NCBI GenBank assembly: GCA_021818005.1
Contig: JAKAFI010000003.1
Coordinates: forward strand, 1-37,920
Source of the DNA: Acidobacteriota bacterium
Lineage (GTDB): Bacteria; Acidobacteriota; Thermoanaerobaculia; Thermoanaerobaculales; Thermoanaerobaculaceae
Direction: 5' to 3'
DNA length: 37,920 nt
Positions within the stretch are counted from its first letter, which is position 1, and each line of letters opens with the position of its first letter. The notes under the pieces were generated by a model, which worked only from the letters and a program-made list of their open reading frames with translations, ran no database searches and had not been told where the DNA came from. Positions 1 to 37,920 of this stretch are shown here, piece by piece. Position numbers and translations under genes: made by a program.

Positions 1-22
1 GGGGTCGCGCGGTGGCCGCTAG
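1..22 (+). CDS. 3' end of small virion-module protein (second copy at 37012-37233)
   Basis: Only the last six codons and the TAG stop at 20-22 are present, reading Gly-Ser-Arg-Gly-Gly-Arg. They equal the C-terminus of the 73-residue protein at 37012-37233. The gene overlaps the start of the adaptor gene by 11 bases in both copies, which supports the wrap-around reading of the window. Confidence 0.8.
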
Positions 23-686
23 CGTCAGCGGAACCACGCTGATCGGTCGCATCCGCGACCTCGGCGGCTATCGCGATCCGTTCATCACGGACGCGATGTT
101 GCTCGGCTGGATCAACGACTCCCTCGCGCAGCTCTGGGAGATCATCGTCAAGTATGACCCCGGCCGGGTAATGACCGCGGCGAACGTCTCGGTGGTCTCA
201 GGGACCGCCGCCTACAACCTCGCCTCGGACTTCTACCGGGTCAAGGGCGTGGCGGTGGCCGACACCGCATCGCCCGACGGGTGGACGGTGCTCGAGCGCT
301 ACATGTGGCCCGAGCGCCACGGCTACTCCGCCAACTCGGAGAAGCTCTCGGCGCGCTGGGACGTGCAGCAGGGGCAGCTCTGGATCTGGCCGAAGCCGAC
401 GTGGGCCGCGTCGGTGCGCGTGGAGTACTTCCCGACGGCCCCGCAACTCGCCACCGCGGCGGGGACCTTCGACTCGATCAACTACTGGACCGAGTGGGTG
501 GTCTTCGACGTGCTGGTGAAGTGCGCTCTCAAGTCCGACGACGACGCGAAGGGCTGGGCGATCGAGCGTGACCGGCGCGAGGCCCTGATCCGCGGGTCCA
601 CCCCGCAGGTCAACGGCGGCGGCCCCAAGACGATGGTCTCGATCTACGACCGGAGCGGAAGCCGGCGTCGGAGGCTGCGCTGGTGA
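12..686 (+). CDS. Head-tail adaptor / tail tubular-like protein, copy 1
   Basis: The product has 224 residues and a GTG start at 12. Its place directly after the capsid block (by wrap-around) and before the large tail protein is that of the T7 gp11-type adaptor, and its size is close to that family. It starts with a helical segment containing an LIGRIRDL stretch, has a Trp- and Tyr-rich middle and ends with a strongly basic tail (RRRRLRW). Family membership rests on position and general look, not on a diagnostic motif. Its stop overlaps the GTG start of the Cys-repeat gene at 683 (GTGA). It differs from the copy at 37223-37897 at about 20 residues, six of them consecutive at 104-109. Confidence 0.6.
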   Translation: MAASVSGTTLIGRIRDLGGYRDPFITDAMLLGWINDSLAQLWEIIVKYDPGRVMTAANVSVVSGTAAYNLASDFYRVKGVAVADTASPDGWTVLERYMWPERHGYSANSEKLSARWDVQQGQLWIWPKPTWAASVRVEYFPTAPQLATAAGTFDSINYWTEWVVFDVLVKCALKSDDDAKGWAIERDRREALIRGSTPQVNGGGPKTMVSIYDRSGSRRRRLRW

Positions 687-1834
687 GGCCGCCGATCTCC
701 AGTCGCGATCCTGCCCTCCTCGAGTCGAACCGGCTCGCGAGGGCAGAGGAGCGCCACCTCGGCGAGGGCGCCCCCAGGCGCAGCCTCGGGGCGCCCCTGC
801 CGAACCTGGAGACGAAGAGCAGGACCGCGGCCTATGGCGATCTGATCTGGGCCGACCCCGCCGCGGGCGCGCTTACCTTCCGGCTTCCGAAGGGCGACCG
901 CGCCCACATCGGAGAGAAGGTCACGGTCAAGAACTACTCCGACTCGACGACGGAGATCACGATCGTCGCGCAGACCCCGGACACGATCGACAAGTCTCCA
1001 ACGAAGGTGATGGCAACCGCTTGGATGCAGGCGACGTGCATCCTCGTCGCCGCGGACAAGTGGATCTGCGCGGCTCAGAACGGCTGCGCTGATTGCTCCT
1101 CGACCTGCTCTGGCACCTGCTCCGGGTCATGCTCTGGCTCCTGCGGTGGGGGATGCGCCGGCGGCTGCCTCGGGACTTGCTCCACCACCTGCGTCGGCGG
1201 CTGCTCCGGTGGCCTCTCCTGCGGCTGCGGAGGGAACTGCTCGGGGGCCTGCTCGACGGGTTGTGGTGGAGCGTGTCTCGGGACGTGCTCCGGGTCGTGC
1301 GCTGGGTCCTGCACCGGGTCGTGCCAGGGGACCTCTCGCGACGGGTGCGTCGCCTGCGCGGCCGACTGCACCGGCACCTGCTCTGGCACCTGCTCTGGCA
1401 CCTGTACGGGATCTTGCACGACCGCTTGCGGCGGGACTTGCACCGGCGGCTGCATCGGAACCTGCACGACCGCCTGCGGCGGGACCTGCACGGGCACCTG
1501 CACCGGATCGTGCTCTACGACTTGCACGGGCGGCTGCTCTACGACTTGCACGGGCACCTGCACCGGATCGTGCGGCGGGACCTGCGTCGGCGGCTGCGGA
1601 ACCGCCTGCACCTCGAGCTGCACGGGAACCTGCACCGGAGGCTGCGAGGCCGACTGCAAGGACAACTGCCGCTACACCTGCACCGCGACATGCGCTAGCG
1701 ACTGCACGACCGCCTGCGTCGAGAGCTGCGGTGCATCCTGCTCCGGGTCCTGCACCTCGAGCTGCACGGGAACCTGCACCGGGGGTTGTGTGGCCGGGTG
1801 CTCCGGAGACTGCTCCGGGGGGGCCGTAGCATGA
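683..1834 (+). CDS. Virion-type protein with ~60-cysteine CXXX repeat domain; candidate substrate of adjacent radical SAM enzyme
   Basis: The product has 383 residues with a GTG start overlapping the adaptor stop. Residues 1-45 are charged and probably disordered. Residues 50-130 look like a beta-rich phage appendage module: an LTFRLP strand, then GEKVTVKN, then EITI, then DTID, ending LVAADKW, a pattern common in tail fibre and spike proteins. From Cys135 to Cys377 a Cys falls at almost every fourth position, with Gly, Ser, Thr and Ala mostly filling the gaps. The register slips at SGGLSCGC and at QGTSRDGCVAC, giving two blocks. There is no signal peptide. The TGA stop overlaps the ATG of the radical SAM gene, so translation is probably coupled. 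I infer a tail appendage whose Cys array is modified. Metal binding or a disulfide ladder are alternatives. Confidence 0.85.
   Translation: MRPPISSRDPALLESNRLARAEERHLGEGAPRRSLGAPLPNLETKSRTAAYGDLIWADPAAGALTFRLPKGDRAHIGEKVTVKNYSDSTTEITIVAQTPDTIDKSPTKVMATAWMQATCILVAADKWICAAQNGCADCSSTCSGTCSGSCSGSCGGGCAGGCLGTCSTTCVGGCSGGLSCGCGGNCSGACSTGCGGACLGTCSGSCAGSCTGSCQGTSRDGCVACAADCTGTCSGTCSGTCTGSCTTACGGTCTGGCIGTCTTACGGTCTGTCTGSCSTTCTGGCSTTCTGTCTGSCGGTCVGGCGTACTSSCTGTCTGGCEADCKDNCRYTCTATCASDCTTACVESCGASCSGSCTSSCTGTCTGGCVAGCSGDCSGGAVA
1085..1816 (+). repeat. 12-nt-period tandem repeat encoding Cys-X-X-X units
   Basis: The DNA repeats in units of 12 bases, one TGC (rarely TGT) codon per four codons, with ACC, GGC and TCC frequent between. 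Longer copies sit on top of this: a 34-base stretch at 1605-1638 recurs exactly at 1749-1782, an offset of 144 or 12 units, and a stretch near 1487-1512 recurs 60 bases later (5 units). Such in-frame duplications would let the array grow or shrink by whole CXXX units. This is coding repeat, not a CRISPR array. Confidence 0.9.
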
Positions 1835-2919
1835 AACGCTCGCTGACCTTCATCGTCACCGACGAGTGCAACCTCCGCTGCTCCTACTGCTACGTGCGGA
1901 AGGGCTCGGAGCGGCTCTCGCTCGACGTGGCCGCGAAGGCGCTCTTCCTGTTTCTGAACGAGCCCCGATTCCGTGACGGGGCCGACGGCTGCACCTTCGA
2001 TTTCATCGGCGGAGAGCCGCTCCTCGAGGCCGATCTGATCGGGGAGATCCTGGACTGTGCGCACGGGATGCTGCGCGGGCACCCCTGGGAGAAGAACCAC
2101 GCCGCAGGGCTGACCACGAACGGGCTGCTCTACAACACGCTCCCGGTGCAGCGGCTTCTGGTGACGAATCGGTGCCTCGGGGTCTCGATCACGGTCGACG
2201 GGCCGGCAGACGTGCACGACGCCGCGCGCCGCTTCCCGGACGGGAGCGGGTCGCACGCCCAGGTCGAGGAGAACGCCAGGCTCTGGTTGCACCAGTTCCC
2301 GGGGCCGCTCACCTCCACCAAGTTCACGCTCTCGCGGAACACGCTCGGGCAGCTCGCCCGCTCGGTGGTCTACCTGCTTTGCGAGCTCCGGGTCCCAACC
2401 GTGAACGCGAACCCGGTGTTCGAGGGTCCGTGGTCAGACGAAGACGCCGCCCTCTACGAGGCGCAGCTCCTCGAGCTCGGGCGCGAGCTCCTGGCACGCG
2501 GCATCCCGCTTGACCGCTGCAACCTCTTCGGTCGACACGTCGGGCTCCCGCACCCGCGTCTCGACGATCAGAGTTGGTGTGGGGCTGGTAAGTGGATGCT
2601 CGCGGTGGACCCCTCCGGGAACCTCTACCCCTGCAACCGCTTCGCGCCCTCCGGCCTCTCGCATCAGCCTCCGATGCCCTGCGGTCACGTCGACGTGGGC
2701 CTCGACTTCGCCGTGCTCGACGCCTTCGCCGCGCTCAAGCGGTCGGAGCAGTCACCGCCCGAGTGCCTCTCCTGCGAGGTCTCCGGGGGCTGCGCCTGGT
2801 GCAAGGGGCACGACTACGACGAGAGCGGATCGATCGCGAAGCGCTCCACGAGCCTCTGTCTGATGCACAAGGCGCGGGCTCGCGCAAACCGAACGCTCTG
2901 GGCCGAGGCTGACGCATGA
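1831..2919 (+). CDS. Radical SAM/SPASM-domain peptide maturase
   Basis: The 362-residue product starts at the ATG that overlaps the previous stop (ATGA). The radical SAM cluster motif CX3CX2C is complete (Cys13, Cys17, Cys20), followed by the GGEP motif at 60-63 that contacts SAM. The C-terminal third is a SPASM domain with auxiliary-cluster cysteines: Cys250-X12-Gly-X4-Cys268, then Cys312-X2-Cys315-X5-Cys321-X2-Cys324 and Cys343. This arrangement is known from maturases acting on ribosomally made peptides and proteins, such as AlbA, CteB, PqqE and the anaerobic sulfatase maturases. No N-terminal RRE peptide-binding domain is present, so the substrate must be recognised in another way. Position suggests the CXXX-repeat protein upstream is the substrate, with thioether formation or epimerisation as candidate chemistries. 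The reaction itself is inference. Confidence 0.93.
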   Translation: MKRSLTFIVTDECNLRCSYCYVRKGSERLSLDVAAKALFLFLNEPRFRDGADGCTFDFIGGEPLLEADLIGEILDCAHGMLRGHPWEKNHAAGLTTNGLLYNTLPVQRLLVTNRCLGVSITVDGPADVHDAARRFPDGSGSHAQVEENARLWLHQFPGPLTSTKFTLSRNTLGQLARSVVYLLCELRVPTVNANPVFEGPWSDEDAALYEAQLLELGRELLARGIPLDRCNLFGRHVGLPHPRLDDQSWCGAGKWMLAVDPSGNLYPCNRFAPSGLSHQPPMPCGHVDVGLDFAVLDAFAALKRSEQSPPECLSCEVSGGCAWCKGHDYDESGSIAKRSTSLCLMHKARARANRTLWAEADA

Positions 2920-5900
2920 CGCGCGCCGTCCTCCCGATCCCGCTCGGCGCCATGGGCCTCAACGCAGGCCCAGAGCCGCGACTTGTGCAGGATGGTCTCC
3001 TCCGGCTCGAGAACGGTCGGTGGGACCGGCGCGGCGCGATCTCGAAGCGGCCCGGGATGGACACCGTTTCGACGGAGGCGAACCACCCGCACCTCGCGAC
3101 GTGGCAGGACAAGCCCGTTCTCCTCGGGAGCACGCTCAAGGTTCGCAACGCGACCACCTCGGCATGGGACGACTGCGGCTCGCTCGGCCTGATGGATCTG
3201 TCGGTCGACTGGCGCGCGGTGGTCCCCGAGGAGCCGTCGGGCGTGGAGGTCGCCGCGCAGGGCGACGTGCTGCTCCTCGTCTTCACGTGGTACGAGGACT
3301 CCGCCATCCTCGCGAACGCCTACCAGTACGCCCGAGCTGTGACCTATTCGAAATCGAGCGGGAAGCGCCTGGCGGTGCTGGATCTCGGCCTCACACACTC
3401 GGCGATCGCCGCGCCGCCACCGTGGCCGGCGCGCGCCATCAACATCAACGGCTCGCTCTACTGCCTGAAGCTCGAGGGGAACTCGCTCAAGCTCGCCACC
3501 GTCTCGGCGGTCGACGGATCGATCGGGTCCTGGTCCACCGCGCACAGCTTCGCGGTCGCCCCCGAGACCGCCGCCGGTGCGCGCTGGGACTGCTGCGTCG
3601 ACGGGTCCACGCTCGTCGTCGCCTTCGCGGACGCCGCGGGCGACGTGCGGCTCGGGTTCCTCGCGGGCAGCATGACCGAGGCTGTCCACGCCGCCACCAC
3701 GGCGCGCGCCGTCGGGTGCTTCCAGCTTCGCTCCGGCGTCGCCGGCATCCTGTTCTATGACGCCGGGACCGCGCCCGACACCGTCAAGTGCGTCGGGTAC
3801 AACACCGCGACCGGAGCCGTCGCGGTTACCGAGATCACGCTCGACACGGCGGTGTTCGCCGTCAAGCACCTCGCCGGCGTCGCGACCTCGAGCACGGTCG
3901 CTGCGTGCTACTGGACAGACGCGACGGCTGCCTCGATCCCGACGGTGAGCGGACACGACTACCGGATCCGAAAAAGCACCTTCACCGACGCGAGCGGGAC
4001 CGGGGTTGCTGGCACTGTGTCCACTCTGAAGGACGGATGCCTGATCGCCGCGCGGCCCTGGCTCGACGGCACCGAGCACTACCTTCCGGTAGCGACGGAT
4101 GTCGGCTCAGGTCTCACGAAGCCTGGCGGTGTGGTGCTGAACTCGAGCGGGGTCCCCGTTGCTGTGTGCCTGGTCGGATCTCAGCACGCCGGGGAGAGCT
4201 ACCATCCTGGGGCGCCCGTCGCGACCACCGGAAGCGCCTATTTCGCGCTCCCGAGCTACGGCCGGTGGTTTGGCGGGCACGACTCGGCCGGCTGGCTCAA
4301 GGGCGCTGCTCCGTCGGATCCTGCGGCGGGCTTCGGCGTCGCGATCGTCACGCTCACCACGACTGACCTGGCGAAGTGCAAGCCAATCGACACGGGACAC
4401 AGCCTCGTGATCCCCGGCGCGCTCCCGCGCGAGTTCGAGGGCTCCGCGATTCGCGAGCTCGGGTTCTTCCAGTACCCGCACAAGTGCTCTGTCGCTGCCG
4501 GCGCCGGAGCGGGCCTCGGGATCGGGACCTACGGCTACGTCTGGGCCTACGAGGCGTTCGACGACCGCGGGCGTCGCGCCGTCTCCTCCTGCTCTCCGGT
4601 CGCCTCGGCCGTGACCACCAGCGGGAATCAGGTGGTCACGATCCAGCCTCCGCCTCCGCTGACGCTGACCCTGCGGCAGGCCGGCGAGTGGCGCGCCGTG
4701 CTCTATCGAACCCTCGTCGGCGGAAGCGTCTACCATCGCCGCGCCGTGCTCGAGGGAGCGAACGCCGCCTCGTGGGTGGCGATGGCCGATGGCCTGGCCG
4801 ACGCCGATCTGGAGACCGAGGAGCAGCTCTACGTAGGAGACCCGGCGTCGATCTCGATTCTCGAGCATGTCCAGGTGCCGCCGTTCCGCGTCGCCGCGAT
4901 GCACGACGGTCGGCTATGCGTGGTGCCGATCGAGGACGACCGCGTGATCTGGTACAGCAAGCCGCTCTTGCAGTCGCAGGCGATCCACTTCTGCGGCGAG
5001 ACGCACTCGCACAGGCCAGTGGCGGCGACCTCCGAGATCACCGCACTCGATTCTTTCTTCGGCCGGATCTGCGCGTGGACCACATCGCGCCTGATCATGA
5101 TCGAGGGCGCCCCGCTCGACAACACCGGCGGCGGCGCCGGGCTCGGCTCCTACCTGCTCCATGACGGCGTCGGGTGCTCCGATCACCGCACCGTCGTGCA
5201 GACGCCCGCGGGCGTGCTGTGGAACTCGAACGCCGGGATCCGGCTGCTCACCCGCGAGCTGCAGCTCGTCGACATCGGCGAGCGCGTGAAGTACCACACC
5301 GAGAACCTGACGGTGGTGCGCGCGGTCGCGCAGCCCGACGACGCCTCGGCGATCTTCCTGACCTCCGGCTCCGCGCTCGAGCTCAACACAGAGCAAGCGA
5401 TCTGGTCGACCAGGACAAACCACGAGGCGAGCGACGGCTGCGTCGCCGGAGGGCTCCTCTGGGTCCGCAACCCGTCGACGGGCGTGGTCAGGAAGCAGGT
5501 AGCGAACCGGCTCGACGGCGGCTCGGCGTTCTCGCTCCTACTCGCGAGCGGGCACCTCTCCCCGGCGAACCTCGGCGGGAAGTTCAGGATCAAGCGCCTG
5601 CTGATCTTCGCCTACCACCTGAGCACGCACACGCTCCACTGCGCGTTCCAGTACGACGGTGACCCGACGTGGATGGACGATCAGGACATGGTCGCCTCGA
5701 CACTCGGCTCCTACTTCTCCTCGGCGGCGCTCCTCGGCTCCGGGCTCGCGTCCACCTACCGGGACAAGGCCTATGTACTCGAGGCGATCCCGTCGCAGGA
5801 CAAGTGCTCCTCGATCGCCTTCCGGATCTACGACGCGAGCGCCACCGGCACCGACGGCGGGATCGAGATCGTGGCCGCTGCGCTCGAGGTCGACGTGAAG

Positions 5901-5942
5901 GAAGGCGCCCTACGCTCCGACACCGTGCGGAGGTTCACATGA
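2916..5942 (+). CDS. Large tail nozzle-like protein (T7 gp12 position)
   Basis: The product has 1008 residues and starts at the ATG overlapping the radical SAM stop. It is rich in beta-prone, Gly/Ala/Thr segments with recurring short strands. It begins with a conserved-looking stretch on receiving parameters (LENGRWDRRGAISKRPGM) seen in podovirus tail tubular B/nozzle proteins. T7 gp12 is about 800 residues, so this is a longer relative, if it is one. It follows the adaptor gene as in T7 except for the two inserted genes. Its TGA overlaps the ATG of the acetyltransferase gene at 5939. Assignment is from length, order and composition. Confidence 0.65.
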   Translation: MTRAVLPIPLGAMGLNAGPEPRLVQDGLLRLENGRWDRRGAISKRPGMDTVSTEANHPHLATWQDKPVLLGSTLKVRNATTSAWDDCGSLGLMDLSVDWRAVVPEEPSGVEVAAQGDVLLLVFTWYEDSAILANAYQYARAVTYSKSSGKRLAVLDLGLTHSAIAAPPPWPARAININGSLYCLKLEGNSLKLATVSAVDGSIGSWSTAHSFAVAPETAAGARWDCCVDGSTLVVAFADAAGDVRLGFLAGSMTEAVHAATTARAVGCFQLRSGVAGILFYDAGTAPDTVKCVGYNTATGAVAVTEITLDTAVFAVKHLAGVATSSTVAACYWTDATAASIPTVSGHDYRIRKSTFTDASGTGVAGTVSTLKDGCLIAARPWLDGTEHYLPVATDVGSGLTKPGGVVLNSSGVPVAVCLVGSQHAGESYHPGAPVATTGSAYFALPSYGRWFGGHDSAGWLKGAAPSDPAAGFGVAIVTLTTTDLAKCKPIDTGHSLVIPGALPREFEGSAIRELGFFQYPHKCSVAAGAGAGLGIGTYGYVWAYEAFDDRGRRAVSSCSPVASAVTTSGNQVVTIQPPPPLTLTLRQAGEWRAVLYRTLVGGSVYHRRAVLEGANAASWVAMADGLADADLETEEQLYVGDPASISILEHVQVPPFRVAAMHDGRLCVVPIEDDRVIWYSKPLLQSQAIHFCGETHSHRPVAATSEITALDSFFGRICAWTTSRLIMIEGAPLDNTGGGAGLGSYLLHDGVGCSDHRTVVQTPAGVLWNSNAGIRLLTRELQLVDIGERVKYHTENLTVVRAVAQPDDASAIFLTSGSALELNTEQAIWSTRTNHEASDGCVAGGLLWVRNPSTGVVRKQVANRLDGGSAFSLLLASGHLSPANLGGKFRIKRLLIFAYHLSTHTLHCAFQYDGDPTWMDDQDMVASTLGSYFSSAALLGSGLASTYRDKAYVLEAIPSQDKCSSIAFRIYDASATGTDGGIEIVAAALEVDVKEGALRSDTVRRFT

Positions 5943-6403
5943 TCCTCCGGCCGATCGAGCCCCAGGACCGCTCGCAGGTCGAGGCACTCTACGGTGCTGA
6001 GCTCCCGCAGTGCCCCGGGCTCGTCGACATCATCCTCGACGAGCCATCCGTGTTCACGCTCGTGGCGGTGGTCGCCGAGGAGGTTGTGGGGGCGCTCTCG
6101 GTGGCGCTCTGCTCGGAGCGGTGGCGTCCAGGCGCCAAGCTGGGCGGGGATCTGGCAGAGGTTCTCGCGATCGCGGTGCGCCCGTCGATGCGCCGCATGG
6201 GGATCGGCCTCCGCCTGATGGAGTCAGCGCACGCCTTCGCGGATGGAAGCGGGGCAAAGCGCCTCGAGGCGCAGATCCGGGAGCAGCCGGAGGCGATCCA
6301 CTGGCTGCTTGCCGGACTCGGCTGGCGCCCGGTGGAGATCGAGGCAGAAACCTACGCCGATGGCCAGCGCGCGATCCGCGTGGCCGCGGAGGTCGGAGGA
6401 TAG
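5939..6403 (+). CDS. GNAT-family N-acetyltransferase
   Basis: The product has 154 residues. The GNAT acetyl-CoA binding motif A is visible: a VLAIAV strand (75-80), then RRMGIG at 85-90, matching the R/Q-x-x-G-x-G/A pyrophosphate loop, followed by a helix. The C-terminal part has the expected late strand (LGWRPVEIEAETY). The start is the ATG overlapping the nozzle-gene stop, so it is made together with structural proteins. The substrate is unknown; a virion protein or a host protein are both possible. Confidence 0.85.
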   Translation: MILRPIEPQDRSQVEALYGAELPQCPGLVDIILDEPSVFTLVAVVAEEVVGALSVALCSERWRPGAKLGGDLAEVLAIAVRPSMRRMGIGLRLMESAHAFADGSGAKRLEAQIREQPEAIHWLLAGLGWRPVEIEAETYADGQRAIRVAAEVGG

Positions 6404-6405
6404 CC

Positions 6406-7380
6406 ATGGCATGGATCGTCCCAGCAATCGCTGCCGCGGGGTCGCTCGCCGGGGGGGCAGCAGGAATCGCCGCCGCGGTCCGCGCCGGAGGAGGCGGTGC
6501 TCACACGTCGGGGGGCGCTGGCGGGCCTCCCCCGAAGGACCCCGGGCAGGTTTACCTGGGCCGCTTCACGCCGCAGCAGCAGGCAACCGGCATGGCCGAT
6601 CCCTACGGCCCCACCGCGAAGAAGCAGGCCGAGCTCGAGCAGATGGGGGCCTCCGGCCTCGCGAGTCCGTTCGTCGGCGAGGCGCGGAGCCAGCAGGACC
6701 AGATGCGCCAGCAGTACCTCGACGCGCTCGCGCTCCAGGGCGCCCGCGCCCGCGGCGAGAACAGCGTGGTGGACGCTCAGGCGCAGATCGAGCGCGACCG
6801 GGCCCAGAAGGCGTTCCAGTCGCAGCTCGCGACCATGAGCGGGCAGGGCTACTACAGCCCCGCCGCCGCGCGCGCCGCCCAGATGCAGAGCTCCGGCCTG
6901 CAGCAGTCGCTCTCCGGCCAGGTCGCCGCGGCGAAGTCGCAGGAGATGCAGCAGGCGCAGCTCGCATACCTCCAGGCGATCGCCGCCGGGCGTGGGCAGG
7001 ACCTCGGGCTGATGGGCAAGGAACTCGACGCCGAGAAGCAGCGCCAGGCCTTCTACACCGCCATGGCGGGCCTCTCGCAGGGGTACGGTCAGATGGACCT
7101 GCAGAACAAGCTCGCGCAGCAGCAGGGGCAGCAGAGCTACGAGCAGTTCCTCGCCGACCTCTACCTCCGCTCGCAGCAGGGCAAGGACGCGATCGGCGCG
7201 CAGCAGAACCTCGCAAACCAGCAGCTCTACGGGCAGCTCGGCGTCGGCGGTCTCAACGCCGCGAGCGGAGCGCTGGGGGCGCTCGGGAGCTACTACAACG
7301 CCTCGCAGAACAACCAGCAGCAGCAGGCGTGGAACAACGGGGACTGGTGGGACACGACGGCCAACTGGCCGAAGCCGTGA
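6406..7380 (+). CDS. Ejection/internal virion protein (T7 gp14-like position)
   Basis: The product has 324 residues. Residues 1-27 form a Gly/Ala hydrophobic stretch (WIVPAIAAAGSLAGGAAGIAAA) typical of small ejection proteins that insert in a membrane. The rest is helical and strongly Gln-rich (QQQGQQSYEQF, NNQQQQ), ending with an aromatic tail. The ATG at 6406 lies 2 bases after the acetyltransferase stop. It is the first of three consecutive proteins after the nozzle gene, as in T7 where gp14, gp15 and gp16 form the ejection core. The role follows from order and composition; no sequence motif proves it. Confidence 0.6.
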   Translation: MAWIVPAIAAAGSLAGGAAGIAAAVRAGGGGAHTSGGAGGPPPKDPGQVYLGRFTPQQQATGMADPYGPTAKKQAELEQMGASGLASPFVGEARSQQDQMRQQYLDALALQGARARGENSVVDAQAQIERDRAQKAFQSQLATMSGQGYYSPAAARAAQMQSSGLQQSLSGQVAAAKSQEMQQAQLAYLQAIAAGRGQDLGLMGKELDAEKQRQAFYTAMAGLSQGYGQMDLQNKLAQQQGQQSYEQFLADLYLRSQQGKDAIGAQQNLANQQLYGQLGVGGLNAASGALGALGSYYNASQNNQQQQAWNNGDWWDTTANWPKP

Positions 7381-7388
7381 GGTGACAG

Positions 7389-8984
7389 ATGGATCTGAAG
7401 CAACTGCAAAACGCCTACCTCACGGAGACCAACCCGCAGAAGCTCGCGGCGATCCTGGCCACCCTCCAGCGGCTCCAGGGCGGATCTGTCCTGAAACCAG
7501 TCTCGATGGATGTTCCAATGGGGGCGTCCGCTGGCTCAGAGCCGATGATGTTTCCGACGACGAGCGCAAAGGAGATCGTTGCGCGCGCCAACGCCGAACG
7601 CTACGGGACCGATTACAACCCGCTGACGATGGACCCGGCCACCTGGTCCCAAGGTTCACCGGCACTCGACACGATGTCTGCGGTCAAGGCCAGGAACGAC
7701 ACGCCGGTCAACGTCCCGCCACCCACTGACCCGCTCGGAGGCCTCGGCGGAGCTCCGCAGGGCCCGCCGCAGATGGTCAGGATTGGCAGCGGAAGCTCGC
7801 GGACGGTGACGCACTCTCCCGAGTTCCCCGCCGCCCTCCTGCCGCAGAAGCGGGCGATCGCCGCGGAGGCGCAGACCGCCGCCCAGGACGCAGCCGCCCG
7901 CAAGACCGCGCTCCTCGACGAGCAGACGGCCCACGCACAGCTCTGGACCGACCAGGCCAACCTTGAGTCACGCCTCGCGGGCAAGGCCGCCGCCGGCACG
8001 TACCAGCGCTACGAGGAGACCGGGCGCGAGCTCGAGCGCGGCCGCGAGCAGATCCGGAAGTCGCAGCTCGACCCGGGCAGGCTCTGGGCGCAGATGCCCA
8101 CGGCGCAGAAAGCGGTCAACGCGATCGGGATCGCACTCGGCGGGTTCGTCGAGGGCTTCACCGCAGGCAAGGTGCAGAACTCGGCGCTCAAGATGCTCAA
8201 CATGGCGATCGATCGCGACATCGCCGCGCAGCGCGACGCCTTCGCCCGGCAGCTCGAGGATCTCAACCTCACCTCGAAGGCTCAGAGCGTGCTCTGGCAG
8301 CAGTGGCGCGCGCAGGAGGCAGACCGCAAGGCCGCGGCGCTCCGCGTCTCGCAGCTCGAGATCGCGAAGATGGGGTTGCAGTCGCAGCGCGAGGACGTGA
8401 AGACGAAGGCCGCGGAGACCGTGCTCGGGATCAAGGACGCGCTCGTGAACACCGAGGCGAAGACGATCCCGAAGACCACGAAGACCTCGAGCTACTCGTC
8501 GAAGACGGTGCCGCTCGCGAGCCTCGTGAAGAACGCGCCCGGGACCAAGACGCCGCCCCCGGCGCTCCTGGATTCCGCGGGGCAGGCCGTCGGCGTTCTG
8601 CAGCAGCTCCGCGGCATCCAGACCAAGCTCAAGGGCTACTCGCTGCTCGGGGCCAAGGCACCGTGGAACACCGAGAGCAAGCGGATCCTGGAGAGCGACA
8701 TCAAGCCGTTGACGGTCGAGCTCGCCAGGCTCGGCGGAGAAAAGGGGCCGCTCTCCGACGGCGACATCAAGCGGGCAACCGAGATGATCATGGGCGGGTG
8801 GAACACATCCGCGGAGCTCTCCGCTCGCCTCGACCTGGCGGCAAAGAAGATCGCCTCCCGCACGGCGGCGAAGCTGGCCACCGCCGCCCCGTACTTCAAT
8901 GTGGCCCCGCTCGCCCAGCAGCTGAGGCCCTACATGGGAGGCGCCGCGCCGGGAGGCGCCGCCAGCTTCGGGAGGCCGCAGTAG
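7389..8984 (+). CDS. Internal virion / ejection protein, coiled-coil rich
   Basis: The product has 531 residues and starts 8 bases after the previous stop with GGTGAC upstream as a ribosome site. The middle (about 135-360) is a long charged helical region with many Ala, Gln, Arg and Glu, likely coiled coil. The N-terminal 130 residues are Pro/Thr-rich. No enzymatic motif is seen. In position it matches the second ejection protein of podoviruses (T7 gp15 place), but it is shorter. Its TAG is followed immediately by the ATG of the next gene. Confidence 0.55.
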   Translation: MDLKQLQNAYLTETNPQKLAAILATLQRLQGGSVLKPVSMDVPMGASAGSEPMMFPTTSAKEIVARANAERYGTDYNPLTMDPATWSQGSPALDTMSAVKARNDTPVNVPPPTDPLGGLGGAPQGPPQMVRIGSGSSRTVTHSPEFPAALLPQKRAIAAEAQTAAQDAAARKTALLDEQTAHAQLWTDQANLESRLAGKAAAGTYQRYEETGRELERGREQIRKSQLDPGRLWAQMPTAQKAVNAIGIALGGFVEGFTAGKVQNSALKMLNMAIDRDIAAQRDAFARQLEDLNLTSKAQSVLWQQWRAQEADRKAAALRVSQLEIAKMGLQSQREDVKTKAAETVLGIKDALVNTEAKTIPKTTKTSSYSSKTVPLASLVKNAPGTKTPPPALLDSAGQAVGVLQQLRGIQTKLKGYSLLGAKAPWNTESKRILESDIKPLTVELARLGGEKGPLSDGDIKRATEMIMGGWNTSAELSARLDLAAKKIASRTAAKLATAAPYFNVAPLAQQLRPYMGGAAPGGAASFGRPQ

Positions 8985-10640
8985 ATGCCGACCCCCGCCG
9001 CCCAGCCCATGATCCTCGGCGTCGCCCCCGACGTGCAGGATCCGTCTCGGCTCGTCGCCTACACGAACGAGCAGGGCGAGGTGTCCATGCGGACGCCGGG
9101 CGGGGAGGCGCGCTGGGTTCCACGCGAACAGGCGCAGGCGGCGGTCAACGCCGGGCTGATCCCCGAGACCCGCGAGCAGTATGAGGTGCGGCGCGCCGGC
9201 GAGCGGGTCGACGCTCCGCTCGAGGCCGGGCTCTCCTCGGCGCTCCGGGCCGGCTCCCTCGGGCTCCTCGACGCGATCAGCCCAGACATCGTGCGGAAGC
9301 ACGCCAGGGACCTCGAGGAGGCGAACCCCATCGCCTCGACGATCGGCGGGCTCGTGGGAACCGTGGGGACGGCGCTCATTCCGGGCGGCCCGCTGGCGCG
9401 GATCGGAGGGCTCGGGGAGCGGGCAGGCGCCGCGGCTCTCGGGGCCGGCAGGGCAGGCCGCGCACTCGCGGAGGGCGCGGCGATCGGCGCCGGAGCGGGG
9501 CTCTCGCAGAGCGCGCTCGCGGGCGAGATCGACGCGGGCGAGATCGCCAAGGGGGCGGTCGCCGGGGCCGCCATGAGCGGGATCCTCTCCCTCGCGGGGG
9601 CCGGGCTCTCCGCCGTCGGGCGCAAGGCGAAGTCGGTAGCGCTCAAGGCCGGGGGCGTCGACGAGCTCAAGCTGCAGCTCCTGCAGGGGCGCGAGAAGGC
9701 GATCACGGATCAACTCTCCGTGCTCGAGGCGCGGGCGGCCGGAGCGCCTCCGCCGACTCCAGGGTTCGCATCGCCGGCCGCCGCCAGGTTCGACCTGGAG
9801 CTCTCCACGGCGCGCGGGGCGCTCGATGCCGTCAAGGGCGAGATCGCAGCGTCGCGTCAGTCGCTCTTTTCCGCCGCCGGAAAGTACCTATCCACCGCTG
9901 CTGGCGCGGCCGGCTTCCTCACGGGGATGCACTTCGACGGGATGCTGCTCGGCCTCGCGGGCGGTGGCATCGGTGGCGTGCTCGCGAAGGCGGTTGGCAA
10001 GCGGATCGGCTCCGCGGCGGAGGCTCTGCTTCCGAAGCTCGAGGGCGCGCTCGGGGTGGCATCCAAGGCGGTCGCTCCGCTCGCACTCGCCGGACGTACC
10101 GGAGCCACGCGGATCGTGTCCGACGAGGCGCTCTCGGCGCTCTCGAAGAGGCTCGAGCTCACCGACCCGGCAGAGATCGGGCGGGCCGCGCTGGCGGGAT
10201 ACTCCGAGGCCGGGCTGGATCCGCAGCTCGCCACCGACGCCGCGCAGTTCCAGGCCGCCCGCGTCGCCCTCCTCAAGAGCGCGGTAGGGTCGGGCAACAA
10301 GGTGTCGGCCTCGCGCGCCCTCGACGCGCTCGAAGATCCGCGCCGCATCGTGCGCCGGCTCGCGAAGCTCGAGCACCACCAGGAGGACCTGCAGGTGCTG
10401 CAGCAGGTGTTTCCCCGCGCATGGTCGGAGCTTCAGGCCGCGGCGCGGCTCCTGCTCGCCGACAGAAAGGTGCGCGGGCGCGACCGGCTCAAGCTGACGC
10501 AGATCGCCGACCCGCAGAGGTGGGCCGGCCTGTTCGCCGTGATGTTCACACCTGCCCCGCAGCCGGAGATCGGCGCGGGCGCCAAACGATTCAACATGCC
10601 CGACGCTGCCACCGGTCTGCAGCGTCTACAGGGAGGATAG
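8985..10640 (+). CDS. Internal virion / ejection protein with Gly/Ala-rich hydrophobic segments
   Basis: The product has 551 residues and starts directly after the previous stop. Several Gly/Ala hydrophobic stretches are present, for instance at 119-133 (STIGGLVGTVGTALI), at 160-180, at 195-215 and near 305-330 with GLAGGGIGGVLAKAVG, so it may insert in a membrane during DNA entry. T7 gp16 is far longer and carries a transglycosylase domain; none is seen here. It is the third of the ejection block. A general Ala-rich phage structural protein would look the same. Confidence 0.55.
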   Translation: MPTPAAQPMILGVAPDVQDPSRLVAYTNEQGEVSMRTPGGEARWVPREQAQAAVNAGLIPETREQYEVRRAGERVDAPLEAGLSSALRAGSLGLLDAISPDIVRKHARDLEEANPIASTIGGLVGTVGTALIPGGPLARIGGLGERAGAAALGAGRAGRALAEGAAIGAGAGLSQSALAGEIDAGEIAKGAVAGAAMSGILSLAGAGLSAVGRKAKSVALKAGGVDELKLQLLQGREKAITDQLSVLEARAAGAPPPTPGFASPAAARFDLELSTARGALDAVKGEIAASRQSLFSAAGKYLSTAAGAAGFLTGMHFDGMLLGLAGGGIGGVLAKAVGKRIGSAAEALLPKLEGALGVASKAVAPLALAGRTGATRIVSDEALSALSKRLELTDPAEIGRAALAGYSEAGLDPQLATDAAQFQAARVALLKSAVGSGNKVSASRALDALEDPRRIVRRLAKLEHHQEDLQVLQQVFPRAWSELQAAARLLLADRKVRGRDRLKLTQIADPQRWAGLFAVMFTPAPQPEIGAGAKRFNMPDAATGLQRLQGG

Positions 10641-10642
10641 AG

Positions 10643-11029
10643 ATGCTGACCGACGTGAGAATCAAGGACCAGGACGGCACGCGCCGGGTTGACGTGGTTG
10701 ACGGCGGCGACGAGAACGCCCTCGTGATCTCCGAAGCGATCTCGGAGGCCACCCACGAGACCGCGGCCAGCGTCGCGCAAACGACCGCCGGGAAGCTCAC
10801 CGCCACCGCGACACCGTGCCGAGCGGTGCGCGTCTGGTCCCCCGACGGCAGCGGAGGCTCGACGGCGAATACCGGCGACATTGCGGTCGGCTACAGCGGC
10901 CTCACGCTCGCGAACGCTGTCCACTTCCTCTCGCCTGGCGACGAGGCCGTGATTCCCTGTACCGACGCCGCGCACGTCTTCGCGGTGAGCGCGACCGCGA
11001 GTCAAACGCTGCGCTGGGAGGTGCTCTGA
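10643..11029 (+). CDS. Small beta-rich virion protein
   Basis: The product has 128 residues. The ATG at 10643 is preceded by GGGAGGA, a good ribosome site. The second half (TAGKLTATATPCRAVRVWSP to TLRWEVL) reads as alternating short strands, as in small phage decoration or tail proteins. It is placed between the ejection genes and the fibre gene; its stop and the next start share one base (TGATG). It may be a fibre base or adaptor. Function is not recognised. Confidence 0.6.
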   Translation: MLTDVRIKDQDGTRRVDVVDGGDENALVISEAISEATHETAASVAQTTAGKLTATATPCRAVRVWSPDGSGGSTANTGDIAVGYSGLTLANAVHFLSPGDEAVIPCTDAAHVFAVSATASQTLRWEVL

Positions 11030-12411
11030 TGGGCGCCGGAATCGAGATGATCAAGAAGCTCCGTCAGACCCTGCACAAGTTGACCCTGAATCCGCTGCTG
11101 TCGAAGTATGGGCTGCAGGTCAATCTCGGGTCGCTCACTGGGCACACCGAGCAGCAAGGGCCACACGCAATCAACATCGAATCCGACGCCGGCTCAGTCA
11201 CCATCGCCAACGCTCTTCGCGTCGCCAATTCGACGTACCGTTTCTTCATCGACGCGTGCGGGCATGTCGTCTGCAACACGGCCTTTTTGATCAACGGTGG
11301 CATCAACGGTGGCATCACGGCCGATACCCCATCGACGTGGTACGCCTCGCAGCCAACGAATCAGCCGACCATGCTGGGAGTGATCAGCGACGTGGCCGGC
11401 CCCGTCGCCTACTTGCAGACGGGAAGTGGGCCGTTTGCAGACCTGGTGCGGGGGTACGGCTCGTCGAAGGAGCTTCTCCATCGTGTTGACTGTCTCGGGA
11501 AGCTGACGATCTGCGGCGGTGGGCCCGTGGCAATCGCGAATCGTTATGGCGCCAGAGAGGGTGAGATCTATCTCTCCAGCGACGGAGGAGCGGCCGGTGT
11601 TCCATGCCTGGTCGTGACGATCGGCGGGAAGAGCTACCCGCTCTCGACGGGGACGAAGATCGCCTCGTCGATCATCGACTGCAACCCGGTGTGCCGCGCG
11701 TCGAGCGGATGGGAGTACATGCCGCTGTTCGAACACTACGGGTACGACGCATTCGCGGACGTGTGGCCGGGGGTGGCGCACTTCGGGACCACCTACGGAT
11801 CGCAGCTCGCGAAGGTCGAGAACGGGTCCGATATGACCTACCGCGGGGCCGGCCCATACAGCGGCACGGCCCGAGATGGGTCGATCCTCTTCGCGAATGG
11901 CGACTACATGCAAGCGGCCTCGGCCGCTTCCTACGACGACGGTGCCGGCGGCTATGACTACGTGTGGCGGTTCATCGCGAAGACAGTGGCAGTGGCGGCC
12001 GGGTACGGTGGAGTAGCTGGGAAGATGGGCGGCTCACCGGCGGTCGGGTGGGTCTTCGGAGCTCGCGACACGAACTTCGGATTTCAGATCTGGCGTGCTG
12101 GCGCTCCGGTCGAGCTCACCAGCGGAGCTCTGTCGGCCGGTACCTACTATGATGTGATGGTGTTCTATCGGCGCTCGACCGGACTCGCTCAGATGTACGT
12201 GGACGGGGTGGCGAGCGGGAGTCCTGCCGACCTCGGAACCGCTGCGTTCTCCTGCCCAGCCTCGAAGTTCCAGATCGGGAATACCCTCTCGTGGGGAGGG
12301 TACGCCGGAAACGTGGCCTATGCCGCGTGCTGGCGCGGCCTGAGCGGCTACTACCTCGACACGCATTTGCAGGCGGCCTGTGCCGCAGCGATGCACGCGC
12401 CGCTTGCGTGA
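11029..12411 (+). CDS. Tail fibre / receptor-binding protein with C-terminal LamG-like domain
   Basis: The product has 460 residues. The N-terminal 40 residues are basic and helical and may attach to the virion. The middle has glycine-rich repeats (INGGINGGI) and short strands. From about residue 285 to the end the pattern DGSILFANGDYM..., YDYVWRFIAKTV, GTYYDVMVFYRR, AQMYVDGV and FQIGNTLSWGGYAGNVAYAAC is that of a concanavalin/LamG sandwich, a fold often used to bind glycans. It is the last gene of the tail block and the best candidate for host recognition. Base use here is slightly less GC-rich than in neighbouring tail genes, consistent with exchange between phages. Confidence 0.72.
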   Translation: MGAGIEMIKKLRQTLHKLTLNPLLSKYGLQVNLGSLTGHTEQQGPHAINIESDAGSVTIANALRVANSTYRFFIDACGHVVCNTAFLINGGINGGITADTPSTWYASQPTNQPTMLGVISDVAGPVAYLQTGSGPFADLVRGYGSSKELLHRVDCLGKLTICGGGPVAIANRYGAREGEIYLSSDGGAAGVPCLVVTIGGKSYPLSTGTKIASSIIDCNPVCRASSGWEYMPLFEHYGYDAFADVWPGVAHFGTTYGSQLAKVENGSDMTYRGAGPYSGTARDGSILFANGDYMQAASAASYDDGAGGYDYVWRFIAKTVAVAAGYGGVAGKMGGSPAVGWVFGARDTNFGFQIWRAGAPVELTSGALSAGTYYDVMVFYRRSTGLAQMYVDGVASGSPADLGTAAFSCPASKFQIGNTLSWGGYAGNVAYAACWRGLSGYYLDTHLQAACAAAMHAPLA

Positions 12412-12447
12412 TGGCAGACGGGCTCACTATGGAGGTGAGGTGCCGTG

Positions 12448-13035
12448 ATGGGCGATGGTGACATCCTCGCCGTCCTCAACCGGCTTGACGTACTCAAGTC
12501 GATCGTGGACGAGCAGCGAATCGAGCAGCGGATCAACGGCGATCGACTCGAGCGCGTCGCGACAGATAACGAACAGCAGCGCGTTCAGCTGCAGGCGCTT
12601 GGGACGCAACTCGCTGGCGTAGACAAGAAGGTGGACGCTCTCTGCGTTGGCTGCGCCGAGCGACACAAGCGCATCAGCGAGGAGATCGACGGCGCGAGCG
12701 CGGAGCGGAAGGAACTACGGGCCAACCTCGAGAAGACGCGCGGGTGGATCCGCAGGGTCGATGCGCGGGCTACCAGTGGGGACATGACCGGGCCAGTCAA
12801 GGTGTCGGGCGTGGTCGCGATGTGGCTCGAGCGAAACTGGCGGCTGGTCGTGTTCGTTCTTGCGCCGATCCTGATGGCGGTCCCCACGGTACGCGGCTGC
12901 CTCGGAGAGCGCGCCACCGAGCAGCTCACGGCCGCAGTCAAGCGCCTCGAGGAGCGGCCAGCGACGAAGGTGATCATGCCGCCGCCGGCCCCCGTCCCCG
13001 TCCCAGTGAAACCAGATGCGGAGGTATCGCCATGA
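12448..13035 (+). CDS. Coiled-coil membrane protein of lysis cassette
   Basis: The product has 195 residues from the ATG at 12448; a GTG three bases earlier is possible. GGAGGTGAGG at 12431-12440 is a strong ribosome site and suits the ATG. Residues 1-105 are a charged heptad-type helix, followed by one transmembrane segment at about 125-145 (NWRLVVFVLAPILMAVPTV) and a Pro/Val-rich tail. The layout recalls hemolysin XhlA-type holin accessory proteins, or a holin itself. It opens the lysis cassette. Confidence 0.6.
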   Translation: MGDGDILAVLNRLDVLKSIVDEQRIEQRINGDRLERVATDNEQQRVQLQALGTQLAGVDKKVDALCVGCAERHKRISEEIDGASAERKELRANLEKTRGWIRRVDARATSGDMTGPVKVSGVVAMWLERNWRLVVFVLAPILMAVPTVRGCLGERATEQLTAAVKRLEERPATKVIMPPPAPVPVPVKPDAEVSP

Positions 13036-13337
13036 GGCCATTCGTTACCATGCTGTTCTTCATCTACACGGCGCTGCTCGGTGGCTGCTGTGCCACTAGC
13101 CGCTGCTACGTGGCGCGCGCGCAGACTGCGCTCGAGGCCGCGGACCCAATCGCAGTCAAGGCAATCGGCGGCGTCTGCAAGCCGAAGGTCGCGGCCGAGT
13201 GCAAGGGCAAGGGGGAGGACTGTCCCGCGTTCAAGCGATGCGAGGCCGCGCTAGTCGCCTACCAGGCCGCGCGCAAGGTCGTGGGTGACGGGCTCATCGA
13301 GCTCAACCGCGCGCTGGCCGCGCTGGGGGTGGAGTGA
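13032..13337 (+). CDS. Cys-rich lipoprotein, candidate outer-membrane spanin
   Basis: The product has 101 residues and its ATG overlaps the previous stop. A short signal peptide ends in the lipobox LGGC with lipidation Cys19. Six further cysteines follow. A small lipoprotein directly within a lysis cassette is the usual form of an o-spanin (Rz1-like), although the low proline content is unlike classic Rz1. If it is a spanin, the host has an outer membrane. Confidence 0.55.
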   Translation: MRPFVTMLFFIYTALLGGCCATSRCYVARAQTALEAADPIAVKAIGGVCKPKVAAECKGKGEDCPAFKRCEAALVAYQAARKVVGDGLIELNRALAALGVE

Positions 13338-13549
13338 TGGACAAGGTTCTCGACTGGCTCAAGCAGCAGGGGCTTGGCTGGGAGGCGCTTATCAGCCTCG
13401 GCCTCCTAGCCTATGAACTCGGGAAACGCCTCGCTGAGAGGGAGGGAGTAGCGCCGGAAGAGCTCGCCAAGCGCGAGGCCGCGGCACAGGTGCGGCTGGT
13501 TGGCGATGCCGACAAGTTGCTGGCCGAGCTCCGGGAGATGACCCGGTGA
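13337..13549 (+). CDS. Small membrane protein, holin-like
   Basis: The product has 70 residues with one hydrophobic segment (EALISLGLLAYELG, about 16-29) and a charged C-terminal helix. ATG at 13337 shares a base with the previous stop (TGATG); a GTG at 13334 is possible. Size, single membrane segment and charged tail fit a holin or an inner-membrane spanin partner. No family motif is recognised. Confidence 0.5.
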   Translation: MDKVLDWLKQQGLGWEALISLGLLAYELGKRLAEREGVAPEELAKREAAAQVRLVGDADKLLAELREMTR

Positions 13550-13731
13550 ACGTCCCTGATGCAGCAAGCCGAGCTCGCCTAGTGGCTGCTCGAGAGGAGG
13601 CGTCGCGAGCCTGGGATCTAGTTGCTGCGTGCGCGAACCAGTGCGACACGGCCGCCCATGCTCTCCAGCAGGCGCTTGTTTCGGCGCATCGCGCGCAGGA
13701 GCGCGTGGAGCGCATAGAGCAGGAATGCTAG
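13546..13731 (+). CDS. Small helical protein of lysis cassette
   Basis: The product has 61 residues, starts with GTG overlapping the previous stop (GTGA) and is helical, rich in Ala, Arg and Glu. No signal peptide or membrane segment is seen. It is placed between the holin-like gene and the transglycosylase. A soluble coiled-coil partner of the lysis proteins is possible; its function is unknown. Confidence 0.5.
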   Translation: MNVPDAASRARLVAAREEASRAWDLVAACANQCDTAAHALQQALVSAHRAQERVERIEQEC

Positions 13732-14123
13732 AGGCGCTCTCCCTCGCCGCGCTGGTCGCCGCAGCGTCGCCAGTTGAGGCGCGTTACGGCCTGCCATCAC
13801 GGCTGCTCGTGGCTGTCGTGATGGCTGAGAGCGGAGGCCGTGCAGTAGTGTCCCGCCGCCGCAGTTGCGGTGGTGTTGATGTCGGAGTCGCACAGATCCA
13901 TGTCCATAACCGCGACCAGCGAAGAGTTCGTCAGCTCCTGGTGCTTGCAACAAATCTCGACCGAGCCGCCTACCTGCTCGCGCGCTCCAGAGAGCGATGC
14001 TCGAAACCGCGCAGCCGCTGCGTGTGCTTGGAGGCGCATTACAACTGGAACGGCCGCACCAAGTGGTGCCGCCGCGTCCACCGCATCTGGCGGGAGTTGC
14101 GGCCAGCGAAGGGGCTGACATGA
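13725..14123 (+). CDS. Lytic transglycosylase-like endolysin (SLT type)
   Basis: The product has 132 residues. The pattern AVVMAESGG with Glu35, followed by GGVDVGVAQIHV (about 49-60), is that of the soluble lytic transglycosylase fold, in which the ES dipeptide carries the catalytic Glu and the G-x-x-Q segment closes the site. It cleaves the glycan strand of peptidoglycan. The first 20 residues are hydrophobic (ALSLAALVAAA) and may be a signal or anchor. ATG at 13725 overlaps the previous gene by 7 bases. The C-terminal part has four Cys and many Arg. A second wall enzyme, an amidase, is at 14298-14789 on the other strand. Confidence 0.72.
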   Translation: MLEALSLAALVAAASPVEARYGLPSRLLVAVVMAESGGRAVVSRRRSCGGVDVGVAQIHVHNRDQRRVRQLLVLATNLDRAAYLLARSRERCSKPRSRCVCLEAHYNWNGRTKWCRRVHRIWRELRPAKGLT

Positions 14124-14314
14124 GCAGCATCGATATCCTCCGCGTCCTCGTGGATGGCGCCTTCGGTCCTCCCTCGCCGCTACGTGACCGCGAGCTCGAG
14201 GTTGTGCGCGCTCGCGTCGCAGGCGGTGAGCCGGTGGAGCGCGTCGCCGAGGAATATCGGGTCGAGCCGGAAGCGATTGTGGCTGTGTGTCAGCGGCCTA
14301 TGGTGTGGCGCTAG
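14120..14314 (+). CDS. Small protein with HTH-like helices
   Basis: The product has 64 residues and its ATG overlaps the previous stop. The stretch GGEPVERVAEEYRVEPEAIVAV (about 36-57) looks like a helix-turn-helix with a short recognition helix. It closes the rightward late operon and its end overlaps the end of the convergent amidase gene by 17 bases. A role in regulation is a guess. Confidence 0.5.
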   Translation: MSSIDILRVLVDGAFGPPSPLRDRELEVVRARVAGGEPVERVAEEYRVEPEAIVAVCQRPMVWR

Positions 14315-14789
14315 GTCCCTTCTTCCACTCCAGGTCAATCCACGACGCCTCCTTGAAGCCCGGTCCCGGGTCGCGCTTTCCGGGCGTGATGTCGCTGTGG
14401 CGGCACCACCATCGCAGAGTCTTGCCGAAGGCGTTCCGCAGCGTCCCAACCAGCCGCGTGAACTCCACCCGCTCATGCTCGCTGCGCGGGTTCTGATCCC
14501 ACGGCCCCGAGAGCGCGATGCCGATCCAGTCGTTACCTTCCTTGCCTGCATGGTACGCGCGCCGCTGTAGGCTCACGAGTTGGACGAAGCGCCCCTCGCG
14601 GCCAGGCTCCACGTCCCAGGCGAAGTGGTAGCTGATGTTCATGTTCAGCGCCGCGTCGGCTAGGTCGGGGCCGCGCTCGCCGGAGTGGACGACGATGCCC
14701 GTCGGCGGGTGCTTCTGTGTCGCGTGGTCGCGGTCAGGTCTGCGCGTGTAGCCATCGAGCCAGTCTGGCCATTCCGCTAGAGGGCTCAT
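14298..14789 (-). CDS. N-acetylmuramoyl-L-alanine amidase (Amidase_2 type)
   Basis: The product has 163 residues from the ATG at 14789, chosen because it overlaps the stop of the small upstream gene (ATGA); a GTG 15 bases earlier is possible. IVVHSG places zinc ligand His35, AYHAG lies at 78-82, and RHSDITPGKRDPGP gives His131 and Asp140 as the other ligands, as in T7 lysozyme/AmpD-type amidases. It would cut the bond between muramic acid and the stem peptide. It lies at the far end of the leftward operon, apart from the lysis cassette, and converges on it. Confidence 0.85.
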   Translation of the reverse strand: MSPLAEWPDWLDGYTRRPDRDHATQKHPPTGIVVHSGERGPDLADAALNMNISYHFAWDVEPGREGRFVQLVSLQRRAYHAGKEGNDWIGIALSGPWDQNPRSEHERVEFTRLVGTLRNAFGKTLRWWCRHSDITPGKRDPGPGFKEASWIDLEWKKGPSATP

Positions 14790-14869
14790 GACGCCCGCCC
14801 GCACTTGCGCGGCGATGGGCTCGCCGGGACGCCCGCGATGCTGGTGAAGGTGATCAGGTCTAGGGTCAT
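14786..14869 (-). CDS. 27-residue peptide gene coupled on both sides
   Basis: A short reading frame fills the space between two genes exactly: its ATG overlaps the upstream stop (ATGA at 14869-14866) and its TGA overlaps the amidase ATG (14789-14786). The peptide starts MTLDLITFTSIAG and ends basic. The double overlap follows the rule used throughout this operon, which supports translation. It may only serve to carry ribosomes to the amidase gene. Function unknown. Confidence 0.5.
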   Translation of the reverse strand: MTLDLITFTSIAGVPASPSPRKCGRAS

Positions 14870-15234
14870 CCGCTCACCCTCACCATCAGAGTCGCCAGCG
14901 GGTTGGACCTGCACTGGTTGAGAACCCACCGCCAGAACGCGAAGGCACTTGCCTCGTCCCCCCAGCCGTTCTCCGGGTTCAGTCGCATCAGCGCTTCCCT
15001 CGAGCGACTCCACCACTCGAGCGCGGGCGCCAGCATCTCGGCAGCGCGGGCGCAAGGCAGCCCGTCGAGTGCGTAGAGTTGTCGATCTCCTAGCTCATCG
15101 AGTCGCCCAACCGCCGCGAGCGAACGGCGCAACATTTCATTGCAGTTGTGGGTGTAGTTGCGCAACTCGCCCGCCGAGGCGGGGCGACCGCAGTGTTCAC
15201 ACGGAGGGGATTCAACCCAAATGTCCCAACTCAT
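14866..15234 (-). CDS. Conserved-type phage protein with CXXC and NYTHN motif
   Basis: The product has 122 residues, begins MSWDIWVE, has a Cys pair at 12 and 15 (CEHC), and the segment NYTHNCNEM near 27-35. This opening and the N-Y-T-x-N motif recall a group of phage accessory proteins of unknown function. The ATG overlaps the previous stop. Possible structural zinc site. Confidence 0.6.
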   Translation of the reverse strand: MSWDIWVESPPCEHCGRPASAGELRNYTHNCNEMLRRSLAAVGRLDELGDRQLYALDGLPCARAAEMLAPALEWWSRSREALMRLNPENGWGDEASAFAFWRWVLNQCRSNPLATLMVRVSG

Positions 15235-15488
15235 CTCCCTATTCTCGCTTTCACGCGCTCGAGCGCGGTCCGTGTTGCGATTGGGTCCTGCCTGTTGAGC
15301 TGTCGCGCGGCCTCGATCTCCGCGTCGAGCCAGGCGAGGAAGTCGGAGTGCTCCTGCCGCTCCTCCGCTCTCACGCGGTCGAGCAGGTTGGCGAGGTCAA
15401 TCGGCAACCAGCCCTCAAGCTCGTAGCTGGGAAGCGCCGTCGATCGCAGAAACTCCATAGCCTGCTCGCGGCTTCTTTCTGTGATCAT
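15231..15488 (-). CDS. Small acidic helical protein
   Basis: The product has 85 residues, is helical and charged throughout (RVRAEERQEHSDFLAWLDAE), with no membrane segment or Cys. ATG overlaps the stop of the upstream gene and its stop overlaps the downstream start, both as ATGA. Function not recognised. Confidence 0.55.
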   Translation of the reverse strand: MITERSREQAMEFLRSTALPSYELEGWLPIDLANLLDRVRAEERQEHSDFLAWLDAEIEAARQLNRQDPIATRTALERVKARIGR

Positions 15489-15760
15489 CGTATCACTCCG
15501 TTTCCCTTCCGCCTCGCGGCCTCAATCGCCTGCGCCAGCGTCGCCCCCGCGCGCCACAGTTCCACCGCCGCCCGTCGCACCGTCGGACTGAGACGCTCCA
15601 GCGTCATGAGCTCGCACCCCAGCGCGTCCGCCACCTGCCGCAGCTCGTGCGCGGGACACTCCGCGGCGAGGGTGCGCAAGTGCTCCTCCAGCGCGGCGCG
15701 GACCTGCCCGAGGCGGTGACGCGGCGTCAGGCTGGCGAGGGGGATATCAGCGGCGGTCAT
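15485..15760 (-). CDS. Small helical protein, possible DNA-binding
   Basis: The product has 91 residues from the ATG at 15760, chosen because translation upstream of it looks like out-of-frame Arg/Pro-rich sequence. The C-terminal half (LSPTVRRAAVELWRAGATLAQAIEAARRKG) resembles a transposase-like HTH helix pair. It overlaps the upstream gene by 14 bases. Function not known. Confidence 0.5.
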   Translation of the reverse strand: MTAADIPLASLTPRHRLGQVRAALEEHLRTLAAECPAHELRQVADALGCELMTLERLSPTVRRAAVELWRAGATLAQAIEAARRKGNGVIR

Positions 15761-15995
15761 GGGTGTTCCATCTCGAGCACTCTCGACACCTGTACCAGCC
15801 GTCCCCGTCGCAATCGTTCGGACCAGAGGACCCTTCGGGCGCGAAACATTCCATGTGTTCGGCCTCGTCGAGGCCATCCTGTTCGGCCCTCGAGGAGATG
15901 GCGTGGTCGCGTGCCAGCGAAAACACGTCGTCCGCTGACAGCCGCAATCCCTTTCTGAGCTTCGCGGCGGCAATAATCCGCTCATATACGCTCAT
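15747..15995 (-). CDS. Small protein with C-terminal CXXC
   Basis: The product has 82 residues. It starts MSVYERIIAAAKLRKG and ends in WYRCRECSRW, a CXXC that could be half of a zinc ribbon, with two more Cys before it. ATG at 15995 overlaps the TGA of the 26-residue membrane peptide gene. No function recognised. Confidence 0.5.
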   Translation of the reverse strand: MSVYERIIAAAKLRKGLRLSADDVFSLARDHAISSRAEQDGLDEAEHMECFAPEGSSGPNDCDGDGWYRCRECSRWNTHDRR

Positions 15996-16072
15996 CTGCT
16001 CACCACCCCGGCACACCAGCCGACCAGGAGCCCCACGACGGCGAGCGCGAGGAGGAGGAGGTTGCAGATCAT
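15992..16072 (-). CDS. 26-residue membrane peptide gene
   Basis: This frame closes the gap between two genes exactly, with ATGA overlaps at both ends (start at 16072, stop at 15992-15994). The peptide is almost all one transmembrane helix (NLLLLALAVVGLLVGW) with two Cys and a C-terminal Arg. The exact double coupling and the clear membrane segment make it a likely real gene. Single-helix phage peptides can act on host membrane proteins, but no target is evident. Confidence 0.6.
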   Translation of the reverse strand: MICNLLLLALAVVGLLVGWCAGVVSR

Positions 16073-16488
16073 CTTGGTCTCCACGGTTTCGGGATTGGCC
16101 CGCCAGTTTCGTCGGCAGCGTTCCTCCAGCAGGACTTGCAGCGCTTGACCCTGCTACCCCGGCGCGGCACCTCGTCGCCCCACTTGAACGACTCCTGAGG
16201 CGCGACGAAAAGCTCGTCGATCTCGTCGCTGGCTGCACCACATTTCGACAGCGCCCACACCTTCCCCTTGCGGACGAACACCACGCGAGCAAGGTGCGCC
16301 ACCGGATGTGGGTGCGACGGGTACGCCATGCGAACGAACTGTAACTCGCCTAGCATGGCCAGCGCGCAACTCCAGGCATCGGCCTCGGAGAAGTCGTGCG
16401 ACAACAGCAGGTCCATCGCGACCATCGCGCGCTGGGCGGCTGGCTGCTCCGATGTCCGAAGCGAGCGCAGCAGGTCGACCAGGGTCAT
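16069..16488 (-). CDS. Hypothetical accessory protein
   Basis: The product has 139 residues from the ATG at 16488, which overlaps the stop of the upstream gene; the frame before it is Arg-rich and not protein-like. The first half is helical (MTLVDLLRSLRTSEQPAAQRAMVAM), and the C-terminal part is basic with a CKSC pair. It may bind zinc. Function not recognised. Confidence 0.55.
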   Translation of the reverse strand: MTLVDLLRSLRTSEQPAAQRAMVAMDLLLSHDFSEADAWSCALAMLGELQFVRMAYPSHPHPVAHLARVVFVRKGKVWALSKCGAASDEIDELFVAPQESFKWGDEVPRRGSRVKRCKSCWRNAADETGGPIPKPWRPR

Positions 16489-16814
16489 CCTCGCACGCTC
16501 CCGCTCCCGTCGCCGTCGCGCACCGGCAGCGTCTCGGCTGCGGCCTCGTCGGCGGCGTCGGAGAACTCGGGACCGTCGTCGAGGTCTTCCTTCTCCGCGA
16601 CGTTGGGACCGTCGGGCAGTGGCATCCAATACTCGATCGAGTAATCTCCGCTATTGTCTCCACCTCGATCATGGAGTCGAGGATCTCCGTTGTCGCATCT
16701 GGCCCCATCGTACGCGCACAGGTGCAGACTATCGTAGAACACATCCCATCCGAGCACCAACGCGCCGCGAGCAGGAAGTCTGTCCTTCACTCTGATCCAC
16801 ATTCCGTCTCTCAC
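16485..16814 (-). CDS. DUF551-like protein
   Basis: The product has 109 residues. It has the two ends of the DUF551 pattern: MWIRVKDRLPARGALVL at the start and YSIEYWMPLPDGP at about 59-71. DUF551 proteins are common in phages and of unknown function. Residues 75-109 are an acidic extension. The start may be at 16814 (GTGA/ATGA junction) or at the Met five codons later. Confidence 0.75.
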   Translation of the reverse strand: MRDGMWIRVKDRLPARGALVLGWDVFYDSLHLCAYDGARCDNGDPRLHDRGGDNSGDYSIEYWMPLPDGPNVAEKEDLDDGPEFSDAADEAAAETLPVRDGDGSGSVRG

Positions 16815-17044
16815 TTCACCCTCCTCGTAAGCGGCGCGGTCTGCGTGTCATCCAGCCTGCCGGCGACGAGCTTGTCAACTACCTGCTCATCGCGCGGGCT
16901 GATGGCAAATGGCCATTCCTCGCCGAGATAGCACCTCGAGCAAAGGTCACCATTGACTGTCCCGAGCTCACCGCAGCGGCAGCGCGTCTGCGCCAAGATC
17001 TCTCCGAGCTGCATGACCACGTTGCGCGCCCGCTCGTCGGCCAC
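16811..17044 (-). CDS. Small zinc-ribbon-like protein
   Basis: The product has 77 residues with a GTG start. RCRCGELGTVNGDLCSRCYLG (about 21-41) has the spacing of a zinc ribbon (CXC then CXXC). The frame stays open and protein-like upstream of the GTG (GAVLTRDVADERARNVV), so the true start may be earlier. It overlaps the upstream gene by 77 bases, far more than other junctions here. Confidence 0.55.
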   Translation of the reverse strand: MADERARNVVMQLGEILAQTRCRCGELGTVNGDLCSRCYLGEEWPFAISPRDEQVVDKLVAGRLDDTQTAPLTRRVK

Positions 17045-17246
17045 GTCGCGAGTCAGGACGGCGCCCTCGCGGACTCTCCGCGACGCGCCGCCCGCAGAAC
17101 GGCTTGCACGCGACCGCGCAGTCGTTGATCTGGTCGCCCTCGAGGAGCTGGACGCGCTCGCCGCGCTTCAGACGCAGCTTGCGGTGGTAGGCGTGCGCGT
17201 CGTCCCGCGTGCGCCAACCCGACTTGCCTTTCGGGTGAGTGCTCAC
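16968..17246 (-). CDS. Small basic protein, C-terminal half doubtful
   Basis: The product has 92 residues. ATG at 17246 overlaps the upstream stop. Residues 1-52 look real (MSTHPKGKSGWRTRDDAHAY to ACKPFCG), but after residue 53 the translation turns Arg-rich and random-looking, while the next gene's frame becomes protein-like over the same bases. A frameshift, in nature or in the assembly, near 17090 would explain both. Function unknown. Confidence 0.45.
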   Translation of the reverse strand: MSTHPKGKSGWRTRDDAHAYHRKLRLKRGERVQLLEGDQINDCAVACKPFCGRRVAESPRGRRPDSRRGRRAGAQRGHAARRDLGADALPLR

Positions 17247-17677
17247 CGTCGCACCACCTTGAAGCGCGCGGCGAACTCGCTCGGTCGATAGCTCTCGACG
17301 GCGTCGACGATCTCATGCTCGGTCAACTCGACTCCGGTCAGATCGATTTTCGTCGCGACCGCCTTCCCGTCGACCACCTCCAGCCTGCCAACGTCTCCGA
17401 CCTCCTCGCCCTGCCACGTAACCGCCCCGGCAATGTTGATGCCCCACGGCTTGAGTTTGTTGTCAATGATCCACTGGAGCCAGTCGGCGTAGTAGTAGAA
17501 CTTCTCGCCACCGTCCCACACCAGCGCATCTCCCTCGCGGGATGGGACCCACTGACAGTAGGAATCAGGGGTGTCACCGCCACGCTTCTCGCTCAGATCT
17601 CCGATCTCGAGCCATTGTTCGTGGCTAAGAGAAGGATGAAGCTCGAACCGTCCACGAAACTCCGTCGTGTATCCCAT
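17243..17677 (-). CDS. Conserved-type phage protein (MGYTTEF family look)
   Basis: The product has 144 residues. It begins MGYTTEFRGRFELHP, has SYCQWVPSREGDALVWDGGEKFYYYADWLQWI in the middle and PWGINIAGAVTWQGEE after it; I recall this pattern from hypothetical proteins in many phages. The many aromatic residues suggest a compact alpha/beta fold. The upstream stop and its ATG share one base (TAATG). No known role. Confidence 0.65.
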   Translation of the reverse strand: MGYTTEFRGRFELHPSLSHEQWLEIGDLSEKRGGDTPDSYCQWVPSREGDALVWDGGEKFYYYADWLQWIIDNKLKPWGINIAGAVTWQGEEVGDVGRLEVVDGKAVATKIDLTGVELTEHEIVDAVESYRPSEFAARFKVVRR

Positions 17678-17976
17678 TACTCGCTCCTCTCTACCTGCCG
17701 CCGCATCTCAGCGGCCATCGCCTGCTCCCGCGTCAGCCCTCGCCACCTCGCGCCCACGTCGCCGCAGAGCTGCGCGAGCTCGGCGATGATCGCGTCCGGT
17801 TGCGCCTCGTTGAATAGCGCCGTTACCGCCGCTAGCCACACCGTGTCCCGCAGCCCGCGCAGCATCGTCGCTCCGCGCGGCGTGCTGACCACGTACAGGC
17901 GCCCGACCGGCACGGAGCGCACGATGGGGTCGTGGCCGGGGCGCTGACGCGAGTAGGGGAGGGGGAGCGGCTTCAC
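17677..17976 (-). CDS. Hypothetical accessory protein
   Basis: The product has 99 residues from the GTG at 17976, which overlaps the exonuclease stop (GTGA); the frame upstream is Arg/Ala-rich shadow of the exonuclease gene. It has a strand-like RLYVVSTPRG segment and a C-terminal helix ending REQAMAAEMRRQVE. Not recognised. Confidence 0.5.
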   Translation of the reverse strand: MKPLPLPYSRQRPGHDPIVRSVPVGRLYVVSTPRGATMLRGLRDTVWLAAVTALFNEAQPDAIIAELAQLCGDVGARWRGLTREQAMAAEMRRQVERSE

Positions 17977-18725
17977 GTACCCGCCTTGCTGTCGAGCCCG
18001 GCGCGCTTCTGCCTCTTGCACTCGCGGCACTCGCGCGGCGTCCACCGCGGGTACTTCTCGAGCACGGAGCGCGGCACGCTGAATAGCCCGCCGCACGACC
18101 GGCACTTGAACGTCCCCTCGGCCAGCGGAGACGGCGCCCCGCTCGCCTCGACGGTGAGCGCCCGGATCACGCCGAGGGTGAGCTGGCAGTCACCGAGCGC
18201 GCTGTGAGCCTTGCTCGCTGCGATCGCCTCCTTGCTCAGCATGTCTCCGACGACGGCGGTCAGCTTGTAGCTCCGGCGCGGCGGGGCCCCGGTCTTCGCG
18301 TCTATGAACCGCACCACGGAGATCATCTCGATCCACTGGAAGTGGAACGGCCACGGGCGCGCCCCGAGCAGGCGACGGAGGAAGCGCTCATCGAACGAGA
18401 CGTTCCACCCGACGAGCGGCACGTACTCGCGCGGGAGGCCTGCGCTCTCCATGAAGCAGAGCAACGTTTCTGCCGCCGCGTCAGCCTCGAGCGCAGCCGC
18501 CCACCCCTCGCTCGCCGGGTCGGTCGCCCAGGTGTGCCCGTTCACCCTGATCGCCTCGGCCTCGATCTCGTCGCCTGGCCGGGGTCGGACCGTGAACTCG
18601 AGCGGGTCGCCGACTGGCGCCAGCGAGTCGTCGAGCGCGATGGCGCCGACCTCGAGGATCGCGTGCCTCTCCGGGTCGAGGCCGCTCGTCTCGGTGTCGA
18701 CGAGGAGGTGTGTGGCGCGCCCCAT
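17973..18725 (-). CDS. DnaQ-like DEDDh 3'-5' exonuclease with C-terminal zinc ribbon
   Basis: The product has 250 residues. All exonuclease motifs are present: LLVDTETSGL gives Asp10 and Glu12, GWNVSFDERFL gives Asp112, and AHSALGDC gives His174 and Asp179, the DEDDh form. Two metal ions would sit on these residues to remove 3' nucleotides. A C-terminal extension has a CRSC...CREC zinc ribbon (Cys208, 211, 233, 236), not part of the usual epsilon fold. With no phage polymerase visible, it may assist recombination or nucleotide scavenging. Confidence 0.88.
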   Translation of the reverse strand: MGRATHLLVDTETSGLDPERHAILEVGAIALDDSLAPVGDPLEFTVRPRPGDEIEAEAIRVNGHTWATDPASEGWAAALEADAAAETLLCFMESAGLPREYVPLVGWNVSFDERFLRRLLGARPWPFHFQWIEMISVVRFIDAKTGAPPRRSYKLTAVVGDMLSKEAIAASKAHSALGDCQLTLGVIRALTVEASGAPSPLAEGTFKCRSCGGLFSVPRSVLEKYPRWTPRECRECKRQKRAGLDSKAGT

Positions 18726-18728
18726 GGT

Positions 18729-19649
18729 CTACCCCCTCGAGCCGGGCTCTGGCGCGTCGGAGTCGTCCATCGGGGGCGGCTCGCCCTCGACCGGCTGGGC
18801 CTCCTGCTCGCGGGTCGCCGGGTAGTCGCGCCGCGTCTTCTCGATGATCCCGGCCGCGAGCTCGCGCGTCAGCGCCTGGTCAGCTAGCCGCGTCCGCAGC
18901 CACCCGCGGAGCTTCTCCGGCAGGTCGTCGCGTGCGATCCACTCGTCGATCAGCGCGACCTGATCCGGGGTCGGGCCCTCGTCGCGCCTCCCCGCCGGCT
19001 TCTTCGACCCGCTCTTGCCACCCTTCGCCTGCCGGCCGCTGCTCTGCGGGTCCTCGTGTCCGTCTCCGTCCTCCACGTCCTGCGTGAAGCGATCGCTCAG
19101 CCCGAAGGCGTTGAGCACGGCTGCGACGAGCGCCCGCTTCTCAGCCATCTTCAGCACGGTGTTCTCGCAGTCCCGCGGCCTGTCGATGTACTTGCTCTCG
19201 AGCGTCGAGGCGCTTCCGAGTCCATCGCCGACGATCGCCCCATCGGCGCGCCGCACGAGCTCGCAGCGGACCACGTAGCGGTAGAGGCCGAGCGAGGACC
19301 CGCGCTCCTCCTCCCATCCGTCGAACTCGCGGTTGCGCCACTTCTTCTTCCGCTTGATCCACTCCGTCTCGCGGTCGTGGTCGATCTCGCTCGCCACGAT
19401 CGAGTAGCGGGGGAACGTACCGAATGCGATGCTGAGCCGCTCGGCGCCTGGCTTCAGGAGCGTTGGCTTGTCGCCCGCGCCGGGGATCGTGCCGTAGTCG
19501 CGTCCTCGCTCGAGCGCGTTGGCGATCAGCGTCGCGACCTCCTTGTGCACCTCGACCAGGTGCCCAGGGCTCACCACCGGGCGCATCAGGGAATGTTCTG
19601 GGCGCTGGACCTCGAGGGCCTCGGTCTCCTTCACGGCTGGGTCTCCCAT
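18729..19649 (-). CDS. Putative recombination-type protein (DNA annealing-like)
   Basis: The product has 306 residues. RDYGTIPGAGDKPTLLKPGAERL (about 50-72), and further on KMAEKRALVAAVLNAFGLSDRFTQDVED, are a combination I know from conserved phage proteins often found beside recombination genes. The fold may be related to Rad52/ERF-type annealing proteins, but this is not certain. Residues 195-225 are a Gly/Lys/Arg linker and the C-terminal part is acidic. The ATG has AGGAGGCGG upstream, a strong ribosome site, so it may be translated at a high level. It is next to the exonuclease, a pairing typical of phage recombination systems. Confidence 0.6.
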   Translation of the reverse strand: MGDPAVKETEALEVQRPEHSLMRPVVSPGHLVEVHKEVATLIANALERGRDYGTIPGAGDKPTLLKPGAERLSIAFGTFPRYSIVASEIDHDRETEWIKRKKKWRNREFDGWEEERGSSLGLYRYVVRCELVRRADGAIVGDGLGSASTLESKYIDRPRDCENTVLKMAEKRALVAAVLNAFGLSDRFTQDVEDGDGHEDPQSSGRQAKGGKSGSKKPAGRRDEGPTPDQVALIDEWIARDDLPEKLRGWLRTRLADQALTRELAAGIIEKTRRDYPATREQEAQPVEGEPPPMDDSDAPEPGSRG

Positions 19650-19714
19650 CGTCTACCGCCTCCTGCGGCTAGAGCCGCGCTGTTAGACGCCGGTCTCTCC
19701 CGGCTGTCACGCAA

Positions 19715-19933
19715 CTACCGCTCTCCTGCCTCTTCAAGAGCGCCGCACCAGCCGGCCGGGCTTGCTTCAACTTCTGCCCGCGCTGGATCAGGGGCCGCGT
19801 TCGCCCGGGGCGAGGTCGCCTCTCGGCGGCACTTCCCCATCATGGCCGCGCGCCGTCGACACTCGGCGCCCCATAGCGAGACGTGACTGCTCTGCCTCTC
19901 GCCGTCGGCCTCTCCCTCGTGGTATCTGTTCAC
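19715..19933 (-). CDS. Small Arg/Ala-rich protein
   Basis: The product has 72 residues from a GTG that overlaps the previous stop (GTGA), which is the main support. It is polar and low in hydrophobic residues, with two Cys. The 65 bases after it (19650-19714) hold the ribosome site for the next gene and no other visible feature. Could be a spurious frame. Confidence 0.4.
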   Translation of the reverse strand: MNRYHEGEADGERQSSHVSLWGAECRRRAAMMGKCRREATSPRANAAPDPARAEVEASPAGWCGALEEAGER

Positions 19934-20253
19934 GCGCGTCGCCCTCCTGCGGCCGCGAGGGCCGCGTTTGCGTGCGCGTCGTATGCGTCCTGCTCCGCCT
20001 GCCGCGCCTCGCGCTCCTCATCGGGATACACCCGCTTCCGGAGCGCCTCCGCCAGCGCCCTCGCGTGGTCGGCGCGGCTCACCCCGGTCAGCTCCGAGCG
20101 GACAGCTCCCGGGCCCTCGAGCCACTCCGGGTCCGCGAGCTTCGCCTCGAGGTCGGCAAGCTGCTCCTCGTCGCTGGGCTCGTGGCAGTCGCAGGGCCTT
20201 GGGTAGCCGTCCTCGTCGTAGTAGAGAGCGGCGAAGCACCAATCGCAGCGCAT
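19930..20253 (-). CDS. Small protein with N-terminal Cys cluster
   Basis: The product has 107 residues from the ATG at 20253, which shares a base with the previous stop (TGATG). MRCDWCFAALYYDEDGYPRPCDC puts four Cys as CXXC...CXC in the first 25 residues, a likely zinc knuckle. The rest is a long acidic helix. Not recognised. Confidence 0.55.
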   Translation of the reverse strand: MRCDWCFAALYYDEDGYPRPCDCHEPSDEEQLADLEAKLADPEWLEGPGAVRSELTGVSRADHARALAEALRKRVYPDEEREARQAEQDAYDAHANAALAAAGGRRA

Positions 20254-20483
20254 CAGCACACCTCCCCGGCGAAGAGAGCGGCGTTCATGGCGGCGAAGCG
20301 GCTCGAGGCGACACCGTGGCGCTCCTCACCGAGGCGCCGCGACACCCACGCCCAGCCCGCCGCCGTCTTCCGCACCGCGATTGCGCGCCCGCCCGGGAGC
20401 AGCCGACGCTCGGCGCGAACGGTGCCGGGGAGGCCAGGCCAGCGGATGAGCGACTTCGTCCAGTTGCTTGCGTTGTGCGTCAT
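20253..20483 (-). CDS. First gene of leftward accessory operon
   Basis: The product has 76 residues from the ATG at 20483, which lies 7 bases after a promoter -10 element, so the mRNA is probably leaderless; an ATG at 20492 would fall inside the promoter. It is basic with several Trp (KTAAGWAWVSRR) and might bind nucleic acid. As the first gene of its operon and facing a ribbon-helix-helix regulator gene, it may have an early role. Not recognised. Confidence 0.55.
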   Translation of the reverse strand: MTHNASNWTKSLIRWPGLPGTVRAERRLLPGGRAIAVRKTAAGWAWVSRRLGEERHGVASSRFAAMNAALFAGEVC

Positions 20484-20490
20484 GAGTAAC

Positions 20491-20518
20491 ATAGTAGCAT
20501 GTGCAGGTTGTGAGTCAA
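20491..20518 (-). promoter_or_regulatory. Leftward promoter of accessory operon
   Basis: On the minus strand TTGACT (20518-20513) and TACTAT (20496-20491) are 16 bases apart, 5 of 6 and 4 of 6 matches to the sigma-70 consensus. The ATG at 20483 starts 7 bases after the -10, so transcription would begin at or next to the start codon. Confidence 0.6.
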
Positions 20519-20525
20519 GCGGGGC

Positions 20526-20553
20526 TTGTGATATTTGCTGGCCCTGCTACTAT
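20526..20553 (+). promoter_or_regulatory. Rightward promoter of RHH regulator gene
   Basis: TTGTGA (20526-20531) and TACTAT (20548-20553) are 16 bases apart, and the ATG at 20561 follows the -10 by 7 bases. Spacing, -10 sequence and distance to the start codon are identical to the opposite promoter. The two promoters are back to back with 7 bases between their -35 boxes, so one bound repressor could control both. Confidence 0.55.
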
Positions 20554-20560
20554 CGTCGTC

Positions 20561-20743
20561 ATGTCGCCCAAGAAGACCGAGAAGCCAGCTCCCCAGCCCG
20601 ACGAGACGCGCTCCGCCCGCCTCCAGGTGCTGCTCACCCCAAGCGCCAAGGCAGTGCTCGACGATCTCGCCTGGCGCGAGCGCAAGAGCACCTCGGAGTT
20701 CGTGCGCGAGCTCATCGAGGCGAGGCTGGCGCGCAAGGCCTGA
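20561..20743 (+). CDS. Ribbon-helix-helix transcription regulator
   Basis: The product has 60 residues from the ATG at 20561; the longer frame from 20501 would run through the promoter. ARLQVLLTPSAKAVLDDLAWRERKSTSEFVRELIEARL (about 20-57) is a typical RHH: a short strand, two helices and the SEFVREL second helix. It is the only rightward gene between two leftward operons. It probably represses its own and the divergent promoter. Its end is 2 bases from the end of the convergent nuclease gene. Confidence 0.75.
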   Translation: MSPKKTEKPAPQPDETRSARLQVLLTPSAKAVLDDLAWRERKSTSEFVRELIEARLARKA

Positions 20744-20745
20744 CC

Positions 20746-21177
20746 TCACCTCCCGCCCCCGAGCGCCGCGCCCGCGAGCTTGAGCACGTCCCGCTGCCTC
20801 CACCCCGGCTCGGTGGCGTCTCGGTAGCTCTCCGCCGCCTCGCGCGCCGAGCGCATCCGCCCGCGGCGGGCGTCCTCGACGGCGGCGCGCCGCTCCTGCT
20901 CGCTGCACACGATCGCCAGCGGCCCTGGCCAGCGCGCTGCGAATCGCCACTCCGACTCCGTGAGTCGCCTCCGAGAGGCGGGCTTGCTCCCGTCCTTCAC
21001 CTCGAGCAGGTAGCTGGCCTGGACGGCGATCGGGTCGAAGCACACGAGGTCGAAGCAGGGCACCCCGTAGCTCGCCGCGCTGAACGTGGCGACCCCGTCG
21101 CCCTCGTTCGCGCGCGCGGTCTCGTGGTGGTTCGCGTCGAGCCCGCCGCCCGTCGGTCTGTGGCGCCCGCGGCTCAT
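20746..21177 (-). CDS. PD-(D/E)XK nuclease
   Basis: The product has 143 residues. DANHHE at 14-19, PCFDLVCF with Asp43 and LLEVKDG with Glu59 and Lys61 make the PD-(D/E)XK core; the following LTESEWRFAARWPGPLAIV matches small phage nucleases of the VRR-NUC/resolvase-like type. It may process recombination intermediates or host DNA. ATG at 21177 overlaps the stop of the chimeric frame upstream. Before the 0.9-kb insert its start would have overlapped the stop of the gene now at 22215-22436, since the 129-bp repeat carries exactly this junction. Confidence 0.75.
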   Translation of the reverse strand: MSRGRHRPTGGGLDANHHETARANEGDGVATFSAASYGVPCFDLVCFDPIAVQASYLLEVKDGSKPASRRRLTESEWRFAARWPGPLAIVCSEQERRAAVEDARRGRMRSAREAAESYRDATEPGWRQRDVLKLAGAALGGGR

Positions 21178-21238
21178 GGCGCGACCTTGTCCTTCCGGTG
21201 CCGCACGAGCCCCTCGCGCTCCTCGAGGAGCGGGCGCA
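21110..21238. repeat. Left 129-bp direct repeat flanking low-GC insert
   Basis: This stretch is identical base for base to 22151-22279 (offset 1041). It includes the start of the nuclease gene and the end of the coiled-coil gene, whose ATGA junction is at 21174-21177 here and 22215-22218 in the other copy. Confidence 0.97.
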
Positions 21239-21584
21239 CCAGACGCTCAAACCGAACACCAAGCTTGCGGCATGAACCTCCCCTTGTTCCCGGAAACTTG
21301 GGGGCACACTGAGGACGAGGCCAAAGGACCATGACAATGACTGGCTGATTGTGACGAAGGTCTCTAGTGTTCTGGTCCGTATACACCCAGACGATAACAT
21401 CATCGCCATAGAAGTCAGTCAGCTCGATGATGTCAAAGACCATCTTATGCATGGTCTCAGAAGCTATGGCCCTCTGCTCTTCCTTCTCCTTGTCACGAAC
21501 TATCTGAGCCGCATCTTCGGCCTGCTTCTTCGCGGCTGTGTTCTGGATATCAGCAACTTCTCGTGGGGAAAGACCATCAGCCAT
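21174..21584 (-). CDS. Insert gene with C-terminus from the repeat (chimeric)
   Basis: The product has 136 residues from the ATG at 21584 (TGATG with the upstream stop; a GTG at 21587 is possible). Residues 1-95 or so are encoded in the insert: a charged helix (KKQAEDAAQIVRDKEKEE) and then a strand pair (DDVIVWVYTDQN). The last 20 residues are those of the protein at 22215-22436. The original C-terminus is thus lost or replaced. Function not recognised. Confidence 0.5.
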   Translation of the reverse strand: MADGLSPREVADIQNTAAKKQAEDAAQIVRDKEKEEQRAIASETMHKMVFDIIELTDFYGDDVIVWVYTDQNTRDLRHNQPVIVMVLWPRPQCAPKFPGTRGGSCRKLGVRFERLVRPLLEEREGLVRHRKDKVAP

Positions 21585-22150
21585 CACACTAACTCTCCGC
21601 CTGGTTCATCCTTGTATCGTACGAATACACCAATACCATTACGAGGATGACCCTCCTTGGTCGGATAGAGCTTATTGGCTTGAGACCTCCTCTGGATCTG
21701 GAAGTCAACAGGTAGACCACTATGATGCGCCAGGTACAGCGCTATCGACGAACACATGAGAGACCACAGGGCGTGGTAGTTCTCATTGTGCCCCGCCAAA
21801 CCAGGAAACAGACGATCATAGTCCTCGTCAGCTAGAATGACCCTGACATCTACGTCTCTATAGTCCCGCTTCTTGAGGCAAGAACCTACGAGGTAGGTGA
21901 CCAGACCGCCGAAAGCTTCATCAACCACCCTACAAGCTTGGTTGAGGTTGAAGAACTCAGGACAGGTCAACCAATGAGCGCGATGTGGCTCACTTACGGC
22001 TTGAACTGGACTATCTTCCATGGCCCCTTGAACACCTGCTGAGTCGTGTCGATGACAACCACCACATGATCGTCATTCGTACCGTCCTCTGCCTTGAGGA
22101 CCATGAGCTTGCACAAAGGCTCCAGATCTGGCATCACCATCTTGATGCGA
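21239..22150. mobile_element. 912-bp low-GC insert between direct repeats
   Basis: Between the two 129-bp repeats the base composition falls visibly to about half G+C against about two thirds to 70% around it, and codon use changes. The insert holds one complete leftward gene (nucleotidyltransferase-like) and two frames that run into the repeats. No inverted ends, transposase or homing endonuclease is seen. Removing the insert and one repeat would rebuild an ATGA-coupled gene pair. It may be a gene cassette that entered by homologous exchange, or an assembly join between two related phages. Confidence 0.75.
21584..22021 (-). CDS. Nucleotidyltransferase-fold protein in insert
   Basis: The product has 145 residues. 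TYLVGSCLKKRDYRDVDVRVIL (42-63) contains Gly46-Ser47 and the Asp56-X-Asp58 pair, the core of the pol-beta-type nucleotidyltransferase fold, and LPVDFQIQRR further on may supply the third acidic residue. I recall similar proteins in actinobacterial phages. It might transfer a nucleotide to a protein or small molecule, for example as a host-takeover or toxin-like factor. It is complete within the insert and its base use differs from the rest of the genome. Confidence 0.7.
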   Translation of the reverse strand: MEDSPVQAVSEPHRAHWLTCPEFFNLNQACRVVDEAFGGLVTYLVGSCLKKRDYRDVDVRVILADEDYDRLFPGLAGHNENYHALWSLMCSSIALYLAHHSGLPVDFQIQRRSQANKLYPTKEGHPRNGIGVFVRYKDEPGGELV

Positions 22151-22218
22151 GCGCGCGCGGTCTCGTGGTGGTTCGCGTCGAGCCCGCCGCCCGTCGGTCT
22201 GTGGCGCCCGCGGCTCAT
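21994..22218 (-). CDS. Chimeric frame: nuclease N-terminus joined to insert sequence
   Basis: The product has 74 residues. Residues 1-23 equal the first 23 of the PD-(D/E)XK nuclease and are encoded in the right repeat; the remaining 51 come from the insert and have strand-like segments (HVVVVIDTTQQVF). It starts at an ATGA junction and overlaps the nucleotidyltransferase start by 28 bases. It is either the truncated end of another insert gene or a product of the join. Confidence 0.45.
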   Translation of the reverse strand: MSRGRHRPTGGGLDANHHETARARIKMVMPDLEPLCKLMVLKAEDGTNDDHVVVVIDTTQQVFKGPWKIVQFKP

Positions 22219-22279
22219 GGCGCGACCTTGTCCTTCCGGTGCCGCACGAGCCCCTCGCGCTCCTCGAGGAGCGGGCGCA
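22151..22279. repeat. Right 129-bp direct repeat flanking low-GC insert
   Basis: Perfect copy of 21110-21238. To its right the original high-GC gene at 22215-22436 is intact, whereas to its left the low-GC insert begins at 22150. Confidence 0.97.
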
Positions 22280-22436
22280 TCTTCGCCGTCACCGCGTCCC
22301 GCTCTGCGCGGAGGGCGTCCAGCTTCTCGTCGAGCTCGGCGACGCGCTTGCGCCGCGTCTCCTCGGCCTCGATCTTGGCGAGCGCCTCCCGGTGGTGCTT
22401 CTCGGCTGCGGCCTTGCGTTGCTCCAGCGTTGGCAT
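22215..22436 (-). CDS. Small coiled-coil protein
   Basis: The product has 73 residues from the ATG at 22436, which has AGGAGGAGA 5 bases upstream, a very strong ribosome site. The whole protein is one charged heptad-type helix (AELDEKLDALRAERDAV). Its stop overlaps the start of the frame at 22218. Function unknown; possibly a partner of the nuclease. Confidence 0.6.
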   Translation of the reverse strand: MPTLEQRKAAAEKHHREALAKIEAEETRRKRVAELDEKLDALRAERDAVTAKMRPLLEEREGLVRHRKDKVAP

Positions 22437-22447
22437 GTATCTCCTCC

Positions 22448-23020
22448 TCAGCGTCCTACGATGTGGATTCGTGTCCCGGGCGGGTCGCGCCAGACGTACC
22501 AGGCGACCCCGCGGACGAACGGCCAGACGCGCCACGGGATCGGGATCAGGTCAGTCGGTGGGCCGTGTCGGGTCAGAAACGCGGCGGTGCTCTGCTTCCC
22601 GGCGAGTTCGTCGATCGGGAGCACGAAGGCGGTGTAGAGTCTGCCCATGCAGCTCTCGAGGATGTGCGGCACCTTCGAGAAAGGCGGGTTCGTCACGATC
22701 GAGGCCGAGAGGATCGTGGCCATCGGGTCGCGAGGGAGGGCGGTCCAGTCCCCGATCTCGATGTTGCAGTCGGGGACGATGCGAACGAGGTTGAAGAACT
22801 CCTCTTCTCGGATCTCGCAGGCGTAGAGGTCCGTCCAGGCCCGGCCGCTCTCCACCAGCGCGGACAGGATCGCGCCGCCGCCAGCGAACGGATCGGCGAT
22901 CGACCCGAGCGGGGGAGGGGCGAAGCGGAGCAAGATCTCCGTCACCTCGCGCGGCGTGGAGATGAAGTCCCCACCCTCCGGCGGGACCTCGACGCCCTCG
23001 AGTCCAAGCTGCGCGATCAT
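22448..23020 (-). CDS. Solo DNA adenine-type methyltransferase
   Basis: The product has 190 residues. DPFAGGGA at 43-50 is SAM-binding motif I and NPPF at 111-114 is catalytic motif IV of N6-adenine (or N4-cytosine) DNA methyltransferases. STPREVTEILLRF near the start is the usual motif X region. The protein is short, so the target recognition part is small. No restriction partner is nearby; it may protect phage DNA against host restriction or mark it for packaging. The start overlaps or is near the next stop at 23017 (ATGA). Confidence 0.82.
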   Translation of the reverse strand: MIAQLGLEGVEVPPEGGDFISTPREVTEILLRFAPPPLGSIADPFAGGGAILSALVESGRAWTDLYACEIREEEFFNLVRIVPDCNIEIGDWTALPRDPMATILSASIVTNPPFSKVPHILESCMGRLYTAFVLPIDELAGKQSTAAFLTRHGPPTDLIPIPWRVWPFVRGVAWYVWRDPPGTRIHIVGR

Positions 23021-23223
23021 CGGCTGCGCTCCTTCGCTGTCGCTGGCGGCTCCTCGACGATCCGGTCCTCATCCACCCACCAGCCCGCAGAGGTCTCGCT
23101 CTTCGTCACGCCGATGCTGACGCGCCCGCTCGCTCCCCAGCGCCGGAACACGCCCTGGCGGATGGTGCCGTCGCTGTCGCGCCAGCGGATCACGTCGCCG
23201 CGCTTGTAAGCGCCTCGGCTCAC
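23017..23223 (-). CDS. Small beta-rich basic protein
   Basis: The product has 68 residues from the GTG at 23223 (GTGA with the upstream stop). KRGDVIRWRDSDGTIRQGVFRRWG looks like a small beta-barrel (SH3-like) and may bind nucleic acid. The longer frame upstream is shadow of the next gene. Not recognised. Confidence 0.5.
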   Translation of the reverse strand: MSRGAYKRGDVIRWRDSDGTIRQGVFRRWGASGRVSIGVTKSETSAGWWVDEDRIVEEPPATAKERSR

Positions 23224-23972
23224 TCGAGCACCGGCACCGACCCGACGCCCAGCTCCTCGAGGCACGCCTGGAGGTAACGCGCCGCGCTCGCCATCGCCGC
23301 GCCCATCCACCGCGTGTCAGCGCTCGCGAAGAGGGCGACCGTCGGCGCGTTGCCGTCCTTGCCGTCGCGGAGCCGCAGCACGAATGGGGAGGCCGGCTGC
23401 TCGAGCTCCGGGAAGGTGCGCCACGGGCGCAGCTCGACCGGGTTCTTGACCTCCATCTCGCCGTTGCGGACCACGCCCGTGCGGACCGTCGCGACCTGGG
23501 TCACGCCGTCCTCGGCGAGCGTCGAGACCTTCTCGGCCTTCAGGTTGCCGACGAGCCGGAGGATCGCCGCGGTCTGCTCGTCCTGGACGAAGCCGGAGAG
23601 CAGCCAAATAGTGAAGGCCTCGGCGTCGAGATACTGGCCGAATGGCTGCGGCATGCCACCGACCAGCGCGGCGCTCGCGAAGGTGCGGCGCGTGAAGTAG
23701 ATGCCGTCGAGCGGGCCGAGCAGACGGACCAGAGCCGGCCCCTCGACGTGGAGCACCAGCGACGAGATGTCGAGGCCGTCGCGCTTCGCGGACACATAGG
23801 CGAGGAGCGAGCGTATCGTGCTGAAGCCGAGCGGCGACGGCATGGCCGGCTTCACGATCTCGCGCGTCTGCGAGAAGTACTCGCGGCCGTCGTCCAGGTT
23901 GTCAGTGTCGCCAGCGCGGCCAGCCGCCTCCTCGGCGAGCTCGACCAGGTACTTCAGAGCCTCGGCGATCAT
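23220..23972 (-). CDS. Conserved-type phage early protein (DUF2303-like)
   Basis: The product has 250 residues. The series VEGPALVRLLGPLDG, PFGQYLDAEAFTIWL, DDGVTQ-type EDGVTQVATVRTG, NPVELRPWRTFPELEQPASPFVLRLR and a late aromatic-poor helix is one I recall from phage early-region proteins, possibly the DUF2303 family. These commonly stand near recombination or replication genes, as here. No catalytic motif is visible. Confidence 0.6.
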   Translation of the reverse strand: MIAEALKYLVELAEEAAGRAGDTDNLDDGREYFSQTREIVKPAMPSPLGFSTIRSLLAYVSAKRDGLDISSLVLHVEGPALVRLLGPLDGIYFTRRTFASAALVGGMPQPFGQYLDAEAFTIWLLSGFVQDEQTAAILRLVGNLKAEKVSTLAEDGVTQVATVRTGVVRNGEMEVKNPVELRPWRTFPELEQPASPFVLRLRDGKDGNAPTVALFASADTRWMGAAMASAARYLQACLEELGVGSVPVLE

Positions 23973-23975
23973 GGG

Positions 23976-24377
23976 CTACTCCTTCCGTGCGGCGCGGGCC
24001 GCGGTGATAGGGGTTGCGCTCGGCGCCTGCTCGTTCTGCGTCTCGGGGATCACGCGTTGCCGGCTCGGCATCGAGGCGACCTCGACGGCGAGGATGCTTC
24101 CGTCCCGCTGACGCGACAGCTCGATCAGCGCGCCGCTCGGCCGCACCTTGGCCAGCTTCTTCTCGACGCCGATCTGCATCGTTACGATCTGGCGCTCGTC
24201 GTCGGGCTTCATCGAGAGCGTCAGCACCACCTTCCGCTCCGCGTTCGCGGGCGTGTTCGGATCGCGGATGTCCTTGAAGGCCTCCTCGAGGGCCTCGTTG
24301 ACCATCTCCACGGCGCCTCCCTGCGCGAGGGTGGCCAGGTTCACGTTGTCCAGCTCTCCGGTCTCTCGGTCGATCAT
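23976..24377 (-). CDS. Partner of the conserved early protein
   Basis: The product has 133 residues. LATLAQGGAVEMVNEALEEAFKDIRDPNT and KVVLTLSMKPDDERQIV (to about 68) form a pattern that in other phages stands directly upstream of the DUF2303-like gene, and does so here with 3 bases between. The C-terminus is Ala/Arg-rich. No function is known. Confidence 0.6.
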   Translation of the reverse strand: MIDRETGELDNVNLATLAQGGAVEMVNEALEEAFKDIRDPNTPANAERKVVLTLSMKPDDERQIVTMQIGVEKKLAKVRPSGALIELSRQRDGSILAVEVASMPSRQRVIPETQNEQAPSATPITAARAARKE

Positions 24378-24380
24378 GGG

Positions 24381-25130
24381 TCACTGTCCTTTCGTTGGTC
24401 TCACGCGCTCGTCGCACCGGATCCAGGTGCCGAGCTCGCCGAGGCGGTCGAAGACTCGCGCGGAGTAGCGCGCGCCGATCTGCTGCGGGGTCAGGTTCGT
24501 GGTGACGATCGTCCGCGTGCCCGGCCCAATCTCGTCGTCGCGTCGCGTGAGCAGCAGCCGCAGGCGCGCGGTCGCCTTCTCGCCGAGCTGCTCCTCCTCG
24601 CCCAGGTCGTCAATCACGAGGTGGCGCGTGCTCCACACCTCCTCGAGTCGGTCCTCCTCCCAGTCAGCGAGGCGGGCGTAGTCGGGTGCGCGGAGGTAGA
24701 GCCCGTCGGCCCACACGTCCACCTCGTCGCAGGTACGGCCGGCGTAGCTCTCGATCTCGACGCGGCAGAGCTCCGCGAGCACGCGGCAGGCGGCGGCGCT
24801 CTTCCCGGTGCCTACCTGCCCCCAGAGCACCACCACGAGGCTCTCGCGGATGGCAGCTCGCAGCTCGCGCACGGCCCGCGTCTCGACCCACGCTCGGCGC
24901 CCACGGTCCAGGCCGTCGAGGTAGAGCCCGATCTCCTTCCGCGGGAGGGCGAGCACCTCGAGCGCGAGCTCGGCCTGCCTCCGGCGCTCGGCGCGCACAC
25001 GTGAAAGCTCGGCGATCTCTGCCTGACGCGATGTGATCTGGCACCCTTGCCCAGCCGCCTCGCCGAACTTCGGAACCGCGCGCACCGGGGCCGCACACTT
25101 GCGCTCGAGGGGCAGGATCTTGGCGGTCAT
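24381..25130 (-). CDS. DnaC-like helicase loader ATPase
   Basis: The product has 249 residues from the ATG at 25130 (ATGA with the initiator stop). WGQVGTGKSAAA (103-114) is the Walker A loop, HLVIDDLG (170-177) Walker B, IVTTNL (208-213) sensor 1, and RVFDRL (225-230) carries the arginine finger typical of DnaC/DnaI AAA+ loaders. It would open the host replicative helicase ring at the phage origin. It directly follows the replication initiator, as P follows O in lambda. The phage thus appears to use the host polymerase. Confidence 0.87.
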   Translation of the reverse strand: MTAKILPLERKCAAPVRAVPKFGEAAGQGCQITSRQAEIAELSRVRAERRRQAELALEVLALPRKEIGLYLDGLDRGRRAWVETRAVRELRAAIRESLVVVLWGQVGTGKSAAACRVLAELCRVEIESYAGRTCDEVDVWADGLYLRAPDYARLADWEEDRLEEVWSTRHLVIDDLGEEEQLGEKATARLRLLLTRRDDEIGPGTRTIVTTNLTPQQIGARYSARVFDRLGELGTWIRCDERVRPTKGQ

Positions 25131-25939
25131 GTGGCCTCCCCGATCGCGACTAGCACGCGCTGGATCGCCTCGGCGTCGTCTCCAGCCGGCGCTACTCCGC
25201 GGGCGAGCAGCGCGGTCAGGCGGTGCTGGAACAGGGCGGGGGGCCACCCGGCCTCCCGCAACTTCGGGTCATCAAGCGAGGGGTAGGCCTCGAGCAGCGC
25301 ACAAGCCTCGGCCTGCGTCCGCCCGTCGTGAGCCGCACAGTCGAGGTAGCCGCAGACCTTCGCGTTGGGTATGATGTCCCGCCGGATGCCGCGGTGCCGG
25401 AGGAGGCCTCGAGAGAGCGCCTTGCAGCGCTCCTCCTGCTCTGGAGTCGGTACCCAGCGTGTGCGCTTGGTAGGCTCTGGAGTGGTGGGGTGGGGATCGC
25501 GCGCGCGTGTGTCTTTCCTGGAAGGGGAAGGGGAAGGGGAAGGGGAAGGCATTGCGTCCGCATATGCGTCCGCATTGCGCCCGCATTGCGTCTGCCATCT
25601 GGCCTCAGCCGCCTTCCTGCCGTTATTAGAGAGCTTCTGCTCTCGCTCGCGCCCGTCGAGCCAGAGTTGAAGTAGCTTCGGGTTGGTGATTCGATCAACG
25701 CGAGATGGATGCGAACCGAAGAACAACTCGAGGATCAACTCGAGTTCAGGTCTCGCTCGCGTCATCTTCGCCATGCGCGCCAGCTTGTCGCGGTCGGTCG
25801 GGAGCGAGCATCCGTCCCCCTTCCAGCACCACATGAGCAGGCGCATGTATCCACGCTCCGCGCGCGGGCTCAGGTCGTCGATCGCCTCGGACGTGAGCCA
25901 GTCGTCGACCCAGAGCGGGAGGGGAGGCGTAGCGCCCAT
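25127..25939 (-). CDS. Replication initiator (DUF1376/DnaD-like)
   Basis: The product has 270 residues from the ATG at 25939 (TGATG with the upstream stop). PLPLWVDDWLTSEAIDDLSPRAERGYMRLLMWCW and then LPTDRDKLARM are the DUF1376 winged-helix domain found in phage replication initiators. The middle (about 115-150) is a low-complexity linker (PSPSPSPSPS), and a C-terminal helical domain follows that would contact the loader. Iteron-like repeats lie inside the linker's coding sequence, as the lambda origin lies inside gene O. Confidence 0.78.
   Translation of the reverse strand: MGATPPLPLWVDDWLTSEAIDDLSPRAERGYMRLLMWCWKGDGCSLPTDRDKLARMAKMTRARPELELILELFFGSHPSRVDRITNPKLLQLWLDGREREQKLSNNGRKAAEARWQTQCGRNADAYADAMPSPSPSPSPSRKDTRARDPHPTTPEPTKRTRWVPTPEQEERCKALSRGLLRHRGIRRDIIPNAKVCGYLDCAAHDGRTQAEACALLEAYPSLDDPKLREAGWPPALFQHRLTALLARGVAPAGDDAEAIQRVLVAIGEAT
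25521..25549. repeat. GAAGGG hexamer microsatellite
   Basis: Nearly five copies of GAAGGG in a row, an all-purine run on the plus strand. In the minus-strand gene it codes the Pro-Ser repeats. It is directly next to the iteron-like repeats and could be a strand-opening element or just a slippage-prone linker. Confidence 0.9.
25549..25593. repeat. Four iteron-like repeats, candidate replication origin
   Basis: Four head-to-tail units of 11-12 bases read GCATTGCGTCC, GCATATGCGTCC, GCATTGCGCCC and GCATTGCGTCT, at about one helix turn each. They lie inside the initiator gene beside the purine run. The layout, initiator-gene location plus loader downstream, is that of lambdoid origins. The repeat is seen; its role as origin is inferred. 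Confidence 0.55.
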
Positions 25940-26220
25940 CAGCAGAGCTCCCACCCGACCGCGTTGCCAGCCGCGTCCCGCACCCGCCGCGCGTCGCCGG
26001 CCTCCTCGAGTTGCTCGAGCCCTCGGAGCGCCTCGGTGACCGTGATCCGCAGGCTCACGGCAACGGCCCGGAGTGTCCGCGGACCATGCGGCGCCACCTC
26101 GTGCAGGTGCCGGCGCAGTGCCGCGAGCAGATCCACGGGCCCGGAGCGCTCGGGCAGGCGAGCCTGGTACTGGTGCCGGAAGGTGCAGACGGCCGCCCAG
26201 CTTCCGCGGAAGAGGCTCAT
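25939..26220 (-). CDS. Winged-helix DNA-binding protein
   Basis: The product has 93 residues from the ATG at 26220 (ATGA). HLHEVAPHGPRTLRAVAVSLRITVTEALRGLEQLEEAGDARRVRD reads as a winged helix: helix, HTH with LRITVTEALRGLEQL as the recognition part, and a wing. It may regulate the operon or assist initiation. The longer frame upstream is shadow. Confidence 0.6.
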   Translation of the reverse strand: MSLFRGSWAAVCTFRHQYQARLPERSGPVDLLAALRRHLHEVAPHGPRTLRAVAVSLRITVTEALRGLEQLEEAGDARRVRDAAGNAVGWELC

Positions 26221-26549
26221 CTGCGCCCCCGCGTCGACGGCAGCGGCAGCTCGGGCTGCTGGCCTGGCCAGACCGCCGTCCAAACTGTCGCTCGGATGCG
26301 GCCAGGTGCTGGTGAACGTCGCCGGCCTGAGTCGCGGATCAACCCAAGCTGCTGGAGCTCGCGGCGCCGCGGTCTCTCCGTGTTGCCGGCGAGTCCGAGC
26401 ATGGTCTGCAACTCCTCGTCGGTGAGGCCGAGATCCCCTTCGGCGCGGATCGCCTCAAGCACACGCTCGCGGTCGCGACAGGCGCGGGGCAGGGAGTCGG
26501 CTGCGGCCTCGCGGGAGGGTTCGGAGTGGGCGACGTAGGGCAGGGCCAC
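26217..26549 (-). CDS. Winged-helix protein (ALPYVAHSE-type)
   Basis: The product has 110 residues. ALPYVAHSEPSREAAADS opens the protein, followed by RVLEAIRAEGDLGLTDEELQTMLGLAGNTERPRRRELQQLGLIRDSG, a clear winged-helix pattern known to me from many phage early regions. It ends with a WTAVWP segment. It probably binds DNA in early regulation; no target is known. Confidence 0.7.
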   Translation of the reverse strand: MALPYVAHSEPSREAAADSLPRACRDRERVLEAIRAEGDLGLTDEELQTMLGLAGNTERPRRRELQQLGLIRDSGRRRSPAPGRIRATVWTAVWPGQQPELPLPSTRGRR

Positions 26550-26551
26550 GG

Positions 26552-26791
26552 TCAGCGCCTGCCGTTCAGGGCGTCGTCCTCGGCGGGGTGCTCGTCGGGG
26601 TCATCCTCGAAGAACGGCACCTTCCTCGCGTCAAGAGCCTGAGCGAGCAACTCGATGCCGATCTCCTGGTCGCTGATGGACGCGACCGGTGCGCCAGTGC
26701 GACGCGCCTTCTCTTCCTTCGCAGCCGTCAGCCGTTTGCGGAAACCGCTTGTGAATCTGACGGAAATGCGGTCGTCGCTGCCGTTTGCCAT
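26552..26791 (-). CDS. RHH-like first protein of the early operon
   Basis: The product has 79 residues from the ATG at 26791; a GTG at 26797 is equally possible given AGAGGAC upstream. RISVRFTSGFRKRLTAAKEEKARR is a strand plus helix as in ribbon-helix-helix or Arc-like proteins, and the second half is acidic. As first gene after the early promoter it may be the operon's autoregulator. Confidence 0.55.
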   Translation of the reverse strand: MANGSDDRISVRFTSGFRKRLTAAKEEKARRTGAPVASISDQEIGIELLAQALDARKVPFFEDDPDEHPAEDDALNGRR

Positions 26792-26838
26792 TGCCACCGT
26801 CCTCTGTTGATGTCACACTGATTGCCAGGGATGAACCA

Positions 26839-26867
26839 CGATTAGCAGAATCTGCGGGTGGGGTCAA
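26839..26867 (-). promoter_or_regulatory. Putative leftward early promoter
   Basis: On the minus strand TTGACC (26867-26862) matches the -35 box in 5 of 6 bases. Downstream TAATCG at spacing 17, or GCTAAT at spacing 15, can serve as -10; neither is ideal. It stands 40-50 bases before the first early gene, in the only gap large enough. Confidence 0.45.
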
Positions 26868-26874
26868 GAGAAAA

Positions 26875-26890
26875 TGCGCCCTGTGGCGCA
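26875..26890. repeat. Perfect inverted repeat upstream of early promoter
   Basis: TGCGCC and GGCGCA pair perfectly around a 4-base CTGT loop. On the minus strand a TTTT run follows, so it could be a short terminator; its place just upstream of the leftward -35 box suits an operator as well. Confidence 0.6.
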
Positions 26891-26940
26891 ATAGGCGCGA
26901 ACCATGAGGAGTGGGTTGACGCCGAGGAACGCGCGGGGTG

Positions 26941-27297
26941 ATGATCGACGGCATGCGATGGCTCTTGATCGTGCTGGTCCTCGTCGGTGGATGTGCGACG
27001 ACCGTCACCCGGTGGGAATCGACCAGCGAGGAGGGCCGTCGCTGCCTCTGGCGATGCGACTCCGACGGTCACCGATGCCAGTCTCAGTGCTGGGGATCGC
27101 CCGGCTGTTCCTCGAGCTGCTCGGCCTCGGTCTACTCCTGCAACGCCTCGTGCCCTGGCGCGCGCATCGTCGAGCAGCACGTCGAGGAGCCGCTTGGAGC
27201 CACCGGGGGGCCTTCGACCGACGCTGACTGCTGGCGCCTCGGGCTGTGCCAGCGAGGCGAGTGCGAGGTCCGCAAGGGCCGGTGCGTCAGGCGTTGA
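26941..27297 (+). CDS. Cys-rich lipoprotein with CXXXC pairs
   Basis: The product has 118 residues from the ATG at 26941 (GTG at 26938 possible; GAGGAA at 26924-26929 is the ribosome site). A short signal peptide (MRWLLIVLVLVGGC) ends in a lipobox with Cys18. Then Cys pairs spaced CXXXC follow four times (CLWRC, CQSQC, CSSSC, CNASC), and four more Cys lie near the C-terminus. It would sit in the host membrane facing the periplasm, perhaps as a superinfection-exclusion factor. The CXXXC spacing recalls the tail Cys-repeat protein. It stands alone between the early operon and the packaging module, like a moron gene. Confidence 0.7.
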   Translation: MIDGMRWLLIVLVLVGGCATTVTRWESTSEEGRRCLWRCDSDGHRCQSQCWGSPGCSSSCSASVYSCNASCPGARIVEQHVEEPLGATGGPSTDADCWRLGLCQRGECEVRKGRCVRR

Positions 27298-27348
27298 GCG
27301 TCCCTTCGCACCTGCACCATGGCACGATTCCGCGGATGGCACGGTATC

Positions 27349-27444
27349 GAAAAGTGCAATGCTGACAGGTAGATGGATGGGGCACCACCCCCTCCAGTCT
27401 GCGAGTCGGCGCCCCGACCCCACACACAATTTGGGGCACTTTTC
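27349..27444. repeat. 9-base inverted repeat with wide spacing
   Basis: GAAAAGTGC at 27349-27357 pairs with GCACTTTTC at 27436-27444, 78 bases apart. It is too far apart for a terminator; it could be paired regulator or terminase sites. With a chance match of this length possible in the window, confidence is limited. Confidence 0.45.
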
Positions 27445-27463
27445 ACCTCCAGGGACACGATTC

Positions 27464-27478
27464 GCGCCAGAAAGGCGC
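27464..27478. repeat. Small hairpin before late promoter
   Basis: GCGCC and GGCGC surround an AGAAA loop (5-bp stem), about 30 bases upstream of the -35 box at 27507. No T-run follows, so an operator or packaging signal is likelier than a terminator. Confidence 0.35.
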
Positions 27479-27506
27479 ACATTTGGGCCATGTTGAGCGT
27501 TTGTAC

Positions 27507-27536
27507 TTGACATAACCGACCGACCGTGCTCATTCT
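27507..27536 (+). promoter_or_regulatory. Rightward promoter of packaging/head operon
   Basis: TTGACA (27507-27512) is a perfect -35 box. A -10 element is weak: CATTCT at spacing 18 (27531-27536). The ATG of the first gene at 27547 follows by 10 bases, so the transcript would have a very short or no leader, like the two promoters near 20,500. Confidence 0.55.
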
Positions 27537-27546
27537 GGCACACAGG

Positions 27547-27978
27547 ATGGGCGACACCGCGACCGCCAAGCCGACCCGCAAGCCCCGCAACGCCCGCCGC
27601 GGCCTCGGCAAGGTCCCCAAGACCACCGAGGACCTCTTCCGGCTCGCCAGCCGCTCCGCGCTCCTCGTCGCACAGGGCAAGATGTCCGCCGTCGAGGGGA
27701 AGGCCGTCGCGGACCTGGTGAACAGGGCCGGGCAGCTCTCCCGGCGCCTCGAGCCCGACGATCCGTCCCTGACCGCCACCGGCGCGAAGGGGATGCCCCT
27801 CGATCAACTCCTGGCGACCGTCCAGGAGCTCGCCGCGAAGCTACAGCCAGGCGCGACCCCTCTCGCAGCACAGAAGCCGACCGACGAGACGCCTCTCGAC
27901 CTCACCGACGAGCCCGCAGCGGGCCCCGGCGTCGCGAAGGTGCTCGAGCTGCTCAAACGTGAAGAGCCGGCCGCGTAG
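27547..27978 (+). CDS. First gene of packaging module, possible small terminase subunit
   Basis: The product has 143 residues from the ATG at 27547. The N-terminal 25 residues are basic, followed by a helical region (TTEDLFRLASRSALLVAQGKMSAVEGKAVADLVNRAG) and a Pro/Ala linker. Small terminases are similar in size and helical; but no HTH is clear and five genes separate it from the large terminase. A DNA-binding accessory protein is the other option. Confidence 0.45.
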   Translation: MGDTATAKPTRKPRNARRGLGKVPKTTEDLFRLASRSALLVAQGKMSAVEGKAVADLVNRAGQLSRRLEPDDPSLTATGAKGMPLDQLLATVQELAAKLQPGATPLAAQKPTDETPLDLTDEPAAGPGVAKVLELLKREEPAA

Positions 27979-28002
27979 GCTGGCGAGAAAGGATCCGCCC
28001 CA

Positions 28003-28596
28003 ATGTCGTTCCGCCCGCGTTCGATCGAGGAGACCACCAATCTGTTCTCGCTGTTCCTCCACTGGCTCGTCCAGATGAAGAACTCGATCCTGACCGGCCT
28101 GCTCTCGTCGGCGCCGACCACGGCGAGCACACAGGCGACCGGCGCCACCGGTGCGACCGTCGTCCGCGTGAACCTCTCGGCCGGAATCATCACCGTCGCG
28201 GGGGTCGCGAAGGAGTTCACCGCCGAGGCCGATCGCGTGCTGCACGACACGACCGTGTACACCGGGGCAGACGCCGGGGCCGGCACCTCGACGCTGACCA
28301 CCGCGAACTGCTACGCCTACATCACGATCGTGGCGAAGAACGCGGCCGGGACGATCTCGCTCGTGAACTGTAAGGGCGGGACCGCCACCAGTGCGGCGCT
28401 CGCGCTCGCGGCGAGATGCACCGACGCCGAGATCGACACCAAGGTGAGCAACGTGCCGTGGGTGCGCGTCTGCGACGTGCAGATCTACCGATCCGGCGAC
28501 ACCGCGATCAGCCAGGTCCAGGACAACACCGTGCGCCCGATCCTCGGCAGCAACTGCTCCGAGGAGCTCTTCACCTCGATGGGCTCGGTCGACTGA
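28003..28596 (+). CDS. Beta-rich virion-type protein
   Basis: The product has 197 residues. Residues 1-40 contain a helix (FLHWLVQMKNSILTGLL), after which short strands alternate with Thr/Ala/Gly (TVVRVNLSAGIITVAG, CYAYITIVAKNAAGTISLV), as in head decoration or fibre-like proteins. It could be a head fibre. It has six Cys, more than typical. Function not certain. Confidence 0.5.
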   Translation: MSFRPRSIEETTNLFSLFLHWLVQMKNSILTGLLSSAPTTASTQATGATGATVVRVNLSAGIITVAGVAKEFTAEADRVLHDTTVYTGADAGAGTSTLTTANCYAYITIVAKNAAGTISLVNCKGGTATSAALALAARCTDAEIDTKVSNVPWVRVCDVQIYRSGDTAISQVQDNTVRPILGSNCSEELFTSMGSVD

Positions 28597-28600
28597 GCGG

Positions 28601-29485
28601 GTGCCGCGCCGCATCGCCATAGCGGCCATCGCGCCGGACATCACGCTCCCCATCTGGGCGGCGATGTTCCGGCGCGCGGTGCTGCCCACCGTCGACGAGG
28701 TGCGGGTGGTCGCGGGCTCGCCGATCGCCGAGATGCGGACCCTCGCGGACCGCGAGCTCGGATTCGCGCGGATCCGTCTGCTCGACTGCTACCCCAGCCA
28801 CGGGCACGAGCTCACCGAACTCTGCCGCAGCATCGAGGGCGACGCCGACGTGCTCGTGATCGAGTCCGACTGTTTCGTGCGGTGCGCTCCGAGCGTGATC
28901 CGGGAGATCTGGGACCGGCTGCACCTGTTCGGCGTGATGGGCTCGCGGATGGCGCGCGGGCCCGCCGAGGGCGCAGCCTTCCTCGACACGTTCGGCGCCG
29001 GTCTCTATCCCAACATGTGCTTCGCCTCGCTCGACGTGCTCCGCAAGCACACCTCGATGGACTGGACGAGCCGTGACGGCGGAGACGTGGGGCAGATCGT
29101 CGGCGAGGAGCTCCACGAGGCCGGTCTGCACAACACGAGCGCAGCGCACCTTCCACAGTGCCGCCTGAGCTCCTACTGCGGCGTGCAAATGGTCGAGCCG
29201 GGCAGCTTCAAGGGCCCCTGGCTGCACGTCGGGGAAATGAGCGGGATCCCGCGCTGGGGCATCGGCTCGCCTCCGACGCAGCGACACACCCACAGCCCCG
29301 CTGCGGTCGCGGCCTACGCGGCGGCGATCGAGAGCGGCCTCTGCCGGCCTGGCGCTGAGCTCGAGCGGATGCGCGGCCACGTCGAGTGGTTCGGGTCGCA
29401 GCCCGCGGCGCAGGAGCCGCACTACCAGGCCTGCAAGCGCCTTCTTGGGCGCGTGTTCAACGAAGCGAACAAGGAGCGACTATGA
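28601..29485 (+). CDS. Glycosyltransferase-like protein (GT-A-type look)
   Basis: The product has 294 residues with a GTG start and a weak ribosome site. IAIAAIAPDITLPIWAAMFRR at the start, a strand VDEVRVVAG and then DADVLVIESDCFVRC with Glu88-Ser-Asp90 in the place of a DXD metal site resemble nucleotide-sugar glycosyltransferases. Later RDGGDVGQIVGEEL and HTHSPAAVAAY may complete the site. It stands among head genes, so a virion protein or phage DNA could be the acceptor. Fold assignment is tentative. Confidence 0.5.
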   Translation: MPRRIAIAAIAPDITLPIWAAMFRRAVLPTVDEVRVVAGSPIAEMRTLADRELGFARIRLLDCYPSHGHELTELCRSIEGDADVLVIESDCFVRCAPSVIREIWDRLHLFGVMGSRMARGPAEGAAFLDTFGAGLYPNMCFASLDVLRKHTSMDWTSRDGGDVGQIVGEELHEAGLHNTSAAHLPQCRLSSYCGVQMVEPGSFKGPWLHVGEMSGIPRWGIGSPPTQRHTHSPAAVAAYAAAIESGLCRPGAELERMRGHVEWFGSQPAAQEPHYQACKRLLGRVFNEANKERL

Positions 29486-29946
29486 GCAACGTCACGATCC
29501 GCCCCCTCTTCAATCAGGTGCTCTGCCGTCCGGTGAAGCACGCCCCGCCGTCGAAGGAGATCGATGTCAAGAACCCGGAGACGGGGGAGATGGAGACCAA
29601 GACCCTCGAGGGCGACCCTGACGCGAAGGACCCCTTCCCGGTGGCGCGCGTGATCGCCTGCGGCCCCGAATGCAAGTACCTCCACGCCGGCGACCTCGTG
29701 CAGATCGCAGAGGTCGAGGCGGAGCACTTCCTCGCGGGCGAGGTACAGGCGTGGACCGTCGAGGAGAAGATCCGGTGCGTGGTCGAGGGCGAGGACCGCG
29801 CGAACCTGATCGAGGGCATCAGCCAGGAGAAGGCCGAGGCGCGGCTCGCGAAGCTTCGCGCCGACGCTGAGATCAAGCGGTCGCTCGCCATGGGACAGGT
29901 CGCGCCCCGGCACCACGCGATCGTGAACGGGCGCAGGGTCCGCTGA
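29482..29946 (+). CDS. GroES-like co-chaperonin-fold protein
   Basis: The product has 154 residues; ATG overlaps the previous stop. IRPLFNQVLCRPV at the start, PVARVIACGPECKYLHAGDLVQI (about 52-74) and the final strand before the helical tail match the Cpn10 beta-barrel pattern (I-x-P-L-x-D-x-V, then V-x-x-V-G-x-G, then G-D-x-V). Between them a mobile-loop-like acidic insert occurs. T4 gp31 is a phage co-chaperonin needed to fold the capsid protein with host GroEL; this gene near the head genes may act likewise. Residues 110-154 are an added charged helix. Confidence 0.65.
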   Translation: MSNVTIRPLFNQVLCRPVKHAPPSKEIDVKNPETGEMETKTLEGDPDAKDPFPVARVIACGPECKYLHAGDLVQIAEVEAEHFLAGEVQAWTVEEKIRCVVEGEDRANLIEGISQEKAEARLAKLRADAEIKRSLAMGQVAPRHHAIVNGRRVR

Positions 29947-30485
29947 TGGCCGCACTGACAGCAGATGGCATGATCCGGATCGCTCTCGAGCATCCGATCT
30001 ACCATCTTCCGGTCTCCGTCCGCGCCGCGGCTCCGGCCGACGAGGGTTTCATCTTCTCCGGCTGGCTCCGCTCGCTCGCGGATCAGCCCCCGTTCCGGGA
30101 CCTGCTCGAGTCCCGCGGCCTCGATCGCAACTGGTACTCAGCCGCGCAGCACGCGCTGATCTCGCGGCTGCTCGCGCGCGCGAGCGTTCGCGTGCTCGCG
30201 GCCACCTCGCCGCAGCACCCTGATCACCTGATCGGCTTCATGGTCTTCGAGCCGGCCGAGCGCGTGGTCCACTGGATCTACGTCAAGAAGGGGGCGAAGG
30301 TCGGCCTCGGCTTTCGCTGCGCCGGCGTCGCCACGCGCCTGATGATCGCCGCCTTCGGCGAGCGCAGCGCCGAGCCGGTCACCGCCTCGATCCGAACCGC
30401 AACCGGAACAGCGCTCGCCTCGAAGTGGAGCGAGCGCTGGCCGATCACCTTTCGCAGTCACCGCCTGTGCGAGGAGCAACCATGA
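29946..30485 (+). CDS. GNAT-like acetyltransferase-fold protein
   Basis: The product has 179 residues. VSVRAAAPADEGFIFSGWLRSL at the start, HLIGFMVFEPAERVVHWIYVKKG (about 93-115) and then a Gly-rich turn (KVGLGFRCAG) before a helix follow the GNAT order; a similar protein occurs in many head modules of phages. The acetyl-CoA loop is less clear than in the protein at 5939-6403. The start shares a base with the previous stop. Confidence 0.6.
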   Translation: MAALTADGMIRIALEHPIYHLPVSVRAAAPADEGFIFSGWLRSLADQPPFRDLLESRGLDRNWYSAAQHALISRLLARASVRVLAATSPQHPDHLIGFMVFEPAERVVHWIYVKKGAKVGLGFRCAGVATRLMIAAFGERSAEPVTASIRTATGTALASKWSERWPITFRSHRLCEEQP

Positions 30486-30829
30486 TGGCCGCAACCGAGA
30501 AGATCGTTCGCGTGCAGCTCTCCGAGCAGCTCGTCGGCGTGTTCCGCGGCGAGGTCACGCCGAAGAGCATTGAGCCGGGGAAGCGTGGCTTCACCGTTGA
30601 GGAGCACGATCGCTACCTGCAGATCAGCCGCCGCGATCCGCGCCGGCCGAATGTCGAGGTCGTGGCCTGCATCGGCTACGGCCCTGGCGTCGTGATCGTG
30701 AAGGAGCGCACCTACGCCGCAACCGAGTCCACCCCGCAACGAGTGAGCACCGATGGATCCGCGAGCAGCGCTGAGCCTGCTGGCCGCCGAGCTCGCCCGG
30801 CGGGCCGCACAACGGGGAGCGACGAGTGA
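30482..30829 (+). CDS. Small protein upstream of terminase
   Basis: The product has 115 residues from the ATG at 30482, overlapping the previous stop. Residues 1-80 are ordered-looking with several strands (KIVRVQLSEQLVGVFRG, RYLQISRRDPRRPNVEVVACIGYG). The last 35 are Ser/Arg/Gly-rich and overlap the terminase start by 77 bases in another frame. Might be the true small terminase, though no HTH is seen. Confidence 0.5.
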   Translation: MMAATEKIVRVQLSEQLVGVFRGEVTPKSIEPGKRGFTVEEHDRYLQISRRDPRRPNVEVVACIGYGPGVVIVKERTYAATESTPQRVSTDGSASSAEPAGRRARPAGRTTGSDE

Positions 30830-32267
30830 ATTTCACCCCGGCCAGGCTCGCGTCCGAGCGCTCCGTGATGATCGCGGCGCTCTGCCTCGTCGTGTCGGTC
30901 TGCTCACCCACCGCCGCTGGGGCAAGACCCACTACCTCGTCACCGACGAGGCCGACGTGTGCCTCTCGCGCGAGCGCGCCCGCTGCTGTTACATCGCCCA
31001 GCAGAAGACGAACGCAAAGCGCCTCTTCCTCGAGGCGATGCTGCCTCTCGCGGAGAAGTACGGCTGGGACTACGACTGGCACGCCGTCGATCTCGTCTGG
31101 ACCTTCCGCGAGACGGGGAGCTACGTCCAGGTCTGCGGGATGGACGACCCCCGGACCATCCGCCTCCTCCGCGGGTTCAAGTGGGATCGAGCTCACATCG
31201 ACGAGGCGCAGGACTTCATCTATGGCGACCTGCAGAATCTCACGATGCGCGTGCTCGGCCCCGGCGTTGCTGAACGTCGCGGCCAGATCGTCATGGCGGG
31301 GACTCCGGGCGACGCCGAGAACTTCTTCTGGGAGGTCGTGGCAGCTCGCCGTCACCACGACTGGCTCGTCGAGCATGGCAAGTTCCTCGAGAACCCTCAC
31401 ACCAGGGGCGCTCTCCTCGAGGAGATCGAAGGGCTCATTCGCGCCAACCCCGGCGTCATCCACGAGCCATGGTTTCAGCGCGAGTATCTCGGTCGCTGGA
31501 TCGCCGACTCCCGCCTTGCAGAGGTCGAGGTTGACCTCGAGCGCAACGGGCTCCGCGAGTGGACGCGCGAAGGCGACGATCGCTTCGATCTCGGGATCGA
31601 CTGGGGATGGACCGCTGCGCCTGCCGTCGCAAGCAGCGCGGAGCGGAAGTACAGCGCGGCCTACGTGCTCGGCACCTGGAATCCGCGCCGCTATCCATGG
31701 TTCGTCTACCTCCAGGCGCGACTCCTCGAACCGATGTTCATTCACGAGCACGTCGCCTTGCTCCGCGAGATGCTCGCGCGATGGCCTGGCCTCCGCATCT
31801 TCGGTGACCCAGCCGCCGAGGCCGGGCCGCTCCACGACGACCTGCGGAACATCTTCGGGATCCCAATCGAGGACGCCGAGAAGCGGGACAAGCGCTATCA
31901 CATCGAGCGCCTCAACTCCGAGAGCTCCCAGGGGCACCTCAAGCTCTTCCATCTCGACGAGGCCGACGGAGAGCCCGCGGTCGGTCGCGTGCTTCACTCG
32001 CCGCACCCTGAGCACCATCCGCTCTTCCGGCAGTGGCGATCGCTGGTGTGGGGCAAGGGGCCCGGAGGAAAGCGCGTCGAGGGATCGCCGCGCCACCTCC
32101 ACGACGGAGCGCTCTACGCTCGCCGCGGAGCCTATCTCTACGCCTATCGCGAGCCTCAGCCTCCCGAGACGCCCGAGCAGCGCGACGCGAAGATCAGCGC
32201 CCACATGCGAGAGACGCGGCTCCTTCACATGCGGAAGAACCAACGCCGCGCGCACCACGGGAGGTGA
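30753..32267 (+). CDS. terL: Terminase large subunit
   Basis: The product has 504 residues. ATPase part: HRRWGKT (53-59) is the Walker A variant common in phage terminases, RAHIDEA with Asp150-Glu151 is Walker B, and MAGTP (181-185) is the coupling motif. Nuclease part: LGIDWGW with Asp283, IFGDP with Asp352 and HDGALYA with Asp451 supply the RNase H-like metal site. It packs DNA into the procapsid and cuts it. The long overlap with the upstream gene leaves the exact start open, but EFHPGQARV (26-34) is already a conserved part. Confidence 0.93.
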   Translation: MDPRAALSLLAAELARRAAQRGATSEFHPGQARVRALRDDRGALPRRVGLLTHRRWGKTHYLVTDEADVCLSRERARCCYIAQQKTNAKRLFLEAMLPLAEKYGWDYDWHAVDLVWTFRETGSYVQVCGMDDPRTIRLLRGFKWDRAHIDEAQDFIYGDLQNLTMRVLGPGVAERRGQIVMAGTPGDAENFFWEVVAARRHHDWLVEHGKFLENPHTRGALLEEIEGLIRANPGVIHEPWFQREYLGRWIADSRLAEVEVDLERNGLREWTREGDDRFDLGIDWGWTAAPAVASSAERKYSAAYVLGTWNPRRYPWFVYLQARLLEPMFIHEHVALLREMLARWPGLRIFGDPAAEAGPLHDDLRNIFGIPIEDAEKRDKRYHIERLNSESSQGHLKLFHLDEADGEPAVGRVLHSPHPEHHPLFRQWRSLVWGKGPGGKRVEGSPRHLHDGALYARRGAYLYAYREPQPPETPEQRDAKISAHMRETRLLHMRKNQRRAHHGR

Positions 32268-32270
32268 CGC

Positions 32271-34154
32271 GTGAGCGACTGGTCTTCCTTCTGGTGGGGC
32301 TGCATGCACGCCGACGACGCCGGGCGAAAGCTCTGGGCGACGTTCGAGACGATCCGCAGTCAGCACCTTGCCAGACTCGAGCGGCTCAAGCGCCTGACCG
32401 ACGCCTACCGGAATGTGGAGCCGGTCAACGGCTTCGACCCGTTCCTCTGGAAGCTCCGCGGCATCTTCGGCGCGCCGGTGACCTTCAACGTGGTTCGATC
32501 CGCGATCAACACCGCCGTCGCGCGCCTCTCGCTCCGCGACCCCATGGCGATGTGGGGGACGAGCGCGGGCGATCAGAAGCAGAAGCAGATCGCGCAGGCG
32601 CGGACGAAGCTCGCGGCCGGCGTGATCCAGCGCGAGCGCGCGTTCTCGCGCTCGTTCATCAAGGCCCTCAAGGACTGCGCGATCGGAGACTTCGGTTGCG
32701 TGCGCCCGAAGGCCGACGGCGAGCAAATCCGGGTCAAGCGCGTCCACCCCTCGCGCATCTTCTGGGACGAGACCGCAGCCCTCGACGACGATCCACCCTC
32801 GCTCTATGAGCTCTCCTGGCCGACGCCGGAGGAGCTCGCCGCGATGTTCACGCGCCGAGCCGACGACATCATGCGCGAGGCCAAGCGGCTCTCGGTCGCC
32901 GGTATCGACGGGGTGGCGGCGCGGCAGGTCGTGGAGTGCGTCGAGGCTTTCCACCCCGCGCGCGGAAACGCCCCCGGGCGGCGAGCCATCGCGATCGAAG
33001 GCGTGGGCGTTCTCGTCCAGGACTGGGACGGACCCTGGCCGCACAAGTTCGTGCGCTGGGATGGCGGGGACGTGCTCGGGTTCTCCTCGGTCTCCGCCGG
33101 GGACGAGCTGCTCCCGCTCCAGGAGGAGCTCGACTTCATCCTCGAGAGGATCGCCGAGAACGCCGAGGCGCACAGCGGCGCGAAGATCTGGAAGCCGAAG
33201 GGCTGCGAGGTCAACACGGACGATCTCGCCCGCAACGACCCGAACGCTGTCCACGAGTACGTTGGGGACAGGCCGCCAACGCTCCAGCTCTGGGACATCA
33301 TGTCCCCGCAGTATTTCCAGTGGGCCGAGACGGTCTACCGCCGCGCGTTCGAGATCGTGGGCGTCAGCGAGTTCTCCGCTACCTCGAAGATGCCGGGCCC
33401 GCGGATGGAGTCGGGCGAGGCCATCCGCGCCTACCAGGAGCCTGAGAGCGTCCGCTTCGCGCCGCTCGAGCGCGCCTACACCGAGCTCGTGGTCGACGTG
33501 AGCGAGGAGATCACTCGCGAGGCCCGCCGGCTCGCGCGGACCCACAAGGGGTGGGCGGTGAGCTACCTCGAGCGCGACCGCACGTTGACGCAGGTCAAGT
33601 GGTCCGACGCCGAGGGCAGCGACAACGGTTTCACCGTTTTCCCGCAGGCCCAGAGCGGCCTCCCGATGCAGCCGGCGGCGCGGCTCTCCAAGCTCCACGA
33701 GCTCGCCCGCGATCAGGTCGTGGACCGCGCGACCTTCATCGCCTACGCCGGCCCGCTCATGGGCGCCGACATGGAGGATTGGTGGCAGCTCGCGAACGCC
33801 CCCGTGGCCGCGATCCGGAAGCTGCTCGACTCCATGCTCGCAGCCGGTGACTACCTCGAGGAGTGCCGGCCGTTCGAGGCGATGCCGGGGCTCGAGCTCG
33901 GCGTCCAGATCGCCATGGCCTACCTCGCGCGAGGCGTCGCCGAGGGCCGCCCGAAGGCCGAGGCCGATCTCCTGGTCACATGGATCACCGACGCAGCCGC
34001 GCTGATCAAGGCTCGCACGATGCCGGCGCCGCAGGCCGGGGCTCCCGTGGTCCCGTCCGCGCCGACGCAGGTCGCCGCTCCACCGCCGTCCCTGGGCCCG
34101 GGGGTTGCCGGGCCGCCGACGATGCCGGGCCCAGGCCCGATGCCGAACGCGTGA
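32271..34154 (+). CDS. Portal protein
   Basis: The product has 627 residues with a GTG start and GGGAGGTGA as ribosome site. It follows the large terminase and precedes scaffold and capsid, the standard portal place. A stretch near 200-280 (helix DELLPLQEELDFILERIAENAEAHSGAKIW) is like the portal stem/wing helices, and the C-terminus is Pro/Ala-rich. No stem motif is strictly diagnostic, but length and place fit podovirus portals (500-700). Confidence 0.85.
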   Translation: MSDWSSFWWGCMHADDAGRKLWATFETIRSQHLARLERLKRLTDAYRNVEPVNGFDPFLWKLRGIFGAPVTFNVVRSAINTAVARLSLRDPMAMWGTSAGDQKQKQIAQARTKLAAGVIQRERAFSRSFIKALKDCAIGDFGCVRPKADGEQIRVKRVHPSRIFWDETAALDDDPPSLYELSWPTPEELAAMFTRRADDIMREAKRLSVAGIDGVAARQVVECVEAFHPARGNAPGRRAIAIEGVGVLVQDWDGPWPHKFVRWDGGDVLGFSSVSAGDELLPLQEELDFILERIAENAEAHSGAKIWKPKGCEVNTDDLARNDPNAVHEYVGDRPPTLQLWDIMSPQYFQWAETVYRRAFEIVGVSEFSATSKMPGPRMESGEAIRAYQEPESVRFAPLERAYTELVVDVSEEITREARRLARTHKGWAVSYLERDRTLTQVKWSDAEGSDNGFTVFPQAQSGLPMQPAARLSKLHELARDQVVDRATFIAYAGPLMGADMEDWWQLANAPVAAIRKLLDSMLAAGDYLEECRPFEAMPGLELGVQIAMAYLARGVAEGRPKAEADLLVTWITDAAALIKARTMPAPQAGAPVVPSAPTQVAAPPPSLGPGVAGPPTMPGPGPMPNA

Positions 34155-34158
34155 GGCT

Positions 34159-35178
34159 ATGAGCAACTCTCCGAACGCCGCGACGATCCTCCCACCCGCG
34201 CCCGCCGCGCCCCCGGCGCCGAAGTCCGACCTCCAGGCCGCCGTGGCGGCCATGCAGGCCTCGATGGCCGCCGGAGCAGCCGCGGAGGCCGCCGGGGACG
34301 GCAAGGCCGCATTGCCCGGTGAGCCGCCCCCAGCCAAGCCGCCCGCTCCCGCGGTGCCGCCAGCCGATCCGAGCCGACCGCCCGCGCCGACCGAGGGCGC
34401 AGACGACCGCTACACGCGGCTCTACGCCTCGTTCTCGGAGACCGAGCGGCAGCTCCAGGAGCTCCGCAGGGTCAACGCCGAGCTCCAGGGCCGGGCCCTC
34501 GACTCGACCGCCCTCGAGGCCCTCCCGGTCGCCGAGCGGCTCAAGCGCGTGGGTCTGACCACCGAGCAGGTCTTCGACGCCTGGACCGCCGACCTCGCCA
34601 CCGCGCCCGCGAGCCAGCAGCCCGCCGGGCAGCCCGCCGCGCCCGATCCCGTGCTCCAGCGCCTCGAGGCGCTCCAGGCCGAGATCGCGAGCCTCAAGGA
34701 AGGAAGCGCCGAGGCGGCCAAGCGGCAGGAGCGCGCGCAGCTCGAGGCCACCGCGACCTCGGTGATCCTCGCCGAGGCGAAGAAGGCCGAGACGGTGTAC
34801 CCCTACTTCAATCGGCTGCAGCAAGCCGATTACCGCGACGAGCACGGACGGACCCCGGCGCAGCTCGCGATCGTCGTCGGCGAGCAGATGATGCACATGA
34901 CCGGCGGCGTGCGCCCGACCTTCGAGCAGGTGCTCGGAGCCGTCGAGGATCACTACCGCCAGCGCGCCCAGCTGTGGGCGCCGCAGAGCACTACCCCGCC
35001 GGGCACACCGGCGGCACCGCAGACGCAACAGACGCAGACGCAACCGGCCGCACCGGCCGCGAGCCCCGGGGGGGACACTCCCGAGCCTCGCGATCTCACG
35101 CCCGACGAGGCGAAGAAAGAAGCAGTGCGGATCCTCCGGCAGAGGCTGGAGGCCCGCGAACGAGGCGCAGGCCAGTAG
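34159..35178 (+). CDS. Scaffolding protein
   Basis: The product has 339 residues from the ATG at 34159, 4 bases after the portal stop. It is Pro/Ala-rich at the start, then has a long charged coiled-coil type part (SFSETERQLQELRRVNAELQG; LQRLEALQAEIASLKEG), then a Pro/Gln-rich stretch, and ends with a basic helix (AKKEAVRILRQRLEARER), the part that in scaffold proteins binds the capsid shell. Placed just before the capsid gene as in T7 gp9. Confidence 0.8.
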   Translation: MSNSPNAATILPPAPAAPPAPKSDLQAAVAAMQASMAAGAAAEAAGDGKAALPGEPPPAKPPAPAVPPADPSRPPAPTEGADDRYTRLYASFSETERQLQELRRVNAELQGRALDSTALEALPVAERLKRVGLTTEQVFDAWTADLATAPASQQPAGQPAAPDPVLQRLEALQAEIASLKEGSAEAAKRQERAQLEATATSVILAEAKKAETVYPYFNRLQQADYRDEHGRTPAQLAIVVGEQMMHMTGGVRPTFEQVLGAVEDHYRQRAQLWAPQSTTPPGTPAAPQTQQTQTQPAAPAASPGGDTPEPRDLTPDEAKKEAVRILRQRLEARERGAGQ

Positions 35179-35184
35179 CTCTAC

Positions 35185-35251
35185 GAGCAACCTCCGCTAG
35201 GCGCGACACAGCAGGGCCAGCACCTCCAGACCGTTCAAACGGAGGTTGCTC
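35185..35251 (+). promoter_or_regulatory. Stem-loop able to hide the capsid gene ribosome site
   Basis: GAGCAACCTCCG (35185-35196) is the exact reverse complement of CGGAGGTTGCTC (35240-35251), a 12-bp perfect stem around a 43-base loop. The right arm carries the GGAGG ribosome site (35241-35245), which lies 8 bases before the capsid ATG at 35254. The loop also contains CACCTCC (35221-35227), a second sequence that can pair to GGAGG. The capsid mRNA could thus switch between closed and open forms, or the stem may stabilise the mRNA 5' end. Confidence 0.7.
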
Positions 35252-35253
35252 AC

Positions 35254-36468
35254 ATGTCCGCCATCACCGCCGCCGATATCGCGGCCGCACTCAAGCCGAT
35301 GTACGGCAGCCAGGGGCAGAAGTCCCTGGTGTTCGACAAGAAGGCCCGCCCGTTCCTCTCGATGCTCAAGACCGTCGAGGAGTTCGAGGGGCAGTACTAC
35401 CCGCTGCCGGTGCTGTACGAGGACACCCTCGGCGGCTCGAACACCTTCACGACCGCGCAGACGAACGTGGGCGCGCCCGGGATGGAGGTGTTCCAGGTCG
35501 ACCCGACCTCGAACTACTACCGGATCGTCCAGATCTCGACGCAGGCGCTTCGGCGCGCGAAGAGCTCGCTCGGCAGCTTCATCACGCAGACGAAGCTCAA
35601 GTACGACTCGGCGCTCAACGGTCTCGCGAACGACATCGAGACCTCGCTCTTCCGGAGCTCCGACGGGCACCTCGCCACGATCAGCGGCGCGCCGGCCGCG
35701 GGCGTGGTCACGCTCTCGAACGCGGGCGACGCGAAGCTCTTCGCGATCGGCGAGAAGCTCGTGTGCGCCAACTCGATCACCGCCGCGCTCCACACCGGAG
35801 AGGTCGGGACCGTCACCGCCACCGACCCGGTCGCCGGCACGATCACGGTCAGCGGCACGATCACCAACTGGGGCGACACCGACGTGATCTTCCGCCAGGG
35901 CGATTACGTCAGCGCCTCCGACACGCTGCACCTCCACGGGCTCGCCGACTGGATCCCGACCTCGCTCGAGAGCGGGACCTTTATGGGCGTCACCCGCACC
36001 GGGAAGCGCGAGAAGCTCGCCGGGATGTACTTCTCGGACGGCTCGCTCACGGACATCGAGTACTCGATGTTCACGGCGCTCTGCCAGATGGGCGACAGGT
36101 CGGCCGCCCCGGTCGACAAGATCCTGACCGACTACACGCTGTGGGGCCTGCTCGCGAAGGAGCTCGGGATCGAGGTCACGCGCGACCCGCGCGACGGCGA
36201 CGCCGGCATGACCCGGATCGGCATCGCGCACCCGAACGGCGTCGCGGAGGTCGTGCCCTGCACCAAGTGCCAGCCCAACACGGCGTGGCCGCTCACCAGC
36301 GAGGACTGGGTCCTCGTGTCGCTCGGCCCCGCCGCCGGCATCTTCGACGACGACGGCCAGCTCGCGCAGCGGATCAGCAACGCGGACGGGATCGAGACCC
36401 GCGCCGTCGGGTTCCCCGAGCTCGGCTGCTCGGCCCCGGTGCGCTCGGGCCGGATCGCGTTCAGCTAG
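35254..36468 (+). CDS. Major capsid protein (HK97-like)
   Basis: The product has 404 residues, with GGAGG 8 bases before ATG. It follows the scaffold and is of the usual length for HK97-fold capsid proteins. A helix-rich start (MSAITAADIAAALKPMYG), then the E-loop-like part (FTTAQTNVGAPGMEVFQV) and a long spine-like helix (RRAKSSLGSFITQTKLKYDSALNGLANDIETSLF, about 94-127) are visible, with an inserted beta domain near 140-210. Six Cys are present, two as CTKC. Confidence 0.83.
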   Translation: MSAITAADIAAALKPMYGSQGQKSLVFDKKARPFLSMLKTVEEFEGQYYPLPVLYEDTLGGSNTFTTAQTNVGAPGMEVFQVDPTSNYYRIVQISTQALRRAKSSLGSFITQTKLKYDSALNGLANDIETSLFRSSDGHLATISGAPAAGVVTLSNAGDAKLFAIGEKLVCANSITAALHTGEVGTVTATDPVAGTITVSGTITNWGDTDVIFRQGDYVSASDTLHLHGLADWIPTSLESGTFMGVTRTGKREKLAGMYFSDGSLTDIEYSMFTALCQMGDRSAAPVDKILTDYTLWGLLAKELGIEVTRDPRDGDAGMTRIGIAHPNGVAEVVPCTKCQPNTAWPLTSEDWVLVSLGPAAGIFDDDGQLAQRISNADGIETRAVGFPELGCSAPVRSGRIAFS

Positions 36469-36482
36469 GAAGTAGAAGCACC

Positions 36483-36515
36483 GGCCTCGGGGGGCTGTTG
36501 CAGTCGCCCGAGGCC
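36483..36515 (+). terminator. Hairpin after capsid gene, partial terminator or processing site
   Basis: GGCCTCGGG (36483-36491) pairs with CCCGAGGCC (36507-36515), 9 bp with a 15-base loop, 14 bases after the capsid stop. No T-run follows, so read-through to the next genes is likely. It may reduce downstream expression relative to capsid, as at T7 T-phi after gene 10. Confidence 0.6.
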
Positions 36516-36555
36516 ACCAGACGCGGCTTGAGGCCGCACGACAAGGAGACGGATC

Positions 36556-37002
36556 ATGCCGCAGGGCACCCCGAAGAAGATCAGCAAGCAGGTTACCACC
36601 AAGCTCGCCAACGGCATGTTCGGCGGGAACTTCAAGATCGTTCAGTGGGAGGAGGAGGTCACCATCGCCGCCGCCGCGTACACCGACAGCTCGGCCAACT
36701 TCCCGGCCTACTGCCTCCCGCTCTCCTGCACCGCCCGGGTCAAGACGGCGATCGCGGGTGGCTCGACGGCGACCGTGTTCAACGTCGGGATCAGCGGCAA
36801 CACGAACAAGTTCACCCCGACCACCACCGTCGGCGTCGCCGCGGGGAGCACCGGCGGCGGGCTGGCCGCGGACCACACCCTCGTCGGCTCGAGCGCGATC
36901 GCGGTGCGCCTGACCCCAGATCAGACCCCGGCGACGGGCAAGGTGATCCTGCACGGGGTCTACATGCTCGCCGTCGCCCCCACCTCTTCCGTCAAGAAGT
37001 AG
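36556..37002 (+). CDS. Small head protein, possible decoration protein
   Basis: The product has 148 residues. The ATG follows AAGGAGACGG, a good ribosome site. The sequence is beta-rich with many Thr/Ala/Gly (TVFNVGISGNTNKFTPTTTVGV) and has no charged coiled-coil. A virion decoration or head-completion protein fits the position after capsid. Not proven. Confidence 0.55.
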   Translation: MPQGTPKKISKQVTTKLANGMFGGNFKIVQWEEEVTIAAAAYTDSSANFPAYCLPLSCTARVKTAIAGGSTATVFNVGISGNTNKFTPTTTVGVAAGSTGGGLAADHTLVGSSAIAVRLTPDQTPATGKVILHGVYMLAVAPTSSVKK

Positions 37003-37011
37003 GAGGCGACC

Positions 37012-37233
37012 GTGGACGCGAAGACCCCGACCGGCGACGACTTCGCCGCGAGCATCGCGAAGAAGGCGCTTCAGAAGCCCGACGAGAACCCCGACGAGAC
37101 CGCGGCCGCGCTCGGGCGCGAGCTCCTTGGCGTGCTCGACAAGAAGGATCCGGCCGCGCTCGGGCGGCTCTTCGCGTCGCAGGTCAAGATCGCCGTGGCC
37201 GAGGCCATGAAGGGGTCGCGCGGTGGCCGCTAG
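37012..37233 (+). CDS. Small acidic helical protein before adaptor
   Basis: The product has 73 residues with a GTG start 9 bases after the previous stop and GGAGGCGAC upstream. It is helical and charged (KKALQKPDENPDETAAALGRELLGVL), ending GSRGGR. Its end overlaps the adaptor start by 11 bases. The same end is seen at window positions 1-22. Confidence 0.6.
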   Translation: MDAKTPTGDDFAASIAKKALQKPDENPDETAAALGRELLGVLDKKDPAALGRLFASQVKIAVAEAMKGSRGGR

Positions 37234-37897
37234 CGTCAGCGGAACCACGCTGATCGGTCGCATCCGCGACCTCGGCGGCTATCGCGATCCGTTCATCACG
37301 GACACGATGCTGCTCGGCTGGGTCAACGACTCCCTCGCGCAGCTCTGGGAGATCGTGATCAAGCACGATCCTGGCCGGGTGCTCTCCGCGGCGAACGTCT
37401 CGGTGGTCTCCGGGACCGCCGCCTACAACCTCGCCTCCGACTTCTATCGCATCAAGGGTGTCGCCGTCGCCGACGACGCCTCGCCGGACGGATGGACGAC
37501 GCTCGAGCGCTACATGTGGCCCGAGCGCCACGGCGGGGCCTTCGGGGCCGACAAGCTATCGGCGCGCTGGGACGTGCAGCAGGGTCAGCTCTGGATCTGG
37601 CCCAAACCGGAGTGGTCTGCCTCGGTGCGCGTGGAGTACTTCCCGACGGCGCCGCAGCTCGCGACCGCGGCGGGGACCTTCGACTCGATCAACTACTGGA
37701 CCGAGTGGGTGGTCTTCGACGTGCTCGTGAAGTGTGCTCTCAAGGCCGAGGACGACGCGAAGGGCTGGGCGATCGAGCGCGATCGGCGGGAAGCGCTGAT
37801 CCGCGGCTCCACGCCGCAGGTCAACGGCGGCGGCCCCAAGACGATGGTCTCGATCTACGACCGGAGCGGAAGCCGGCGTCGGAGGCTGCGCTGGTGA
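37223..37897 (+). CDS. Head-tail adaptor / tail tubular-like protein, copy 2
   Basis: The product has 224 residues, about 91% identical to the protein at 12-686, with the same GTG start and basic C-terminus (RRRRLRW). Differences include T28 for A, H48 for Y and the six-residue block 104-109 (GAFGAD against YSANSE), likely a surface loop. Many base changes are third-position, so both versions look like functional genes under selection. Confidence 0.6.
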   Translation: MAASVSGTTLIGRIRDLGGYRDPFITDTMLLGWVNDSLAQLWEIVIKHDPGRVLSAANVSVVSGTAAYNLASDFYRIKGVAVADDASPDGWTTLERYMWPERHGGAFGADKLSARWDVQQGQLWIWPKPEWSASVRVEYFPTAPQLATAAGTFDSINYWTEWVVFDVLVKCALKAEDDAKGWAIERDRREALIRGSTPQVNGGGPKTMVSIYDRSGSRRRRLRW

Positions 37898-37920
37898 GGC
37901 CGCCGATCTCCAGTCGCGAT
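37894..37920 (+). CDS. 5' end of Cys-repeat gene, second copy (cut by window end)
   Basis: GTG at 37894 overlaps the adaptor stop, and the 27 bases visible are identical to the first 27 of the gene at 683-1834, giving MRPPISSRD. The rest lies beyond the window or, on the wrap-around reading, is the gene at 683. Confidence 0.85.

Follow-up and report, generated by a model that had tools for sequence, protein, structure and literature searches.

Small peptides and enzymes are known to undergo radical SAM maturation, and a literature search that had most subscription journals outside it found no description of its use in building virus particles. Phage radical SAM genes have been interpreted as metabolic (PMC2853527). 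Two characterized enzymes resembling the one considered here, CteB (SCIFF) and the ranthipeptide maturase PapB, are radical SAM/SPASM proteins that make Cys thioethers in short peptides. A second point of comparison is the TIGR04114/TIGR04115/TIGR04117 pair, in which an array carrying one cysteine per four-residue repeat is encoded next to a SPASM radical SAM enzyme from the group of the one considered here; a literature search on this CXXX system found no paper, and the literature searched gave no established chemistry for the TIGR04115 group. With respect to tail genes, the adaptor and nozzle genes of T7 are adjacent. In the Kuravirus SU10 the long-fibre genes gp12 and gp13 directly follow the adaptor gene gp11, the nozzle is gp17, and the adaptor carries a dock for the long fibres (PMC9509320).

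Genome layout and the gene row behind the adaptor

The window, i.e. the whole stretch of 37,920 nucleotides that was analysed, has the following features:

12-686, forward strand: adaptor gene of the SU10 type (PF24175, E 6e-14), head-to-tail; 31% identity to the adaptor of phage L152
683-1834, forward strand: Cys-repeat protein, 383 aa, 63 Cys, with a possible docking segment, a predicted XD1-like domain and a CXXX array
683-817, forward strand: N-terminal segment of the Cys-repeat protein, residues 1-45, with a predicted helix at 10-26 (AF2, low confidence in this segment)
818-1066, forward strand: predicted beta domain, residues 46-128, like T4 gp9/gp10 and TSP4 XD1 (AF2 and Foldseek)
1067-1813, forward strand: CXXX array, consensus C-[TS]-G-[TS], with 55 exact four-residue spacings
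1831-2919, forward strand: candidate radical SAM/SPASM maturase, 362 aa (TIGR04115 E 1e-94; CteB 5WGG E 3e-20; invariant Cys)
2916-5942, forward strand: protein of 1008 aa, a putative nozzle named solely from its position and size, without family or structure match
5939-6403, forward strand: GNAT acetyltransferase (PF00583 E 4e-10; phrog_1249)
30753-32267, forward strand: terminase large subunit (TerL; start possibly 30957; phrog_2 E 3.5e-24)
32271-34154, forward strand: portal protein (phrog_156 E 5e-13)
35254-36468, forward strand: major capsid protein (phrog_14242 E 4e-8; 27% identity to L152)
37223-37897, forward strand: adaptor gene in a second variant, with the beginning of the same Cys gene behind it at the contig end (709 nt, 91% identity to the contig start)

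Both contig ends lie inside the same adaptor gene, and the two end copies (1-709 and 37212-37920) match exactly at both extremes, with 40 of their 65 differences at third codon positions. As the contig begins and ends in this gene, it most likely represents a whole genome of ~37.2 kb, circularly permuted and assembled through two strain variants. Such a strain bubble is more likely than a tandem duplication of the adaptor, given that the same Cys gene start follows each copy. The variants differ at 20 amino-acid positions, with the highest density near residues 105-114, and possibly represent a fibre dock that differs between co-existing strains. Read around the circle from the terminase, the genes that follow are portal, scaffold (by position), capsid, two small genes, adaptor, Cys protein, radical SAM enzyme, large protein and GNAT, with TerL, portal, scaffold and capsid placed just upstream of the adaptor. 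The bin contains no other copy. A host origin of the Cys gene and its enzyme was also considered and rejected, the bin having no other TIGR04115 match and its 59 relatives none above the cut-off. Elsewhere in the window a second GNAT-like gene (29970-30485) adjoins the terminase, and on the reverse strand (20746-22436) the ORFs 20746-21177 and 21994-22218 start with an identical stretch of 23 residues and their neighbours have an end in common, indicating a local duplication.

The adaptor belongs to PF24175 (SU10_adaptor), scoring 53.3 bits against a gathering cut-off of 27. Given that the SU10 fibre genes come directly after the adaptor, the Cys gene and the enzyme would by analogy occupy the normal long-tail-fibre slot, which is itself an ordinary feature. 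The preliminary description had the pair inserted between adaptor and nozzle genes; this is not supported, as gp12 and gp13 separate gp11 from gp17 in SU10 and the nozzle identity here is positional, so that no conserved adaptor-nozzle junction has necessarily been broken. The two tails share an adaptor of one Pfam family with fibre-type gene(s) next to it, but the fibre place of SU10 is without an annotated CXXX array or radical SAM gene, and similarity between its nozzle gp17 and the 1008-aa protein is undetectable. The latter protein has no match in Pfam, NCBIfam, PHROGs, the PDB or phage records, and its AF2 model (pLDDT 31) is without a usable fold.

The sequence bears out exactly the row of five genes joined by four successive 4-base overlaps, with GTGA at the adaptor/Cys gene junction and ATGA at each of the Cys gene/radical SAM, radical SAM/1008-aa gene and 1008-aa gene/GNAT junctions. 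Since 12 of the 41 same-strand junctions in the window have such overlaps, four in succession are unremarkable. Among 54 enzyme-Cys gene pairs the Cys gene may lie on either side of the enzyme gene (5' or 3'), and the spacing ranges from overlap to 2 kb. The earlier proposal that exact coupling ties the dose and timing of modification to tail assembly is therefore not supported: 4-base overlaps are common here and are kept neither in L152 nor as a fixed arrangement in the 54 pairs, and we regard them as an ordinary feature and weak evidence.

The Cys-repeat protein and its radical SAM partner

The array holds 62 Cys within 256 residues, and its 55 spacings of exactly four residues are far beyond chance, 2000 shuffles having given a mean of 6.6 and a maximum of 16. 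The protein matches the CXXX repeat model TIGR04114 at 27.2 bits (cut-off 20) and has no export signal or signal peptide. Among phage families the array and the enzyme match phrog_6085 and phrog_1802, although the labels of these in PHROGs are unknown function or "radical SAM domain-containing protein", with no tail role.

N-terminal to the array, residues 1-45 are a possible docking peptide by analogy with the SU10 fibres. The N-domain was modelled with AF2 from three input sequences, giving a moderate-confidence model whose pLDDT averages 64 overall and reaches block means of 69-82 across residues 51-130. A Foldseek search of the PDB with this model gave a best E of 3.8e-5, and the top 14 matches were all phage spike, tail or baseplate chains, including the KP1 baseplate, CBA120 TSP4, the Pa223 spike, T4 gp10, the Solidus tailspike and T4 gp9; the next ranks were StcE and CpaA. 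Precisely gp9, gp10, CpaA and StcE have been given as DALI relatives of the TSP4 domain XD1 (PMC8825819). The same model recovered 275 matches at E <=0.001 from BFVD, many of them named tail fibre or baseplate. At the sequence level the domain scores 15.9 bits against PF07880, the T4 gp9/gp10 N-terminal family (E 0.014), below the gathering cut-off of 25; it has a weak match to phrog_958, "baseplate wedge subunit" (E 0.003), and no significant match in sequence searches of the PDB. Residues 1-135 have two homologs in L152, at 48% and 39% identity. The predicted fold resembles that of T4 gp9/gp10 and CBA120 TSP4 XD1, which join fibres or spikes to the tail, but the sequence similarity to these is not significant, and the shaft that follows is a CXXX array rather than a beta-helix or an enzyme. 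In L152 a Cys-less XD1-like paralog (8565-9029) directly precedes the CXXX gene.

The enzyme aligns with nearly the full TIGR04115 model at 317.9 bits, below the curated cut-off of 350, and has a CXXX gene (683-1834) directly upstream, as the adjacent-target definition of that family specifies. By sequence it is thus best described as a close relative of TIGR04115 and not as a formal member. An alignment of six sequences showed that: 1) the radical SAM motif CxxxCxxC at positions 13-20 (C13, C17, C20) is invariant; and 2) so are the SPASM cysteines C250, C268, C312, C315, C321 and C343. The closest solved enzyme is the thioether maturase CteB and the second-best model is PapB. Their significant similarity to the enzyme suggests that its chemistry is probably thioether formation, although their substrates are short peptides, whereas the one here would be a single long and repetitive protein of a phage. 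Compared with CteB, the enzyme is missing the N-terminal region ahead of the part that matches, and a recognition gene for the pair was not found.

Relatives in phages and cells

A search of IMG/VR with a six-enzyme profile recovered 277 relatives, and at 33 of the 35 distinct viral loci with complete 3-kb flanks on both sides a CXXX gene lies on the same strand. Genome loci were split by enzyme score on a local HMM derived from three members of the family, at least 200 bits being taken as strong: a CXXX gene is present within 3 kb in 35 of the 37 loci of strong enzymes versus 1 of the 43 loci of weaker relatives, which makes the association of enzyme and array specific. The neighbouring genes are mostly on the same strand (125/138), and the named PHROG families among 81 flanking genes are mostly tail fibre, with tail fibre and tail collar fibre families at the top, such fibre neighbourhoods recurring in unrelated phages; in L151 the pair is downstream of a baseplate wedge gene. 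GNAT genes of phrog_1249 are found near the pair in two unrelated phages, at 5939-6403 in the window and at 7982-9274 in L151.

The CXXX proteins are modular, with arrays of 36-630 residues and a separate domain of at least 90 residues on the N-terminal side in 41 of 62 and on the C-terminal side in 12 of 62. These domains comprise a conserved type of ~105 residues as well as discoidin-type (L192), PKD-like (L153, weak) and glycine-rich (L151, L228) versions, and the last three are likewise virion-like anchors. A strict twin-arginine (Tat) pattern occurs in 31 of the 48 CXXX ORFs from genome contigs versus none of the 78 phage CXXX ORFs. L233 has RR signals that the strict pattern misses, and most of the CXXX ORFs of genome contigs without Tat signals look like prophage versions. 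The same pair with Tat-signal CXXX proteins is seen in Bacteroidales, Rhodospirillales and some Clostridia. In contrast to these cellular members the protein in the window has an XD1-like tail domain in place of the Tat signal, and its pair lies in a phage tail operon with an enzyme below the curated cut-off. Many matches of a bare TGY-N9 pattern scan proved to be low-complexity or wrong-frame ORFs, and these were set aside.

In the enzyme tree the window groups with L152, L151 and L153 (support 85) on the cellular side, apart from a large Firmicutes-type phage/prophage clade; the tree requires several exchanges between cells and phages, with long branches that leave the details unsure. The closest phage found is L152, whose terminase, portal, capsid and adaptor are 26-31% identical to those of the window, and a search for pair-free sister phages by means of the nozzle, portal, adaptor and N-domain yielded only this phage. 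Its order is adaptor (PF24175), enzyme, Cys-less N-domain paralog and CXXX gene, with no 4-base coupling between Cys gene and enzyme. Hence, the position of the pair after the adaptor is kept in L152, but the gene order and the 4-base coupling are not.

A candidate cross-linked tail shaft and its alternatives

The XD1-like model, the fibre slot, the fibre neighbourhoods, the absence of Tat signals in phages and the conserved position in L152 together lend strong, if indirect, support to the view of the Cys-repeat protein as a probable component of the tail. This upholds the preliminary description, which had already preferred a tail part to an accessory secreted peptide; the lack of an export signal and the restriction of Tat signals to cellular versions point the same way. 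We therefore consider it fairly likely that the protein serves in the tail as a fibre- or spike-like element encoded in the long-tail-fibre slot, with a CXXX shaft cross-linked by the SPASM radical SAM enzyme, probably via thioethers. The N-terminal segment and the gp9/gp10-like XD1 domain would anchor it on the tail, probably as a trimer and with the adaptor as the most likely site, and the 250-residue array would form a shaft or whisker. The neighbouring enzyme would modify this array inside the infected cell, most likely by introducing many sulfur-to-carbon thioether cross-links, and the outcome might be a stiff, protease-resistant and disulfide-independent rod. We infer the modification of this array, the thioether chemistry, the virion location, the trimer, the docking site and the rod function alike from the comparisons above.

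A tail protein with metal-binding or disulfide-forming cysteines, the radical SAM enzyme acting elsewhere or differently (e.g. by epimerisation or methylation), would be compatible with the lack of an established account of TIGR04115-group chemistry in the literature searched, and the product cannot be read from the Cys spacing alone; but the tight co-occurrence of enzyme and array, and the fact that the closest characterized enzyme by sequence makes thioethers, render this unlikely. Bacteriocin maturases share the superfamily of the enzyme and the cellular CXXX proteins are exported, which might suggest a non-structural RiPP-like product (a toxin, a superinfection-exclusion or an anti-host peptide) matured from the array and released in the cell or at lysis, with the N-domain serving only as leader or scaffold. 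However, the protein has no signal peptide, no protease or exporter gene was recognised near the pair, and the predicted tail-spike fold, the tail fibre neighbours and array lengths of up to 630 residues all disfavour such a product, leaving it distinctly improbable. Least probable, in our estimate, is that the pair is a cargo (moron) cassette which landed by chance in a structural operon and has no virion role: the GNAT gene in the same run and the several phage lineages beside cellular ones in the enzyme tree are in line with it, but a post-adaptor position shared with so diverged a phage as L152, fibre neighbourhoods repeated across unrelated phages and the virion-type anchor domains are not.

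Returning to the proposed cross-linked tail shaft, what is not ordinary is a widespread phage system in which an array probably matured by a radical SAM enzyme is joined to tail-anchor domains. More tentatively, as quite possible rather than probable, we propose that many tailed phages use their own radical SAM enzyme in a RiPP-type manner to make thioether cross-linked CXXX shafts for their tail fibres or spikes, with varied tail-anchor domains replacing the cellular Tat signal. As the pair recurs beside tail-fibre genes in many unrelated phages, some virus tails may contain enzyme-made chemical cross-links. If so, many phage genes labelled "unknown" or "radical SAM" would represent a tail-fibre system and a new fibre material, and the dichotomy of Tat signal in cells versus tail anchor in phages makes both sides testable.

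Several further loci show variations in size and arrangement. One or two small genes lie between the array gene and the enzyme in L154, L161, L162, L170, L174 and L182; such inserts are common to many Firmicutes-type phage loci, a subset of ~100-115 aa being alike, and their products could be recognition or chaperone proteins. The phage CXXX protein of L153 (7306-9603) reaches 765 aa with 160 Cys and has internal block duplications. Contigs of Termititenax/Margulisbacteria, either bacterial or prophage (L261-L265), encode CXXX proteins of 495-667 aa with 79-122 Cys that lack a Tat signal and adjoin enzymes of a distinct clade. Finally, the cultured jumbo phage Cronobacter phage CR5 (L313) has two unannotated CXXX-repeat ORFs (136236-137047, reverse strand) that adjoin two radical SAM genes (CR5_153, CR5_154) near virion structural genes.
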